The notes under the pieces were generated by a model, which ran no database searches, had not been told where the DNA came from, and worked only from the letters and a program-made list of their open reading frames with translations. DNA of 64,000 bases from Gammaproteobacteria bacterium (GTDB taxonomy: Bacteria; Pseudomonadota; Gammaproteobacteria; Chromatiales; Chromatiaceae): positions 62,001 through 126,000 of the forward strand of contig RZZN01000001.1 in assembly GCA_009929855.1 (NCBI GenBank). Direction: 5' to 3'. Shown piece after piece: positions 1 to 64,000 of this stretch. The position numbers and the translations under genes were made by a program. The stretch's first letter is position 1, and the number at the start of each line of letters is the position of its first letter.

Positions 1-803
1 TTGTCATTGGGCACGGACGCGGCGGCGATCGCCACATCCGGATCGATCCCCATCTCGCGCAGATAAAGGAAGGCGTCCGCGACATACAGCTGTCCGCCTT
101 CATGACTGCTGAAGCGCCGCGGCACGCGGCTTTGATGGATCCCGAGCTTGGCCTCGGGAGTGACATAGCGCTCCACGCCGCCGGCCAGGACATCGATGCA
201 GGCCGAGGTGCAGAGACGGTCGACAGCGGTGCGCAGACCCATGACGCGCAGATGCCGGCCAAGCTTGCGCGCCTCGTAGACCGAGCCACCCGGGCTGTTG
301 ATCACCAATCCGACGGCACGGCGGCGACGCAGCTCGAGGATGGTCCGATCGGCGAACCCGTCGGTGATCTCCAGGTCATCGATCCGCAGCCAGGTGGTGC
401 GCAGTGTGCCATCGGGCTCGAATCGCACCAAGGTCGAGGGCATCCCGGTCTCGGCGGCCACCTGCTGACAGGCATCGGTGGCGAAGGCCACGAGTGCCGC
501 GCCGCGCGATCCGTATTGCTGGATGAGCAGATTGGCTCGATCGATGATCGCATCGACGCGAAAACCGTACTGATCCGCGGCCGCGATCACCGCCGAATCG
601 GTCACGGCGACATCGAGGTTCTGACCGACCCGCAGGAGATGACAGGCCGCGATGCGTGACAGCCAATCGTCGCGACTCATCCCGGTGGGCAGCGTGCCCG
701 CGCCGGTGAGCTGATCGCGATCCGCCGGTGCGCAGCTCACGACCAAGGCGGCCACCAGCACGAGGGTCGTGAGTGATCGGCGCATGTGGCGGAGTCCGGT
801 CAT
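1..803 (-). CDS. ClpP/crotonase-fold lipoprotein, 3' end cut by window edge
   Basis: The reading frame is open from an ATG at 803 to the window edge, so the C-terminus is missing. The N-terminus is a lipoprotein signal peptide; an ATG at 785 would give a tighter one (MRRSLTTLV..., lipobox LVVSC). About 140 residues in are motifs of periplasmic ClpP-fold proteins (COG3904-like): INSPGGS, then CTSACIDVLAGG with the candidate nucleophilic Ser between two Cys, then LGIHQSR. In this fold the SPGG loop forms the oxyanion hole and the His after the Ser completes catalysis. It starts 4 bases after the hisHF stop, so the two are probably co-transcribed. Substrate is unknown. Family placement is inferred from motifs only. 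Confidence 0.7.
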   Translation of the reverse strand, partial: MTGLRHMRRSLTTLVLVAALVVSCAPADRDQLTGAGTLPTGMSRDDWLSRIAACHLLRVGQNLDVAVTDSAVIAAADQYGFRVDAIIDRANLLIQQYGSRGAALVAFATDACQQVAAETGMPSTLVRFEPDGTLRTTWLRIDDLEITDGFADRTILELRRRRAVGLVINSPGGSVYEARKLGRHLRVMGLRTAVDRLCTSACIDVLAGGVERYVTPEAKLGIHQSRVPRRFSSHEGGQLYVADAFLYLREMGIDPDVAIAAASVPND

Positions 804-807
804 ACCC

Positions 808-2394
808 TCAGGCGCGAATCTCGATCCCTTGACTCAACAGATAGGATTTGACGGCCTGGATCGGGACCTCGCGACGGTGGAAGATCCCGGCGGCCAAGGC
901 CGCCTCGACATCGGTTGCCGCGAACAGCTCGGCGAAATGCTCCACGCAGCCGGCCCCGCTGGAGGCGATCACCGGGATCGTGACCGCCGCGCGGACCGCT
1001 TGGATCAGCTCCAGATCGAAACCGGCGCGCGTGCCATCGCGATCGATCGAGTTCAAGAGGATCTCGCCGGCGCCCAGCCGCTCGGTACCACGCGCCAACT
1101 CGATCGCGTCGACATCGCGACCTTCACGCCCACCCTTCACGGTGCACTGGAACCAGCAATAACGCTCGCCATTGGGTCCAGGGATGGCGGTTTCGACCGT
1201 TTGATGAGGGGTGGCCGCGGGATCGTGGACATAGACGCGGCGGGGATCGATCGAGATGACCACGGCCTGATTGCCATAGACCCGCGCGATCTGCTCGATC
1301 GCGGTGTCCCCGTCTTGCCCGCCACGCGCGCGCGCCTGCTCGATCGCCGCGACCGCATCCGACCCGATCGAGACCTTGTCTGCGCCTGAGCGAAAATAGG
1401 CATGGGCCACATCGAGCGCGGAATACTCCACCCCATCGGCCGCGCGGAAGGCACGAATCCCACCGCCGATCGTCAGCGGCACGAAGACACGCTCCGATGT
1501 GCGCTTGAGCACCTCCAGCATGGGCTGATCGGCGAGCGGAAAATCGCGAAAGGCGGTGATGTTGAGGAAGGTGATCTCATCGGCACCCTCTTCGTAATAG
1601 CGCTGGGCAAGCTCGACCGGCTTGCCGAGGTTGCGCACCTCGCCGGCCTCGCGCACGTCATAGCGATCGCCCTTGGTCACGACCAGATCGCCCTGATCGT
1701 TGGCGCGCACGTCCAGGCAGGCGATGACGCGCTTGGCGATCCGGGTCGGCGCCGCCAGGGCGCCGTGCGTCTCGGCCCCCCGCGCCGGCTCACCCGCGAG
1801 AAAACGGCGCAGGAGTCGCAGCCCGGCCGCGCCGCTCTTCTCGGGATGGAACTGGACCGCGGCCACCTGGCCATTCTCCACCGCGCTCAGAAAGGCTGGT
1901 CCATAGTCGGTCCGAGCCAACTGCCATGCGGCATTCTCGGCGCTCGGCTCGGCACAGTATGAGTGCACGAAATAGAGCTTCTCCCCGGCATAGTCGCCGA
2001 ACAGTGCCGACGGGCGCAGGATTCGCACATCGTTCCAACCCATGTGCGGAATGGCGAGCCGCCCGGGCGGGAAGCGCCGCACCCGCCCGGGGATGATCCC
2101 GAGCCCGGGGACGCCGGGTGATTCGTCGCTGCCTTCGAAGAGTGTCTGAAGCCCGATACAGATCCCCAGATAGGGACGTCCCGCGGCCAGATACTCGCGC
2201 AAGGGCTCGACATAGCCGAGTTGGCGCAGGCGCTCCATGGCTGCCCCGAAGGCCCCGACGCCCGGAAAGATGAGCCGCTCGGCCTTGAGGATATCCGCGG
2301 GGTGGGTGATCTCGGTCAGGTCAAAGCCGAGTGCGTGGATGGCATTGCGCAGACTGCGCACGTTGCCGGCGCCATAGTCGAGCAGCGAGATCAT
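808..2394 (-). CDS. hisHF: Fused imidazole glycerol phosphate synthase HisH-HisF (HIS7-like)
   Basis: This is a 528-residue bifunctional histidine-biosynthesis enzyme. The N-terminal glutaminase (residues 1-200) supplies ammonia. The C-terminal cyclase (about 215-528) converts PRFAR to imidazole glycerol phosphate and AICAR. The glutaminase has the nucleophile C79 (GICIGLQ) and H183/E185 (FHPEK). The cyclase has D228 (CLDVR) and D451 (NSIDRDGT). Bacteria normally encode the two as separate proteins. Here they are joined, and the cyclase carries the extra segments of fungal/plant HIS7 (NDQGDLVVTKGD, RNLGKPVELAQ, GPNGERYCWFQCT). I chose ATG 2394 because it has a GGAG site 7 bases upstream; a TTG at 2418 would add 8 residues. 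No other his gene is nearby. Confidence 0.93.
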   Translation of the reverse strand: MISLLDYGAGNVRSLRNAIHALGFDLTEITHPADILKAERLIFPGVGAFGAAMERLRQLGYVEPLREYLAAGRPYLGICIGLQTLFEGSDESPGVPGLGIIPGRVRRFPPGRLAIPHMGWNDVRILRPSALFGDYAGEKLYFVHSYCAEPSAENAAWQLARTDYGPAFLSAVENGQVAAVQFHPEKSGAAGLRLLRRFLAGEPARGAETHGALAAPTRIAKRVIACLDVRANDQGDLVVTKGDRYDVREAGEVRNLGKPVELAQRYYEEGADEITFLNITAFRDFPLADQPMLEVLKRTSERVFVPLTIGGGIRAFRAADGVEYSALDVAHAYFRSGADKVSIGSDAVAAIEQARARGGQDGDTAIEQIARVYGNQAVVISIDPRRVYVHDPAATPHQTVETAIPGPNGERYCWFQCTVKGGREGRDVDAIELARGTERLGAGEILLNSIDRDGTRAGFDLELIQAVRAAVTIPVIASSGAGCVEHFAELFAATDVEAALAAGIFHRREVPIQAVKSYLLSQGIEIRA

Positions 2395-2748
2395 GGGTCG
2401 ACTCCGAAGGCCGTCCAATAAAGGCAGGTCGCAAGCGGCCGAGCTCGTCTCGCCCGCCCCTCTATCTTACCGTGAAAAACCGCTCGCGCGCTGCCCATCG
2501 ACGCCCATCGGTCACCAAGCGCTCCGCCGCTGAGCCGGATGGGCGTGGCTGGATTGGAATCGGCACGCCGCGGGCCACGAGGCACGACGCGACGCCCCAG
2601 GTCGAGACAAGCTCGCGCCGCGCACGCCAAGCCTGCTCCAGTGCCGCGCAAATGGCTATCGGCGAGCGCGTGGGAGGAGTTAGCATTGCACGGCGGGCGG
2701 CTCGCTCAGCCGTGCACATGCCGATGATCGACGAACCGGGGGTCTGTC
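2395..2748. other. Divergent intergenic region hisHF / potF
   Basis: This 354-base spacer separates the divergent hisHF and potF genes and should hold promoters for both. I found no convincing sigma70 boxes or coding signal. Short open frames on both strands lack ribosome sites and recognisable sequence. The only clear structure is an inverted repeat at 2687-2716 just upstream of potF. Confidence 0.5.
2687..2716. repeat. Inverted repeat upstream of potF
   Basis: Arms TGCACGGC (2687-2694) and GCCGTGCA (2709-2716) are perfect complements separated by 14 bases. The repeat ends 32 bases before the potF GTG. It could be an operator or a leader hairpin for the polyamine importer operon. No regulator is identified. 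Confidence 0.35.
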
Positions 2749-3852
2749 GTGCGCAACCAAATGATCTTGCCCTTTGTGCTGATCTCCTTGCTCGGGATCG
2801 CCGCGCGCGCCGGCGCGGATCCCGGGGGAACGCTCAACCTCTACAACTGGAATGACTATTTCGCCGAGGAGACACTCGCCGGATTCCAGGCCAAGACCGG
2901 CATCCGCCCACGGCTGGATGTCTACGACGCCAACGAGGTGCTCGAGGCGAAGCTCTTCGCCGGACGCAGCGGCTATGACCTGGTCTTCCCGACCGCGCGA
3001 CCCTTCGCGGCACGCCACATCCAAGCGGATCTCTATCGGCCGCTCGAGCGGGAGCGCCTCACTGGGCTGACGCGGCTCGACCCCGCCATCATGAGCGCGC
3101 TGGAGGACATCGACCCAGGCAATCGCCATCTCGTGCCCTATCTGTGGGGGACCTCGGGTCTGGGGATCGATCTGGAGAAGGTCCGCGGCGCGCTCGGTGA
3201 TGACGCTGATCTCGATACCTGGGCACTGCTCTTCGATCCGGACCAGGCCGCCAAGCTCGCCAGCTGCGGGATCAGTCTGCTCGACGACCCCAGCGAGGTC
3301 TTCGCGGCAGCGCTGGTGTTCCTCGGCAAGGATCCGAATCGCTACGAAGCGGCGGATCTGGAGTCCGCCGCCGCGCTCATCCGCGCCATCTACCCGCACG
3401 TGCGCTACATCCATTCCTCTCAGTACATCAGCGATCTGGCCAATGGCGAGCTGTGCGTGGCGATGGGCTACTCGGGTGATGTGGCCCAGGCGCAAGCGCG
3501 CGCCGAGGAGGCTGGAAAGGGGGTGAGGATCGACTATCGACTCCCGCGCGAGGGCGCGGCGGTCTGGACCGACGTGATGGCGATCCCACGCGACGCGCCC
3601 AACCCGGACGCCGCCCATGCCTTCATCGACTACATCCTGGAGCCCGCGGTCATCGCCGCGATCTCCAACGCGGTCTACTATGCCAACCCCAACCTGGAGG
3701 CGACCCCCTTGCTCGAGGAGGCAGTGCGCGCCGACCCGGGGATCTATCCATCCGCCGAGGTGATGACACGCTTGTTCGTCATCGCGGAGCGCGAGGACGC
3801 CGAGATCCGCGCACTGAATCGACTCTGGACCCGCCTGAAGTCGAATCGTTGA
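2749..3852 (+). CDS. potF: Polyamine ABC transporter periplasmic binding protein (PotF type)
   Basis: A 367-residue periplasmic solute-binding protein for putrescine/spermidine-type polyamines. The signal peptide is residues 1-23 (MILPFVLISLLGI core, cleavage likely after ARAGA). The mature protein opens with LNLYNWNDYF, the PotD/PotF signature, and has YDLVFPTARP, VPYLWGTSGLGID and MGYSGDVAQA in the expected order. Length matches E. coli PotF (about 370). The chosen start is GTG 2749, which follows a GGGGG stretch at useful spacing; ATG 2761 is an alternative that still leaves a signal peptide. It leads a potFGHI operon and its stop shares a base with the next start. Confidence 0.93.
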   Translation: MRNQMILPFVLISLLGIAARAGADPGGTLNLYNWNDYFAEETLAGFQAKTGIRPRLDVYDANEVLEAKLFAGRSGYDLVFPTARPFAARHIQADLYRPLERERLTGLTRLDPAIMSALEDIDPGNRHLVPYLWGTSGLGIDLEKVRGALGDDADLDTWALLFDPDQAAKLASCGISLLDDPSEVFAAALVFLGKDPNRYEAADLESAAALIRAIYPHVRYIHSSQYISDLANGELCVAMGYSGDVAQAQARAEEAGKGVRIDYRLPREGAAVWTDVMAIPRDAPNPDAAHAFIDYILEPAVIAAISNAVYYANPNLEATPLLEEAVRADPGIYPSAEVMTRLFVIAEREDAEIRALNRLWTRLKSNR

Positions 3853-5000
3853 TGCCAACCGGTCTCGCACCCAGTCCCGCTCAACCCGCGCTGGAGCCCT
3901 GGCAAGATCCCAGTGCCACGCCCTATCTGCGCATCGAGCGGGTGACCAAGCGCTTCGGCGAGATCTATGCCGTGGATGATGTCAGTCTGGAGATCTTCCG
4001 CGGCGAGTTCTTCTCCTTGATCGGTGGCTCGGGATGTGGCAAATCGACCCTGTTGCGCATCCTTGCCGGTCTCGAGCATCCGACCGCGGGGCGGATCGAG
4101 ATCGACGGGGTCGATGTCACCCATGTGCCAGCCTATGCGCGCCCGGTCAACATGATGTTCCAATCCTACGCGCTCTTTCCCCACATGAGCGTCGAGCAGA
4201 ACGTCGAGTTCGGGCTCAAGCAGGACCGTCTGCCGCGCGCCGAGCGCCGCGCGCGGGTCGACGAGATGCTGGATCTGCTCAAGATCGCGGCGCTGCGCAA
4301 ACGCCGCCCGGACCAACTCTCGGGCGGGCAGCGTCAGCGGGTCGCGCTCGCGCGCAGTCTGGCCAAGCACCCCAAGCTGCTGCTGCTCGATGAGCCACTC
4401 GGTGCGCTCGACAAGCGACTGCGCGAGAATACCCGCTTCGAGTTGGTGAATCTCCAAGAGCGTCTCGGCATCACCTTCCTGACCGTCACCCATGACCAGG
4501 AGGAGGCCATGACCATGTCCACCCGCATCGCCGTCATGGATGCTGGACGCATCATGCAGGTCGACACGCCCACCGCGCTCTACGAGTTTCCGATGAACCG
4601 GTTGGTGGCCGAGTTCATCGGCTCGGTCAATCTCTTCGAGGGCAAGGTCGCCGGTCGTGAGGGCGATCAGCTCTTGATTCGCACCCGTTGGGGCTGGCCG
4701 TTGCGCATGCGCGGCTTTCAGCCCCTGGTGATCGGCACCCCGGTCACGGTCGCGGTGCGCCCGGAGAAGCTGCGTCTGTGTCAGCCCGCCGACCCGGTCG
4801 CGTCCAATCGGCTGAGCGGCCAGGTCGAGGACATCGCCTATCTCGGCGACGTCTCCATCTATCGACTGCGCATCGCCCCAGACCTCTTGGTCGAGATGAC
4901 CCTGACCAACGTGCAGCCGCGCACCGAGCAGATCCTGACCTGGGGCCAGGAGGTGACCGTCCAATGGTCACCCGATAGCGGCGTGGTGCTCACCGAGTAG
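3852..5000 (+). CDS. potG: Polyamine ABC transporter ATP-binding protein
   Basis: The 382-residue ATPase of the polyamine importer. It contains Walker [11 protein letters not shown]-loop [10 protein letters not shown], signature [15 protein letters not shown], Walker [13 protein letters not shown] and switch His in [10 protein letters not shown], followed by a C-terminal TOBE domain (about 285-375). This layout is that of PotA/PotG-type importers. The ATG at 3852 overlaps the potF stop by one base (TGATG), implying translational coupling. It acts on the inner face of the membrane with PotH and PotI. Confidence 0.95.
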
Positions 5001-5003
5001 CCC

Positions 5004-5921
5004 ATGTCCAAGAATCGCGCGCGCGCACTGATCCGTCTCGGCCATTGGGGGCGTCCGCTCACGATCGCCATCCCCTATCTGTGGCTCGGCCTGTTTTTCT
5101 TGCTGCCCTTCGTCATCGTCCTGCAGATCAGTCTGGCCGAGCCGGCCCTCACTCAGCCACCCTATACCGCGCTCTGGCACTGGGTGGACGAGGGGCTGCT
5201 GGAGATCCGGATCAATCTGATGAATTTCCGGATGGTTTGGGATGATTCGCTGTATGCGAGCGCATTGCTCAATTCGCTGCGCGTGGCCGCGCTCAGCACC
5301 CTGCTCTGTCTGCTCCTGGGCTATCCCATGGCCTATGCGATCGCCACCGCGCCCGAGCGCTGGCGGGTGATCCTGCTGATGCTGATCGTGCTGCCCTTCT
5401 GGACCTCCTTCCTGATCCGGGTCTATGCCTGGATCGGGATCCTCAAGAGCCAGGGTCCCTTGAACGATCTGCTCTTGGCCCTGGGGCTGATCGAGACCCC
5501 CTTGACGATCCTGCACACCCAGACGGCGGTCTATATCGGGATCCTCTATTCATACCTGCCCTTCATGATCCTTCCGCTCTACGCCAATCTGAGCCGGCTC
5601 GACTGGAGCCTACTGGAGGCGGCCGCCGATCTCGGCTGTCGTCCGTTCGGCGCCTTCCTGCGCGTCACCCTGCCACTCTCGGCGGGTGGGATCCTGGCCG
5701 GGAGCCTGCTGGTGTTCATCCCGGTGGTCGGCGAATTCGTCATCCCCGACCTGCTCGGCGGACCCGAGACCCTGATGATCGGCAAGCTGCTCTGGACCGA
5801 GTTCTTCTCCAACAAGGACTGGCCACTGGCCGCGGCCTTGGCGATCCTCTTGCTCGGCTTGCTGCTCATCCCATTCGTGCTGATCCAGCGGCTCGAACAG
5901 CGTCTCGGGGGCCAGCCGTGA
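5004..5921 (+). CDS. potH: Polyamine ABC transporter permease PotH
   Basis: A 305-residue inner-membrane permease with six predicted membrane segments, the first at about 17-38. The cytoplasmic EAA coupling loop is visible as LLEAAADLGCRPFGAFLRVTLPLS. It has the long periplasmic loop after TM1 usual in PotB/PotH. It starts 3 bases after potG ends and overlaps potI by 4 bases (GTGA). Confidence 0.94.
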   Translation: MSKNRARALIRLGHWGRPLTIAIPYLWLGLFFLLPFVIVLQISLAEPALTQPPYTALWHWVDEGLLEIRINLMNFRMVWDDSLYASALLNSLRVAALSTLLCLLLGYPMAYAIATAPERWRVILLMLIVLPFWTSFLIRVYAWIGILKSQGPLNDLLLALGLIETPLTILHTQTAVYIGILYSYLPFMILPLYANLSRLDWSLLEAAADLGCRPFGAFLRVTLPLSAGGILAGSLLVFIPVVGEFVIPDLLGGPETLMIGKLLWTEFFSNKDWPLAAALAILLLGLLLIPFVLIQRLEQRLGGQP

Positions 5922-6718
5922 AGCGACGTCGCTGGCCGCTCCTGACGGTGCTGGTCTTCGGCTATGCCTTCCTCTATGTGCCCATCGGTCTACTCATCCT
6001 GTATTCGTTCAACGAATCGCGCCTGGTGACCGTGTGGGCGGGCTTCTCCACCAAATGGTACGGCGAGCTCTTGCGCAACCAGCAATTGCTCGAGGCCGCC
6101 TGGCTGAGCATCCGTATCGCCGCGGTCAACGCGACCCTGGCCGTAGTCCTCGGCACACTGGCGGCCAGCGCCTTGACGCGCTATCGCCGCTTTCGCGGTC
6201 GCACCGGCTTCGAGCTCTTGCTGACAGCCCCGTTGGTCATGCCCGATGTCATCATCGGGCTCTCGCTGCTGTTGCTCTTCGTCGCGCTGCAGGAGACGCT
6301 CGGCTGGCCCGCCAGCCGTGGCTTCACCACCATCAGCATCGCCCACATGACCTTCAGCATGGCCTATGTCGCGGTGGTGGTGCGCGCGCGTCTGACCCAG
6401 CTCGATCCGGCACTGGAGGAGGCGGCGCTGGATCTCGGGGCGCGACCGCTGGTGGTGATGCTCAGGATCACCCTGCCCTTGATCGCGCCGGCATTGTTGG
6501 CCGGTTGGCTGCTCGCCTTCACGCTCTCGCTCGATGATCTGGTGATCGCGAGCTTCGTCACCGGACCCGGCGCGACCACCCTGCCGATGGTGGTCTACGC
6601 GAGCGTGCGGATGGGGGTCTCGCCCCAGATCAATGCGCTGGCCACGCTCATCGTGGCGATCGTCACGCTGAGCGTGATCATCGCCGGATTGGCCTTGCGA
6701 CCACGCCGGCGCGCCTAG
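5918..6718 (+). CDS. potI: Polyamine ABC transporter permease PotI
   Basis: The second permease, 266 residues, with about six membrane helices. Its EAA loop is LEEAALDLGARPLVVMLRITLPL, and SLDDLVIASFVTGPG is typical of PotC/PotI. The GTG start at 5918 overlaps the potH stop, so the proteins are probably made in equal amounts. It closes the potFGHI operon and converges with lptF, whose stop lies 40 bases away. Confidence 0.94.
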   Translation: MKRRRWPLLTVLVFGYAFLYVPIGLLILYSFNESRLVTVWAGFSTKWYGELLRNQQLLEAAWLSIRIAAVNATLAVVLGTLAASALTRYRRFRGRTGFELLLTAPLVMPDVIIGLSLLLLFVALQETLGWPASRGFTTISIAHMTFSMAYVAVVVRARLTQLDPALEEAALDLGARPLVVMLRITLPLIAPALLAGWLLAFTLSLDDLVIASFVTGPGATTLPMVVYASVRMGVSPQINALATLIVAIVTLSVIIAGLALRPRRRA

Positions 6719-6758
6719 CCACCAGCGCAGACTCAGCGGCGGCGCGCACTCATGGGGT

Positions 6759-7904
6759 TCAGCGCGCGTGCGGCGTACCCGCATCGAGCCGCCCCGCGGT
6801 GGATGGCGCGACACGCGGTCGGCGCAACACCCAGCGCAGCCAGAGGCTGTCGGGCAGCAGGGCCAGATACACCACCAGCGGGATCAACAGCTGATACCAG
6901 AGGCTCGTCAGCCAGGGCGGCGTCACCCCAATGGCAAGCCAGCTCTCGGCCAGACGCTGCAGATTGAAGAAGCTGAAATAGGCAAGAAAGGCAAGGAAGA
7001 GTCGGCCCGAGCCGTGCTGACGAGGCGAGAGCCGCACCAGAGGGATCGCCACGACGGTCAGCGCGAGGATCGCCAGGGGTGCAGCCAGGCGGTGCTCGAG
7101 CTCGACACGATCGGACAGATCGCCCGACGCCAACAGCTGGCGGGTCGAGAAGGTGGTGTTCTTGGCGAAACGCGCGGGCGGTGCTTGGCTCGCGCGCACC
7201 CGCACCTCATATTCATCGAACTCGCCGATCAGGAAGGCCCCGGCACCTGGCTGACCGTCGAAGCGATACCCATTGGAGAGTGTGACCAGATGGTCGCCGG
7301 TCTCTGCCTCGACCCGGTGCCAGCCCGCTTGACTGGTCACGAGTCGCGTGATCGCCTCGCGCCGGTCCAGGATGAAGACATTGGCCAGGGACTGCTGACG
7401 ATCCATCTCCCCGATATAGAGCACGAGCTTCCCGCCCTCCTCGAGATAGAAACGCCCGGCCTTCAGTCCGGCGATCTGGGCCGCCTGCTCCTCTTGCTCC
7501 AAACGGATCTGCATGATGCCGGTGGCCGCCCAGGGTTGCAGGGCCAAGGCGACCCAGCCCGTGAGCAGCGCCACTGGCAAGGCCAACAGCAGCAGTGCGC
7601 GCAGCTGCCGCGCCGGACCGATGCCACAGGCGCCCAGTGCGATCAGTTCGCTGTCGCGCGAGAGCCGGCTCAAGGTCACCAGCAAGGCGAGGAAGAAGGC
7701 CGGCGGCAAGAGCATCGGCATGTCGCGCACGATCTGGTAACCCAGAAAACGCAGGACCAGATGCACGCTCAAGGCCCCGACGTTCACCTCCTCCAGTGTG
7801 CGCAGGAAGAGCATGCTCGCCACGATCAGCACCAGGACCGCGACGATGGCCACGAACACCTTCGTCGTCTCGCCCAGCAGGTAACGGTCGATGATGCCGA
7901 ACAT
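6759..7904 (-). CDS. lptF: LPS export permease LptF (YjgP/YjgQ family)
   Basis: A 381-residue inner-membrane permease. LptF and LptG with the LptB ATPase extract lipopolysaccharide and pass it to LptC. It has two membrane helices at the N-terminus (from about residue 13 and 50), a third near 100, a periplasmic beta-jellyroll at about 130-265, then three C-terminal helices. The opening MFGIIDRYLLGET is the family signature (IxRYLxxE). LptF rather than LptG is inferred from overall similarity; lptG is not adjacent. It lies 3 bases downstream of pepN and is probably co-transcribed, whereas in many Gammaproteobacteria lptF sits beside pepA. Confidence 0.88.
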   Translation of the reverse strand: MFGIIDRYLLGETTKVFVAIVAVLVLIVASMLFLRTLEEVNVGALSVHLVLRFLGYQIVRDMPMLLPPAFFLALLVTLSRLSRDSELIALGACGIGPARQLRALLLLALPVALLTGWVALALQPWAATGIMQIRLEQEEQAAQIAGLKAGRFYLEEGGKLVLYIGEMDRQQSLANVFILDRREAITRLVTSQAGWHRVEAETGDHLVTLSNGYRFDGQPGAGAFLIGEFDEYEVRVRASQAPPARFAKNTTFSTRQLLASGDLSDRVELEHRLAAPLAILALTVVAIPLVRLSPRQHGSGRLFLAFLAYFSFFNLQRLAESWLAIGVTPPWLTSLWYQLLIPLVVYLALLPDSLWLRWVLRRPRVAPSTAGRLDAGTPHAR

Positions 7905-7907
7905 GGG

Positions 7908-10571
7908 TCAGCTCGCGCGTGGCGCCGCGCCCGGCTCGGCAAGCGCCTTCGCGGCGACCTCATAGACGTCGCGCGAGCAGGCCTCGCTCTCCAGGATGCG
8001 CGCGAGGGCGGCACGCATCAGCGCCTGGCGTGACGCGTCGTAACGGCGCCAGCGGATGAGCGCCCGGAGCAGCCGCGCGGCGATCTGCGGGTTGAGTGGA
8101 TCGAGCGCCAGCACCCGATCGGCAAGGAAGCGATAGCCGCTGCCGTCGGCGGCGTGAAAGGCGCGCGGATTGCTGTTGCAGAAGGCCCCGATCAGACTGC
8201 GAACCCGGTTCGGGTTGCCGAGCGAGAAGTCGGGGTGATGCGTCAGCTCGATGACCCGCTCCAGGGTCCCCGCGCGGCTGCTCATGGCCTGCACGCTGAA
8301 CCACTTGTCGATGACCAGCGGCTCGCTCGACCACTGTTGGTGGAACCGCTCCAACGCCCGGTCGCCCGCCGCGCCGCCATGATCGACCAACAGCTGCAAG
8401 GCGACGATGGCATCGGTCATGTTCGCGGCCTGCTCGAGCTGCTCCTCGGCGAGTGCCAGCGCATGTGGCACAGCCCCGGCCACCAGATAGTCGAGCGCGA
8501 GCGCCTTCATGGCACGCCGGCCGATCGACGCGGGGGTCAGGGTGAACGGACCGGCCTCGACGCTGGCCCTGTAGAGTCGCATCAGCACAGGCTCCAGCGC
8601 CTGGCCGAGCTGCTGCTTCAGACCGCTCCGCGCACGCTCGATCCCGTCCACGTCGACCACCGGCATCAGCTCGGCAAGCTCGGACTCGCTCGGCAGTGTC
8701 AGCGCCTCGGCGAGCAGGGCCTGATCGGCGGGCGGGTCTTCGAGGACGCCACGACAGGCTTCGATGAAGTCCGCCGGCGGCGCTTCGAGCTCACCGCTGA
8801 TCAGTCCGAGCAGCAACCGTCGCAAGACGGTCTGGGCGGCATCCCAACGGCTGAAGCCATCGCGATCGTGGCGCATCAGAAACAGCAGGTCCGCATCGCG
8901 GGCGGCGCGGGTCAGTTTCACGGGGGCCGAGAAGCCGCGGAGCAGCGAGGGCACCGGTCGCTCGCTCAGCCCAACGAAACGCAGGTGGGTCTCCCATTGG
9001 GTCAGCTCCAGGACACGTGTGCCGGGCGGCGGCGCGTGGGTCTCGCCGGCCAAGCGCGGGGCCAGCTCCCGTCCCTCGCGGTCGAGCAGGGCAAGCGCCA
9101 ACGGCACGTGCAGCGGCTGTTTCAACGGTTGGCCAGGGGTGGGCGCGATCTGCTGGCGCACCGTCAGGCTATAGGTGCCAGTCGCGGCCTCGTAGTCCTC
9201 GGAGACCAGCAACTCGGGTGTCCCAGCCTGGCTGTACCAGAGACGAAATTGTCCGAGATCGCGCCCGCTCGCATCCTCCATGCACTGGATGAAGTCATCG
9301 GTGGTCACCGCCTGTCCATCATGACGGCTGAAATAGAGATCGGTCGCCTGGCGAAAGCGCTCGGGTCCCAGCAGGGTCGCCAGCATGCGCACCAGCTCGG
9401 CCCCCTTGTTGTACACGGTTGCCGTGTAGAAATTGTTGATCTCGATATAGGACTCGGGACGCACCGGATGCGCCAGTGGACCGCTGTCCTCGGTGAACTG
9501 ATGCGCGCGCAACAGGCGGACATCGCGCACCCGCTGCAGTCCGCGCGAGCCCATGTCGGCCGAGAATTCCTGATCGCGGTAGACCGTGAACCCCTCCTTC
9601 AGACTGAGCTGGAACCAGTCTCGACAGGTGATGCGATTGCCGGTCCAGTTATGGAAATATTCATGGGCGATGACCGATTCGATTCCCTGGAAATCGGCAT
9701 CCGTCGCGGTCTCGGGCCGGGCCAGCACGAACTTGTCGTTGAAGACATTGAGCCCCTTGTTCTCCATGGCGCCCATGTTGAAATGACTGACCGCCACGAT
9801 CATGTAGACATCCAGATCGTACTCGCGTCCATAGCGCTGCTCGTCCCAGCGCATCGCCTCGCGCAACGAGCGCATCGCGTGCGCGCACTTGTCGAGGTTG
9901 TGCGGCTCGACGAAGATCTGCAGCTGGACCGGGCGGCCCGAGGCGGTGATGAACTGCTCCTCCAGGCAGCTCAGGTCACCGGCGATGAGCGCGAACAGAT
10001 AACAGGGCTTCGGGAAGGGATCCTCCCAAACCACCTGGTGACGGCCATCGGCGAGCTTCTGTTCGGCCACACGGTTGCCGTTGCAGAGCAGTACTGGGTA
10101 GCGTGCGGGCTCGGCGATCAGTGTGGTGCGATAGCGCGCCATCACATCGGGTCGGTCGAGGAAATAGGTGATGCGCCGGAAGCCCTCCGCCTCGCACTGG
10201 GTGCAGAGCATGTCACCGGATTGGTAGAGTCCCTCCAGGGCGGTGTTGAGCATGGGATGGATGCGCACCCGGGTGGTCAACTGGAAGCGGTCCGGCACCC
10301 GGTGTAGGCGCAGCCCGCTCGGCTCGACCTGGTATTCGGCGGGCAGGAGGCGATGCCCATCGATGGCGAGCGACTCCAGCTCGAGCTGCTCGCCGTCGAG
10401 CCTGAGCGAGCCATCACCGCGCGGCGCCGCCGGGTTGCGTCGCAGAGCCAGGCGTGACTCGACCAGGGTCGCGGTGGGATCGAGCTCGAAGGATAGATCG
10501 ACCTCATCGATCAGGAACTCGGGTGGACGATAATCCTTGAGATGAATCGGCTGCGGGGTATCGCGATACAT
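7908..10571 (-). CDS. pepN: Aminopeptidase N (M1 zinc metallopeptidase)
   Basis: An 887-residue cytosolic aminopeptidase that removes N-terminal residues from peptides. It shows the M1 exopeptidase motif GAMEN (in MGAMENKGLN), the zinc site HEYFHNW and the third ligand Glu in SLKEGFT, followed by the PepN-type C-terminal helical region. I chose ATG 10571 because the protein then begins near HLKDYRPPEFLI, matching the E. coli PepN start. The frame is open 52 codons further upstream, but that stretch has no family character. The spacer to the divergent grxC holds a copy of a CGCAAAG repeat. Confidence 0.94.
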   Translation of the reverse strand: MYRDTPQPIHLKDYRPPEFLIDEVDLSFELDPTATLVESRLALRRNPAAPRGDGSLRLDGEQLELESLAIDGHRLLPAEYQVEPSGLRLHRVPDRFQLTTRVRIHPMLNTALEGLYQSGDMLCTQCEAEGFRRITYFLDRPDVMARYRTTLIAEPARYPVLLCNGNRVAEQKLADGRHQVVWEDPFPKPCYLFALIAGDLSCLEEQFITASGRPVQLQIFVEPHNLDKCAHAMRSLREAMRWDEQRYGREYDLDVYMIVAVSHFNMGAMENKGLNVFNDKFVLARPETATDADFQGIESVIAHEYFHNWTGNRITCRDWFQLSLKEGFTVYRDQEFSADMGSRGLQRVRDVRLLRAHQFTEDSGPLAHPVRPESYIEINNFYTATVYNKGAELVRMLATLLGPERFRQATDLYFSRHDGQAVTTDDFIQCMEDASGRDLGQFRLWYSQAGTPELLVSEDYEAATGTYSLTVRQQIAPTPGQPLKQPLHVPLALALLDREGRELAPRLAGETHAPPPGTRVLELTQWETHLRFVGLSERPVPSLLRGFSAPVKLTRAARDADLLFLMRHDRDGFSRWDAAQTVLRRLLLGLISGELEAPPADFIEACRGVLEDPPADQALLAEALTLPSESELAELMPVVDVDGIERARSGLKQQLGQALEPVLMRLYRASVEAGPFTLTPASIGRRAMKALALDYLVAGAVPHALALAEEQLEQAANMTDAIVALQLLVDHGGAAGDRALERFHQQWSSEPLVIDKWFSVQAMSSRAGTLERVIELTHHPDFSLGNPNRVRSLIGAFCNSNPRAFHAADGSGYRFLADRVLALDPLNPQIAARLLRALIRWRRYDASRQALMRAALARILESEACSRDVYEVAAKALAEPGAAPRAS

Positions 10572-10614
10572 GTCTATGACCAGTTGGGTGCGCGACGGAT
10601 GATGCCATTGGAAC

Positions 10615-10638
10615 CGCAAAGACGCGCGCAGCGCAAAG
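10615..10638 (+). repeat. Dispersed repeat CGCAAAGACGC-N6-CGCAAAG, copy 1
   Basis: A 24-base element between divergent pepN and grxC. It has the same 11+6+7 architecture as the element at 53492-53515 on the opposite strand, with only the six central bases differing. Function unknown. Confidence 0.5.
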
Positions 10639-10710
10639 GGTTTTGGGGATGGGCGACGCCGGTCGCCCGTCAGGTCGATCAGATCCATCAGCGGCAGGAT
10701 GAGCAACGCA

Positions 10711-10974
10711 ATGCCACATGTCACCATCTATGCGACGAAGGTATGTCCCTATTGTATCCGCGCGCGTCATCTACTCGAGCGCAAGGGGATCCAGTACGAG
10801 GAGATCCGAGTCGATCAGGACCGCGAGCGCATGACCGAGATGCGTCGGCGCAGCCGCCGCGCGACCGTCCCGCAGATCTTCATCGACGATCTGCACATCG
10901 GCGGCTACGACGACATGGCGCGGCTCGATGAGCGCGGCGAGCTCGACCCATTGCTCGGTCTGAGCGATGAGTGA
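10711..10974 (+). CDS. grxC: Glutaredoxin 3
   Basis: An 87-residue cytosolic glutaredoxin. The dithiol active site is CPYC near residue 12 (ATKVCPYCIRA); TVPQIFID carries the cis-proline and GGYDD the glutathione-binding turn. Length fits E. coli Grx3 (83). ATG 10711 is preferred because the AGGATGAG stretch is well placed; ATG 10699 would overlap it. The end overlaps hslR by 8 bases, suggesting one transcript with hslR and the next gene. Confidence 0.92.
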   Translation: MPHVTIYATKVCPYCIRARHLLERKGIQYEEIRVDQDRERMTEMRRRSRRATVPQIFIDDLHIGGYDDMARLDERGELDPLLGLSDE

Positions 10975-11374
10975 ATCGGCCACGCCCGCCGCCAGTGCGC
11001 GTCTGGACAAATGGCTGTGGGCGGCGCGGTTCTTCAAGACCCGCGCGCTCGCGGTCGAGGCCATCAATGGCGGTCGCATCAAGGTCAACGACCAGCGTGC
11101 CAAACCCGGTCGCGCGATCACGCCAGGGGCACGGCTGGAGATCCACAAGGACAGCCTCGCCTGGACGATCGAGGTGCTGGCGATCAGCACGCAGCGCCGC
11201 CCGGCGAGCGAGGCCGCCCTGCTCTACCGCGAGGACGAGGCCAGTCGGCTGCGCCGCGAGGAACTGGTGCGCGCGCGCCGCGAGGCCGGCCCCGGACTCG
11301 CCACCGCCCGACCGACCAAGCGCGACCGCCGTCTGATCCAGCGTTTCACCCACATGAACGACACCGGGGAGTAA
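10967..11374 (+). CDS. hslR: Heat shock protein 15, S4-domain RNA-binding protein
   Basis: A 135-residue protein. Residues 12-60 form an S4 RNA-binding domain (ARLDKWLWAARFFKTR, then GGRIKVNDQRAKPGRAI), followed by a highly basic tail ending in TKRDRRLIQRF. Hsp15 binds 50S subunits that carry stalled nascent chains and helps recycle them. Length and layout match E. coli Hsp15 (133). It overlaps grxC and is followed 6 bases later by an unknown gene. Confidence 0.92.
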   Translation: MSESATPAASARLDKWLWAARFFKTRALAVEAINGGRIKVNDQRAKPGRAITPGARLEIHKDSLAWTIEVLAISTQRRPASEAALLYREDEASRLRREELVRARREAGPGLATARPTKRDRRLIQRFTHMNDTGE

Positions 11375-11380
11375 GCGGCG

Positions 11381-11836
11381 TTGGACAGCGAGGCCTTTCG
11401 TCAGACCTACCGTGAGCTCAACGAGCGCTTCTGCGTCTTCGAGAAGGGGATCCTGACGCGTCAGTGCGACTGCTCGCAGGCGCGTAAATCCTGTATCGCC
11501 GAGCGCGAGGGCGTGGAATGCGGCTCGGACGAGGCCCAGTCGCGCTGTCAGGCGTTGCTCGACATCCTGCGCCGACAGGCCCGCTTCGCGCTCAAGACCA
11601 GCCCTGAGCAAGGCGCCCTGCCGCACATCAAGGCGATGCGGCTGCAGATCGGCGGTCTGCGCGGGATCGTTGCCGCGCTCGACCCCACGGCGCCGCAACC
11701 CAAGACCATCGGCGATGTCCATGGACTGCTCGAGAGCGCCCGCGAGCGCTTCGGCGACTTCGCGCATCTGCCCTTCGCGCGCATCATGCAAGAGATCGCG
11801 CGCTACCAACCGCGGCGGCGGCGCGAGCGGGGTTGA
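11381..11836 (+). CDS. Conserved-looking cysteine-rich protein of unknown function
   Basis: A 151-residue protein I do not recognise. The N-terminal third has six cysteines: C18, CDC at 29-31, C38, C48 and C56, in a spacing that could bind a metal or Fe-S centre. The rest is probably helical and ends in a basic tail (RRRRERG). The start is TTG 11381, the only reasonable start because an in-frame stop lies at 11372; a GGGGAG site sits 9 bases before it. It follows hslR by 6 bases and is probably co-transcribed with grxC-hslR. Confidence 0.7.
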   Translation: MDSEAFRQTYRELNERFCVFEKGILTRQCDCSQARKSCIAEREGVECGSDEAQSRCQALLDILRRQARFALKTSPEQGALPHIKAMRLQIGGLRGIVAALDPTAPQPKTIGDVHGLLESARERFGDFAHLPFARIMQEIARYQPRRRRERG

Positions 11837-11860
11837 GCGCGCGCTGAGCGTGCCCGCGGC

Positions 11861-12784
11861 TCAATGCTCCATGCGGATGCGTGGATCGAGGATCAGGTAG
11901 GCGAAATCGGTGAGGGTGTTGATGCTCAGATAGGTCAGGCTGACCAGGAGCAGCACGCCCTGCACCACCGGATAGTCGCGGCTCTGGATGGACTCGATCA
12001 GCAGGCTGCCCAGACCCGGCCAAGCGAATACGGTCTCGGTGATCACGGCGCCACCGAGGAGCGCGCCAAGCTGCAGCGCGATCAGGGTCAGGATCGGCAG
12101 CCAGGCATTGCCCAGTGCGTGGCGCCAGAGCACGGCCGCGGGCGCCACGCCCTTGGCGTGCGCGGTGCGGACATAGTCCTCGCCGAGCACCTCCAGCACG
12201 CTGCTGCGCACCATGCGCGCGAGGATCGCGGCCAGACCGGTCCCCAGTGTGACGGCGGGCAGGATGAGGCTTCCTGGGCCCTCTTGGCCGCTGACCGGGG
12301 TCCAGCCCAGCCAGAGCGAGAACACCAGGATCAAGAGTGGGCCTAGCCAGAAATTGGGGATGGCCGCGCCGAGCAACGAGCAACCCATCGTCCAGCGATC
12401 CAGCGCGCGACCACGAAACTGCGCGGCCAGGACACCGAGCGGCAGGGCGATGAGGATGGCGAGGGTCAAGGCGGCGACCGCCAGGGTGAAGGTCGGGCCG
12501 ATCCGCTCGGCCAAGAGGTCGCCGACAGGCTGCCGGGTATGCAGCGAAACCCCCAGATCCAAGCGCGCCAGCCCCAGCAGATAATCGCGATATTGCACCG
12601 CGACCGGTCGGTCCAGACCAAGCGCCGCGCGCAGCGTCTCCCGATCGGCCGCGCTCGCGCCCTCGCCCAGCATGACCTCGACCGGATCGCCGGGAACCAG
12701 ATGGAGCAACAGAAAGACCAGTGTGCTGACCCCCAGCATCACCAGGAGCGCCGAGCCGAGTCGGACCAGGATGCGCTCAGCCAT
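11861..12784 (-). CDS. Dipeptide/nickel-type ABC transporter permease (DppB family)
   Basis: A 307-residue inner-membrane permease with about six helices. It shows the DppB/NikB features: first helix LVMLGVSTLVFLLLH followed by PGDPVEVMLGE, and the EAA-type loop YVRTAHAKGVAPAAVLWRHALGNA. It overlaps the YkuD gene by 8 bases. The usual second permease (DppC) and two ATPases are absent here: after this gene the strand switches at 11837-11860. The system must therefore borrow components from elsewhere or be a remnant. Confidence 0.88.
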   Translation of the reverse strand: MAERILVRLGSALLVMLGVSTLVFLLLHLVPGDPVEVMLGEGASAADRETLRAALGLDRPVAVQYRDYLLGLARLDLGVSLHTRQPVGDLLAERIGPTFTLAVAALTLAILIALPLGVLAAQFRGRALDRWTMGCSLLGAAIPNFWLGPLLILVFSLWLGWTPVSGQEGPGSLILPAVTLGTGLAAILARMVRSSVLEVLGEDYVRTAHAKGVAPAAVLWRHALGNAWLPILTLIALQLGALLGGAVITETVFAWPGLGSLLIESIQSRDYPVVQGVLLLVSLTYLSINTLTDFAYLILDPRIRMEH

Positions 12785-13286
12785 CCGTGCCAGGGGTCGC
12801 CGTGCCTTCGAGCATGACCGGCGTGCCCGCCGGGGTGCGCTCGAACAGCGCGATCAGCGCCGGGTCGTGCATCCGGATGCAGCCATGCGAGCAGGGCACG
12901 CCCATCGGCGCGCTTGGCGGACAGCCGTGGATATAGATGAATCGTCGCAGCGTATCGACCTCGCCGCCGCGGTTGCGCCCCGGCTCGCACCCGGTCAACC
13001 AGAGGATCCGGGTGAGGATCCAATCACGCTCGGGATACGCGGCGGCGAGTGCGGCGTCGTAGATCTCACCCGTGGGGCGCCGCCCCTTGAAGACGGTGCC
13101 GAGCGGGCAGCCATCCCCGATGCGGATCCGCACCCGGTGCAATCCGCGCGGCGTGCGGCCGCTGCCACGTCGCTCGCCGACCCCATTGAGCCCGCTCGAC
13201 ACCGGCGCCTCGAGCAGACAGCGCGAGCCCTCCAGCAGGCGTAGGCGTTGGCGGTCGAGGTCGATGAGGATGCGTCTGCTGGACAC
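12777..13286 (-). CDS. L,D-transpeptidase (YkuD domain) without export signal
   Basis: A 169-residue protein that is almost entirely YkuD domain. The catalytic motif is SHGCIRM (H134, C136, R138), with an upstream His in YIHG at 120. YkuD enzymes cross-link peptidoglycan or attach proteins to it. The GTG start at 13286 leads straight into the fold (ILIDLDRQRLRLL). I see no signal peptide, and no upstream in-frame start fits before the neighbouring stop, so export is unexplained. It lies between the binding protein and permease genes of a peptide-type transporter. Confidence 0.87.
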   Translation of the reverse strand: MSSRRILIDLDRQRLRLLEGSRCLLEAPVSSGLNGVGERRGSGRTPRGLHRVRIRIGDGCPLGTVFKGRRPTGEIYDAALAAAYPERDWILTRILWLTGCEPGRNRGGEVDTLRRFIYIHGCPPSAPMGVPCSHGCIRMHDPALIALFERTPAGTPVMLEGTATPGTDG

Positions 13287-13312
13287 GGCGTCTGGGTTGG
13301 TTGCTTGCAGGC

Positions 13313-14878
13313 TCAGTCCTGGACAGCATAGCGAACCTGCGCCAGGCTGTCATAGTTGCCATCGGCGGCCAAGCGATAGCCCACCACCGTCGGGGCACGC
13401 GCGATGACGTGCGACTCGTACCACAGCGGGAGATAGGCCAGCTCGCGATGGAGCAGACGCTGCAGCGCTCGGTAGTCTTGCGCCTGGCGCTCCAGGTCGG
13501 GCCAGGCGCGGGCGGTCTCGATCAAGCGATCGGCCGTCGGGTCGCTGAAACGGCCGCGATTGGCGCCATCGGGCGGGAGGGATCGGCTGTGGAAGGCATA
13601 GCGGAAGATATCGGGCGTGCGGATCCCGACCCAGGTCAGTCCATAGGCCTGGAAGCGGCCCTCCTTGATGTCACCGAAGAAGGTGCCCCAGTCATAGCTG
13701 CGCACCCGCAGCTCGATCCCGACCGCCGCAAGCTGGGATTGCAGGGCGGTGGCGAAGCGGATCCGCGTCGGGTCGGCGGAGCTCTTGTAGGTCAGACGCA
13801 AGGGGCGATCCGGCCCATACCCGGCCGCGGCCAAGAGTGCACGTGCCTGCTGCAGGTCGTGTGGCCAGGGCGTCACGTCCGAGACGCCCGCCCAATGCTC
13901 GGGCGGCAACAGGGTCTCGGCCAGCCGACCACGGTCGTGCAGCAGATGACGCAGCAGCGCCTCGCGGTCGATGGCCATGGCGATGGCTCGGCGCACCAGC
14001 AGTGGCGCGGTCGCTGGATCCTGGAGGTTGAAGCCCAGATAGGAGAGGTTGCTGCCTGGATGGGTCTCGACCACCACCGCCGGGCGCTGCGCCAGATACT
14101 CGACCAGCTCGGGCGAGAGATCGTTTTGCAACATCTGGATCTCGCCGCGCAAGAGCTTCATCACCCGCACACTGGGATCCTTGACCACCGTGAATTCCAG
14201 GCGCAGGGCGTCGTGGCGCCGCTCGAGCAGGAGTCGGCCCGGCTCGGGCCAAGCGAGCACGCGAAACGGGCCACTGCCGATCGGCGTCTTGGAGGTCGCG
14301 CGCGCGCCCTCGATGACGGCCGCCGGGAGGATGCCGATGGTCAAGGCGGTGGGAAAGAGTGCATCGGGCTCGCTGAGCTCGAATTCCAGTCGATCGGCGT
14401 CCAGGATCTGAATCGACTGGATCAGGCTCAGGGTCGCGCGGTGCGGCGAGCCCGTGGCTGGGTCGAGGATCGAGCGATAGGTCGCGGCCACGTCGCGGGC
14501 ATCCAGACGGGTGCCGTCGGCGAAGTCTCGCCCGCTCGCGCCCAGTGTCACGCGATAGCGGGTCGGCGTGAGCTGCTCCCAGCTCGCGATTCCGGGACGC
14601 GGCAGACTGCGCGCGTCGAGCTCGACCAGCGCGCGATAGATGAGCCGATTGACGCGCGCGGAGGCCGCGTCGGTCGCCAGCCGCGGATCCAACAGCCGCG
14701 GCGGGGTCGCGAGCCCGAACCTCAGCCCATCATGCGGCGGTGGCACTGGCCGACAACCGCCGATCAGGCCGGGCAGGATGAGCGCCAGGAGCAGTGCCCA
14801 AGAGCGCGCGCGATCCCCTGGCCTACCAGTGAGTGTAGGGGTGGGAGGCGAGATTGCGGTTGAAATAACGTGGATCAT
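13313..14878 (-). CDS. Peptide-type ABC transporter substrate-binding lipoprotein (SBP_bac_5)
   Basis: A 521-residue family 5 extracellular binding protein. The signal peptide has lipobox LIGGC near residue 47. The mature protein follows the family pattern: LDPRLATDAASARVNRLIYRAL, then YRVTLGASGRDFADGTRLDARDVAATYR and, near the C-terminus, YLPLWYESHVIA. The first family helix and the lipobox fix the frame. ATG 14878 is the only start that gives a complete signal peptide and makes the gene overlap the CYTH gene by 56 bases. Ligand unknown; the family binds peptides, nickel, opines and similar compounds. Confidence 0.88.
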   Translation of the reverse strand: MIHVISTAISPPTPTLTGRPGDRARSWALLLALILPGLIGGCRPVPPPHDGLRFGLATPPRLLDPRLATDAASARVNRLIYRALVELDARSLPRPGIASWEQLTPTRYRVTLGASGRDFADGTRLDARDVAATYRSILDPATGSPHRATLSLIQSIQILDADRLEFELSEPDALFPTALTIGILPAAVIEGARATSKTPIGSGPFRVLAWPEPGRLLLERRHDALRLEFTVVKDPSVRVMKLLRGEIQMLQNDLSPELVEYLAQRPAVVVETHPGSNLSYLGFNLQDPATAPLLVRRAIAMAIDREALLRHLLHDRGRLAETLLPPEHWAGVSDVTPWPHDLQQARALLAAAGYGPDRPLRLTYKSSADPTRIRFATALQSQLAAVGIELRVRSYDWGTFFGDIKEGRFQAYGLTWVGIRTPDIFRYAFHSRSLPPDGANRGRFSDPTADRLIETARAWPDLERQAQDYRALQRLLHRELAYLPLWYESHVIARAPTVVGYRLAADGNYDSLAQVRYAVQD

Positions 14879-15290
14879 CCGAGACCTCGGGCCCGGCCCA
14901 GTCCGGTCGGTCGAAGGACTCGTCCTCCGCCGTGAGCTCGATCTCGGCGAGGACCAGACCAGCATTCGCGCCGGCGAAGACATCGATCTCCCACAGGTGC
15001 TCGCCGTGGCGCACCAGGTGACGCACCTTCTCGATGACCGGCAGACAAGTGAGTGTTTCCAGCATCTCGCGGGCATCCGCGAGTGGGATCTCATATTCGT
15101 ACTCGATGCGACTGACCCCAGTCGTCGCGCCCTTGATGGTCAGGAAACCGCGCCCACCCTTGACCCTGACCCGCAGGGTCAAGGGTCCAGACTCCACCAG
15201 ATAGCCTTGGAGGATGGTATCGCGACGCTCCACCGCCGCGCGCCAGGACTCGCCCTCCACCAGAAACTTGCGTTCGATCTCCACTGCCAT
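14823..15290 (-). CDS. CYTH-domain triphosphatase-like protein
   Basis: A 155-residue protein consisting of one CYTH (triphosphate tunnel) domain. The N-terminal EIERKF is the family ExExK motif (MAVEIERKFLVEG). Alternating charged strands follow (TLRVRVKGGRGFLTIKG, RIEYEYEIPL, VLAEIEL). Family members hydrolyse inorganic triphosphate or thiamine triphosphate, or make cAMP. ATG 15290 places the motif at the extreme N-terminus and follows a GGGGG stretch. It ends inside the next gene. Confidence 0.88.
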   Translation of the reverse strand: MAVEIERKFLVEGESWRAAVERRDTILQGYLVESGPLTLRVRVKGGRGFLTIKGATTGVSRIEYEYEIPLADAREMLETLTCLPVIEKVRHLVRHGEHLWEIDVFAGANAGLVLAEIELTAEDESFDRPDWAGPEVSDDPRYFNRNLASHPYTHW

Positions 15291-15328
15291 GATGTGACCC
15301 CCGATTTTGACTCCAGCCACCCGCGCGG

Positions 15329-16663
15329 TCAGCGCGCGAGGTCGCGCTCGAACAAGGCCATCGACTCCACATGAGCGGTCTGTGGAAACATGTCCATGAC
15401 ACCGGCGGCGACCAGCCGATATCCGAGACTATTGACCAGACGATCGGCATCGCGCGCCAAGGTCGTCGGATAGCAGGAGACATAGAGCACCTGCTCGGCA
15501 CCCAGGCGCGGGAGCCAGTCGAGCACCGCCAGCGCACCGCTGCGCGGCGGGTCGAGCAAGACCTTGGTGAAGGTCTCGCCCACCCAGGGCTCGGCGGCGA
15601 TCTGGCCAGCGAGGTCGGCGACATGGAAACCTGCGTTGGTGATGGCATTGGCGGTCGCGTTCGCCCGCGCCCGCGCCACCAGCCCGGCATCGCCCTCGAC
15701 CCCCACGACCTGCCCCGCCCGACGCGCGAGCGGGAGCGTGAAGTTACCCACACCGCAGAACAGATCGAGCACCCGCTCGTGCGGCTGGACATCGAGCAGC
15801 GCGAGTGCCTGATCCACCATGGCGCGATTGAGACCCAGGTTCACCTGGGTGAAGTCGAGGGGGGCGAAGCCGATGCGCAGATCCAGGCGCGGCAGCTCGT
15901 AATGCAGAGCGATGGCCTGACCTGGCAGCGCCCGGACCGTCTCGGGGCCACCCTCCTGCACATAGATGTGGAAGCCCTCGCGCGCGCCGAACCCGATCAG
16001 CGTCTCCAGATCGGCCTCGCTCGGCGGGGCGAGCACGCGAAAGACCAACACCGGTGGGGTATCACCGATCGCGACCTCGATCTGCGGGATGCGCTCGCGG
16101 ATGCTCAGGGTGTGGATCATGTCGGCGATCGCCGCGATGCGCTGGCCGACCGCCGGATGCAGCACCTCGCACACCTGCATGTCGGTGATGAAGGAGCCGC
16201 CGCGCTCGCGAAAGCCGACCAGTGTGCGACCCTTCTTGGCCACGTAGCGCACCCCGAGCCGCGCCTTGTGTCGATAGCCCCAGGCCTCGGCGGTCAGCGG
16301 CGCAAGCCAGGTGTCGGGCGTCACCTTGCCGATGCGTGCCAAGACATCCTCGAGACTCGCCTGCTTGGCGCGGATCTGCGCGCTCGCCGCCATGTGCTGG
16401 AGGCTGCACCCACCGCAGACGCCGAAGTGCGCGCAGCGCGGGGTCACCCGCTCGGGCGCGGCGCGCAGGACCTCGATCACCACGGCTTCGTCATAGCGGC
16501 GCTGGGTGCGCGTGTAGCGAAAGCGCACCCGCTCGCCAGCGAGCGCGCCATCGACGAAGACCGCCTTGCCTGCATGGTGTGCCAGACCGCGGCCCTCATG
16601 GGTGAGTGTCGTGATCTCGGCCTCGATCGGCTCGGTCGGGACTGGTTTGCGTTGACGCGACAT
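15329..16663 (-). CDS. rlmD: 23S rRNA (uracil-1939-C5)-methyltransferase RlmD
   Basis: A 444-residue enzyme that makes m5U1939 in 23S rRNA. It has an N-terminal TRAM domain (about 12-70), an Fe-S cysteine set in CAHFGVCGGCSLQHM (with a fourth Cys in QVCEVLHP), a SAM-binding stretch VLDLFCGVGNFTLPLA, DPPRSG, and the catalytic Cys in YVSCYPTTLARD. This is the RumA pattern rather than RlmC, which is shorter. It starts 15 bases after the cysM stop. Confidence 0.94.
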   Translation of the reverse strand: MSRQRKPVPTEPIEAEITTLTHEGRGLAHHAGKAVFVDGALAGERVRFRYTRTQRRYDEAVVIEVLRAAPERVTPRCAHFGVCGGCSLQHMAASAQIRAKQASLEDVLARIGKVTPDTWLAPLTAEAWGYRHKARLGVRYVAKKGRTLVGFRERGGSFITDMQVCEVLHPAVGQRIAAIADMIHTLSIRERIPQIEVAIGDTPPVLVFRVLAPPSEADLETLIGFGAREGFHIYVQEGGPETVRALPGQAIALHYELPRLDLRIGFAPLDFTQVNLGLNRAMVDQALALLDVQPHERVLDLFCGVGNFTLPLARRAGQVVGVEGDAGLVARARANATANAITNAGFHVADLAGQIAAEPWVGETFTKVLLDPPRSGALAVLDWLPRLGAEQVLYVSCYPTTLARDADRLVNSLGYRLVAAGVMDMFPQTAHVESMALFERDLAR

Positions 16664-16678
16664 GGTGTCTCGATCCGA

Positions 16679-17569
16679 TCAATCCGGGAAGACCCCGGTG
16701 GAGAGATAGCGATCGCCGCGGTCGCAGACGATGGCCACGATGAGCGCCCCTTGCGTCTCGCGCGAGAGCCGCAAGGCCGCCGCGATGCTCCCGCCCGATG
16801 AGACCCCGGCGAAGATGCCCTCGCGGGCGGCGAGATCGCGGGCGGTCTGCTCGGCGAGTGTCTGCGAGACGTCGATGATCCGATCCACCCCGGCGGGATC
16901 GAAGATGCGCGGCAGGTAGTCCGCCGGCCAGCGTCTGATCCCGGGGATGTTGGAGCCCTCCTCGGGCTGGACGCCGACGATCTGGATCGCTGGATTCTGC
17001 TCCCTGAGATAGCGTCCAGTGCCCATGATGGTCCCGGTCGTGCCCATGGCGCTCACGAAATGAGTCACCCGACCCGCGGTGTCACGCCAGATCTCCGGAC
17101 CAGTCGAGGCATAGTGCGCGGCCGGATTGTCCGGGTTGGAGAACTGATCGAGCCGCACACCCTCACCACGCGCCTCCATCGCCTTGGCCAGATCGATCGC
17201 CGCCTCCATGCTGCCAGCACGCGGCGTGAGGATGATCTCGGCGCCGAAGCTGCGCATCACGCCGCGCCGCTCGGCACTCATGTGCTCGGGCATGATCAGC
17301 ACCAGGCGATAGCCGCGGATGGCCGCCGCCATCGCCAAGGCGATCCCGGTATTGCCACTGGTGGCCTCGATCAGTGTGTCGCCTGGCTTGATGGTCCCGC
17401 GCGCCTCGGCGCCGCGGATCATGTTCAAGGCCGGCCGATCCTTGACCGAGCCGGCCGGATTGTTGCCTTCGAGCTTGGCGAGGATGAGGTTGTCGGTGTC
17501 GCCGGGCAGACGCTGGAGTCGCACCAGCGGGGTCTTGCCGACGAAGTCTTCGATCGTGGGATAGGACAT
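16679..17569 (-). CDS. cysM: Cysteine synthase B
   Basis: A 296-residue PLP enzyme that makes cysteine (or S-sulfocysteine) from O-acetylserine and sulfide (or thiosulfate). The PLP lysine is in EGNNPAGSVKDRPALNMI, and ATSGNTGIALAMAAA binds the substrate carboxylate. The Asn-Asn-Pro variant (GNNPAGSVKDR) and the length identify CysM rather than CysK. ATG 17569 aligns with the E. coli start; ATG 17593 would add 8 residues. Thiosulfate use by CysM suits a sulfur-oxidising lifestyle, but that link is inferred. Confidence 0.92.
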   Translation of the reverse strand: MSYPTIEDFVGKTPLVRLQRLPGDTDNLILAKLEGNNPAGSVKDRPALNMIRGAEARGTIKPGDTLIEATSGNTGIALAMAAAIRGYRLVLIMPEHMSAERRGVMRSFGAEIILTPRAGSMEAAIDLAKAMEARGEGVRLDQFSNPDNPAAHYASTGPEIWRDTAGRVTHFVSAMGTTGTIMGTGRYLREQNPAIQIVGVQPEEGSNIPGIRRWPADYLPRIFDPAGVDRIIDVSQTLAEQTARDLAAREGIFAGVSSGGSIAAALRLSRETQGALIVAIVCDRGDRYLSTGVFPD

Positions 17570-17743
17570 GGTCTGGTCGCATCGCGCGCACATGGGATTC
17601 GATCAGGCGCATTCTGCACGAGCGCGGCGCTGCGACCAAGCGGATTCAGGCCGCGCGGACTGACTGGGTGATTTTCTTTTCGTGTATTTTCATGCTATCG
17701 TCTTATCCACGACATGGATATTGGAGCGACATCAGGAGGAAAG

Positions 17744-18118
17744 ATGAGCATGAACGAGCCGATCAGCGGCGCGGATGACCTGCCCGCGCGCGATCTGGAG
17801 ATGGCGCTGGCCAACACGGACGGTGACCCTGCGCTCGCCGCAGAGCTCTTCGCCATGCTGCTCACGGGTCTGCCCGAGGACCTGGCGCGTCTGCGCGCCG
17901 CGCTCGCCACCGCCGACTGGTCCGGGCTGGCCGAGCAGGCCCACCAGATGCGCGGGGCGACACGCTATTGTGGCGTGCCGGCACTCGATGGCGCGCTCGC
18001 CAGTCTCGAGCAGAGCGCCCGCGGTCTCGACGCGGGGGCGAGCCTGAACGGCGTGCGCCTGGTCGAGCAGCAGGCGCAACGTCTCCTCACCATGAGCGGA
18101 TCGGCGCATCCGTCCTGA
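17744..18118 (+). CDS. Stand-alone histidine phosphotransfer (HPt) protein
   Basis: A 124-residue small HPt-domain protein. The phospho-accepting His is H67 in LAEQAHQMRGATRYCGV, the normal HPt helix signature (AHxLKGxxxxxG) with Met for Leu and Arg for Lys. It would relay phosphoryl groups between a hybrid kinase and a receiver. The ATG at 17744 follows a strong AGGAGGA site (17734-17740); ATG 17750 is equally placed. It is monocistronic, between cysM and ppk2. The spacer upstream (17660-17700) is unusually AT-rich and probably carries the promoter. No kinase is adjacent; the nearest are at 26-30 kb. Confidence 0.85.
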   Translation: MSMNEPISGADDLPARDLEMALANTDGDPALAAELFAMLLTGLPEDLARLRAALATADWSGLAEQAHQMRGATRYCGVPALDGALASLEQSARGLDAGASLNGVRLVEQQAQRLLTMSGSAHPS

Positions 18119-18307
18119 TCCCTGGTCGCCAGGCGGCACGGTCAGCGCCGCCGCGGCAGTGACGAGTGCGCTGGCGTGGCACTGGCAGGGCGCCGGCAAG
18201 GCCCCGCGCGCCAGCGGCCCGCCCGTCCCCGCGACAGGCGCCGTGCGGCGGGGGCCTGAGCCGGGCGCCGGGGTCACCTCACCCGGCGGCAGAACGCCAG
18301 CCACCCA

Positions 18308-19273
18308 TCAGACCGTGAAGCGTCCTTCACGCAGCATCTGAGCCTGCATGATCTCCAGCTCGCGCGCGCCCGAGACGACCACGTCGAGATCGGGCACGAA
18401 ATCCAGGTGCGGCTGCAGACGTGGATAGGGCACGGCGTTGAGGATGGCCTTGATCGCGTTCAGCCGAGCCTTGGGCTTGCTGTTGGAGCGAATGATGGTC
18501 CAGGGCGCCCAGGCGGTGTGGGTGCGACGCAGCATCTCGAATTTCTGATGGGTGAAATCGTCCCAGCGATCCTGCGCCTGGACATCGATCTCGGAGAGCT
18601 TCCATTGTCGCAGCGGGTCGGTCTTGCGCCGCTCGAAGCGGCGTGCCTGCTCGTCCTTGGTGACGCTGAAATAGAGCTTGACCAGGATCGTGCCTTGGCG
18701 CACCAGGTCTTTCTCGAAGCCGTTGACCCCGTACATGAAGTTCTCGTATTCCTCCGGGGTGCAGAAGCCGAACACCGGCTCCACCATGGCACGGTTGTAC
18801 CAGCTGCGGTCGAACAGCACCTGCTCGCCGCCATGCGGGAACTGCTCGACATAGCGCTGGAAGAACCATTGGGTGCGCTGATGCTCGGTAGGCTTGCCAA
18901 GGGCCACGACACGATAGTGCTTTTCGTTCATGTAGCGGGTCACGCGCCGGATGGTGCCCCCCTTGCCGGCGGCGTCACGTCCCTCGAAGAGGATGATGAG
19001 ACGTTTGTGGGTCTCCTCCAGATGTTTCTGCATGCGGATCAACTCGGCCTGGAATGGCTTGAGCTCCTGCTCGTCACGTCGCCGGGTCATCGCCGTGCGG
19101 CTCTCCTTCTTGACCTCCGCCAGATGATGGCGCAGCTGGGCACGCTCCTCGATCAGGTCGCTCACGCGCATCCGCTGCCCGTCCAGGTCGACCCAGCGAT
19201 CGTCCTCGGTCAACGCACTCGCCCCATTGGAGTCGACGCCGACCGTCTCCCCGCCGTGTGGATCCGCTACCAT
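18308..19273 (-). CDS. ppk2: Polyphosphate kinase 2
   Basis: A 321-residue PPK2 with a single P-loop domain. Walker A is FEGRDAAGKGG with K104, and Walker B is LFDRSWYNRAMVEPV. The lid region contains the usual arginine-rich segment (ARRFERRKTDPLRQWKLS). The enzyme transfers phosphate between polyphosphate and nucleotides; single-domain members usually make ATP or GTP from polyP. The 60-residue N-terminal extension before the core is typical of several proteobacterial members. A GAGGAGG site lies 7 bases before the ATG. It is divergent from the molybdopterin enzyme. Confidence 0.93.
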   Translation of the reverse strand: MVADPHGGETVGVDSNGASALTEDDRWVDLDGQRMRVSDLIEERAQLRHHLAEVKKESRTAMTRRRDEQELKPFQAELIRMQKHLEETHKRLIILFEGRDAAGKGGTIRRVTRYMNEKHYRVVALGKPTEHQRTQWFFQRYVEQFPHGGEQVLFDRSWYNRAMVEPVFGFCTPEEYENFMYGVNGFEKDLVRQGTILVKLYFSVTKDEQARRFERRKTDPLRQWKLSEIDVQAQDRWDDFTHQKFEMLRRTHTAWAPWTIIRSNSKPKARLNAIKAILNAVPYPRLQPHLDFVPDLDVVVSGARELEIMQAQMLREGRFTV

Positions 19274-19516
19274 GATGTGCCTCCTCGATCGTTGCTCTCA
19301 CATGTTTCTTCCAGGGAAAGACTGGAATATTCGGATCCCGCGCATCGACCGGTGCGGATCGCCGCGGCGCGATCGATCGCTGGAATCCTGAGTATGATAC
19401 CCATTGCACGGCCATTGTCGGGCACATTCCTGGAGGTGCCCCCCTTGTCTTTCACGGCCAGGGTGCGGACATCAGAGTGCGAGGCGAAATCACGACGACC
19501 ACCAACGGATCGAGAC

Positions 19517-21652
19517 ATGACCTGGAAAACCAGCACCTGTTACGAATGTGATGCGAACTGCGCGATTCAGGTCGAGCTCGACGCGCTCGGCGAGCCGGTG
19601 CGCGTCCAGGGGCCCGACTGCCCACGCTGCACCACGCAGCTGGATCGACGCAACCATCCAGAGCGTCTGCTCGAACCGCTCAAGCGCGTGGGACCGCGCG
19701 GCAGTGGCGCCTTCACGCCGGTGAGCTGGGACGAGGCACTCTCCAGCATCGCGGCGCGTCTGGCGGCGGTGAAGGCCGAGCATGGCGCGCCGGCGGTGGC
19801 CTTCTTCGCCGGCTATACCAAGGAGGCGCGCCCTCAGCTGCAGCGTCTCGCCCATGCCTTCGGCTCACCGAACTATCTCACCGAGAGCGGCTGCTGCTTC
19901 TCGGCGACCATGGTCGCCGAGAAGGTGACCTTCGGCTATAAGATCAAGACCACATCCACGGTCGTCTCACCCAAGACACGTTGCCATCTGATCTGGTCGA
20001 CCAACCCGCGCGGCTCCATCCCACCGTTCGACACCCATCCATTGGTGTTGCGTCGTCCCGGCAAGACGCTCATCGTGGTCGATCCGCGGCGCACCCCCTT
20101 GGCCGATGAGGCCGATGTCCATCTGGCGATCCGTCCCGGGACCGACGGTGCGCTCGCGCTCGGCTTCCACCATCTGATCTTCGCCAACGGTTGGCAGGAT
20201 CAGGCCCTGCTCGATGAGTGGGCCAATGGTGTCGAGGCCTTTCGTGACTATGTCGCGGATTTCACCCCGGCGCGAGTGGCGGCGATCTGTGGCGTGCCCG
20301 AGGCGGATCTGCGACGTGCCGCCGAGCTGTTCGCGACCACCCCGCCGGCTCAGATCACGCTCTCGCCCACCGCCACCGTGCAGCACACCAATGGGTTCCA
20401 GAACCATCGCGCGGTGATCCTGCTCTCAGCCGTCACCGGCAACATCGATCGCGAGGGCGGCAACCGCTTCTACAACGACAAGGCGGCACCCAAGTCGATC
20501 GAGCTCTTCGATCACTGTCTCGCGCACCTACCGCCACGCATCGGTGACGAGGTCTACCCAGTCTGGACGCGCTACTGGCCGGCCGGGCAGAGCATGCTGC
20601 TGCCCGACTGCATCCTGGATGGCAAGCCACAGCGCATCCGTGCCCTGTTGGCGATGGGGATCAACACCGCCATGTGGCCCAATTCGAAACGGATGGAGCA
20701 GGCACTCGGAGCGCTCGATTTCTTCGTCGCCACCGACTTCTTCCACAATCCCGCCACACGCATGGCCGATTTCGTGTTGCCGGCGGCGACCAACCTGGAG
20801 CGTCCAGCGCTGATCGCCTACCCGGGTTGCGCCTATCAGGGCGAATTGCGTTATCGCCGACCCGTGGTCGCGCCCAAGGGCGAGGCGCGACCGGACGGAC
20901 AGATCTTCCTCGAGCTCGGGGTCCGACTCGGCATGGACGAGCAGTTCTGGCATGGTGACCTGGAGGCGTCCTGGGCCGAAGCGGCCACCGGGATCCCCGA
21001 GGAGATTCGCCGCGAGGTCTATGAGAATCCGGATGGCGTCACCGTCTATGCCCAGGCGATCGAGGATCTCGTCGAGCACGGCTATCTGGATGCCGACCGA
21101 CTCTATCGGCTACGCGGGTTTCGCACCCGCACGGGCAAGATCGAATTCGACTCGCTCGAGCTGCGCGAGGCGGGTCATGATGGTCTTCCCATCTATCGCG
21201 AGCCACCCGAGAGTCCGCTCTCCACGCCCGAGTTGGCGCGCGACTTCCCGCTCGTGCTCACCAGTGGCGCGCGCACCAAGTATGACACCCATTCGCAACA
21301 CAATCACATCGCCCGCCTGCGCGAGGTGATCCCGCACCCGCTGGTCGAGATCCACCCCGAGGATGCCGCGGCACGTGCGATCGCCGATGGTGATCCGGTC
21401 ATGGTCCGCTCGCCACGTGGTGCAGTACGGTTCGTCGCCAAGGTCACGGATCGCATCAAGCCGGGCGTGGTCCATTGCACCCACGGGCGCAACGACGCCA
21501 ACGTCAACGAGCTCACCGATGATCGTCACCTCGACCCGATCAGCGGCTTCCCGCCCTTCAAGTCGTTGCTCTGCCAGGTCGAGCGGGTGCGCGCGGCCGA
21601 CACCCAGGGCAGCACGGACGAGGCGACAGCCATCGCGCTGGAGGCCGCCTAG
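19517..21652 (+). CDS. Cytoplasmic molybdopterin enzyme, acetylene-hydratase-like
   Basis: A 711-residue member of the DMSO reductase family binding bis-MGD and one 4Fe-4S cluster. The cluster ligands are C8, C11, C15 and C35, in motif CYECDANC. The Asp after the second Cys (D12) matches the catalytic Asp of Pelobacter acetylene hydratase, and C127 (SGCC) aligns with its metal-binding Cys. Further family motifs are VDPRRTPLADEAD and the C-terminal THGRNDANVNELTDD. No twin-arginine signal and no Fe-S or membrane subunit are present, so it is a soluble enzyme. ATG 19517 gives the Cys motif at the N-terminus; the frame is open over 1 kb further upstream, but that part is antisense to ppk2. Substrate unknown. 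Confidence 0.85.
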   Translation: MTWKTSTCYECDANCAIQVELDALGEPVRVQGPDCPRCTTQLDRRNHPERLLEPLKRVGPRGSGAFTPVSWDEALSSIAARLAAVKAEHGAPAVAFFAGYTKEARPQLQRLAHAFGSPNYLTESGCCFSATMVAEKVTFGYKIKTTSTVVSPKTRCHLIWSTNPRGSIPPFDTHPLVLRRPGKTLIVVDPRRTPLADEADVHLAIRPGTDGALALGFHHLIFANGWQDQALLDEWANGVEAFRDYVADFTPARVAAICGVPEADLRRAAELFATTPPAQITLSPTATVQHTNGFQNHRAVILLSAVTGNIDREGGNRFYNDKAAPKSIELFDHCLAHLPPRIGDEVYPVWTRYWPAGQSMLLPDCILDGKPQRIRALLAMGINTAMWPNSKRMEQALGALDFFVATDFFHNPATRMADFVLPAATNLERPALIAYPGCAYQGELRYRRPVVAPKGEARPDGQIFLELGVRLGMDEQFWHGDLEASWAEAATGIPEEIRREVYENPDGVTVYAQAIEDLVEHGYLDADRLYRLRGFRTRTGKIEFDSLELREAGHDGLPIYREPPESPLSTPELARDFPLVLTSGARTKYDTHSQHNHIARLREVIPHPLVEIHPEDAAARAIADGDPVMVRSPRGAVRFVAKVTDRIKPGVVHCTHGRNDANVNELTDDRHLDPISGFPPFKSLLCQVERVRAADTQGSTDEATAIALEAA

Positions 21653-21701
21653 CGGTCAACCAGATTGCGCCACCGCGCCTGCGCTCGAGAGGAGATGCGC
21701 C

Positions 21702-22574
21702 ATGCCCTTCATCGGCATTCGTCCTGGACGTGAAGGACTCTTTCAGCCAACGCCGCGCACGCCGGTGGCAGTGAGCGATGCCGCGGCCTGGCGGCTCAAT
21801 CCGCGGCATCGACAGGTCTACGACAAGCTCGCGCTGGCCATAGACGCCGGACTGCGCGCCGCCCCCTGCGGTGTCGCCCCGACCGACCTGGGCATCGACC
21901 CGAGCGCGCGGGTCTTCGTGAAGCCGATCATCAATCTCGCGGGCATGGCGCTGCGGGCCCGCGCGGTGCCCGCCGACGCGGTCCCAAACGAGCCCGGCGG
22001 CTTCTGGTGCGAGCGGCTCACGGGCCCTCACACCAGCAGCGATTGTCTGGTGCGCGACGGCGAGCCGCTCTGGTTCGCCCACAGCCGCGGCGCCGCTGAG
22101 AAGGATCAGGAGCGGCCGATCGCGTGGGAGATCGGTGTCGATCTCACCGAGCTGGAGCCACTGATCGGTGCCTGGATCCGCCGCCACCTGAAGGGCTACA
22201 CCGGGCTCTGCAACCTGGAGATGATCGGCGGGCGGCCGATCGAGGCCCATCTGCGCGGCTCCAATGGATTCTTCGATGTCTATGGCCCGGACTTCATGCC
22301 AGCCTGGGTGGCCTTGGTCGATGGCGAGACCTTCATCCCCCCACCCCCCATCCCCGGCGGCCATCTGATCTCGGTCTTCGGCGAGGTCGAGATCGACGCG
22401 GCGCAGCAGGCCGCCGCGGCCGCGCGTGGTGTGCGCATCGATGCCGACCCGCTCACGCCCGGCCGCGCGGCCATCCTCAGATGCGCGGACAAGACGGCCG
22501 GACTGGCGGTCTTGCGGGACCTCTTGGGGGGCGCTCGGTCTGGAGTCGTTGGAACGGATGAGATCGATCGCTGA
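21702..22574 (+). CDS. Unknown protein, probable ATP-grasp-like fold
   Basis: A 290-residue protein. The central part resembles ATP-grasp enzymes: VFVKPIINLAGMA (candidate nucleotide-binding Lys), GFWCERLTGPHTSSDC, then GLCNLEMIGGRPIEAHLR, where the two Glu and Asn would bind metal. This is pattern recognition, not a firm match. A GGAG site precedes ATG 21702 at good spacing. It begins 49 bases after the molybdopterin enzyme on the same strand and likely shares its transcript. It could be a ligase acting on the same substrate or product. No membrane segments. Confidence 0.6.
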   Translation: MPFIGIRPGREGLFQPTPRTPVAVSDAAAWRLNPRHRQVYDKLALAIDAGLRAAPCGVAPTDLGIDPSARVFVKPIINLAGMALRARAVPADAVPNEPGGFWCERLTGPHTSSDCLVRDGEPLWFAHSRGAAEKDQERPIAWEIGVDLTELEPLIGAWIRRHLKGYTGLCNLEMIGGRPIEAHLRGSNGFFDVYGPDFMPAWVALVDGETFIPPPPIPGGHLISVFGEVEIDAAQQAAAAARGVRIDADPLTPGRAAILRCADKTAGLAVLRDLLGGARSGVVGTDEIDR

Positions 22575-22666
22575 TCGGGGCGGAGGACCGATGGCAGGAT
22601 CAGGGGTCCGCTGCCGGCCGATGGCGTGATCGAGGCTATCCCCTGAGGTGCTCGTGCGGGCAGGGA

Positions 22667-22694
22667 GCGACAGCCGATCGGTGTCGAGTATAAT
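22667..22694 (+). promoter_or_regulatory. Sigma70-type promoter of the PLP decarboxylase gene
   Basis: The -10 box is a perfect TATAAT at 22689-22694. The -35 box is GCGACA at 22667-22672 (4 of 6 matches), 16 bases away. Initiation near 22701 gives a leader of about 35 bases before the GTG at 22736. It also argues against the in-frame TTG at 22694, which overlaps the -10 box. Confidence 0.65.
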
Positions 22695-22735
22695 TGACCG
22701 CCTCGAATGCTGGATGGTTGTCAGTGGAGCAAGCG

Positions 22736-24241
22736 GTGAGCTCGATGGACCCTTTGATCTTGTCGATCGCCGAGGCGGAGGCCGCGGCGAGGCCCTTGGA
22801 ACCGGATCGGAGGCAGCGGGAGGCGTGGCTGGGATCGGCCGCGCGGCTTGCGGGCGAGCGACTCGATCGACTCGATGAGCACCCGACCTATGTACCGGGC
22901 GAGCCGGTCGAGGAGATCCGTCGCTGGCCGATCAGCGAGCAGGGCAGGACGTTCGATGAGGTACTGCGGATCTTCTCCACCGTGGTGCTCGAGAACGGGA
23001 TCGATGCCGCCAGCGGCGGCCATCTGGGCTACATCCCCGGGGGAGGTCTCCAGGCCAGCGCCTTGGGTGATTATCTGGCGGCCGTCACCAACCGCTATGC
23101 TGGGCTCCATTATGCCGCGCCAGGCGCGGTGCAGATGGAGAACATGCTGATCGAGTGGATCCGGGATCTGGTCGGCTATCCCGCGAGCACCGCCGGTTAT
23201 CTGGCCTCGGGCGGCAGTCTCGCCAGCCTCTCGGCGATCGTCACCGCGCGCGACGCGCGTGCCAGTCGGGGCGAGCGCATCGCGCGCTCCGTCATCTATG
23301 GCTCGGCGCACATGCATCACTGTCTGCGCAAGGCCATCCGCATCGCTGGACTCGCTGAGGCGGTGCGTCGTGACATCGCCCTCGACGAGCGTCACAGCAT
23401 GGACCCCGCGGCCCTGCGTGAGTGCATCCGACATGACCGCGCACAGGGTCTCGAGCCCGCGCTGATCATCGGCTCGGCCGGCACCACGGACACCGGCGCG
23501 ATCGATCCATTGGATGCGCTCGCCGATCTCGCCGCCGAGCACGGGGCCTGGTTCCATGTCGATGCCGCCTATGGCGGATTCTTCATGCTGCTCGATGAGC
23601 TGCGCGAGCGCTTCAGCGGGATCGAGCGCTCGGACTCGCTGGTGATCGATCCGCACAAGAGTCTCTTCCTGCCCTCCGGCACTGGCGCCTTGCTGGTCCG
23701 CGATGGCCGCTTGCTGTTGGATGCGCATCACTACACCGCCAACTACATGCAGGATGCCTGGCACAGCGGTGACGAGCTCTCGCCCGCGGATCTGTCGCCC
23801 GAGCTGACGCGACACTATCGGGGTCTGCGGATGTGGCTGCCACTGATGCTCCATGGCACCGCGCCCTTCAAGGCCTGTTTACGGGAGAAGCTCCTGCTGA
23901 CCCGCTATTTCCGCATGCGCATGCGTGAGCTGCCCGGCTTCATCCTGGGGCCCGAGCCTGATCTCTCGGTGACCTTCTACCGTCTCGATACCCGTGATCC
24001 GGCGCTCGCCGATGTCGCCAACCATCGACTGGCCGAGGCGATTCGCGCGGACGGGCGGCTGTTCGTCTCCACCTCGGTGATCGATGGACGGGTCTTCATC
24101 CGCTTGGCCACGCTCTCGTTCCGCACCCATCGCCGCCATATCGATCTCTTGCTGGAGCTGCTGCGCGAGAAGGGGCGCGAGATCGCCGCGCGCTACCCGC
24201 TGCGCGGCGCGCCGGAGCGCACGCCATCGCCTGACGCATGA
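22736..24241 (+). CDS. Group II PLP-dependent decarboxylase (aromatic amino acid/glutamate type)
   Basis: A 501-residue enzyme of the DOPA/glutamate decarboxylase family. The PLP lysine is K308 in VIDPHKSLFLPSGTG, and D276 in FHVDAAYGGF pairs with the pyridine nitrogen. SGGSLASLSAI and the His-containing YGSAHMHHC complete the cofactor site. The start is GTG 22736, with GGAG six bases upstream; ATG 22745 is possible. It has its own strong promoter and stands alone, ending 30 bases before the convergent signalling operon. The sequence resembles bacterial aromatic-amino-acid or 2,4-diaminobutyrate decarboxylases, but the substrate cannot be read from sequence. Confidence 0.88.
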   Translation: MSSMDPLILSIAEAEAAARPLEPDRRQREAWLGSAARLAGERLDRLDEHPTYVPGEPVEEIRRWPISEQGRTFDEVLRIFSTVVLENGIDAASGGHLGYIPGGGLQASALGDYLAAVTNRYAGLHYAAPGAVQMENMLIEWIRDLVGYPASTAGYLASGGSLASLSAIVTARDARASRGERIARSVIYGSAHMHHCLRKAIRIAGLAEAVRRDIALDERHSMDPAALRECIRHDRAQGLEPALIIGSAGTTDTGAIDPLDALADLAAEHGAWFHVDAAYGGFFMLLDELRERFSGIERSDSLVIDPHKSLFLPSGTGALLVRDGRLLLDAHHYTANYMQDAWHSGDELSPADLSPELTRHYRGLRMWLPLMLHGTAPFKACLREKLLLTRYFRMRMRELPGFILGPEPDLSVTFYRLDTRDPALADVANHRLAEAIRADGRLFVSTSVIDGRVFIRLATLSFRTHRRHIDLLLELLREKGREIAARYPLRGAPERTPSPDA

Positions 24242-24271
24242 GCCCTCCCCGCCCCTCGCCCCTGGGTGAGA

Positions 24272-26203
24272 TCAGGCAGTGGAGGCCTGCCGCGGGGTCC
24301 GCGACGTCTCCTTGGCGCCATCGGACAAGGCGAGCATGCGTATGAAGTCTTCCACCGGTACCGGGCGGCTGAACAGAAAGCCTTGATACTCAGTGCACCC
24401 ATTGCGTGCCAGGAAGTCACGCTGCGCCTCGGTCTCCACCCCCTCGGCGATGACCGCCAGACCCAGACTATGGCCGAGTGCGATCACGGTGCGCACGATC
24501 GAGGCATCGTTGGCATCGGTGGTGATGTCTCGAATGAACGAGCGGTCGATCTTCAACTGGTCGATCGGCATCTTCTTCAGATAGGACAAGGACGAGAAAC
24601 CGGTTCCGAAATCATCCAACGCGAACGAGATCCCTCGTGATTTCAAGACGGTCATCTTAGCGACGACATCATCTGTATCGGTGGCCAGGATGCTCTCGGT
24701 CAGCTCGAGCTTCAACCGTCCTGGGTTGGCGCCAGTGGCGCGCAGGATCGACGTCACCTGATCCACGAAATCAGGCTGCTTGAACTCCTGGGCGCTGACA
24801 TTGACAGCCAAGAGCAGTCGACACAGACGTGGATCGCTCTCCCATGCCTTGATCTGCCTACAAACCGTCCTCAAGACCCATTGACCGATGGGTTGGATGA
24901 GCGCGGTCTCCTCGGCCAGGGGGATGAAGGTGGCGGGTGACACCATGCCCAAATGCGGATGTTGCCAACGCACCAGCACCTCAGCACCCATGACCACACC
25001 CCGGTGATCGACCTGTCCTTGGTACATCAACGCCAGCTCGTCTGGGATGCCATGGCGCAGCTGACTTTCGAGCGTGAAGCGCTGCTCGACCTGGATGCGC
25101 ATGCGATCACCGAAAAACTCGACCTGGTTGTATCCGGCCCGCTTGGCGGCGGCCAGTGCCAGGCTGGCATGCTTGAGCACATTGGCCGGCGCCTGCTCAT
25201 CACCTCCACACAATGAAATCCCAATCGATGCCTTGCACAGATATTGCTCATCACCGAGATCGAAGGGGCGCTGGATGGTGGAGAGCACATGATCGGCGCA
25301 GGCCATGGCCGACGCGATCGCCTGATCCCTGGTCGCACCGATGTCGGTGAGCAGGAGCGCGAATTCATCGGCACCCAAGCGCGCTAGACTGTCGCCGGGT
25401 CGGATCAAGCTCGCCAGGCGCTCGGCGATCCCGAGCAGCAGTCGATCGCCGCTGTCATATCCCTTGCTGTCATTGAGCAAGCGGAAGTCGTCCAGATTGA
25501 CGACCAGGATGGCGGCATGACAGCCTCCCTGGGCACAGGCCGCGAGTGCCGCGCTCAGTCGCTCGAGCAGTAGACGACGATTGGCCAGACCGGTGAGTCG
25601 GTCATAGAACTGCAAGTGATGCACGGTCTCGGTCTTGCGCTGGTTGTCGGCCTCCAGACGGGCGTTGAGCGTGGCGAGTTGATCCTGGGCGGCGGTCAAC
25701 AGCCGATTCTGCTCCAATGCATTGTCATAGATGGACAAGAGCAGGTCGAGCATCTGCTGCGGACCGGTGACCACCTCGACCCTTCCGCCATGCGCGGTGG
25801 CCCGCAAGCGGATCTTGGACTCGCGGGCGACCCCGCTTGGACGCGCCAGCGCCATGGCGACCCGCTCCAGCAACAGGGCGGTGTCATAGGGTTTGGCGAC
25901 ATAGTTGTCGGCTCCCGCGTTCAGCCCCTCGATCACATCCTCCACCCCGCTCATGGCCGTGAGCAAGATCACCGGGACCGAGTCCAGATCAGGGTCAGCG
26001 CGAATGCCGCGACACAGATCGAAGCCGTTCATGACCGGCATGGTGACATCGCTGATGATGAGATCGGGCCGGCTGGCGCGCGCCAGCTCGAGACCCTCGG
26101 CGCCGTCTCGACCGATGTTGATCTGGTGACCCTCCTCGACCAGCACCCGCCTGAGCATTTCGGCCTGTATACGGCTGTCTTCGACGATCAGAATGCGCGC
26201 CAT
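24272..26203 (-). CDS. Response regulator with GGDEF and EAL domains
   Basis: A 643-residue cytoplasmic c-di-GMP protein. Residues 1-120 form a receiver with D52 (DLIISDVTMPVMNG). A coiled linker leads to a GGDEF domain (about 205-370) with altered motif GADEF but an intact RxxD inhibitory site (RPGD). The EAL domain (about 385-630) reads EVLVRW instead of EALVRW, yet keeps NVS, ELTES, DDFGTG, LKIDRSF and AEGVE, all catalytic positions. It should act mainly as a phosphodiesterase, with the GGDEF half as a regulator. It is the last gene of the signalling operon, 83 bases after the previous stop. Confidence 0.93.
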   Translation of the reverse strand: MARILIVEDSRIQAEMLRRVLVEEGHQINIGRDGAEGLELARASRPDLIISDVTMPVMNGFDLCRGIRADPDLDSVPVILLTAMSGVEDVIEGLNAGADNYVAKPYDTALLLERVAMALARPSGVARESKIRLRATAHGGRVEVVTGPQQMLDLLLSIYDNALEQNRLLTAAQDQLATLNARLEADNQRKTETVHHLQFYDRLTGLANRRLLLERLSAALAACAQGGCHAAILVVNLDDFRLLNDSKGYDSGDRLLLGIAERLASLIRPGDSLARLGADEFALLLTDIGATRDQAIASAMACADHVLSTIQRPFDLGDEQYLCKASIGISLCGGDEQAPANVLKHASLALAAAKRAGYNQVEFFGDRMRIQVEQRFTLESQLRHGIPDELALMYQGQVDHRGVVMGAEVLVRWQHPHLGMVSPATFIPLAEETALIQPIGQWVLRTVCRQIKAWESDPRLCRLLLAVNVSAQEFKQPDFVDQVTSILRATGANPGRLKLELTESILATDTDDVVAKMTVLKSRGISFALDDFGTGFSSLSYLKKMPIDQLKIDRSFIRDITTDANDASIVRTVIALGHSLGLAVIAEGVETEAQRDFLARNGCTEYQGFLFSRPVPVEDFIRMLALSDGAKETSRTPRQASTA

Positions 26204-26286
26204 GGACCTGGTATCTTCGTCTGTCCGTTGTCAACGAGCCCGAGGCCGCGGGCGATGGGGTGGTTTCGCTCGCGGCTTGGGATGGA

Positions 26287-27741
26287 TCAGTGAGTGGAGC
26301 TCGTCTCCTCGGCCGTGCGAATGATGCGCGCGGCCAGCTCAAAATCGAACGCATCGAGTGCCGCGCGAAAGTCAGCCACCTGCTCGCGTAGGATGCCATC
26401 GTAGAGTGTCGGAGACTCGGCATACAGGGCCCGTGCCTGGAGATCACCCACCGCGAGGAGCTCCAGCATGAGGCTGACTGAGGCCGCGATCCGCGACCGA
26501 GCGGCGCAATCGAGCGGCGGATCCTCGTCGTCACACGGCTGGGCGATGGGGAGACGGAGACTGAAGTGGAAGCAGCTCCCGCGCCCCGGTGTGCTCTCGG
26601 CCCTCAGCGCACCCGCCATCAAGGCGATCAGACGCCAGCACAGCGCCAGTCCTAGACCGCTGCCACCATATTTGCGCGTGCTGGAGCCGTCGCCCTGCTC
26701 AAAGGGGCGGAACACCCCATTCAAGACCTCGGGGGCGATCCCGATGCCTTGATCGGCGACGGCGAAACGCACGGTCACGGCCTCCGCGTGTGTCGTCTCG
26801 CGCTCCACCCGCAGGTGGATGCTGCCACGATCGGAGAACTTGATCGCATTGTCGAGCAGATTGGACAGGATCTGATCGAGCCGCAACGCGTCGCCGCGCA
26901 GACGTGGCGGCACCTTGGGGTCGAGCTCCAGGATGAGTGTCAGACCCTTCGTCTCGGCCAGATCATGATAGCGCTCCATGAGACGCGCGCAGAGATTGCC
27001 CAGATCCAGATCGACGACCTGGAGCCTGAGACGATCGGTCTCGATCTTGGCGAGATCAAGGAGATCGTTGATCAGCTGCAAGAGCTGTCGCGAGGCCACC
27101 TCGATCTGTGACACCCGCGCGAGCGCGTCCGTGTCGCGCAGCTCGCGTTTCAGAAACCAGGACTGGCCAATGATCTGATTCATCGGGGTCCGCAGCTCAT
27201 GGCCCATGTTGGCCAGAAAGACGCTCTTGGCCCGGCTGGCCGCTTCAGCGGCGTCCCGGGCCTCCGCGAGCTCAGTGGTGCGCAACTGGATCTGCTCCTC
27301 GAGATGGTTGCGATGATCCGCGAGCTCGGCGTTGAGTGCCTGCAATGCACAGGCCCGCCGCCGCAGCTCCAGATGGAATGCGACACGGGCGCGCAGCACG
27401 GTTTGATTGACGGGTTTGTGGATGAAATCGACACCACCCTCCGCGAGTGCCCGTCGCTCGCTCTCGGCGTCGGTCCGCGCGGTCACGAAGATCACTGGAA
27501 TCTCGCGCGTGTCCTCGTTCTCCTGCAGGGTCGCGCAGAGCGCATAGCCATCCATCTCAGGCATCATGACGTCGAGCAAGATCAGATCGGGCAGCCGCCC
27601 CTTGGCGAGCAGAGCGAGCGCTTGGCGGCCCGAGGTCGCAAAGCTCATCTCGTAATCCTCCTCGAGCATGCCGAGCAGGATCTCGATATTGATCGGCGTA
27701 TCGTCGACGACCAGGATACGGGCTGGATCGGAGATGGTCAT
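26287..27741 (-). CDS. Hybrid histidine kinase with N-terminal receiver
   Basis: A 484-residue soluble protein. The receiver (5-125) has D57 (DLILLDVMMPEMDG). A coiled coil (about 130-170) follows, then HisKA with H181 (FLANMGHELRTPMN) and an HATPase domain (about 285-405) with N-box DNAIKF, DQGIGI and GSGLGL. The C-terminal 80 residues are helical and resemble the tail of the next kinase upstream. No membrane segment is present, so the signal arrives via the receiver. ATG 27741 overlaps the preceding stop (ATGA) with GGAG 7 bases upstream; ATG 27753 is possible. Confidence 0.92.
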   Translation of the reverse strand: MTISDPARILVVDDTPINIEILLGMLEEDYEMSFATSGRQALALLAKGRLPDLILLDVMMPEMDGYALCATLQENEDTREIPVIFVTARTDAESERRALAEGGVDFIHKPVNQTVLRARVAFHLELRRRACALQALNAELADHRNHLEEQIQLRTTELAEARDAAEAASRAKSVFLANMGHELRTPMNQIIGQSWFLKRELRDTDALARVSQIEVASRQLLQLINDLLDLAKIETDRLRLQVVDLDLGNLCARLMERYHDLAETKGLTLILELDPKVPPRLRGDALRLDQILSNLLDNAIKFSDRGSIHLRVERETTHAEAVTVRFAVADQGIGIAPEVLNGVFRPFEQGDGSSTRKYGGSGLGLALCWRLIALMAGALRAESTPGRGSCFHFSLRLPIAQPCDDEDPPLDCAARSRIAASVSLMLELLAVGDLQARALYAESPTLYDGILREQVADFRAALDAFDFELAARIIRTAEETSSTH

Positions 27742-29801
27742 GCCAGACTCCATCCCTGTTGCTCGGCCAGACGCCGCAGGTGCTTGGCGGCGGTCGCATA
27801 ATCGAGCCGATTGATCGCGGCGGAGATGCGCGTGTAGTCATCACGCAAGTCGCTGTCAGCGAACAGTGGCTCGATCTCGGCATTGAGTCGGCGCGCCTTG
27901 GCAAGACCATGCTCCAACAGGCGTAGGAGCTGGATCAACCGCGGCAGGAGTAAGACTGGATCGAGCGTCGCCGCGCGCTCATCGGCCGCGGCCGTGGTCG
28001 CGTCGCCAGACCGGGCGGACCTGTCCGCGCGAGACTCGCCCCCTGCCCCATCCCCCTGCGCGACGGCAACGATCGGCCCTTCGTGCACACCCAACCGGAT
28101 GGTGAACCAGAAGGTACTTCCCTGGCCCGGGGCGCTCATCAGACCGATCCGTCCACCCATCAGCTCGATCAGTCGCTTGCTGATGGCGAGACCCAACCCG
28201 GTACCGCCGTAGCGTCGGGTCATTGACATGTCCACTTGATGAAAGGGCGTGAACAACTGACTTTGCTGCTCGGGGGAGAGACCGATCCCGGTGTCGCTCA
28301 CCGACACGCGCAGGAGTCGGGTGCGCGCACTCGTCTCAGGGTTGAGAGGCAGCCTGCCCTCGGGCTCGGCCAGATCGAGCTTGACCAGGATCGCGCCGGT
28401 GGTGGTGAACTTCACGGCATTGCCAACCAGATTGTCCAGAATCTGCTGCAGCCGGAATGGGTCACCGACCAGGATCGGCGGGACCGCCGCGTCCACCCTG
28501 AACGCCAAGTCGAGCTGCTTGTCCTGAGCGCTCGACTCGAAGCGCAGCCGACAGGCCGTGATCAAATCCTCGATGCGCAACGGGATCGGCTCGATGCGCA
28601 GGACACCGGCCTCGATCTTGGAATAATCCAAGAGATCGCTCAACAACTCCAGCAAGGACATGGACGAGCTCTGGATCTGATTCAAATAGCCTTTCTGGCG
28701 CGCCGTCAGCTCATCGTCGAGGAGCAGCTGTGAGAGTCCGATCACCGCGTTCATCGGGGTACGGATCTCGTGACTCATGTTGGCCAGAAAGGCGCTCTTG
28801 GCCACATTGGCCGACTCGGCGGCCTGTTTCGCCTCCAATAGCTTGTGCGAGACCCGGCGCAGCTCGTTCTCGACCTCGACCCGATCGGTGATGTCCAGAC
28901 ACTGGTCGATATAGCCGATGCAGCGTCCGTCACTCGCATGACGGGGGGTCGCCGAGGCCCGCACCCAGCGGTAATCACCATCATGCTGGCGTAATCGATA
29001 GTCCAGACTGAAGGGCTCGCGCCGCGTGACATGTTGCGCGTAGACGGCGATGCAGCGTGCGCGGTCATCCGGATGAATGCTTTCGACCCAGTCTTGGTCG
29101 GTGCGCTCTTCCGGTGCCCAGCCGGTCAGATCACGCCAGGCCTGATTGGAATAGATGCAGCGGCGATCCAGATCCGAGATCAGGATGAGTGCGCTGCTGC
29201 TGTCGGCCAGGCTGCGCCAGGCATGCTCGCTCTCGCGCAGCGCCAGGTCGGCGCTGCGGTCGACCAGAACCAACAATGAGCGCTCTTCATGCACCGCCTC
29301 GGCGCGCAGGTGCATGACATGGACATCGCATGGCAGGCTCTGATCGGAGTCGAGCTTCAGACCGAGAAAATCCAGACTGCTGAGATCCGCGCCCGCGATG
29401 CCGCGCAACACCGGATAGAGCCGCGCACGACTCTCGAAGTCGAAGAGCTGGAAGATCGATCCATGTTGCAGCGCGGTGTTGCGACTCAGACCGAGGACCT
29501 CGATGGCCTGCCGATTGGGCTCGAGGATGAAGCCACGTCCATCCAGGAGCAGGGCTGGCACCGGCAGATGATCAAAGAGCAGACGATAACGCTCGAGGGC
29601 CACCGCGATCCTGTCTTGGGCCTGTGCCAGCTCCTCGTTCTGGATCTCCAGCTCGGCCTGATAGATCCGCAGCTCCTCGATCAGATGGAAGAGGTCGAAC
29701 CCGTGGGTGTCCACCCCATCGACCAGACTGATCCGGCTCTCGGCAATGGCCTGCTCGGCACGCTCACGCAGCTCTGTGAGATTGACCTTGGGGTGTTTCA
29801 T
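27738..29801 (-). CDS. Soluble PAS-PAS histidine kinase
   Basis: A 687-residue cytoplasmic kinase. A coiled N-terminus (LRIYQAELEIQNEELAQAQDR) is followed by two PAS domains (about 70-185 and 190-310, the second with a PAC segment ending in CLDITDRVE). HisKA has H344 (FLANMSHEIRTPMN) and the HATPase has DNLVGNAVKF, DTGIGL and GTGLGLAISK. The roughly 90-residue C-terminal tail is helical, preceded by an Ala/Arg/Asp-rich linker, and resembles a pseudo-HPt. It has no receiver; the next gene supplies one. It overlaps both neighbours by 4 bases. Confidence 0.93.
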   Translation of the reverse strand: MKHPKVNLTELRERAEQAIAESRISLVDGVDTHGFDLFHLIEELRIYQAELEIQNEELAQAQDRIAVALERYRLLFDHLPVPALLLDGRGFILEPNRQAIEVLGLSRNTALQHGSIFQLFDFESRARLYPVLRGIAGADLSSLDFLGLKLDSDQSLPCDVHVMHLRAEAVHEERSLLVLVDRSADLALRESEHAWRSLADSSSALILISDLDRRCIYSNQAWRDLTGWAPEERTDQDWVESIHPDDRARCIAVYAQHVTRREPFSLDYRLRQHDGDYRWVRASATPRHASDGRCIGYIDQCLDITDRVEVENELRRVSHKLLEAKQAAESANVAKSAFLANMSHEIRTPMNAVIGLSQLLLDDELTARQKGYLNQIQSSSMSLLELLSDLLDYSKIEAGVLRIEPIPLRIEDLITACRLRFESSAQDKQLDLAFRVDAAVPPILVGDPFRLQQILDNLVGNAVKFTTTGAILVKLDLAEPEGRLPLNPETSARTRLLRVSVSDTGIGLSPEQQSQLFTPFHQVDMSMTRRYGGTGLGLAISKRLIELMGGRIGLMSAPGQGSTFWFTIRLGVHEGPIVAVAQGDGAGGESRADRSARSGDATTAAADERAATLDPVLLLPRLIQLLRLLEHGLAKARRLNAEIEPLFADSDLRDDYTRISAAINRLDYATAAKHLRRLAEQQGWSLA

Positions 29802-32743
29802 GGAACAAGGACGCGCTGCCAGGTACTGATATTGATATGGCTGACCACCGCACCGAGGTCCTGATTCATCACTGGCGCGACATTCATCACGAACCAGCGC
29901 TCCTCGCTCGGTGAGTGGCAGGGATATTCCATGGAGAAGATCGGCATGCTGCCTTCGAGCACGGCGCGCAGACCACGATAGGCGGCCGTGGCATCCGGAT
30001 CGCTCTGCTCCAGCCCGGCTCGACAGACCTCCAGATAATTCGCCCCGGGACCGCTGCGGGTGAGCTGCTGGTCACCGTTGGCCTGCGCGAAACGCCGCCA
30101 GGCGGCGTTGACCATGACGATGCCTCCGCCATGATCGAGCACCGCGATATGCTCGGGCAGGGCATCGAGGATGGACTGCAGACGCCGCGCATCATGAAAG
30201 GCGGTCACATCCACGAAGGTCGCCACCACGCCATGGATCGTGGTCGATGGCACCAGATAGGGCAAGACTCTGATCAGATAGGTCTTCTTGTCATCGAGCG
30301 TGGCAACCTCGGTCTCGACCGGGCGCTGGGTGCGCAGGGTCTGCTGCAGATCCTGCATCAGATCGGGATAGCGCAGATTGTGCGAGATGTCATCGAGCGG
30401 TCGGCCAACGTCTGAATCGCGCAGCTTGAAGATCTGGGTGGCGTCTGGACTGAAGCGAGTGATGGACAGATCGGCGTCGAGAAAGATGGTCGCCACGCCG
30501 GCAGCCTTGGCCATGCTGTCGAGATCGGCATTGACACGACTGAGGACCAGCATCTTTTCCTGAAACTCGGCGTTGACCGTGCTCATCTCCTCGTTGACCG
30601 ATTGCAACTCCTCGTTGGAGCTCTGCAGCTCCTCATTGGAGGCCATCAGCTCCTCGTTGGTCGCTTGCAGCTCCTCGTTGGAGGTCTCCAGCTCCTCGAT
30701 GGTCGCTTGCAGACTCTCGCGGGTCGCCCCGAGCTCGCGCTCGAGGATCGAGACCCGGGCCATGGTCTCGGCACCCACGTCCAAGGGTGCGATCGCCGAC
30801 AGATCGCCATGGACCTGAGAGGTCTCGAAACACAGCAGGGTGAGCCGCTCATCGCTCTCGGTTTGCACCGGATGAGCGGAGAGACGAATGGTGCGACGCT
30901 CGCCGCTCTGCAAGGTCACGTCGATGAGATCGGACATGATCGATGTCCGGTCCCGAGCGGCCTTGTAGAGCAGCGCCGCCGCCACCGGGGTCAGACTCTC
31001 GGGCAGCAGACGATTGATCTCGAGGCTCGCCGCACCCTCGCGCGGATAGAGATAGGCATTGACATCGCCGAACAGATGGATCGCCTCGTGCTCATGATTG
31101 ACCACGATCGAGGGCGGGGCATATTGCGCGAGCAGGGTCGTCATGCCCGCGTGCGCGACCGTACTGTCGCTCGAGCGCCGGCGCGTCTTGGCCAGCTGCG
31201 GCGTCTTGCTGGTCACCGGGACTGGGTAGCTGCCACTGAGCTTGCGCTCGACGAATGGCAATGACATGGGACCGACACGCCGAAACAGCTTGTGCTTGGC
31301 GCTGATCGTCAGCAGACCCTCGGTCACCGCCGAGAGCGACTCGCTGGAGCCCAGCAACAGGACCCCGCCATCGCGGATCGCGTATTGCAGCGAGCGCAAC
31401 GCATGCTCCTGGGCCGGCGAGTTGAAATAGATCAGCGTATTGCGACACACCACCAGATCCATCTTGGTGAAGGGTGGATCGGCCAAGAGGTTGTGGCGGG
31501 CAAAGACGATGCACTGGCGCAGCTCGTTCTTGATGACGAAGCGGTCATCCTTCTTCACGAAGAAGCGCTCCAGACGCTCGGGCGAGAGCTCGGCGGCGGC
31601 CGATTCGGGATATTGACCGACACCCGCGGTCTCGATGCATTGCTGATCGACATCGGTGGCGAAGATCTTCAAGTTGGGCCAGCGCCGTGCGCGCTCGAAC
31701 GCCTCGATGAAGAGCATGCCGACACTGTAGGCCTCCTCGCCGGTGGCCACCCCGGCGATCCAGACCCGAATCGTCTCCCCCAGCGGCTTCTCCGCGACCA
31801 TCGGTCCGACCACTTGCTCGCCCAGCACCGCGAAGGTCTCAGGGTCGCGAAAGAAGCTCGTCACCGAGATCAACATCTCGCGCCTCAGGGTGATGATCTC
31901 GTTGCGGTCATGCTCGAGCAGATCGTAATACTGATAGAGCTCGGGGGTATGACGGACCTGCATGCGCCGGTCGATGCGGCGCATGACGGTGGTCGGCTTG
32001 TAATCGGAGAAGTCGATCCCGCCGACCTGATGGAGTAGGCGCAGCAGGGCCGCCATCACCTCCTCGGTCGTCATGGTGGCATGCGGGACCAGCCTCGGCC
32101 TGGTGACCTCGAGCTCCTTGTAGGGCAGATTGTGGATATGGGCGGAAAGTCGTGCCGGGATCTCCTCGGCCGGCAGGATGGCATCCACCAAGCCGGTTGC
32201 GATCACGCTGCGCGGCATGCCATCGAATTTCGCCGATTCGGGCTCCTGAGCCATGAGGAATCCGCCGGCCGCGTTGATGGCCACCGCCCCCCGGGTGCCA
32301 TCGGTGCCGGTTCCGGAGAGAATGATACCGACGGCGTGGCGGTCATAGACGTCCGCCAACGAGGAGAAAAAGATATCGATCGGCAGGGTCAGACCGCGCG
32401 GGTTCTTCGGGGTCAGGTGCAGGTGCCCCTTGGTCACGTGCATGATCGCCCCCGGCGGAATCAGATAGACCTGATTGGCGTCGATCTGCAGGTCGTCCTC
32501 GACCATGGTCACCGGCATCTCGGTATGCCGCCCCAAGAGGGTGCTCATCATGCTCTTGTGATCGGGCGAGAGATGCTGCACCACCACGAAGGCTGCCCCG
32601 AGATCGATCGGACACGACTTGAAAAATTTCTCGAGCGCGTCGAGCCCACCGGCGGAGGCGCCGATGCACACCACATAGCCATCGAACGGCTGCTGCGCGG
32701 TTTCGGGCAGGCGGCTCCCTCTCGGCTGGATGGCCTTTTTCAC
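29798..32743 (-). CDS. CheB-CheR fusion with coiled coil and PAS domains
   Basis: A 981-residue fusion. A CheB methylesterase domain (about 20-205) has S30 (GASAGG), H57 (VVQHLSPDH) and D148 ([12 protein letters not shown]) but no CheB receiver. A CheR methyltransferase domain (about 220-490) has the SAM motif [15 protein letters not shown] and [11 protein letters not shown] long coiled coil of NEEL heptads (about 675-720) follows, then two PAS-like domains (about 735-850 and 855-975). Such fusions are known, usually next to hybrid kinases, but their targets are mostly unknown. No chemoreceptor gene lies in the window. GTG 32743 overlaps the upstream stop. Confidence 0.93.
30582..30694 (-). 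repeat. Coding repeat: NEEL heptads of a coiled coil
   Basis: About five imperfect copies of a 21-base unit encode successive heptads such as SNEELQA and SNEELQS in the CheB-CheR fusion. The DNA repetition follows from the coiled-coil code and is not a mobile or regulatory repeat. Confidence 0.8.
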
Positions 32744-34203
32744 GTCTTGTTCTCCGCATCTCCCGGCTGAACATCCCCCCGAGGCAGCAGATACTCGAAG
32801 AATTCCCGATCCGATCTCAGCATGTGGTGAGCAACCATATCGTGTGCAAGAAACTGAAACAGCTCGCCGATAGCCAAGGACCCCGCGCGAAAGCGCGCCA
32901 CCAGGTCATGGGCGCGCTCGAGCAACGCGCGATGGATGGCGCGGTGATGGTCCGCCCCCGGGAATCCAGCGGCCGTGAAGATGGCCTCCTCGTCGTTGAA
33001 ATGACGGATCACATCGCCAATCAGGGTCTCGACCAGACGGGCAACCTCGGCGAGGGGTTGGGCCGCGAGCATGGCGCTCAGGAGCCGATTGGTGTCATCG
33101 AACAGACCGCGATGTTGAGTATCGATCACAGGATGGCCGCATGCATAGCTCTCGCGCCAGTAAAGCTGCACGAAATTCGCCGCGACATGCTCGCCCAGAC
33201 CGGCGCGGCGCGGTTTCTCCGGCGCGATCTGGACCTGGTCGCGCCCCCCGGCCTTGGCGCGATGCAGCGCGGCATCGGCGCGCTTGAGCCAATGCTCCCA
33301 GGACTCTCCGGGCATGCATTCGGCCACCCCGATGCTCACGGTCAACCGCTCCACTGGGGTGAAGTCGCTCTGGGCGATGACCTCCCGTAGACGCTCGGCC
33401 ATCATGGTCGCGGCCAGGAGGGTCGCGTTCGGGGCGAGCACGATGAATTCTCCCCCACCCCACCGGGCGAGCGAATCCAGGTTGCGGATCCGCGACATGA
33501 CCAGTGATGCCAAGCGCGCGAGCACCTGGTCGCCCACCCCGTGACCGTGGCGATCGTTGATCAGCTTGAGGCAATCGATATCGAGGATCATGAGACTCAG
33601 CGGATGATCATAGCGGCGCAGACGCTCGATCTCCCCGAGCACGACCTCCTCCAGATGGCGGCGGTTCCAAACGCCGGTCGGCTTGTCGATGCGGACCAGG
33701 CGATCGAGCTCGTGGCGGGCATGGAGCAGGGCCTGCTCGAGCAGCCCCTGCTGCCACTTGGCCGTGCGCAGCGCAAGCAGGGTGCGCAGGCGCGCGCCCC
33801 AGACCGCCGCGCGGTCACTCTTGGATAGGATCTCGGTGGCGCCGGCCTGCACGGCCCGCTCGGCATCTACTGGATCGGCGGCTTGCATGCAGTAGATGAC
33901 CGGCACCTCCAGCCAGGCCGGATCGGCCTTGAGCGTGCGACAGCAGCTCAGTGCATCTGGATCCGACAGGCCGTCATCGAGCAGGATCAAGGCGGGCGGC
34001 GTCCCGCTGCGATCCAATGCCGAGAGATCAGGCACCGCTTGGATGGCGAGCCGCGGGATCCCGACCAGCACCCTGCTCAACCACTCGCGCGCGGTCGCAT
34101 CAGCACTCATCAGCAGGATGCGTGTCTCCTGCGGCGATGAGTCCAGGCGCATCGGATCATTCGGATCATTCGGATCTAGGGCGCGGCTGGGATGCGTCTT
34201 CAC
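32740..34203 (-). CDS. Receiver-like / GGDEF / hemerythrin protein
   Basis: A 487-residue protein, first in the signalling operon. Residues about 25-145 form a receiver-like domain (LILLDDGLSDPD) with a reduced acidic pocket. The GGDEF domain (about 165-330) has motif GGGEF with an intact RxxD site (RNLD). The third position is Gly (GGA), one base from the Glu codon GAA, so cyclase activity is doubtful. A bacteriohemerythrin domain (about 345-470) has VIDTQHRGLF, HFNDEEAIF, HHRAIHRALL and HMLRSD, giving the di-iron His/Glu/Asp set expected for O2 sensing. GTG 34203 has GGGAG 6 bases before it and lies downstream of a TATAAT box. Confidence 0.9.
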   Translation of the reverse strand: MKTHPSRALDPNDPNDPMRLDSSPQETRILLMSADATAREWLSRVLVGIPRLAIQAVPDLSALDRSGTPPALILLDDGLSDPDALSCCRTLKADPAWLEVPVIYCMQAADPVDAERAVQAGATEILSKSDRAAVWGARLRTLLALRTAKWQQGLLEQALLHARHELDRLVRIDKPTGVWNRRHLEEVVLGEIERLRRYDHPLSLMILDIDCLKLINDRHGHGVGDQVLARLASLVMSRIRNLDSLARWGGGEFIVLAPNATLLAATMMAERLREVIAQSDFTPVERLTVSIGVAECMPGESWEHWLKRADAALHRAKAGGRDQVQIAPEKPRRAGLGEHVAANFVQLYWRESYACGHPVIDTQHRGLFDDTNRLLSAMLAAQPLAEVARLVETLIGDVIRHFNDEEAIFTAAGFPGADHHRAIHRALLERAHDLVARFRAGSLAIGELFQFLAHDMVAHHMLRSDREFFEYLLPRGDVQPGDAENKT

Positions 34204-34261
34204 GAGTCTCTCCCTTGCGGTCCCGCGAGTCGCGACACGCGGTTGTGTTCCAGCGCGAGTC

Positions 34262-34267
34262 ATTATA
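34262..34267 (-). promoter_or_regulatory. Candidate -10 box of the signalling operon
   Basis: A perfect TATAAT on the minus strand lies about 59 bases before the GTG start of the hemerythrin-GGDEF gene. A weak TTGCGA lies 19 bases upstream of it. An in-frame ATG overlaps this box, which supports the downstream GTG as the true start. Confidence 0.45.
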
Positions 34268-34448
34268 GAGCCTCGTCAATCCGATCTCGCAAGGCGCACG
34301 CAAGCGCAGCCGGCCAAAGCCCTCATCCATACTGTAACCATGGATTTTTTGCAACCGACTCAGCCTTCCACGCGGTCGGCAAACAGCACCGGCGCCGATG
34401 GGCGTGGGCGCTCGCCAAGCGTTCGAGCGCGGTGAGTCGGAGCGAACG

Positions 34449-36902
34449 TCAGCGATGCTCGATCGGCCTGGACGGGGGGCCGAAGAGATAACCTTGAGCC
34501 CAATCGATCCCGAGGCTCGCCATGAAATCGGCGGACGCCTCGTCCTCGACGCGTTTGACGATGGTCATGATGCCAAGTGAGCGGGCGCCATGCTGGATCG
34601 CGGCGAGGACCGCTCGCCCACGCGGCGATTCCATGGCCAGGCGAATCAGCTCCAGGTCCAGGATCAGGAAACTGACCGGCAGGTCGGCGACCAGGCGCAA
34701 CGAGGAGTGCGGACCACCGAAACCCGCGAGGGCCAGACGGCAGCCGCGCTCGAGCAGGGGGGTCAAGACCTCGACGACCCGACCTGGGTTGGCATCGACC
34801 AATGCCTCCGTGATCGTCAGGACCAGCGGTGTCGATGCGGCCGTGGGCAAGCGTTGCTCGATCGTCTCGGCCAGTGTAGCGATCTGCTCCGGATGTCTGA
34901 GCAGCGCATCCGAGATATGCACGAACTGAGGCAACGGCACGCCCGATTCCAGGTGACGCATGCGCCCGAGTGTATCCTCGAGCAAGAGCCGATCGATCTC
35001 ATGCAAGAGATCGAAGCGTCGCGCCACATCGATGAATGAGGCCGCGGGCAGCACCGAGCCGTCGGGATTGGTGATCCGCGCCAGGGTATCCTCGGCGACG
35101 AGCGCGCGATCCTGAAGCGCGACGATGGGTTGCACCGCCGACCAGACCCGGGCTTGATGGACCGCGTTAGCGATCAGCCGGGCGAACGTCGAGCGCTCGG
35201 CGCTGAGATCGCTGCTGCGCAGGACCCGATTCCGGCCCTCGCGTTTGGCCTGGTAGAGTGCGCGATCGGCGCGACTGATCACGTCATCGGCCGTCTGGTC
35301 GGTGCGCGCGCAGGCCGCTACGCCGCCACTGAAGCTGATCCTCAGACCTTGATCGAGGGCGGTGATGCGGTGCGCGTCGACCAGTGCGCGCAGGCGCTCC
35401 ATGACACCCCAGGCCTGCTCCTCGGTCGTCAATGGCATGAGCAGGATGAGCTCCTCGCCCCCCCAGCGTCCGAGCCAGTCACCTTCGCGTAGGCTCGACT
35501 TCAGCAAGGCGGCGATGCGCTTGAGCACCTCATCGCCGACCTGATGACCGTGACGATCGTTGATCCACTTGAAATGGTCCAGATCCAAGATGGCGATGCA
35601 ATAACCTTGCGCGGCACGTCTGCAGTGGGCATGGACATGGAGGATCGCATCCCAGATGCCACGCCGATTCAGCAGCCCGGTCAGTTGGTCGTGATCGGCC
35701 TGAAACATCAGCTCGAGCTCGGCCGTCTTGCGCGGGGTGATATCCAGATGGACCCCCGCGGTACGGATCGCGGTGCCGTTGGTGGCGCGCTGAAAGACCT
35801 TGGCGAAATCCTGGATCCACACCCAATGGCCATCACTGTGGCGCATGCGATATTCGGCCGCGAAGCGATCGGATTCGCCGCTCAGGATCGGCCCACCGAG
35901 TGCCTGCACGGCCTGGAGATCATCCGGGTGAACCTTGTCGCGCCACCAATCGAGCGGGTACTCGAGCCGCTCTCCAGGATATCCCAGCATGGCCAGATAA
36001 CTCGGGCTGACACGGACTCGGCCGCTCGCGAAATCAGCCGAATAGATGCCGATGCCCCCGCCTTCGATGGCCAGTTGAAGGTGTCGCGTGATCTCCTCGT
36101 GCGCCAACTCGGCAAGCTTGCGCTCATGGATGTCGCGCCCGACACCGATGATCGCCTGGATCTCTCCCCGCTCATCCAAGACCGCCGAGTCCGACCAACC
36201 AAACCAGCGCCAGCCCAGCGCCGTGACAGTGCGCTGCTCGACATGACAATGATGCGGCGGCTGGGACAGGGTCTCCAGCGCGGCCACGGCGCGGTCACGG
36301 TCATCCTCGTGCAGCAGCGCCAAGAGGTCCCGCCCGAGCAGCGCCTCGGCCGGCTCGCCGAGGACACGGCAAGCGCTCGGACTCACGAACAGCATGCGTC
36401 TTTGGCGATCGAGCATGATGATCATGTCCTGCTGTTGCTCGACCATCATACGGTAGATGTCATCGCTGCCGCGCACTGACTCGACCGGCCGGCGCGGCCG
36501 ATCCAGATCCAGATCACGCATGCACACCACGGCCAAGGCCGAACCGCCCGACTCGACCCACTGGATGCGCACCGCGACCTCGGCGAGACGGCCGTCGCCG
36601 CACCGCTGCTGGGTGATCAGATCCTGAGTCGGTCGCTCGTGCAAGCTTCGCCAGCGCGCGCTCCAACATGCAGGGTCGCAAGCAGGCTCCAGGTCGGTCA
36701 TCCGGAGCTGGAGGAGCTGATCGAGCCGGTAACCCAAGTCACGACAGATCGCCGCACTGGCATAACGAATGCGGCCCTCGGCATCGCACAATAGGAGCGA
36801 CTCGCACCCACGCGCGCCGCCGCAGCGGTCGTGCTCGGCGGGGGCGTCGCGGGTCGGGCAATGGATGGATGTGACGATCGGGGCCTCACTGGATCGCTGC
36901 AT
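34449..36902 (-). CDS. PAS-PAS-PAS-GGDEF-EAL protein, EAL degenerate
   Basis: An 817-residue cytoplasmic protein. It has three PAS domains (about 30-130, 145-265 and 270-390, the last two with PAC ends DIHERK and DITPRK). The GGDEF domain (about 395-560) has GGEEL and the inhibitory site REGD five residues before it, so it is probably active and product-inhibited. The EAL domain (about 575-815) has EDTLAR where EAL is expected and GFGGPHSS in place of DDFGTG, so it cannot bind the catalytic metals. The net activity should be c-di-GMP synthesis tuned by the PAS inputs. It is transcribed towards the signalling operon, with a 245-base gap. Confidence 0.92.
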   Translation of the reverse strand: MQRSSEAPIVTSIHCPTRDAPAEHDRCGGARGCESLLLCDAEGRIRYASAAICRDLGYRLDQLLQLRMTDLEPACDPACWSARWRSLHERPTQDLITQQRCGDGRLAEVAVRIQWVESGGSALAVVCMRDLDLDRPRRPVESVRGSDDIYRMMVEQQQDMIIMLDRQRRMLFVSPSACRVLGEPAEALLGRDLLALLHEDDRDRAVAALETLSQPPHHCHVEQRTVTALGWRWFGWSDSAVLDERGEIQAIIGVGRDIHERKLAELAHEEITRHLQLAIEGGGIGIYSADFASGRVRVSPSYLAMLGYPGERLEYPLDWWRDKVHPDDLQAVQALGGPILSGESDRFAAEYRMRHSDGHWVWIQDFAKVFQRATNGTAIRTAGVHLDITPRKTAELELMFQADHDQLTGLLNRRGIWDAILHVHAHCRRAAQGYCIAILDLDHFKWINDRHGHQVGDEVLKRIAALLKSSLREGDWLGRWGGEELILLMPLTTEEQAWGVMERLRALVDAHRITALDQGLRISFSGGVAACARTDQTADDVISRADRALYQAKREGRNRVLRSSDLSAERSTFARLIANAVHQARVWSAVQPIVALQDRALVAEDTLARITNPDGSVLPAASFIDVARRFDLLHEIDRLLLEDTLGRMRHLESGVPLPQFVHISDALLRHPEQIATLAETIEQRLPTAASTPLVLTITEALVDANPGRVVEVLTPLLERGCRLALAGFGGPHSSLRLVADLPVSFLILDLELIRLAMESPRGRAVLAAIQHGARSLGIMTIVKRVEDEASADFMASLGIDWAQGYLFGPPSRPIEHR

Positions 36903-37089
36903 CAGTCACCCGCCATGCCGAGCCTGACGGGGATGGCAGTCCTTCAGCGATCGCAAGAATTGAAGATCTCGCATGAGTTTAACCGATCCCGAATCCGCGG
37001 ACATGATCTCGGATATTGACTGAATCTGCGCTCGAGGCCAGCGGCGGTCGGGATGCGGCGCCAGTCAGCCGCGCGCATGAGTGCATCCA

Positions 37090-38157
37090 TCACCAAAGCG
37101 GTGCTCGCGCCTGTGCGCTCGAGCAGGCGGCCAGGCCACCACGCCGCCAGACACGACGCAGCGCCCAGCGGGTGATGCGCCAGGTCCGCCCACTGCTCAC
37201 GGGGTCGATCAGCAGGGTCTGGAGTCGTCCTTGGCGGATCTGCTCGGCCCACTCGGCCAGGCGTGCGTCCAAATCGATCAGCGCCGCGTCCCAGGCCGCG
37301 AGATCCTGAGCCATGAGGGCCGCCTCCAAGTGCCTCCAGACCAGAAGTGTGTGTCGCGCGCCCTGCTCCCCCCACGGCCAATGCGCGTGTTCTCGGTGCG
37401 GGACACCCGCCCATCGCGCCACTCCACGCGTGAGCGGATCCTCGCCAATGACGAGGTCGGGGCGGCGCGCGGAGGCCCGCCCGGGGTCCGGCAGAGGATC
37501 CGGCAGGCGGCCACCGCCCCAGGTCCAGAGACCATTGATCAGGGGTTGTCCGAGCCGCTCGCGTCGCTGATTGACCGGACTGTCGAAGAAGAGCATCTGG
37601 ACCTCATTCATCAGGCCGATCCAGCGCCGGGCATCCGCCCCGCTCGGGATGTCGAGTGGCAGCGGCTGGCCCACGACATCCGCCAACGGCCGGGTCACCA
37701 AACGCGGTGCCTGCGCGAGGCGCAGATACCAACGCCGCGGGTGCGGGGCCGTCAACCACAAGCCCGCCGCCGCGAAGTGCTGGTTGAAGCTCGCGATCAG
37801 CGCCTCGGACTCCTCCTGGCTCGGCGCGATCGTCGCACCAGCGAACACCAGCAAGCGGTCACGATCGGGACGCAGATGGACCGGCTCGGCATGCAACCAA
37901 TAGTCAGCGCCGGGAGACTGATCGCCGTCCTCGCCAAGCAGAGCGAGCGCGGCGGTGGGCCGATCCTGCCCGGGCGGGCTGGCCAGACCGAAGGCATCGA
38001 GGATGGCCGAGGCGGCGTCACCCGCGCAGGCCTCGCCGCGCCACGCGCGCGCCACCAGTCGATCGATCGTCGCCAGCCGCGTCATCGGCTGCGCGCCGCG
38101 CAGTCCTGGACAGATCAGCGTCAGGGTCCTGGCATGGTCACGCCCCAGCGGCCTCAT
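37090..38157 (-). CDS. RpfE-type conserved protein
   Basis: A 355-residue protein resembling the uncharacterised RpfE-type family (COG4255-like, distantly related to cofactor-independent phosphoglycerate mutase). Family-like segments are LTLICPGL near the N-terminus, RRWYLRLAQAPRLVT, MNEVQMLFFDSPVNQRRE, and LWTWGGGRLPD. ATG 38157 has GGAGG 5 bases upstream. The reading frame is open about 850 bases further upstream, but that part is antisense-like to the permease. Function is unknown; the name comes from a Xanthomonas rpf cluster gene and does not establish a role. I see no membrane segments. Confidence 0.72.
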   Translation of the reverse strand: MRPLGRDHARTLTLICPGLRGAQPMTRLATIDRLVARAWRGEACAGDAASAILDAFGLASPPGQDRPTAALALLGEDGDQSPGADYWLHAEPVHLRPDRDRLLVFAGATIAPSQEESEALIASFNQHFAAAGLWLTAPHPRRWYLRLAQAPRLVTRPLADVVGQPLPLDIPSGADARRWIGLMNEVQMLFFDSPVNQRRERLGQPLINGLWTWGGGRLPDPLPDPGRASARRPDLVIGEDPLTRGVARWAGVPHREHAHWPWGEQGARHTLLVWRHLEAALMAQDLAAWDAALIDLDARLAEWAEQIRQGRLQTLLIDPVSSGRTWRITRWALRRVWRRGGLAACSSAQARAPLW

Positions 38158-38276
38158 GCGCACCTCCGGATGCCGTGAATGGGGCTCGTCGCCCACTGGA
38201 GAGGATCGCGATCGCTCAATGACATGACTCCAACTGACCTCTGCCGCGGGACCAAGGTGGCCGTGTCGAGCCGGTC

Positions 38277-39566
38277 CTAGGGCCGTGCGCCGCGGCGCCC
38301 AGCCAATCCGCCGAGCGCGAGCAACAGCATGGCCAGGAGGACCGGACCCGGACGCTCCAGCGCCAGGAACAGCAGTCCAGCGACACTGAAGAGGATGAAG
38401 ATCAGCGGTGGCAGCGGATACCAGGGGACGCGAAAGGGTCGCTCCAGCCCGGGCTCGCGGCGCCGCAGACGCACCACGCCAGCAACCGTGATGGTGGCGA
38501 AGAGTGTCAGGGTGAAGCCGGCAAAGCTCAAGACCGCCTCGAAGGAGCCGGTCAAGATCATCGCCAAGGCCAGCACCTGCTGGATCAGCACCGCGCGCGT
38601 CGGGGCGCCACGGCGATTGCGCACGCACAATGGGTGAAACCAGGGTAGATCCTCGCCGATGCGCTCCAGCACCCTGGGACCAGCGAGCACCATGGCGCTG
38701 ATCGTCGAGACCAGGAGCAGGGTCAAGACCAGGCTCAGCAGCTGTCCGCCCCAGGGTCCGAACAGTGTCTGCGCCGAGAGTGCCCCGACCTCGACACGCC
38801 CGACCAGCGCACTGTATTCGATGGTGCGGAGAAAGGTGAGATTGAGCAGCAGATAGAGCAGTGTCACCACGAGCGTGCCCAGGAGCAGTGCACGCGGTAC
38901 CGTGCGGCCCGGATCGCGCACCTCGTCGACCACATAGGCGGCGGCGTTCCAGCCCGAGTAGGCATAGGCGACATAGATCAGCGATACCGCGAAGGGCACG
39001 CTCCACACCGCATCCAGGGTCATGGCCGAAGGCACGGGCGAGAGGCTTCCGGGTGTCGCCGGAAGGCTCAGACCCCAGACACAGAAGAGCAGGATGAGCA
39101 GGATCTTCAGCCAGGTGGAGAGGACCTGGACGCGGCGTCCCACGCCCAGATCGAAGGCGTGCACACTCGTGAGCAGGATCAATGCGCTGACCGCGATGCT
39201 GGTGGCGCTCAGGGGCAGGACGGTCGCGGCATAATGGCCCATCGCCATCGCCGCCAAGGCGATCGGGGCCGCGAAGCCCACGGTCAATGAGACCCAGCCG
39301 GCCAATTGACCCAGGAGCGGATGATAGATCCGCGACAGCAGGTGATATTCACCACCCGAGCGCGGCAAGGCGGCGACCAGCTCGGCATAGGAGAAGGCGC
39401 CGCAGAGTGCGATCAAGCCCCCGATCGCCCAGAGCAGAAGCAGGGCCGCGCCATCGGCGATGCCGGCGGCCTGCAGGCCCAGGGTGGTGAAGACCCCAGT
39501 GCCGACCATGTTGGCGATCACCAGCAGGGTCGCCGTGCCTTGGTCGATGAAGCGGGTCTTGCTCAT
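38277..39566 (-). CDS. Amino acid permease, APC superfamily
   Basis: A 429-residue inner-membrane transporter with about 12 helices. The first helix carries the APC substrate motif (IANMVGTGVFTTLG), and the following GAFSYAELVAALPRSGGEYHLL is the family signature. YSGWNAAAYVVDEVRDPGRTVPRA lies in the middle helix pair. It resembles LAT/YfnA-type exchangers. ATG 39566 starts directly before the first helix; the 70-codon upstream extension is Arg-rich and lacks family similarity. Substrate cannot be read from sequence. Confidence 0.88.
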   Translation of the reverse strand: MSKTRFIDQGTATLLVIANMVGTGVFTTLGLQAAGIADGAALLLLWAIGGLIALCGAFSYAELVAALPRSGGEYHLLSRIYHPLLGQLAGWVSLTVGFAAPIALAAMAMGHYAATVLPLSATSIAVSALILLTSVHAFDLGVGRRVQVLSTWLKILLILLFCVWGLSLPATPGSLSPVPSAMTLDAVWSVPFAVSLIYVAYAYSGWNAAAYVVDEVRDPGRTVPRALLLGTLVVTLLYLLLNLTFLRTIEYSALVGRVEVGALSAQTLFGPWGGQLLSLVLTLLLVSTISAMVLAGPRVLERIGEDLPWFHPLCVRNRRGAPTRAVLIQQVLALAMILTGSFEAVLSFAGFTLTLFATITVAGVVRLRRREPGLERPFRVPWYPLPPLIFILFSVAGLLFLALERPGPVLLAMLLLALGGLAGRRGARP

Positions 39567-39609
39567 CGGCGCGGTTGGCGCATCCTGGAGCCGCGCATGA
39601 CCCGGCTGA

Positions 39610-40575
39610 TCAGTCCCGCCGTTGCCCGCGCCGACCCTGGCGTGGACCCGTGCTCGGCCCGCGTCCCTGGTCGCGGTCAGTGGAGCGGTCGCGCCCCGCG
39701 CGCGGCGAACCCGATGGGGCGCTCGCCGCTTGATCCTCGGCGCGCGCCGCCATCTGGTGGGCCGCGGACGGACCACGGCGGGATCGCGGGGTGGAGGGTC
39801 GCAGACCGGCCCGCTCCATCAGACCGGCCTGCTCCTCCTCGGTCAAGGGTCGCCAGTACCCGGCGAAGAGACGACGCCCGAGCTCCACGTTGCCGTAACG
39901 CACACGGATCAATCGGCTGACCTGGCAGCCCGCAGCCTCCCAGAGACGGCGCACCTCGCGATTGCGGCCCTCGCGCAGGACCACATGGAACCAGCGGTTG
40001 GCCCCACTGCCGCCCTGCTCGTGGATCCGCTCGAAGCGGGCGAGTCCATCATCGAGCGCGATGCCGGCGAGCAGACGCTCGATCGTGCCCGCTGGAATCT
40101 CGCCCAGGATGCGCACCGCATATTCGCGCTCGAGTGCCTGTGAGGGGTGCATGAGTCGATTCGCCAGCTCGCCATCGGTGGTGAAGAGCAGCAGACCCGA
40201 GGTATTGATGTCGAGCCGACCGACCGCGATCCAGCGACCTTGCTTGGGCTTGGGCAGACGGTGAAACACGGTCGGGCGCTCCTCGGGATCGCGCCGTGTC
40301 ACCACCTCGCCCTCGGGCTTATGGTAGGCGATGATCTGTGGGAGGGACGCGCGGGCTGTCTTCAGCCAGACCTCGCGGCCATCGACACGGATGCGTTCAC
40401 GACCGCTCACCCGGTCACCAAGCTTGGCCACCGCGCCATCGACCAGGACGCGCCCCGCGCGGATCCAATCCTCGATGGTACGCCGTGACGCCAGTCCGGA
40501 ATCGGCGAGCGCCTTCTGCAGTCGGACCGGCTCGCGTGGCGATGGCGGGGGTGAGGAGCGGCGGTCGGTTCTCAT
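39610..40575 (-). CDS. rluB: 23S rRNA pseudouridine synthase RluB
   Basis: A 321-residue RsuA/RluB-family enzyme that makes pseudouridine 2605 in 23S rRNA. The S4 domain (17-65) is RLQKALADSGLASRRTIEDW. The catalytic Asp is in GRLDINTSGLLLFTTDG, followed by the family segment RNREVRRLWEA. A long basic, Gly/Arg-rich tail (about 265-321) is typical of RluB and is probably disordered. It overlaps scpB by 4 bases (ATGA), in the conserved scpA-scpB-rluB arrangement. Confidence 0.92.
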   Translation of the reverse strand: MRTDRRSSPPPSPREPVRLQKALADSGLASRRTIEDWIRAGRVLVDGAVAKLGDRVSGRERIRVDGREVWLKTARASLPQIIAYHKPEGEVVTRRDPEERPTVFHRLPKPKQGRWIAVGRLDINTSGLLLFTTDGELANRLMHPSQALEREYAVRILGEIPAGTIERLLAGIALDDGLARFERIHEQGGSGANRWFHVVLREGRNREVRRLWEAAGCQVSRLIRVRYGNVELGRRLFAGYWRPLTEEEQAGLMERAGLRPSTPRSRRGPSAAHQMAARAEDQAASAPSGSPRAGRDRSTDRDQGRGPSTGPRQGRRGQRRD

Positions 40576-41168
40576 GCTGATGGATCATCCTCGGTTGCGG
40601 CGGACATCTCGAGGACGTCACGCATCGGTTGTATTGGACCGGGATCCTTGTCCAGATCACGGATCGCGGCCAGGGTCGGCAGCTCGCTGAGTGAGCGCAG
40701 ACCGAAATCATCGAGAAATTTGCGCGTGGTGGCATAGAGCGCGGGCCGTCCGGGCACATCGCGATGACCGACCACGCGGATCCACTCGCGCTCGCTCAAG
40801 GTCTTGACGATCTGGGTACCGACCGCGACCCCGCGCACCTCCTCGATCTCGCCACGAGTGATCGGCTGACGATAGGCGATCAAGGCCAGGGTTTCCAAGA
40901 GTGCGCGCGAATAGCGCCCCGGACGCTCATCCCAGAGCCGCGCCACCCAGGGGGCGACCCGCGCGCGCACCTGGATGCGATAGCCACCGGCCACCTCGAC
41001 GATCTCCAGGCCGCGATCGGCATAGTCCAGCCGCAGCGCCTCGATCACCTCGAGCAGATCGGCGCGCGTCGGCCGCTCATCCTCGGCGAACAGGCCCAAG
41101 AGCCGGTCCAGGCTGAGCGGCCCGCCGGCCGCCGCCAGCGCGGCCTCGGTGATCTGTTTAAGCAGCAT
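40572..41168 (-). CDS. scpB: Segregation and condensation protein B
   Basis: A 198-residue partner of the SMC-ScpA complex that organises the chromosome. It has two winged-helix domains; YSRALLETLALIAYRQPITRGEIEEVRG and PGRPALYATTRKFLDDFGL are signature segments. ATG 41168 sits just inside the scpA end (11-base overlap). The frame is open 16 codons upstream without support. Confidence 0.92.
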   Translation of the reverse strand: MLLKQITEAALAAAGGPLSLDRLLGLFAEDERPTRADLLEVIEALRLDYADRGLEIVEVAGGYRIQVRARVAPWVARLWDERPGRYSRALLETLALIAYRQPITRGEIEEVRGVAVGTQIVKTLSEREWIRVVGHRDVPGRPALYATTRKFLDDFGLRSLSELPTLAAIRDLDKDPGPIQPMRDVLEMSAATEDDPSA

Positions 41169-42033
41169 CGGCGCGCGCCTCGTGCAGGCCCTGCGAGGTC
41201 TCGCGCAGACGCACATGGATCGGGGCGAAGGGCGCAGATTGCACCAGATCGAGCAGCGCCAACTTGATCAGCTCCAGCATGGCCAGGACGCTCACCACCA
41301 CGCCCGCGCGTCCCTCGGTGGGATCCAGCAGATCGGTGAAGGGCATGAAATCGCCGTGGCGCAAGCGCTCCAACAACCCGGACATGCGCTCGCGGACGGA
41401 CAAGGCCTCGCGCTCGACCCGGTGATGGGTGAAGAGATCGGCACGCATGAGCACCTCGCGCATCGCCAGCAGGAGATCGCGCAGATCCACCGCCGGCGGC
41501 TCGCGGCGGCGCTGCTCGAACGGGGCCTGCGCCTGCACCGCGAAGACATCGCGCTCCAGGCGCGGCAGCGCATCCAGGTCGACCGCAGCCTGCTTGAACC
41601 GCTCGTAGTCCTGAAGTCGACGCACCAGCTCGGCGCGCGGATCCGCCTCCTCATCCGCGCTCGCCGCTGGAGCAGGCAACAGCATCCGCGATTTGATCTC
41701 GGCCAACAGCGCGGCCATCAACAGATACTCGGCGGCCAGCTCCAGACGCAGCTCAGTCATGAGGTCGACATAGTCCATGTACTGCGCGGTGATGGTGGCG
41801 ATCGGGATGTCCAGGATGTCGAGATTCTGACGCTTGATCAGATAGAGCAATAGATCCAGCGGCCCCTCGAAGGCCTCCAGGAAGACCTCCAGGGCGTCCG
41901 GCGGGATGTAGAGATCGACCGGGAGGTTCAACAACGGCGCCCCTCGCACCATGGCGAGCGGGGCCGGCGTTGGTGTCATCTCGGATTGCTGGTCGGCTGC
42001 CACCGATCCACTCACGGCCGCGGCGCCGTCCAT
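41158..42033 (-). CDS. scpA: Segregation and condensation protein A
   Basis: A 291-residue kleisin that bridges the SMC heads. The N-terminal kleisin segment is FEGPLDLLLYLIKRQNLDILDIPIATI, and the C-terminal winged helix ends the protein. Ahead of it is an unusually long variable stretch of about 45 residues. The chosen ATG 42033 lies 22 bases after trpS ends; ATG 41979 would shorten the protein by 18 residues, and neither has a clear ribosome site. Confidence 0.9.
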   Translation of the reverse strand: MDGAAAVSGSVAADQQSEMTPTPAPLAMVRGAPLLNLPVDLYIPPDALEVFLEAFEGPLDLLLYLIKRQNLDILDIPIATITAQYMDYVDLMTELRLELAAEYLLMAALLAEIKSRMLLPAPAASADEEADPRAELVRRLQDYERFKQAAVDLDALPRLERDVFAVQAQAPFEQRRREPPAVDLRDLLLAMREVLMRADLFTHHRVEREALSVRERMSGLLERLRHGDFMPFTDLLDPTEGRAGVVVSVLAMLELIKLALLDLVQSAPFAPIHVRLRETSQGLHEARADAA

Positions 42034-42055
42034 CCGGGTGCGCAATCGCGCTGGC

Positions 42056-43273
42056 TCAAGGCATGATCAGCGACATCGCATGACGCACCTCATCGATCGT
42101 CTCACGTGCGACATCGCGGGCGCGCTCGCAGCCCTCGTTGATGATGGTGCGCAGCAACTCGGGCTGGTCGGCATACTCGGCGGCGCGCTGCTGGATCGGG
42201 ATGAGCTCGGCGAGCACGCCATCGATCACCGGTCGCTTGCACTCCAGACAGCCGATCCCGGCCGAGCGACAACCCTCCTCGACCCAGTCGCGCACCTGAG
42301 CGCTCGAATAGACCTGATGGAACTGCCAGACCGGACACTTTCCAGGGTCGCCCGGATCGTTGCGACGCACCCGCGCCGGATCGGTGGGCATGGTCCGCAA
42401 GGCCTTTTCGACCGTGTGCGGATCATCACGCAACGCGATGGTGTTGCCATAGGACTTCGACATCTTCTGACCATCGAGCCCCGGCATCCGCGAGGCCTTG
42501 GTCAGCAGGGCCTGGGGCTCTGGCAGGATCACCCGCCCGCTCCCTTCCAGATAGCCCAGCAGACGCTCACGATCCGAGATCGTGATGTTGCCCTGCCCCT
42601 CGAGCAGCGCATGGGCCACGCTCAGGGCCTCCTCATCGCCCTGCTCCTGGTACTGGCGCCTGAGCCGATCGAACAGCTTGGCGTTCTTCTTGCCCATCTT
42701 GCGCTTGGCCTCCTCGGCCTTCTCCTCGAAACCCGCCTCGCGCCCGTAGATATGGTTGAAGCGCCGCGCGACCTCGCGGGTGAGCTCGACATGGGCAACC
42801 TGATCCTCGCCCACCGGCACCTGACCGGCCTTGTAGATCAGGATGTCGGCGCTCTGCAGCAAGGGATAGCCGAGAAATCCATAGGTGGCCAGATCACGCT
42901 CCTTGAGGCGCTCCTGCTGATCCTTGTAGCTGGGGACCCGCTCCAGCCAACCCAGCGGGGTGATCATGGACAGCAGCAGATGCAGCTCAGCATGCTCGGG
43001 AACCCGCGATTGGATGAAGAGCGTCGCCGACCCTGGGTTGAGTCCGGCGGCCAACCAGTCGATCAACATCTCCTGACTGCTCTGCGGGATGAGCGATGGA
43101 TCCTCGTAGTGCGTGGTCAGTGCGTGCCAATCGGCGATGAAAAAGAAACACTCGTACTCGTGCTGAAGCTCGATCCAGTTCTTCAGGACACCATGATAAT
43201 GACCCAGATGGAGCGCGCCGGTCGGGCGCATGCCCGAAAGGACGCGGGCGTGTTGTGCGGTGACGGAAGTCAA
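42056..43273 (-). CDS. trpS: Tryptophanyl-tRNA synthetase
   Basis: A 405-residue class I synthetase that charges tRNA-Trp. The HIGH-type motif is in GALHLGHYHG and the second signature is KMSKS (GLDGQKMSKSYGN). The chosen start is TTG 43273, giving MTSVTAQHARVLSGMRPTG, which includes the first strand of the Rossmann fold. ATG 43231 would cut that strand. The protein has an insert of about 65 residues relative to the E. coli enzyme (about 334), a form seen in Pseudomonas and relatives. Confidence 0.92.
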   Translation of the reverse strand: MTSVTAQHARVLSGMRPTGALHLGHYHGVLKNWIELQHEYECFFFIADWHALTTHYEDPSLIPQSSQEMLIDWLAAGLNPGSATLFIQSRVPEHAELHLLLSMITPLGWLERVPSYKDQQERLKERDLATYGFLGYPLLQSADILIYKAGQVPVGEDQVAHVELTREVARRFNHIYGREAGFEEKAEEAKRKMGKKNAKLFDRLRRQYQEQGDEEALSVAHALLEGQGNITISDRERLLGYLEGSGRVILPEPQALLTKASRMPGLDGQKMSKSYGNTIALRDDPHTVEKALRTMPTDPARVRRNDPGDPGKCPVWQFHQVYSSAQVRDWVEEGCRSAGIGCLECKRPVIDGVLAELIPIQQRAAEYADQPELLRTIINEGCERARDVARETIDEVRHAMSLIMP

Positions 43274-43290
43274 GGTAGGGCAGCCTCGTA

Positions 43291-43962
43291 TCAGACAAAA
43301 AAGAGCTCGAGCACGATCCCGGCGCCTGGCAGCAAGCCGATGGTCCCGACCACGATGGGGATCAGCACCTTGCCCAAGAGTCCAGTGACCAGGAGTGTCA
43401 GCAGGATGAGCAGGCCGAAGGGCTCCAACCGCGCATAGCGCATCGCCAAGCGCACCGGCAACATGGCGCTCAACACCCGTCCGCCATCGAGCGGCAGGAG
43501 GGGCAGCAGGTTCAGCACCATCAGAAAGACATTGATCAGGACACCAGCCGCGCCCATGTACACGAGAGGAATGGCGACCCATTCGTTGACGCTGATGAGC
43601 ACGACCCCGAGCTTGATCATCCCAGCCCAGAAGAGCGCCATCAGCAGATTGGCCCCTGGTCCGGCCGCCGCCACCAGCGCCATGTCACGACGTGGATGGC
43701 GCAGATTGCGCCAGTCGACCGGGACGGGTTTCGCCCAACCGAAGAGGAACCCCACCAGGAAGAAGGTCGCCAGCGGCACCAGTAGGGTCCCGATCGGATC
43801 GATATGGCGCAATGGGTTGAAGGTCACGCGTCCCAGGAGACGGGCGGTCTGGTCACCGAGCCGACTGGCGACCCAGCCGTGCGCGGCCTCATGGATCGTG
43901 ATCGCAAAGAGGATCGGGATGGCCAGGACGGCCAGCAGCTGGAGTGGGTTGAGTGCATCCAT
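43291..43962 (-). CDS. Site-2 protease family zinc peptidase (M50B)
   Basis: A 223-residue integral membrane metalloprotease. The zinc site is H24-E25-H28 (ITIHEAAHGW) with D159 in LLPLDGGRV. About six membrane helices are visible. It is the short form without PDZ or CBS domains. Such genes are commonly found upstream of trpS-scpAB in Gammaproteobacteria. Substrate is unknown; family members cleave membrane-embedded anti-sigma factors or signal peptides. Confidence 0.9.
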   Translation of the reverse strand: MDALNPLQLLAVLAIPILFAITIHEAAHGWVASRLGDQTARLLGRVTFNPLRHIDPIGTLLVPLATFFLVGFLFGWAKPVPVDWRNLRHPRRDMALVAAAGPGANLLMALFWAGMIKLGVVLISVNEWVAIPLVYMGAAGVLINVFLMVLNLLPLLPLDGGRVLSAMLPVRLAMRYARLEPFGLLILLTLLVTGLLGKVLIPIVVGTIGLLPGAGIVLELFFV

Positions 43963-44007
43963 CGCGAGATTATACGCAGTCAGGACACGCCGCGGCGGCG
44001 CCCCGGC

Positions 44008-44631
44008 TCAGTGCTCGAACAGTGTGGCATCGCCCTTGCCGAGTCGCAACACGACTGGTGGATCAGCCATCATGTCCACCACGGTCGTGGGCTCGAGACC
44101 GCAGAAGCCGCCATCGATGATGAGATCGACCTGTTTGTCGAGCAGGTCGCGCATCTCCTCTGGATCGGTCAGCGGACGATCATGCCCCGGCAGCAGCAGG
44201 GTCGTGCTCAGGATGGGCTGATCGAGCTCGCCGAGCAGCGCGCGGCAGATCTCGTGATCGGGCACCCGGATGCCGATCGCCTTGCGCCGCGGGTGCAAGA
44301 GCCGCCGCGGCACCTGCTTGGTCGCCTCATGGATGAAGGTGTAGGGTCCAGGCGTCAAACCCTTGAGCATGCGAAAGGCCTGGTTGTCGATCTTGGCATA
44401 GGTGGTGATCTCGGAGAGATCACGGCAGACGAGGGTGAAATTGTGCTTGTCGTCGAGCTCGCGGATGCGCCGGATCCGCTCCATCGCCGATTTCTCCCCC
44501 AACTGGCAGCCGAGCGCGTAGGACGAGTCGGTCGGGTAGAGGATCACGCCACCCTCCAGCAGGATCTCGACCGAGCGGCGGATCAACCGGGCTTGGGGAT
44601 TGGCGGGATGGATCTGAAAGAATTGAGCCAT
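44008..44631 (-). CDS. yciO: YciO/Sua5-family protein
   Basis: A 207-residue single-domain protein of the YrdC/Sua5/YciO family. YPTDSSYALGC and the KxR-type segment (AMERIRRIRELDDKHNFTLVC) are present, as is STTLLLPG in the nucleotide pocket region. YciO is related to the enzymes that make threonylcarbamoyl-AMP for tRNA t6A, but its own role is less certain. It lies 9 bases after the PHP gene, as in E. coli. Confidence 0.9.
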   Translation of the reverse strand: MAQFFQIHPANPQARLIRRSVEILLEGGVILYPTDSSYALGCQLGEKSAMERIRRIRELDDKHNFTLVCRDLSEITTYAKIDNQAFRMLKGLTPGPYTFIHEATKQVPRRLLHPRRKAIGIRVPDHEICRALLGELDQPILSTTLLLPGHDRPLTDPEEMRDLLDKQVDLIIDGGFCGLEPTTVVDMMADPPVVLRLGKGDATLFEH

Positions 44632-44640
44632 GATGCTGTC

Positions 44641-45513
44641 TCAGGCCAGGGCGGCGGGTGGCGCATCGGCACTCGGATCGACATCCGCCCAGGTCGACCA
44701 GATCGGCGTGCATCCAGGCGGCAAGGGAGGTAGCCGCCCCAGCTCCAGCCAGGGGTGACCCGGACCATGATAGTCCGATCCGGCCGAGGCCAACAGGCGT
44801 TGCTCGCGCGCCAGCGCCGCGAAGGTCTGGATCTCATCGCGGCCGTGACTGCCCGAGACCACCTCCAAGCCGACACCGCCGCATTCACGAAATTCGCCGA
44901 TCAGTCTGAGCAGCTTGGTCCGCGTGAGCTTGTAGCGCGCCGGGTGCGCGATGACGGCCTGGCCCGCGGCCGCGCGGATCCACTCGAGCGCCTCGGGCAG
45001 GGTGGCCCACTCGCCCGCCACATGACCCGGCTTGCCATGGACCAGAAAGCGGTTGAAGACATCCTTGAGATCGCGCGCGAGACCACGGTCGACCAAGACA
45101 CGCGCGAAATGGGTCCGCCCGATCAAGCGCCCGCTCGAGAGTGCCTTGGCGTCCTCGTAGGCACCGACGATGCCATGGCGGGCGAGCCGCCGACCGATCT
45201 CCTCGGCGCGCCAGGCGCGATACTCGAGCAGTCTGGATAGCCCCGCGTGCAGGCAGGCCGTCTCGGGATCGATACCGAGTCCGAGGACATGGAGCGTGCG
45301 CCCGGACCAGGTCACCGAGATCTCGACCCCGGCGATCAGACGCACCCCACAGGCGTGCGCCGCGCGCCCCGCCTCGGCCAGTCCCGCCGTGGTGTCATGA
45401 TCGGTGAGCGCGAGAACCTCGATCCCCACCTCGCGGGCACGCCGCACCAGCGCCGTCGGCGAGAGCGTGCCGTCGGAGGCGGTGGAATGGCTATGGAGAT
45501 CCGGGCTGGGCAT
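44641..45513 (-). CDS. rnm: PHP-domain phosphoesterase, RNase AM/YciV type
   Basis: A 290-residue PHP-domain protein. Metal-binding motifs are DLHSHSTASDG, LTDHDT, GVEIS, the His of VIAHPAR and SDYHGPGHP, in family order. E. coli YciV (Rnm) removes 3' phosphate nucleotide by nucleotide from the 5' ends of short RNAs and 5S rRNA. The tail is Ala/Pro rich. Adjacent yciO supports orthology. Confidence 0.85.
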   Translation of the reverse strand: MPSPDLHSHSTASDGTLSPTALVRRAREVGIEVLALTDHDTTAGLAEAGRAAHACGVRLIAGVEISVTWSGRTLHVLGLGIDPETACLHAGLSRLLEYRAWRAEEIGRRLARHGIVGAYEDAKALSSGRLIGRTHFARVLVDRGLARDLKDVFNRFLVHGKPGHVAGEWATLPEALEWIRAAAGQAVIAHPARYKLTRTKLLRLIGEFRECGGVGLEVVSGSHGRDEIQTFAALAREQRLLASAGSDYHGPGHPWLELGRLPPLPPGCTPIWSTWADVDPSADAPPAALA

Positions 45514-45532
45514 AGCGATAGTCTACCGTATC

Positions 45533-45545
45533 CACTGAGTCAGTG
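45533..45545. repeat. Short palindrome CACTGAGTCAGTG
   Basis: Two perfect 6-base arms flank one central base between the divergent PHP gene and the next gene. It lies about 35 bases upstream of a possible extended -10 box and could be an operator. Confidence 0.3.
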
Positions 45546-45577
45546 TGAGCATCGCGCAAGACGTGGCTGACTGAGAT

Positions 45578-45586
45578 TGGTATAGT
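45578..45586 (+). promoter_or_regulatory. Possible extended -10 promoter
   Basis: TGGTATAGT fits an extended -10 element (TGn then TATAGT). No -35 box is evident. It would initiate about 80 bases before the gene at 45672. Confidence 0.35.
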
Positions 45587-45671
45587 TGTACGCAATCATC
45601 ATTCGTGCTCGTGCGTTGGCGCGGCGCTGCCCGCCCAAGCACACGATGCCTGCCCGAGGACGCTCCAGACC

Positions 45672-46418
45672 ATGCTCACCAAGGTCGACCTCAGCGATAT
45701 CGCGGATGAGCTGACAAGACTCGGCGATGAGATCCACCGCGCCGCGGAGGACGCTCCCCCACCGACCGACGATGAACCGGTTCCCGAGGTTCTGTTGCGC
45801 GGTCTCACGCAACTGATCGACATCTTGCGGGCAAGCGACGACGGCGAGCATCCAGACGCGACTGCCACCGCCTTGTACACCGCGACCGGAGCCACCCCCG
45901 AGGCATTGCTCGACCACGGCATGGTGCTACTGGCAGGGTTGAGCACGACGGCGGCACGCTTGGGCCTGCCGGACACCGCCCGCGCATTCGCCGAGCTGAC
46001 CGCCCCCCTCGCCTGTTGGCTGATCCGCCGGGGGAGTGACCTGATGCAACCGCGACTGGTCGTCGCGGCCTTGGTCTCCCTGGCCGATCGCCTGCGTCAT
46101 CCGGACGAGCTCGCGCGGCTGTTCGTCCTGATGAGCGAGATCGCCGAGGGCTTCACCCCGGAGCTCAGCCAGGGCATGGAGCCAAACGACCCGTGGCGCA
46201 CACTCATCACTCAGCGCGCGATCGTGGCCACCCGCAGTCAGCAACCCGCGCTCATGCAGAGCGCCTACGACACGCTCGTGGAGCAGCTGCCGGGGGAGGC
46301 GCCCCAGCTCTTTCGCGAGTGGATGGGCCAGCTGCAAACCCTGGAGTACCCAGCACCAGCGCGCGAGATCATCCAGCGCTATTTCGACCGTTGGTGCGAT
46401 AGTCAGCGGCTGCACTGA
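45672..46418 (+). CDS. Hypothetical helical protein
   Basis: A 248-residue protein that I do not recognise. It has no signal peptide or membrane segment. It appears all-helical: an acidic N-terminus (residues 1-60), a central Ala/Leu-rich region (about 80-160) and an amphipathic C-terminal region rich in Glu, Gln and Arg. Helix pairs such as LLDHGMVLLAGLSTTAARLG and PRLVVAALVSLADRLRHP suggest a TPR-like or helical-repeat scaffold, but no repeat period is clear. It is monocistronic, followed after 225 bases by the DUF3050 gene. Confidence 0.75.
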   Translation: MLTKVDLSDIADELTRLGDEIHRAAEDAPPPTDDEPVPEVLLRGLTQLIDILRASDDGEHPDATATALYTATGATPEALLDHGMVLLAGLSTTAARLGLPDTARAFAELTAPLACWLIRRGSDLMQPRLVVAALVSLADRLRHPDELARLFVLMSEIAEGFTPELSQGMEPNDPWRTLITQRAIVATRSQQPALMQSAYDTLVEQLPGEAPQLFREWMGQLQTLEYPAPAREIIQRYFDRWCDSQRLH

Positions 46419-46504
46419 CGGGCACGCGCGCCTGTGCGCGCGACGGCCCACGCCGGCCAGCGCGCGACGCTCGCATCGCTTGTCGTCACTTGGCACTTGT
46501 ATTT

Positions 46505-46530
46505 CATCAGTATTGAACGGAATACTGATG
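46505..46530. promoter_or_regulatory. Inverted repeat upstream of the DUF3050 gene
   Basis: Arms CATCAGTATT (46505-46514) and AATACTGATG (46521-46530) are perfect 10-base complements around GAACGG. They lie in a locally AT-rich stretch about 115 bases before the next start. The size and symmetry suit a dimeric repressor or activator site. It matches no regulator motif that I can name. Confidence 0.55.
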
Positions 46531-46643
46531 GCGACCCAAGGCACTCGGATCGCAGTCTCCGGAGCCCGGCCATGCGTCACCTCTGGCGGCGCTCACCGGC
46601 CACCGCTGACCGGCGTCCGATCATGATCACGAGGACGGTAACG

Positions 46644-47423
46644 ATGGCATCACTGAATCTGGAGCACATCCAGCCGTTGCTGGAGCGGCTCAACCAGCAC
46701 CCGATCTATGGCGCGATCACGCGGGTCGAGGACCTGCGTCTGTTCATGAGCCATCATGTCTACTCGGTCTGGGATTTCATGTCGCTCATCAAGTACCTAC
46801 AGGACAAGATGGCACCGGCGCGCGTGCCCTGGATGCCCACGGGCGATCCAGACCTGCGCCGCTTCATCAACCAGCTCGTCATGGAGGAGGAATCGGATCT
46901 CGCCTCGGACCAGCCTGGTGAGGATCAATATCTCAGTCATTTCGAGCTCTACTGTCGCGCCATGGCGGAGATCGGCGCCGACAGCGAGCGCCCACGACGC
47001 TTTCTGGAGCGGGTGAGCGAGCAAGGTCTCGACGCGGCACTCTATTCGGATCTCGTCCCCTTGCCCGCGCGCTATTTCACCGAAACCACCTTCGCCTTCA
47101 TCCGCGAGGACAAGCCACACCTGGTCGCCGCGGCCCTGGCGTTCGGTCGCGAATGGATCGTCCCGCCGATGTTCCAACGCTTGGCCGAGCAGATGGGGAT
47201 CGACTCCAGCCAGGCGCCCAGCTTCCATTACTATCTGAGCCGCCATATCGCGCTCGACGGCGAAGTCCACGGGCCGCTTGCGATCCGGTTGTTGGACACC
47301 CTCTGCGCTGGCGATGCCACGCGGATCGACGAGGCCGAAACCGCCGCCGAGGAGGCGATCTGTGCCCGGCTGCGGTTCTGGGACGGGGTCCTGAAGGCGA
47401 TCGAGCAGGCGCGCGCCGACTGA
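46644..47423 (+). CDS. DUF3050 family protein, heme-oxygenase-like fold
   Basis: A 259-residue protein of the DUF3050 type. The N-terminal helix LNQHPIYGAITRVEDLRLFMSHH, then MEEESD and HIALDGEVHGPLA follow the pattern of heme-oxygenase-like proteins. The acidic and His residues in the last two helices (E in MEEESD; H, D, E and H in HIALDGEVH) could bind two irons, as in HDO-type oxygenases. That is inference. ATG 46644 has GAGG at suitable spacing; ATG 46623 is an alternative. No membrane helix. A 10-base inverted repeat lies upstream, suggesting specific regulation. Confidence 0.8.
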   Translation: MASLNLEHIQPLLERLNQHPIYGAITRVEDLRLFMSHHVYSVWDFMSLIKYLQDKMAPARVPWMPTGDPDLRRFINQLVMEEESDLASDQPGEDQYLSHFELYCRAMAEIGADSERPRRFLERVSEQGLDAALYSDLVPLPARYFTETTFAFIREDKPHLVAAALAFGREWIVPPMFQRLAEQMGIDSSQAPSFHYYLSRHIALDGEVHGPLAIRLLDTLCAGDATRIDEAETAAEEAICARLRFWDGVLKAIEQARAD

Positions 47424-47495
47424 GGGCGGCGCGCTCGCGCGGCCGTGGCGGTGGTCACGCGGACCGTCACGGCTTGTATCGGCGCGATCAGCCAC

Positions 47496-47516
47496 CACCA
47501 TTCGTTGGTGACTCTT
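47496..47516 (+). terminator. Possible Rho-independent terminator
   Basis: A short hairpin (CACCA, loop TTCGT, TGGTG) is followed by a T run starting at 47514. It lies about 75 bases after the DUF3050 stop. The stem is only 5 bases, so strength is uncertain. Confidence 0.35.
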
Positions 47517-47661
47517 TTTCTCCGAGCCTTTTCGTCAACCATGCCGCGCACGCGGCTCAGCACCCGCAACCATCGGGTCATGCCGCGCGGGCGATGCGTG
47601 CGTGTGGGCGGCAATGGGCTCGGCGCCGATTTCGAACCAAACAATCCGAGGAGTATCCGCG

Positions 47662-47961
47662 ATGACAGCAGTCAGTGTGGCATTGGACAACGAAGGTTTT
47701 CTGCTCGACCGCGATGATTGGAGCGAGGAGGTGGCCATCGAGCTGGCCAAGGCCGACGACTTCGAGATGACCGAGCAGGTCATGGCCCTGATCCGCGAGG
47801 CCCGTGCCATGTACGACGCCGATGGGGTGGTGCCACCGATCAGAATCTTTGCGAAGAAACAGAAGATCTCGACCAAGGAGCTCTACGACATCTTCAAGAA
47901 GGGTCCGATGAAGCTGATCTGCAAGTGGGGTGGTCTGCCCAAGCCGACCGGCTGCGTCTAG
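47662..47961 (+). CDS. DsrC-like sulfur carrier protein with both redox cysteines
   Basis: A 99-residue DsrC/TusE/DsvC-family protein. The C-terminal arm ends in GLPKPTGCV with C98 penultimate and C87 eleven residues before, exactly the CysA/CysB spacing of DsrC, which carries sulfur as a persulfide or trisulfide. Compared with sulfite-reductase-linked DsrC it lacks the 7-8 residue insertion before the C-terminal arm and is about 13 residues shorter. GAGGAG lies 8-9 bases before ATG 47662. It is monocistronic, not in a dsr or tus operon, so its partner is unknown. Confidence 0.9.
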   Translation: MTAVSVALDNEGFLLDRDDWSEEVAIELAKADDFEMTEQVMALIREARAMYDADGVVPPIRIFAKKQKISTKELYDIFKKGPMKLICKWGGLPKPTGCV

Positions 47962-47987
47962 TCGGAGGCCAACCAGGACCTGACCGC

Positions 47988-48611
47988 TCAGGATGTCGCG
48001 TCACTCGGTCGGGCGCTGGCGAGTGCATGGACCGCCGCGGCCACGTCGCGGCTGAAGTCCTCCAACAACAGACTCAGGGCGGCGGTCAGTGCCGCCGCAT
48101 CGCCTGGCTCGGCCAACTCACGCCGATACCGTCCATCCTCCACCTGCCACACCTGACGCGTCGCCGGATCGAGCAAGACCCAGCGCACCCTGAGCACCGC
48201 CGCGCCGTCGGCGCTTCCCTCGAACGCCAGCACATCGGCACTCACGCCGACATCCATGCTGGTGCGCGGCGTATTCGGATGGACGAAGACCCGCGGACTC
48301 TCGAGCAGGATCGAGAGATTCTCCATCCAGACGCGGAGAAAATCGTCCTGCAGGGTCCCACCCCAACGCTGAAACTCGTTGATCGCCAGCCGATTCTGGC
48401 TCGCGCGCTGGACGATTTGTGGCCGGTCGAGGAAGAGCGGAAAATGCACCGGACCCAGCACCACGGACGGGGCCGAGGACGACGCCCAACCACCCTCGCC
48501 CGCGCCGGACATGGCCGTCAGGGTGTAGAAGCTCGCGGGGGGCGAGGTCGCGCAACCGGCGACCAACAGGGTGACGCTCAGCAGCACGCCAGCCGGCAAC
48601 CGCATCATCAT
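47988..48611 (-). CDS. pqiC: PqiC outer-membrane lipoprotein
   Basis: A 207-residue lipoprotein. The signal peptide ends at lipobox LVAGC (C20), and the mature protein is a PqiC/YmbA (ABC_trans_aux) domain starting FYTLTAM. It works with PqiA and PqiB to move lipids between the membranes. The first of three consecutive ATGs overlaps the pqiB stop, with a good GGAG site. Third gene of pqiABC. Confidence 0.9.
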   Translation of the reverse strand: MMMRLPAGVLLSVTLLVAGCATSPPASFYTLTAMSGAGEGGWASSSAPSVVLGPVHFPLFLDRPQIVQRASQNRLAINEFQRWGGTLQDDFLRVWMENLSILLESPRVFVHPNTPRTSMDVGVSADVLAFEGSADGAAVLRVRWVLLDPATRQVWQVEDGRYRRELAEPGDAAALTAALSLLLEDFSRDVAAAVHALASARPSDATS

Positions 48612-50293
48612 CGTACCGCTCCTTTGCCCTTGAGCAGGGCCTCGGGGTGACGCTCCAGATAATCGGCGAAGATGCGCAGCGAGCGCGCCGCCGCCGTGAT
48701 CTCCTGCAAGGTCCGGCGCAACTCTTCGGTGAGCGGCGCACCCTCGTCGATGAACTGACGCGCCCCGCGCAGTGATCCGGTCGTCTCGCCCAAGGCCGCC
48801 GTCAACTCGGGCACCACCTGCGTACCCAGCTGCTCGGCCAGCCGACGCAGCGCGGCGAGGGTCTGGTCGAGCTCGACCAGACCCTCGGTCAGCCCAGGCG
48901 AGCGGATGAGCGCATTGGTCCCAGCGAGCAGCGCGAGCAGATCCGTACCGATCTGGTCGAGCGGAAAGTCGGCAAGCCGATCGAGCAGGGCCGTGACCTG
49001 ACCGGTTGCCGCCTCCAGCGAGCCCGGCACGGTCGGCAGCACCATGAAATCACCCTGCTCGTGGAGGCTCGCGGGCGGTGCGCCAGGGTGCACGTCCAGC
49101 TCGACATAGAGTTGGCCGGTGAGCAGACTGCCCGATTTGAGCTGACCTCGCAACCCCTGACCGACCAGCCCCTCGACCATCCCAGCAGCCCCGAGTCGGT
49201 CCGCATCGCCGCGGACGGCGATCCTCTCAGGCTCGATCTCGATCAAGACCGGGATATGAAATTGAAGATCCTCGACGTCGAGTTGCAATTGGATATCCAG
49301 CACCTGGCCGATCCGGATCCCGCGCAGCATCACCGGCGCGCCGACGCTCAGTCCACGAACCGATCCGTCGAAATAGAGCAGATAACGCTCCTTGGTCGGA
49401 TATTGTTTCTCATGGGCCTGTTCGCGGTTGGCATAGAGCACGAAGACATGATCAGCGGGAGGCGACACACCTGGCGCGTCGAGGCTCGCTGGGGTATCGA
49501 GCTCCACTCCACCGATGAGCACCGCCATCAGTGACTGGGTGTCGAGCCTCAGCCCGTCGACGCCGAACGCCAGATCGATGCCACTCACGCTCCAGAACCG
49601 CGTGGCGGTGGTCACCAGACGGTCATGCGGGGCGAAGATGAACAGATCGATCCCCACGCCCCGACCCTGTGGGTCGAGGGAGAAGCCGGCGACCTGCCCG
49701 ACCTGGATCTGTCGAAAATAGACCGGCGCACCGATGCTCAATGAGCCGAGCGCTGGGGCGTTCAGCCGGAAGCGCGTGCCCGAGTCGGCGCTGGTGTAGA
49801 GTGGTGGCTCGGCAAGCGCCGTGAACTCGCGCGCCGCCGCCCCGCCCGGCATTGGATCGATCGCCAGATAGGCCCCCGACAGCAGCGTCTCCAAACCCGA
49901 GATCCCGCTCGCCGTCACCCGCGGGCGCTGGACCCAGAAGCGGGTCTCCTCGGTCAGCAGATCCTCGGTGCCACGTTTGAGCTCAGCGGTGACGATGACG
50001 CTGGTGCGCCGCGGCGCGACATCGATCGCGGTCACCTGACCGATCTCGACCTCCTTGAACCTCACCTTGGTCTGTCCGGCCTGGAGCCCAGCGGCGCTCT
50101 TGAGCTCGATCTGGATGATGGGACCACGCTCGAGCACCGCCTTGGCCGCGAGCCAGCCACCGATCAGCAAGGCGATCAGCGGGATGAGCCAGACCGGCGA
50201 GAGTCCCCCCCGTGGCTTGACACGCGCTTGCGGCTCAGGCACGGACGGATCCGCTTGGGTTGGGCGCGGGTGCGCGCTCGCGCTCTCCGACAT
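48608..50293 (-). CDS. pqiB: PqiB, MCE-domain lipid transport protein
   Basis: A 561-residue periplasmic protein with one N-terminal anchor (about 32-50, LSPVWLIPLIALLIGGWLA) and three MCE domains (about 57-150, 170-240, 285-390), followed by an alpha-helical needle rich in Leu and Gln. PqiB forms a hexameric tube between the membranes. ATG 50293 overlaps the pqiA end by 59 bases; ATG 50311 would add 6 residues. Confidence 0.92.
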   Translation of the reverse strand: MSESASAHPRPTQADPSVPEPQARVKPRGGLSPVWLIPLIALLIGGWLAAKAVLERGPIIQIELKSAAGLQAGQTKVRFKEVEIGQVTAIDVAPRRTSVIVTAELKRGTEDLLTEETRFWVQRPRVTASGISGLETLLSGAYLAIDPMPGGAAAREFTALAEPPLYTSADSGTRFRLNAPALGSLSIGAPVYFRQIQVGQVAGFSLDPQGRGVGIDLFIFAPHDRLVTTATRFWSVSGIDLAFGVDGLRLDTQSLMAVLIGGVELDTPASLDAPGVSPPADHVFVLYANREQAHEKQYPTKERYLLYFDGSVRGLSVGAPVMLRGIRIGQVLDIQLQLDVEDLQFHIPVLIEIEPERIAVRGDADRLGAAGMVEGLVGQGLRGQLKSGSLLTGQLYVELDVHPGAPPASLHEQGDFMVLPTVPGSLEAATGQVTALLDRLADFPLDQIGTDLLALLAGTNALIRSPGLTEGLVELDQTLAALRRLAEQLGTQVVPELTAALGETTGSLRGARQFIDEGAPLTEELRRTLQEITAAARSLRIFADYLERHPEALLKGKGAVR

Positions 50294-51524
50294 CAGCGTG
50301 CTCCAAGACATCCCAGATCAACCGGGGATCGAACGACATCGCGGCCAACATGGTCAGGATGACGACCGCGCAGAAAAACACCACGCCCAGCTCGGGCTGG
50401 ACGCTCGCCAGATTGCCGAGCCGCACCAGCGCGACCAGGAGGGTGACCACATAGACATCCACCATCGACCAGCGGCCGATCGCCTCGGTGATCCGATACA
50501 ACCGCGTGCGCTCACGCGGACGCCAGCTCGAGCGCAACTGCACCGAGAGCAAGAGCAGGAGTAGGATCGCCAGCTTCAAGAGTGGCACGAAGATGCTGGC
50601 GACGAAGATCACCAGCGCCAAGGGCCACATGTCATGGTGGACCATGAAGACCACGCCGCTCATGATGGTATCCGACTGGCTGCGTCCGATCGAGGTCACG
50701 GTCATGATCGGCAGCAGATTGGCCGGGACATAGCAGATGATCGCCGCGATCAAGAGTGCCCAGGTGCGTTGGAGACTCTCGGGCTTGCGCGCGTGCAGCC
50801 GGTCGCCACAGCGCGGACAGCGCGGGCGCACCGGCGGCGCGGCAGGCGCGCGCACCACCAGCGCGCAGACATCACAGCTGACGGCGGGCTCGCCGGGCCG
50901 CGGGGCGATCCAATCCGACCGCGACAGCGGCACCCGCAACCAGACCAGATCGGGATCGAGCGCGGCTTGCGCGGCGGCAAGCACCAGAATCAGGACCGCG
51001 AAGGCGAACAATGAGGCGCCTGGGACCAGGGTCGCCATGGCCGAGAGCTTGACTGCGGCGACCAGGATACCCAGCATGAAGACATCCATCATGCCCCAGG
51101 GCGCCAGCGTCCGGACCCAGCGAAACAGCCGCGGCAGCCAGTGCGGCACTCGCTCCAGAGCCAGCGGCACCAGGATGATCAACAACAGCATGAGCTGCAA
51201 TCCGGGCGCCAGGATGCTGGTGAAGAGCACCACCGCGGCGACCGGCCAGTTGCCCCCGAGGTACAGATCGATGACCCCCGTGATCAGGGTCGTATGGGTT
51301 GTCTGACCCTGCATCTCGAATGAGAGGAAGGGGAAGCTATTGGCGATGATGAAGAGCAGGATCCCAGCGATCGTCAATGCCAAGGTCCGGCTCAAGCTGC
51401 GTGGGCGATGGCGTTGCAGGACATTGCCGCAGCGCACGCACAGCGCCGAGCCGCCGGGCGGAAGCGGCGGGATGCGCTGCAACAGACCGCATTCGAGACA
51501 CGCGCACTGGATCTCTTGAGGCAT
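50235..51524 (-). CDS. pqiA: PqiA integral membrane protein
   Basis: A 429-residue inner-membrane protein with two PqiA domains of four helices each. Each domain is preceded by a rubredoxin-like zinc ribbon: CACLECG...CVRCG at residues 8-33 and CDVCAL...CPRCG near 218. ATG 51524 is followed by the first ribbon. It leads the pqiABC operon and ends inside pqiB. Confidence 0.92.
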   Translation of the reverse strand: MPQEIQCACLECGLLQRIPPLPPGGSALCVRCGNVLQRHRPRSLSRTLALTIAGILLFIIANSFPFLSFEMQGQTTHTTLITGVIDLYLGGNWPVAAVVLFTSILAPGLQLMLLLIILVPLALERVPHWLPRLFRWVRTLAPWGMMDVFMLGILVAAVKLSAMATLVPGASLFAFAVLILVLAAAQAALDPDLVWLRVPLSRSDWIAPRPGEPAVSCDVCALVVRAPAAPPVRPRCPRCGDRLHARKPESLQRTWALLIAAIICYVPANLLPIMTVTSIGRSQSDTIMSGVVFMVHHDMWPLALVIFVASIFVPLLKLAILLLLLLSVQLRSSWRPRERTRLYRITEAIGRWSMVDVYVVTLLVALVRLGNLASVQPELGVVFFCAVVILTMLAAMSFDPRLIWDVLEHADVGERERAPAPNPSGSVRA

Positions 51525-51679
51525 GGTGTTGACAGCAGTATTCAGGATGCGGTGGAGCAACGACTGGGCAGGATCGTGGGTGTCAAGGCGCGGTCAGAGT
51601 CATCATCACCGGCCGAACGATCGTTTCCAGTGGACGGCACCCCCCTTCAGACCCACGATGAGCAACGCGAGCGATCATC

Positions 51680-52111
51680 ATGACTCGAATCGACTTCTAC
51701 AGCCTCGCGCCCAACAGCCAGGGCGACCGTTTCATCCTCACCTGCCGGCTGGTCGAGCGCATCCACTCCAGCGGCGCCCGCGTGCTGATCCATTGTCCCG
51801 ATGTCGAGCAAGCGCGTCATCTCGATCGTCTGCTCTGGACCTTTCGTGAGGAGAGCTTTCTGCCCCATGGCCGTGTCGGTCAGATCGATAGCGAGCTGAC
51901 CCCGATCCTCATCAGCGGCGATGGCAGCCCAACGACCGAGCACCAGGTCTTGATCAACCTCGCCCCGGATGCCCCAGGGTTCTTCACGCGCTTCGCGCGC
52001 CTGTGCGAGCCGATCGATCATGATCCAGCGATCCGCACCGCCGGGCGCGAGCGTTTTCGCCAGTACCGCGACCAGGGTCATCCGCTCCAGCATCACCCAG
52101 TGCAGCTCTGA
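51680..52111 (+). CDS. holC: DNA polymerase III subunit chi
   Basis: A 143-residue chi subunit, which joins the clamp loader (via psi) to single-strand binding protein. RIDFYSLAPNS opens the protein and ARVLIHCPDVEQARHLDRLLWTF is the family core. Length matches E. coli (147). It is usually beside pepA or valS but here lies between pqiA and a membrane protein gene. Confidence 0.93.
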   Translation: MTRIDFYSLAPNSQGDRFILTCRLVERIHSSGARVLIHCPDVEQARHLDRLLWTFREESFLPHGRVGQIDSELTPILISGDGSPTTEHQVLINLAPDAPGFFTRFARLCEPIDHDPAIRTAGRERFRQYRDQGHPLQHHPVQL

Positions 52112-52134
52112 GGATCCAGGCCGGTCACTCAAGA

Positions 52135-52830
52135 TCACTCGGCCGCCCCGAGCGGACCTGCTCGAGCAGACCGCACGATCCCCAGCAAGCCATGGGCACC
52201 GAGCGCGAAAGCAGCGGTGCCGAGGGCCGTCAGACCCTGCTCGAGCCAGTGCAGCGCCAGCGATGTGGGGCTGACCAGCGCGATCGGAGGGAGCGCGAAG
52301 ACCATTGCCAGGTTCACCCCGAAGAGCGCGGCCAGCCCCCGACGCCCGCGCCGCCAGGCATTGGCGATGAGGAGCAGACTCATGGTCAGGTTGGCCAGGC
52401 TGGCGAGCCCCAGCAGAGGCAGAAACCAGCCACGCGGGATGCCCAGACCCAGTGTGCGGATCAGCACCAGGGTGGCGGTCAGGAGCAAGAGCAGTCCGAC
52501 CAGCGCGCGTGCCCGAGCGCTCCAGTCCCGTCCAGACGAGCGCGCGAAGGCGCTCATGAGCGCCGCGGCCACGAGGGCGAGGCCCGGTGCCATCAACGGG
52601 AAAAGCGCGTTGGCGAGCCACGTCAGGTCGGCACCGGTGACGACCAGGATGAGCTTCCAGCTCGCCTTCGCGAGTCCAGCCAGGACCACCAGCACCCCAC
52701 CCAGCCAGGCCATGTCGCGACTGGCCGGGTCGAGCCCATCCACCAAACGCGCGAGAAAGAACAACCCCAGCGCGGTGCAGGCCACTGGGATCAGATTGAA
52801 GAGTGCAAGAGGCAAAGTCAATGTAGCCAT
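52135..52830 (-). CDS. Unknown integral membrane protein
   Basis: A 231-residue protein with seven or so membrane helices: about 7-27, 40-60, 70-90, 105-125, 130-150, 165-185 and 205-225. The loops are short and positively charged (ARSSGRDWSARARA, ANAWRRGRRG). I do not recognise the family. ATG 52830 puts the first helix at residue 7; the extra 12 codons upstream are Arg-rich and overlap the divergent promoter. It is convergent with holC and divergent from the DsrC-like gene. Confidence 0.75.
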   Translation of the reverse strand: MATLTLPLALFNLIPVACTALGLFFLARLVDGLDPASRDMAWLGGVLVVLAGLAKASWKLILVVTGADLTWLANALFPLMAPGLALVAAALMSAFARSSGRDWSARARALVGLLLLLTATLVLIRTLGLGIPRGWFLPLLGLASLANLTMSLLLIANAWRRGRRGLAALFGVNLAMVFALPPIALVSPTSLALHWLEQGLTALGTAAFALGAHGLLGIVRSARAGPLGAAE

Positions 52831-52852
52831 ATCACCCCATCGTCTTCGCCGA

Positions 52853-52880
52853 TTGACGAAACGCAATTTCTGAGTATATT
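52853..52880 (+). promoter_or_regulatory. Sigma70-type promoter of the cysteine-less DsrC-like gene
   Basis: TTGACG at 52853-52858 and TATATT at 52875-52880 are 16 bases apart, each matching the consensus at five of six positions. The region is AT-rich. The leader would be about 65 bases. Confidence 0.65.
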
Positions 52881-52952
52881 CCTCAGTGAGCGCATAAAAT
52901 TGATAGATCCATAAGCGCGATTAATGACCACCAAACCAAGAGGATCACGAGC

Positions 52953-53297
52953 ATGACACAGGCGACCCTTCACCAGCACACACTGCCACACCATCGCCCC
53001 TTGCCTGTCGACGCTGATGGTTTCCTGATCGATCCCGCCCTCTGGAACGCCGGCATGGCCCGTGTCATCGCCGAGCAGGATGACATTGGTCCACTCGGTC
53101 CGCAGCACTGGTCGATCATCTACTATCTCCGTGAGCATCGCCTGACTTATGGCGCCATCCCACCGGTCTCGCAGATCTGCCGCGCCCACGGCATGACGCG
53201 GGATGCCGTGCGGCGTCTCTTCGGCTCTTGCCGCCAGGCCTGGCGCATCGCCGGCCTGTCGCATCCAGGCGCCGAGGCCCTGAGCTACATGGACTGA
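52953..53297 (+). CDS. DsrC/TusE-family paralogue lacking the redox cysteines
   Basis: A 114-residue protein with DsrC-family landmarks (DGFLIDPALWNAGMARVIAEQ, HWSIIYYLREHRLTYGAIPPV, then a helix-turn-helix-like segment GMTRDAVRRLFG). The C-terminal arm is changed: W97 replaces CysB (RQAWRIAGL) and E108 stands where CysA should be. C93 and C76 remain but are not at the family positions. It cannot form the classical CysA-CysB disulfide. It might bind partners or DNA, a role proposed for some DsrC proteins. AGAGGA precedes ATG 52953. Monocistronic, with its own promoter. Confidence 0.82.
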   Translation: MTQATLHQHTLPHHRPLPVDADGFLIDPALWNAGMARVIAEQDDIGPLGPQHWSIIYYLREHRLTYGAIPPVSQICRAHGMTRDAVRRLFGSCRQAWRIAGLSHPGAEALSYMD

Positions 53298-53396
53298 GCC
53301 GGCGTGGGTGCTGCGAGGCGCCAGGGACGGCGCGCCGAGACCCGAGCAGACCCACCCAGCGCGGTGTGATCACCCCCAAAAAAGCAGCTTTCAAAC

Positions 53397-53515
53397 AAAG
53401 GCGCAAAGATCCAAAGATTTTTCAATCAGTGAGCAGTGCCATGCCGTTCACCTGGCCGGCGAGCCCCTTCAATGACTCAAGATTCAGTTTTCTTTGCGTT
53501 CTTGGCGTCTTTGCG
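53397..53515. repeat. Inverted pair of CGCAAAG elements
   Basis: A partial copy (53397-53416, AAAGGCGCAAAGATCCAAAG) and a complete inverted copy (53492-53515) of the repeat also seen at 10615-10638 enclose about 75 unique bases. They lie between the DsrC-like gene and parC, both pointing towards this gap. It may be a REP- or MITE-like element; no transposase is present. Confidence 0.55.
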
Positions 53516-53538
53516 TGAGTCAAGCGTCGGATTTAGGA

Positions 53539-55803
53539 TCAAGCACCCGCGGCCAATGACTCGACATGCTGGAAACCGCGCGGGAGCAAACGACCACGCC
53601 GCCCCCGCTCACCCTGATAGGCCACCAGGTCGGTCGGCTTCAGGGTCAGTGTGCGCTTGCCCGAGACCACCAACAGATTCGCCCCCGGCGGCAACAGCGC
53701 CAGCGCGGCAACCCACTCCTCGCGCGCCGCGACCCGTGCCGCGGGGATCCCGATGATCTTGTTGCCCTTGCCGCGCGGCATCGCCGGCAGATCGGTGATC
53801 GGAAACACCAGCAGGTGGCCGCTGGTGGTCGCCGCGGCAAGCCTGACCCCCGCCAGATCCTCGCTCGCCGCGCCCAGCGGGATCGGGGTGAGCACCGTCG
53901 CGGCCGCGGGCAGGGTCAAGACCGCCTTGCCTGATCTCGGCTTGGCCAGCAGATCATCCATCCGCGCGATGAATCCATACCCGGCATCCGAGGCCATCAG
54001 GAGCAGACGCTCGGGCGGCTCACCCAGCACCGCGATGAAGTGCGCGCCAGGCGGCGGATCGAGCCGTCCGGTCAGGGGCTCGCCCTGACCGCGCGCCGAG
54101 GGCAGTGTATGCGCCGGCAGTGCATAGGTCCGTCCGGTCGAGTCGAGAAAGCACACCATCTGGCTGCTGCGCACCCGCGCCGCCATCAAGAAGCGGTCAC
54201 CCGAGCGATAACTGAACGTGGTCGGGTCGACCTCGTGACCCTTGGCCGCGCGCACCCACCCCTTCTCGGACAGGACCACGGTCATCGGCTCGCTTGGCGT
54301 GAGATCGGTCTCATCGATCGCGCTGGCAGCCGGTCGTGCCACCAGTGGCGCGCGTCGGGCGTCGCCGTAGCGCGCCGCGTCGGCGCTGATCTCCTCCACG
54401 ATCAAGCGCCTGAGCAAACCCTCGTCACCCAGGATCGCCTCCAAGCGGGCGCGCTCCTGGCCCAGCCCGGCTTGTTCGGCGCGGATCTTCATCTCCTCCA
54501 GACGCGCGAGCTGACGCAGACGTGTATTGAGCACCTCCTCCGCCTGGATCGCCGTGAGACCGAAGCGCGCCATCAGCACCGCCTTGGGCTCGTCCTCGGT
54601 GCGCACGATCCGAATCACCTCGTCGATGTTCAAGAAGGCGATCAGCAGACCATCCAACAGATGCAGACGTGCCCGCACCCTCTCCAGCCGGTGGCGCGTG
54701 CGCCGTCGCACGGTCTCGGAGCGGTAGCTCAGCCATTCCAGCAGGATCTCGCGCAGGCCCATGACCCGCGGCCGGCCATTGAGCGCGATCAGATTCAGGT
54801 TGACCCGAAAGCTGCGTTCGAGGTCGGTCGTCGCGAACAGATGCGACATGAGTCGCTCGATATCGACCCGATTGGAGCGCGGAACGATGACCAGTCGGGT
54901 CGGAAACTCGTGGTCCGACTCATCGCGAAAGTCCTCGACCATCGGCAGCTTCTTGGCGTTGAACTGCTGCGCGATCTGCTCCAGGACCCGACTGCCCGAG
55001 ACCTGATAGGGCAAGGCGGTGATGAGGATCTCGCCGCGCTCGATCTCATAGCGGGCACGCTGCTTGAGGCTACCGCCACCGCTGCGATAGATCTTCTCGA
55101 GCTCCTCGGGCGGAGTCACGATCTCGCCCGCGGTGGGAAAGTCCGGCCCTGGCACCAGACGCATCAGATCGGCCAGGCTCGCCTCCGGGTGCTCGAGCAG
55201 ATGGATGCAGGCCTGGGCCACCTCGCGCAGGTTGTGCGGGGGGATGTCGGTCGCCATGCCGACCGCGATCCCGGTCGCCCCATTGAGCAGCAGGTTCGGC
55301 AGACGCGCCGGCAGCAGCCGGGGCTCCTCCAGTGTCCCGTCGAAGTTGGACTGCCAGTCGACCGTGCCCTGATCGACCTCGGCGAGCAGGGTCTCGGCAT
55401 AGGGCGCGAGCCGCGATTCGGTATAGCGCATGGCGGCGAACGATTTGGGGTCGTCCGGCGAGCCCCAGTTGCCCTGCCCGTCCACCAGCGGATAGCGATA
55501 GCTGAAGGCCTGCGCCATCAGCACCATCGCCTCGTAGCAGGCCGAATCGCCATGCGGATGGAACTTGCCCAGCACGTCGCCGACGGTACGCGCCGACTTC
55601 TTGAACTTGGCCGCCGCCGAGAGTCCCAGCTCGGACATGGCATAGAGGATGCGCCGCTGCACTGGCTTGAGTCCATCGCCCACGTGCGGCAGTGCGCGAT
55701 CGAGGATGACATACATGGAGTAATCCAGATATGCCTTCTCGGTGAAATCCTTCAGCGGCAGGCGCTCCAGCCCCTCCGCGTGATCACTGATGGTCTCGGT
55801 CAT
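53539..55803 (-). CDS. parC: DNA topoisomerase IV subunit A
   Basis: A 754-residue subunit that cuts and rejoins DNA to decatenate chromosomes. The active-site Tyr is Y127 in [10 protein letters not shown]. The quinolone-resistance region [11 protein letters not shown] has Ser87 and Glu91, the drug-sensitive residues in E. coli numbering S80 and E84. The C-terminal beta-propeller repeats are shorter than in GyrA and lack a GyrA box (QRRGGKG), identifying ParC. parE is not in the window. Confidence 0.95.
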
Positions 55804-55895
55804 GCTGTTTCTTGGGGTCTACTTGAGCCGCGGAGCGGCATGATTCGACAAGTCCGCGCGCGGGACAAATGCCACGCCCCAACCCGTCACCACAA

Positions 55896-57251
55896 TCAGG
55901 CGTCCGCCGCCACGCCCGACTCGGGCGGGATCCGGCGCGCCGCGCGGATTGCCGCGATGCGCGCGGCGCGGATCCGGCTGGGAACCAGCCGCGGCAGGCG
56001 CGCCGTGCGCGCGACCGCCCCGGTGTCGACCGCGGCCGCGGCGGCCTGCAAGCGGCGGATGGTCGCCCCTTGCGGATAGTCGCGCTCCTCGTAGCCGACG
56101 CGACCACGAAAATCGGCCTCGCAGGCGATCAACAGCTGTGCGAAGCGCTCGGGGCGCCGGAAGGCATCCGCCCCTTCCAAGAGCCTCAGTACAGTGGCCG
56201 CGCGCAGCTCATCGACCTTGTGCGCCAAACCATGATAGCGCGCCGTGATGCGGGCCAATTCACGATAGCGCGTGGGAATGCGCAAGCGGTCGCAGATCGC
56301 CTCGAGCAAGAGCACGCTGCGCTCCTCGTGTCCCTTGTGGCTGGGCAGGATGGCCTCTGGCGTGGTGCCCTTGCCCAGATCGTGACAGAGCGCGGCAAAG
56401 CGCACCAGCGGGTCCGGCGAGAGTCGCGCCGACATGTCGAGCACCAGCATGGCATGCACCCCGGTGTCGATCTCGGGATGCCATTGCGCCGGTTGGGGGA
56501 TACCCCAGAGACGATCGACCTCGGGTAAGAGACGCGCGAGCGCGCCACAGTCGCGCAACACCTCGAAGAAACGCGCGGGACGCGGCGTGGCGAGCGCCCC
56601 GGCGAGCTCTTGCCAGACCCGCTCGGGCACCAAGGCATCCACCTCACCGGCCGCCACCATGGCGCGCATCAAGGCCTGGGTGGCGGGCGCGACACTGAAC
56701 CCGAGATCGGCGAAGCGGGCGGCAAAGCGCGCAACGCGCAGGATCCTCACCGGATCCTCGGCGAAGGCCGGTGAGACATGGCGCAGCACCCGCGCCTGGA
56801 GATCGGCCAGTCCACCGTGGGGGTCGATGAGGTTGCCTTGCTCATCCTCGGCGAGCGCATTGATGGTCAGATCACGCCGGCGCAGATCCTCCTCCAGCGT
56901 CACATCCGGCTCGGCATGCACCACGAACCCACGATATCCCGGGGCGGTCTTGCGCTCGGTGCGCGCCAAGGCATATTCGTCCTGAGTGCGAGGATGGAGA
57001 AAGACCGGAAAATCACGCCCCACCTGTCGAAACCCGCGTGCGAGCAGATCGTCGGGTGTGGCGCCCACCACCACGAAATCGCGCTCGGTGATCGCACGAC
57101 CGAGCAACCGATCACGCACGGCACCACCGACCAGATAGACCCGCGGACCCGCGCCTAGACCGGCCTCGTCGATCTGCTCGGGTCGCATGGCTTGGGCTGC
57201 GTGGGTTCGCTCCGCGGTCGGGTCTGACACCGATTGCCTCGTCTCGCTCAT
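55896..57251 (-). CDS. cca: Multifunctional CCA-adding tRNA nucleotidyltransferase
   Basis: A 451-residue class II CCA enzyme. The N-terminal nucleotidyltransferase domain has [13 protein letters not shown] and DFVVVGA, then [15 protein letters not shown]. An HD phosphohydrolase domain (about 240-370) contains [10 protein letters not shown], as in the E. coli-type enzyme that also repairs 3' ends. The C-terminus is Ala/Arg rich and longer than in E. coli (412). ATG 57251 gives a 38-residue variable leader; ATG 57188 would shorten it by 21 residues. Confidence 0.93.
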
Positions 57252-57415
57252 TCTTAGGTCCGGTCAGCGATCAGAGTAGCCTGATCAGGGGTTGGTTGTC
57301 AGTCCTTGATTGGCGCAAGGCGCGAGAGGACGCGGCCCCGCCCGTTGGACTGTATCGCGCCCGACCTTGCGGTTAGACTCATCGTCACCCGTAGCGTACT
57401 GCAGACACCAGTCCC

Positions 57416-57898
57416 ATGAGATTCTTCGGCTATCTGATCCTGTTCGCCTTGATCGGTTATGGCATCTGGCCCTACTTCACCGTCTTTCGTCTCGATGAGG
57501 CGATCAACCAGGACAGCACCACTCAACTCTCCATCATGGTCGACCTGCCCACGATTCGCGCCAACTACAAGGCTCGGGTCAATGCGGGGATGGATCACCT
57601 CTTCCCATCCGACAACCCAGACGACATCGTCGGCTGGATCCGCCAGAACATCGCGCGACTCGGCGACTCGGCGCTCGATCAAGCCATCACGCTCAACTGG
57701 GTGCGCGACACACTGCGCGGCGCGGTCACGCGCGCCACGGGCCAGAGTCCACCCTATCTGATCGGCGGGATCGACTTCGCCTTTTTCGAATCGCACAATC
57801 GTTTCCTGATCCGCATCGGCGAGCTCGGACACTCGCCCACCCACGTGCGCCTGACCCGGCAAGGTCCGGATTGGCGGATCACCGACATCATCCAATGA
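57416..57898 (+). CDS. DUF2939 family membrane-anchored protein
   Basis: A 160-residue protein with one N-terminal hydrophobic helix (4-22) followed by a periplasmic domain. DEAINQDSTTQLSIMVDLPTIRANYKARVNAG is characteristic of DUF2939 proteins, as is the late segment YLIGGIDFAFFESHNRFLIRIG. Function unknown. It is followed after 89 bases by the HNH gene on the same strand. Confidence 0.8.
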   Translation: MRFFGYLILFALIGYGIWPYFTVFRLDEAINQDSTTQLSIMVDLPTIRANYKARVNAGMDHLFPSDNPDDIVGWIRQNIARLGDSALDQAITLNWVRDTLRGAVTRATGQSPPYLIGGIDFAFFESHNRFLIRIGELGHSPTHVRLTRQGPDWRITDIIQ

Positions 57899-57987
57899 GC
57901 CCGTCGCCCGCCTTGGAGCGCGCAGCATGCGCGGCTCCTGGCACGCGCGGCAACAGACCATCATCACCGACCAGAGGCCTCGACTCG

Positions 57988-58407
57988 ATGCGCTCGAACA
58001 CCGGACCCCGACACCCCAAGACCGGTCAACCCATCGACACCGCCAAGCTCGACCGCGTGGTGGCCGCCGCCCGCAAGGCCAGTGACGAGCGTGCGGCCGG
58101 CTACCGCGAGCAAGCGCTCAAGCTCTACCCTTGGGTGTGCGGACGCTGCACCCGTGCTTTCGATCGCGAGAACCTGCGTGAGCTGACCGTACACCACAAG
58201 GACATGGATCACGACAATAATCCGCCCGACGGCAGCAATTGGGAGCTGCTCTGCGTCTATTGTCATGACAACGAGCACCAAAAATACGAAGAGCATCTCG
58301 CCGCGCTCGCTTCCGGAACGGGCGGCCCGAGCCGCGGCGGCGCGAGCACCACGGCCACGCATTCGCCTTTTGCTGGTCTTGCCGATCTGCTGAAACAGGG
58401 GCGTTGA
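57988..58407 (+). CDS. yajD: YajD-type HNH nuclease-domain protein
   Basis: A 139-residue HNH protein. Two CxxC pairs (CGRC and CVYC) would hold zinc. The metal-binding stretch LTVHHKDMDHDNNPPDGSNW is the HNH core, with His in CHDNEH closing the motif. This is the conserved YajD arrangement; E. coli YajD is about 115 residues, and the extra is a Gly/Ser/Thr-rich tail. ATG 57988 follows an AGAGG site. Biological role unknown. Confidence 0.88.
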   Translation: MRSNTGPRHPKTGQPIDTAKLDRVVAAARKASDERAAGYREQALKLYPWVCGRCTRAFDRENLRELTVHHKDMDHDNNPPDGSNWELLCVYCHDNEHQKYEEHLAALASGTGGPSRGGASTTATHSPFAGLADLLKQGR

Positions 58408-58449
58408 GGAGCTGCGCGGCTGGCCTTGGCGGCTTCGCTGCGCGGGGCT

Positions 58450-58465
58450 GGCGGCTGAAGCCGCC
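58450..58465. repeat. REP-like hairpin GGCGGC-TGAA-GCCGCC
   Basis: A perfect 6-base stem with a 4-base loop lies in the 100-base gap between convergent yajD and the ATPase operon end. Similar hairpins are common dispersed repeats in GC-rich proteobacteria. It could also serve as a two-way terminator, though it lacks a T run. Confidence 0.5.
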
Positions 58466-58508
58466 CCTACAGGGGTGCCGCTGACACCGAGGCGACAGCG
58501 GCGGGGGA

Positions 58509-59117
58509 TCAAGCCCGGACCCGATGCGCGCGGATCACCTCCTCGCGGTCGAGCTCCTCGAGCGCCGATGCAAGCTCACCGAGTGTCTCATCGATCTCGG
58601 GCAGCAGCACGTCCTCGAGCGCCCGGGCCCGTCGCGCGGTGCGGGCATAATCGGCATGCAGACGCCGTAGATTGCCGATCAGTGCACCCAAGACGGCGGC
58701 ACTGGGGATGAGCTGGGCGAAGGCGTCACGACAGGCCGAGCCTTCGGGACTGGTCGCGACGCTCGCCGGCGCTGTCCCGACGCCCAGGTCGCTCTCGACC
58801 AGATCATGCAGCTGGATCCCGAGCACGCGCCGCGAGGAGAGCCGCCAATCCGGCTCGAGCGGCGGGTTCGGCGGATACAGGGCCAACCCCTCCAGGCCAT
58901 GCCGTGCCACGGCGGCGCGCAAGGCCGCGACCGCCTCGCGATAGGCGATCGCGAAGGCGGTCTGGGCACGCTCGTACCGACCCAGCTCGGCGAGGATCTC
59001 GGCGGCCAAGATCAGGCGCTTCTCGTCGAGGAAGCGATAGCCCTCGCGCATGCCCGCACGCTCTTCCTGGAGCTCGAGCAAGGCACTCTGGGTCGGGATG
59101 ATGGCGCGCTCGCTCAT
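58509..59117 (-). CDS. atpD: V/A-type ATPase subunit D
   Basis: A 202-residue central-stalk subunit, two long helices in a coiled coil. The N-terminal [24 protein letters not shown] and the C-terminal [25 protein letters not shown] are subunit D signatures. It rotates inside A3B3. The start overlaps atpB by 4 bases. It is the last gene of the operon. Confidence 0.92.
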
Positions 59118-60514
59118 GTCGCGCGCTCGCCGTCGATCCGCTCGCGAATCTGACGGTCGTCGAGCCGATGCAGCTCGGCGCGCGGCAGATCACGCAAGAC
59201 CGACCAACCCGCGGTCATGCTCTCCTCCAGGGTCCGCGCCTCGACACCCTGATGAATGACCTGTCGCTCGAAGGCATCCCCGAAGGCGAGCAGCTTGCGA
59301 TCGTTCTCGGTCAATCCCTCCTCGCCCACCACGCCGGCCAGCACCCGGCTCTGTTGGGCCTGGCTGTAGGAGGCATAGAGCTGGGCGGCGAGCGCCGGAT
59401 GATCGGGGTGGGTCCGATCCTGCCCGATCCCGTCCTTCATCAGACGCGAGAGACTGGGCAGGACGCGGATCGGCGGATAGATGTCGCGCCGATGCAGGTC
59501 GCGATCCAGCACGATCTGACCCTCGGTGATATAACCGGTGAGGTCCGGGATCGGGTGGGTGATGTCGTCGTTGGGCATGGTCAGGATGGGGATCTGGGTG
59601 ACCGAGCCGGCCCGACCGCGGATCCGTCCGGCCCGCTCATAGAGTGTCGCCAGATCCGAATACATGTACCCGGGATAACCCTTGCGGCTCGGGATCTCGC
59701 CGCGGCTCGCCGAAACCTCGCGCAGCGCCTCGCAGTAATTGGTCAGATCGGTCAGGATCACCAGGACATGCTTGCCCTCGGTGAAGGCCAGATACTCGGC
59801 CGCGGTCAAGGCAAAGCGCGGGGTGAGCAGACGCTGGGCGCTGGAATCGCTGGCCAGATTGAGAAAGAGCGCGGTGCGGGCGAGCGCCCCTCTCTTTTCC
59901 ATCTCCTCGCGAAAGAGCTCGGCACTGTCATGCGGGATCCCGATGCCGGCGAAGACGATCGCGAAGGATTCGCTGTCGTCGGACTCGCCGGGCAGACGCG
60001 CGTTGCAGGCGATGTCCACGGCGATCCGATCATGCGGCAGACCGCCGCCCGAGAAGAGCGGCAGCTTCTGTCCGCGCACCAGGCTGTTCATCAGATCGAT
60101 CGCGGTGAAGCCGGTCTCCAGAAACTCGTTCGGCGCCACCCGCGCGGTCGGTTTGATGGGCAACCCATCGACTCGATAGGCACGCTCGGCGGCCAGCGGG
60201 GGGCCGCCGTCGAGCGGCTTGCCGACCCCGTCGAAGACCCGACCGAGCAGACCTGGACCAACCTGGAAACGCAGCGGCTCGCCGAAAAAGCGGACCCGCG
60301 TCCCCGCCAAGGCCAGTCCGGCCGTGTCGTCGAGCATCTCGACCGTGATCGAATCCTGATCCAAGGCCGCGATGCGCCCCAGACGTACCGAGCCGTCGGC
60401 CCCTTCCACCTCGACCGCCTCGTTGAGACCCACATCCAGAGCTCGGCTCAAAAAGAGCAGCGGGCCCTCGGCACGGTTGGCGATCTCCTCCCCGACCAGT
60501 CTGGCATAGGTCAT
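59114..60514 (-). CDS. atpB: V/A-type ATPase subunit B
   Basis: The 466-residue non-catalytic nucleotide-type subunit. It has the ATPase beta-barrel and central domain but no Walker [22 protein letters not shown] is the B-subunit replacement. [45 protein letters not shown] is a family signature region. Overlaps both neighbours by 4 bases (ATGA). Confidence 0.95.
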
Positions 60515-62292
60515 GGCGATGTCTCCGCGGCGGTGGCGCTCTCTTCACGAGCCTGGTTGACGAGTTGACGGATGGTCGCCGAGAGCTCGCGGTCGAGGAC
60601 CGAGAAGGTCTCCCAATCGCCGTCCGGGATCTCCTCGCCCATGCGCAGCAGCCGGCGAAAGACCGGTGCGTCGCGAATCGCCTCCGGCGGCACCCCGGCT
60701 TCGAGCAAACGTTCCGAGCCCTCGATGAAGGAGCCGATCAGACGCATCATGACCGCCTGACGCGCGGGGCTGGCATAGCGGTCGTTCAGCGAGAAGGCGG
60801 ACTGACGCAGGAAGGATTCGTTGATCAACTGGGCACAGAGCAGCACCAGACGCTGGCGCGCCGGCATGGCATCGCGCCCGATGATGCGCGCCATGCGCTC
60901 CAGACGTGCCTCCTCCTCGAGCAGGGTCAGGAAGCGTCGCCGCAGCTCCTGCCAGCGGGTGCAGCCGGTGGTGTGCCACCAGCGCGCCAGGCTCTGCGCC
61001 ACCAGACTGTACGACTGCAAGGGATGGATGGCGGGATAGAAACGGGCCTGGGCACGGCGCACATCCAGACCCCAGAGCGAGCCGATATAGCGTTTGGTGT
61101 GGGTCGTCACCGGCTCGGAGAAATCGCCCGAGGGCGGGCTCACGGCACCGAGCAGGGTCACCGAGCCGACCTCACCGCCGAGGGTGCGCACCCGGGCCGC
61201 GCGCTCGTAAAAATCGGCGAGCCGGCTGCTCAGATAGGCCGGATAACCGGCCTCGCCGGGCAGCTCGCCGAGTCGCCCCGAGACCTCGCGCAAGGCCTCG
61301 GCCCACCGACTGGTCGAGTCGGCCATGAGGGTGACGTGCAGACCCTGATCCCGAAAGAATTCGGCCACCGTGATCCCGGTGTAGATACTCGCCTCGCGCG
61401 CCGACACCGGCATGTTGGAGGTATTGGCGATGACCACGGTGCGCTCGAGCAAGGGCCGACCGCTGCGCGGATCCTCCAGCTCGGTGATCTCGTCGAGCAG
61501 TCCGGCCAGCTCGTTGCCGCGCTCGCCGCAGCCGATGTAGACGATGATCTCGGCATTGCACCATTTGGCGACGGTCTCGAGCAGCACGGTCTTGCCGGTC
61601 CCGAAACCACCCGGAATCGCCCCGGTCCCACCGCGCGCGACCGGAAACAGAGAGTCGATGACGCGCTGACCGGTGAGCATCGGCTCGTCCGCCGAGAGTC
61701 TGGCCTGGACCGGGCGCGGGACGCGCACCGGCCAATCCTGGGTCATGGCGACCCCGCTCTGGCGACCCTCGGGGGTCTCGATCCAACACAGGGGTTGGTC
61801 GTCCGCGTACTCGCCCGGATCGACGATCATGGTGACCCGCCCCGGCGCCTGGTCGGGGGGGACCAGACAGCGTTGAGCGATCCCGCTGCCGTTGGCGATC
61901 TCGCCGAGCGGCTGCCCCGGTCCGATCGACTCGCCGACCCGCACGCTCGGCTTGAACTGAAAGACACGGGCGTCCTGCAGTCGCATCCCGGGCTTGACAT
62001 AGGGGTCGGAGATCTCGGCGATCGGACGCAGCAAACCGTCGAAGATGCCCCCCAGCAGCGCTGGGCCGAGCCGGATCGAGAGCAGCTCGCCACTGCCTTC
62101 GACCAACACGCCGGGACGCAAGCCGCTGGTATCCTCGTAGAGCTGCACCGTGATCTCGTCACGGGCGATGCGGATGACCTCGCCGAGCAGCGCATCCTCG
62201 CCCACCCGCACCGACTCGCGCAGCCTGAAGGGTCCTTCGGGACGCGCGCGCAGGACGGGGCCGCTGATCCAGAGTGTCTCGGCTCGGCTCAT
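60511..62292 (-). CDS. atpA: V/A-type ATPase catalytic subunit A
   Basis: The 593-residue catalytic subunit. Walker A is [10 protein letters not shown], preceded by the insert typical of A subunits ([11 protein letters not shown]). The arginine finger belongs to B. The segment [30 protein letters not shown] and the C-terminal helical domain are intact. ATG 62292 overlaps atpE by 4 bases; the frame remains open upstream only because it is antisense-free GC-rich DNA inside atpE. Confidence 0.95.
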
Positions 62293-62924
62293 GATCTCTC
62301 CTCCGCGGCGCCGGCGCCGGCCGCTTGGGCCAGGATGGCGAGCAGACGCGACTCGACATGACGGCGATCGCGCAGCAGACCCTCGAGACTGGCATCCAGC
62401 ACGGCCCCCTGATTCGCGATCACCAAGCCGGCGCTGAGCGCGGCCTCGGCGATCAAGCGCGGCGCCTGACCAAGCTCCCGGGTCAGGCCGGCCACCAGGG
62501 GCGACCATTCGGACTCGACCCAGTCGGGCGGATGACGCAGTGTCCAGCGGCCCACCGGCAGCACGCGCAGGGCTTGCTCGATCGCCCGCGACGTCCAGAC
62601 CCGACGGGTCGCCCGGTCGGCCCAACGCGCGAGCAAGGCCTCGCGCAGCCGCGGCCAAGCCAGCTCGAGCAGATGCGCATTGAGTCGGTCGCCGCTCGCG
62701 CGCAGACGGGTGTCGCGATCGGCGCGCGCGGCATGCAGACGGGACCGCGCGTTGGCCCTTTCCATCAAGACATGCTCGTGCAGCTGGGCACGCGAGCGCC
62801 GCCAGGCCGTGTCCAACAGCGACCGCGCCTCGAGGCGGGCCTGCTCGAGCAGCTTGCGACACTCCTCCTCGCGATAGGTCCCGATCAGCTCGATCAGACC
62901 TCGCTCTCGCTCGTCGAGGTTCAT
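62289..62924 (-). CDS. atpE: V/A-type ATPase subunit E-like peripheral stalk protein
   Basis: A 211-residue protein with an N-terminal helix (about 1-100, rich in Arg, Glu and Ala) and a C-terminal mixed domain containing ANQGAVLDASLEGLLRDRR, the usual end of subunit E. It would anchor the A3B3 head to the stalk. Sequence similarity is weak, so the assignment rests on position, size and pattern. Confidence 0.8.
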   Translation of the reverse strand: MNLDERERGLIELIGTYREEECRKLLEQARLEARSLLDTAWRRSRAQLHEHVLMERANARSRLHAARADRDTRLRASGDRLNAHLLELAWPRLREALLARWADRATRRVWTSRAIEQALRVLPVGRWTLRHPPDWVESEWSPLVAGLTRELGQAPRLIAEAALSAGLVIANQGAVLDASLEGLLRDRRHVESRLLAILAQAAGAGAAEERS

Positions 62925-63217
62925 TCGGACATCCCCAATTGGTGTCTCATCTCGGCGACCAGATCGGGCGGGGTTCCCCGTGCGCGGGCATCAGGGATCA
63001 CCACCACCAAGGGCCAAGTCGCCAGCTCGGCCCCTCGCAACAGATCGGCCGGCAGCGCTGACGCCAGCTCGGCGGTCAGGATGATGAGCGAGGTCTCAGT
63101 GAGCAGGCGCGTGAAGAGTCCGCGCAGCTCCCGTGGATCCGGCTGATGGACCTCGGCCCCGGCCAGCCGAAAACCCAGTGCGCTGACCTCGTCGCCGATG
63201 AAGACACAGGCGGCCAT
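62921..63217 (-). CDS. atpF: V/A-type ATPase subunit F
   Basis: A 98-residue central-stalk subunit with a Rossmann-like fold. FIGDEVSALGFRLAGAEVH and the strand IILTAELASALP are typical. It pairs with subunit D. Here it lies before E, not after it. It starts 13 bases after the K gene and overlaps atpE by 4. Confidence 0.88.
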   Translation of the reverse strand: MAACVFIGDEVSALGFRLAGAEVHQPDPRELRGLFTRLLTETSLIILTAELASALPADLLRGAELATWPLVVVIPDARARGTPPDLVAEMRHQLGMSE

Positions 63218-63230
63218 GATCCAGGATCAC

Positions 63231-63587
63231 TCAGCCGAGCCGATTCAGGATCAGCACCGAGACGATGACGCCATAGATGGCGATGCCCTCGGCGAGTCCG
63301 ACCAGGATCACCATCCGACCAAAGAGCTCGGGCTTCTCGGTCAGTGCCCCGACCGCGGCGGCGCCCACGGTCGCGACCGCATAGGCCGCGGCGATGGTCG
63401 CGACCGCCGTCACCAAGGCCGCGGCCATGAACCCCCAGCGTAGGACATGCGGGTCCATCGCGACCGCGAGCACACCGGCGTCGGTGTTGGCAAGCGCGGC
63501 CGGCTGCCAGACGAGGATGCCGGCGATCCCGGTCAACAAGGCGACCCCCGCAACCGTCAAGACAAGAATGGGCATGGATGCTTTCAT
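63231..63587 (-). CDS. atpK: V/A-type ATPase membrane rotor subunit K (c-type proteolipid)
   Basis: A 118-residue proteolipid. There are three hydrophobic segments: 6-26 (possibly a signal or extra helix), about 50-82, and 89-115. The ion-binding Glu is E100 in LVGLAEGIAIYG. I see neither the Gln in the preceding helix nor the Ser/Thr after the Glu that mark Na+-binding rings, which favours protons. That is inference from residues. A GGAG site precedes ATG 63587. Confidence 0.9.
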   Translation of the reverse strand: MKASMPILVLTVAGVALLTGIAGILVWQPAALANTDAGVLAVAMDPHVLRWGFMAAALVTAVATIAAAYAVATVGAAAVGALTEKPELFGRMVILVGLAEGIAIYGVIVSVLILNRLG

Positions 63588-63684
63588 GAGCGCGACTCCG
63601 CGGGCAGGATGTTTTCAGGGATCGGGGAGCGGCTGTCGGCTCCGCGCCAAGGACGCAGCACCGACCGGACAAAGACCCAGGGGC

Positions 63685-64000
63685 TCATAGCTCCACTCCT
63701 CGGATGACCGTTGGGGGTGGGGGCAATGGCTTGAACACCCGACCGGTCCCGTGCAGAAAGCGATTGAAGAATTCAAAGAGCACCAGCCGCGTGGTCTGGA
63801 TCGAGACCACCAGACCCTCCAGCAGGATGATCAGCAGGTTGCCCAGGATCATGATGAGGATGGCGGCCCAGAGCGGGGCCGCGTCGGCCACGGTGACGAC
63901 CGCCAAGGCCAGGCTGGAATGCGCCAGCGCAAAGGCACCGACCCGGGCGAAGGAGAGCGTGTTGACCAGGATCTGCAACCCGGACTCGAGCAGATGGCCG
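63685..64000 (-). CDS. atpI: V/A-type ATPase subunit I, C-terminal part (cut by window edge)
   Basis: Only the last 105 or so residues of the large stator subunit a/I are in the window. NTLSFARVGAFALAHSS contains the conserved arginine region that faces the rotor Glu, and two further helices follow (LWAAILIMILGNLLIILLEG). The N-terminal cytoplasmic half and most membrane helices lie beyond position 64000. A 97-base gap separates it from the K gene. Confidence 0.9.
   Translation of the reverse strand, partial: GHLLESGLQILVNTLSFARVGAFALAHSSLALAVVTVADAAPLWAAILIMILGNLLIILLEGLVVSIQTTRLVLFEFFNRFLHGTGRVFKPLPPPPTVIRGVEL

Follow-up and report, generated by a model that had tools for sequence, protein, structure and literature searches.

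The five signalling genes A-E of a purple sulfur bacterium, all encoded on the minus strand of the window (the whole 64,000-nucleotide stretch of DNA analysed), contain a conserved core that consists of gene B, which encodes a CheB-CheR-PAS-coil-PAS-PAS protein, followed by gene C. We suggest, at a probability of roughly 0.4, that B methylates its own coil in order to adapt, signals via C, and in this genome feeds c-di-GMP turnover. The PAS domains of B would sense a cytoplasmic state, and its CheR and CheB domains would attach methyl groups to, and remove them from, glutamates of the heptad coil joining PAS0 to PAS1, thereby resetting the sensitivity of B in a manner similar to chemoreceptor adaptation, without a chemoreceptor. 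The signal would then pass from B to C through the N-terminal coil-PAS of C, the output of which is exchangeable and is here a histidine kinase that would phosphorylate the REC-kinase D. Either directly or via D, C would act on the receiver of E and alter c-di-GMP breakdown. In this scheme, we infer the self-methylation, the contact between B and C, the direction of phosphotransfer and the c-di-GMP output.

The A/B, B/C and C/D junctions each overlap by 4 bp (GTGA, ATGA and ATGA), which argues for co-translation, and the C/D overlap grows to 16 bp when D is started at its first ATG. The overlap of 4 bases that the earlier note gave for four of the genes is correct for A-D but does not extend to E, as a gap of 83 bp without overlap separates D from E. 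The highest 19-residue Kyte-Doolittle mean across the five proteins is 1.69, within the EAL domain of E, so that all five look soluble, as had been claimed. A sixth gene on the same strand, gene F (36902-34449, minus strand; PAS-GGDEF-EAL), is located 245 bp upstream of the GTG start of A and 185 bp upstream of its longest frame. Domains of the operon genes were called with Pfam and NCBIfam, and a Pfam search covering A-F and the decarboxylase identified no MCP signalling domain, CheA or CheW. The earlier description holds in that the genes form a signalling operon, run in one direction, for the most part overlap and include no chemoreceptor, which had left the CheB-CheR target open. Of the sites given by a scan for promoters and terminators, four are promoter-like and lie without exception on the plus strand, and seven are terminator-like, versus a shuffled mean of 4.5.

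Gene B (29798..32743, minus strand) encodes CheB, CheR, a cryptic PAS0, a coil, PAS1 and PAS2, as assigned from Pfam, motifs, an AlphaFold model and Foldseek. The CheB methylesterase domain (residues 25-199; 32147..32671, minus strand) contains S30, H57 and D148 and has no REC domain ahead of it, and is followed by the N-terminal and SAM-binding domains of CheR (residues 231-480; 31304..32053, minus strand). The Ser-His-Asp positions of CheB and the GEE motif of CheR are invariant across 44 B proteins, among which the lowest identity is 40-51% over CheR or CheB. Both enzymes thus have intact catalytic residues as judged from the sequence, unlike typical pseudoenzymes. PAS0 (residues 518-652; 30788..31192, minus strand) was missed by Pfam but is recognizable in the AlphaFold model, where this stretch has a mean pLDDT of 86. 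Among the 50 Foldseek matches listed, with query TM-scores of 0.40-0.58, 49 are PAS, LOV or sensory-box domains, some classed by title and others presumably so, and the remaining match is the WalK extracellular domain.

The coil (residues 667-731; 30551..30745, minus strand) is a near-invariant, putative methyl-accepting element located in a single predicted helix that spans residues 656-746 of the AlphaFold model. It contains six Glu-Glu pairs placed exactly seven residues apart, from 683 to 718, and no other part of B is as conserved, with a mean pairwise identity of 0.95 over residues 682-720, compared to 0.74 for CheB, 0.67 for CheR, 0.58 for PAS1 and 0.55 for PAS2. Where residues are identical, their codons are identical too in 57% of cases within the coil versus 50-52% elsewhere. 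Since the codons vary nearly as much as in the rest of the gene, selection acts on the protein, and a DNA-level effect was rejected as the cause of the conservation. Of 104 B-type frames, counting copies, 99 contain chains of 4 to 8 Glu-Glu-type pairs at a spacing of seven, and these represent 38 distinct chains; most have six pairs (81 frames), the others seven (13), four (4) or eight (1). The chain-finding rule fixes the b and c residues and leaves the f position and the length of the chain free. The five frames that lack a chain are L003 and L118, which are cut by the fetched stretch or were picked in another frame, L090 and L092, which end before the coil, and the distant fusion L103, in whose short coil at most two pairs are in register. 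The 2544 other segments include two with three pairs and three with six pairs; reduced to distinct sequences, those with six are truncated copies of B-type genes (L116 and L117). In the 93 genomes searched, a coil match is located inside or adjoining all 71 CheB-CheR matches, and 83 of the 88 coil matches fall at CheB-CheR matches.

B and its coil appear to resemble the chemoreceptor adaptation system in several respects. The predicted CheR and CheB chemistry is present in B, and the Glu-Glu pairs recur every seven residues. In a register that we assigned by placing Leu at d and Asn at position a, the pairs would fall at heptad b and c, with small residues at f. In chemoreceptors, the usual methylated position is heptad c, according to the relevant section of PMC6829392, which also provided the methylation consensus used for comparison. 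However, the coil has no match to the strict consensus, with four matches to half of it and six to a relaxed version, and its e position is Gln, Glu or Met where the consensus wants a small residue. The two MCP frames of the same genome contain one strict match each. Moreover, MCP, CheA and CheW are absent from the scanned genes, and the coil has no detectable homology to MCPs, as the PDB sequence matches and the 25 Pfam families listed contain only generic coiled coils; homology to MCP helices was rejected among these matches.

These differences also bear on a rather unlikely explanation, in which CheB and CheR serve as scaffolds or bind ligands and the coil is a dimerization and signal-transmission helix, its surface held constant through contacts to CheB-CheR or C, with no methylation cycle. 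Failure of the strict consensus is in line with this, and helical linkers are common between PAS domains and their outputs. A coil-PAS-kinase protein (L137, genome G085) retains the coil, and neither CheB nor CheR was found by a single-sequence search of its 5.5-kb stretch; likewise, neither was seen in L139, a 3.4-kb contig end. Both relatives, like the missing strict consensus and the short coil of L103, count against self-methylation of B. However, a scaffold would not be expected to keep catalytic residues that are near-invariant in the 44 sequences even at the lowest identities. The invariance of the coil could alternatively come from partner binding rather than modification.

It is highly improbable that B instead tunes the ordinary chemoreceptors of the cell and thereby couples chemotaxis to the operon, even though its CheB and CheR domains resemble the chemotaxis enzymes and an MCP match is present in 66 of 76 other fusion-bearing genomes, in 65 of them above the family cut-off. 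The other ten genomes have no MCP match, and three of these consist of one or two contigs with 99-100% completeness. The 76 genomes were taken from 86, and eight of the ten omitted are less than 90% complete. The genome under study has two MCP matches and four CheR domains, of which two are located in fusions and the other two lie 1.5 and 2.7 kb away from MCP genes, so that each MCP gene lies near another CheR. In Phaeobacter inhibens, expression of a CheB-CheR gene was unchanged in mutants where all eight che genes fell, according to the part of PMC12363192 that deals with this gene. Because of the CheR placement and the MCP-less hosts, MCPs are unlikely targets of B and were set aside as its main target, which makes the coil a good candidate, on sequence grounds, for what the enzymes of B itself modify.

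B belongs to the broad class of CheB-CheR fusion proteins, as it has both domains in one chain with intact catalytic residues, and a heptad coil and then PAS after CheR. It differs from the class in that it contains PAS0 and PAS2 besides PAS1, has no kinase in the same chain, and is usually neighboured by a C gene with exchangeable output. An Azospirillum CheR/CheB fusion is reportedly the subject of an earlier paper. Our literature search found no described substrate for the class and no paper on the B-C pair, the latter being weak evidence of absence as subscription journals were mostly outside the search, and a search with coil fragments retrieved only two clinical papers without relation to the topic that contained "atneel" by chance.

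Gene C (27738..29801, minus strand) encodes an N-terminal coil-PAS partner module, a second PAS domain and HisKA-HATPase. The partner module (residues 1-190; 29232..29801, minus strand), which consists of the EELRIYQAELEIQNEEL coil and PAS, is kept beside B with its output swapped. Of the 43 distinct loci fetched, which are those most like B and include L085, a second copy in the same genome, 39 have a C-type partner beside B that retains the N-terminal coil-PAS; the four loci without a partner, one of them from Thiohalocapsa, count against the proposed scheme. The output is a kinase, a kinase-receiver, GGDEF-EAL or none, and requires only five changes on the 40-row B tree, suggesting that exchange is repeated but not constant. 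CheB-CheR fusions occur in 59 of 299 Pseudomonadota genomes in an evenly drawn sample, and 59 of 115 partner-module matches are located within 6 kb of a CheB-CheR match, where about one was expected. More distant fusions pair less often, with a partner match within 6 kb for 50 of 71, since the 43 loci were those closest to B. No relative was found on viral contigs.

The pairing could also mean that B is a dedicated enzyme that modifies C in trans, with the N-terminal coil of C (EELxxYQxELExQNEEL) as the substrate. Consistent with this, the coil-PAS module is kept beside B through the output changes, and its motif ends in NEEL, like the coil of B. However, the C coil contains only one or two Glu-Glu pairs, the last of which is often replaced (NDEL, NQEL, NHEL), the called frame of L056_C begins past the coil, and the motif is gone from L065_C. 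Furthermore, the open frames of single-chain relatives extend to 1350-1900 amino acids, judged by frame length alone and irrespective of content past the coil, and these may need no separate partner. The near-invariance also belongs to the coil of B and not to that of C, and we consider modification in trans unlikely.

The downstream genes encode the parts of a phosphorelay: the C and D kinases contain a phospho-acceptor His and an ATPase domain, and the D and E receivers a phospho-acceptor Asp. Gene D (26287..27741, minus strand; first ATG at 27753) was assigned as REC-HisKA-HATPase by Pfam, and gene E (24272..26203, minus strand), from Pfam and motifs, as REC, a GADEF-type GGDEF domain and EAL. 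By the motif rules that we assume for GGDEF and EAL domains, here and for A, the GADEF-type domain is probably not a cyclase, whereas the EAL motifs look complete and E is a probable c-di-GMP phosphodiesterase. The link to E and c-di-GMP, which we infer, depends on a gene found only in this genome.

Gene A (32740..34203, minus strand) encodes a degenerate REC domain, a GGDEF domain with GGGEF and an RxxD site, and a C-terminal hemerythrin domain, as assigned from Pfam, NCBIfam and motifs. The GTG at 34203 was the start chosen in the earlier note, and the longest frame begins at 34263. Pfam GGDEF and Hemerythrin score above their cut-offs and Response_reg below, and TIGR02481 is above and NF033749 slightly below. 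By our reading of the sequence, the REC domain lacks the usual acidic pair. The hemerythrin domain contains the expected His/Glu/Asp ligand motifs. Because the REC domain is degenerate and GGGEF replaces the intact GG(D/E)EF, diguanylate cyclase activity is doubtful. The VcBhr-DGC of Vibrio cholerae, a hemerythrin-regulated diguanylate cyclase according to Table 3 of PMC8846402, also fuses hemerythrin to GGDEF, and judged from that entry A differs in its degenerate REC, its GGGEF motif and the C-terminal position of its hemerythrin.

The genome searches used strict E-value cut-offs, and per genome at most nine candidates were scored for B, 17 for A and D, and 13 for E. Among the candidates scored in the 93 genomes, full-length relatives outside the genome itself were found neither for A (E <= 1e-50) nor for E (E <= 1e-110), and no A match was located on a contig with a B match in any other genome. 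The order of all five genes thus looks private to this genome, and the five-gene order was not supported as a conserved system, as no full-length relative of A or E was found in the 92 other genomes at these cut-offs. The proposal of one conserved five-gene pathway was not borne out. Uniqueness of the order to this strain, which the earlier note had named as grounds for refutation, applies to A and E but not to B, C and D, as D follows B-C in several Chromatiaceae. Oxygen sensing via hemerythrin, suggested as the input, finds no backing outside this genome and is a local guess. Apart from the one in the window, hemerythrin domains occur in at least two B neighbourhoods (L053 and L063) among the 48 fetched, neither adjoining B, and others may be missed since a single-sequence scan found L053 but not L063. 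With seven hemerythrin matches in this 4.8-Mb genome, we estimate this to be roughly the level of chance, and hemerythrin was discarded as a recurrent neighbour of B.

The five genes may in part have been stacked by chance in a signalling-rich genome, with only B and C, and perhaps D, cooperating, a somewhat unlikely explanation that is compatible with the others. The confinement of full-length A and E matches to this genome fits such stacking, as do the GGDEF and EAL candidates, dozens in each genome, that the A and E searches listed at first. The overlapping junctions from A to D speak against it, as does the D-type receiver that stays beside B-C in relatives, including a near relative in a sister lineage (a Thiosymbion MAG), where REC is kept and the output is GGDEF.

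The built-in, near-invariant candidate substrate makes the question of the CheB-CheR target directly testable. Tentatively, and at somewhat less than an even chance, we suggest that CheB-CheR fusions across Pseudomonadota have a methyl-accepting coil built in and use it to adapt two-component and c-di-GMP signalling driven by PAS domains, often via an output-swapped partner, such that reversible glutamate methylation would not be confined to chemoreceptors. If true, methylation-based sensory adaptation would extend from chemotaxis to kinases and c-di-GMP enzymes.

The five genes A-E, proposed in the earlier note as a signalling operon, indeed form one, all lying on the minus strand at 34203-24272 (start 34263 by the longest frame) in this 4.8 Mb draft genome. 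They encode a protein with degenerate receiver, GGDEF and hemerythrin domains (A), a CheB-CheR-PAS protein (B), a PAS kinase (C), a receiver-kinase (D) and a receiver-GGDEF-EAL protein with an apparently complete EAL domain (E). The 4-bp overlaps described there hold at three junctions but not at E, which is set off by 83 bp. Upstream of A, gene F (34449-36902, minus strand) encodes a PAS-PAS-GGDEF-EAL protein that is probably a cyclase only, because, by the usual motif rules, its GGEEL motif is intact and its EAL domain degenerate (AGFG instead of DDFG). A PLP-dependent decarboxylase gene (22694-24241, plus strand) is convergent with E and ends 30 bp from the end of E.

The idea of a conserved five-gene order was not borne out in a search of 93 genomes, the own genome and 92 relatives (E <= 1e-50 for A and E <= 1e-110 for E), and the order looks local from these matches. 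For A, a full-length match occurs solely in the genome it comes from; the six further matches, spread over four genomes, span GGDEF and in some cases hemerythrin as well, and no contig with one of them bears a B match. Matches to E outside the own genome are restricted to the GGDEF-EAL part. D has close relatives in Allochromatium warmingii (G035), adjoining B and C, and in Thiohalocapsa marina (G047), adjoining a partner-type gene on a different contig from B. In locus L063, from an uncultured bacterium of a lake, a hemerythrin-GGDEF gene (14857-15969, minus strand) lies near the B-C pair, two genes past the start of C on the opposite strand. In a different locus, L053, a lone hemerythrin gene (4831-5286) lies about 2.3 kb upstream of the B frame. 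In four Chromatiaceae loci (L040, L041, L057, L059), a divergent kinase-type gene occupies the place of A upstream of B.

What is conserved is the pair of B and C. The nearest relatives of B include the Chromatiaceae Allochromatium, Thiohalocapsa and a Candidatus Thiosymbion MAG. Loci were fetched by similarity to B (28) and as longer stretches (20, including a second own-genome copy); 46 of the 48 contain a CheB plus CheR gene, and three are repeated contigs, leaving 43 distinct. The downstream gene carries the N-terminal module of C (residues 1-190, the partner module) in 39 of these, and lacks it in L062, L068, L081 and L082. The output following the module varies among the 40 pairs, window included: GGDEF-EAL (20), kinase-receiver (10), kinase (8) or none (2). 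These types are borne out by Pfam scans of ten neighbours, of which eight are C-type partners. On the B tree, output type requires five changes against a minimum of three, with deep placements unsure owing to several long branches. The partner module is matched in 28 of the 93 genomes, 24 of which also have a CheB-CheR match, as against 5 of the 65 others (Fisher p 1.7e-13, with independence overstated by kinship among genomes). Of 115 partner matches, 59 are no farther than 6 kb from a CheB-CheR match (about 1 expected); seen from the CheB-CheR side, 50 of the 71 matches have a partner module at that range. The other 56 modules lie farther away, and the module is therefore not exclusive to CheB-CheR neighbourhoods. 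In the Thiosymbion MAG (L066, 10836-13093, plus strand), the C-type gene contains PAS modules only and the D-type gene is a receiver-GGDEF.

The CheB and CheR domains of B can be aligned to solved chemotaxis enzymes and retain the catalytic residues. No receiver domain precedes CheB in B, and so CheB is probably not switched by phosphorylation. Residues 518-652 have no Pfam name, and the structure model predicts a PAS domain there, with a mean pLDDT of 86. Of the 50 Foldseek matches listed, 49 belong to PAS, LOV or sensory-box entries, the TM-scores being modest (0.40-0.58). Residues 656-746 form a single predicted helix, in a model whose domain arrangement is not reliable given its pTM of 0.36; two further PAS domains come after the helix.

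The helix contains a coil with a 39-residue core that is the best-conserved part of B at the protein level, not the codon level. It is also present in distant fusions retrieved with a CheB-CheR-only query, where an NEEL coil occurs in 26 of 29 loci, including L103, whose short coil lacks three pairs in register; the frames of L090 and L092 stop ahead of the coil, and L102 contains the Glu-Glu pair chain. Across the 93 genomes, each of the 71 CheB-CheR matches contains a coil match or has one no more than 600 bp away, and conversely 83 of 88 coil matches are so placed relative to a CheB-CheR match. The remaining five comprise L136 and L138, with CheR or CheB-CheR, the weak match L140, and L137 and L139, at which no CheB or CheR was seen. 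L138 (935-5501, plus strand) has a divergent CheB-CheR-coil gene, below the cut-off of the B search, followed once more by a partner-module kinase. The protein encoded at L137 (723-2990, minus strand) consists of coil, PAS and kinase, and its 5.5-kb stretch showed neither CheB nor CheR; it may be a derived form, or else indicate that the coil has a role without these enzymes.

Setting the register by Leu at d and Asn at a puts the Glu-Glu pairs at heptad positions b and c, which are usually exposed and variable in coiled coils. The B coil has no match to the strict methylation consensus, since Gln, Glu or Met occupies heptad e; four sites fit half of that consensus (EExx with two small residues) and six fit a relaxed form. 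The two own-genome chemoreceptor (MCP) frames have one strict match each. PMC6829392, which gives the adaptation-site consensus, places the usual modified residue at heptad c. The likeliest single account is that B methylates its own coil, to which we give a probability of about 0.4. An absence of any methylation is one main rival, favoured by the unmatched strict consensus and opposed by the retained catalytic residues, and an improbable one.

Chemoreceptors are unlikely targets, judging by the gene content of fusion-bearing genomes. In the own genome, both MCP matches have a separate CheR nearby, at 1.5 and 2.7 kb, whereas the two fusions are located elsewhere. An MCP match is present in 66 of 76 other fusion-bearing genomes (65 above cut-off) and absent in ten that are 91-100% complete (G007, G009, G041, G053, G116, G141, G161, G228, G260, G363), of which G161 and G228 consist of one contig each and G041 of two. 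The coil is present in all seven of these ten for which a locus was to hand.

The other main rival, that B modifies C, would accord with their pairing and leave the conserved coil aside; we consider it unlikely, slightly more so than no methylation. Under self-methylation of the coil, B would pass its signal to C, a step suggested by the conserved pairing. CheB-CheR fusions are already known; to our knowledge, within the literature searched, the coil as a candidate substrate, fusion hosts without MCPs and a B partner with exchangeable outputs are new. In the own genome, the kinase C, the receiver-kinase D and the receiver of E with its apparently complete EAL domain make a change in c-di-GMP the likely output, and the receiver-GGDEF of the Thiosymbion MAG and the GGDEF-EAL of half of the C-type partners point likewise to c-di-GMP.
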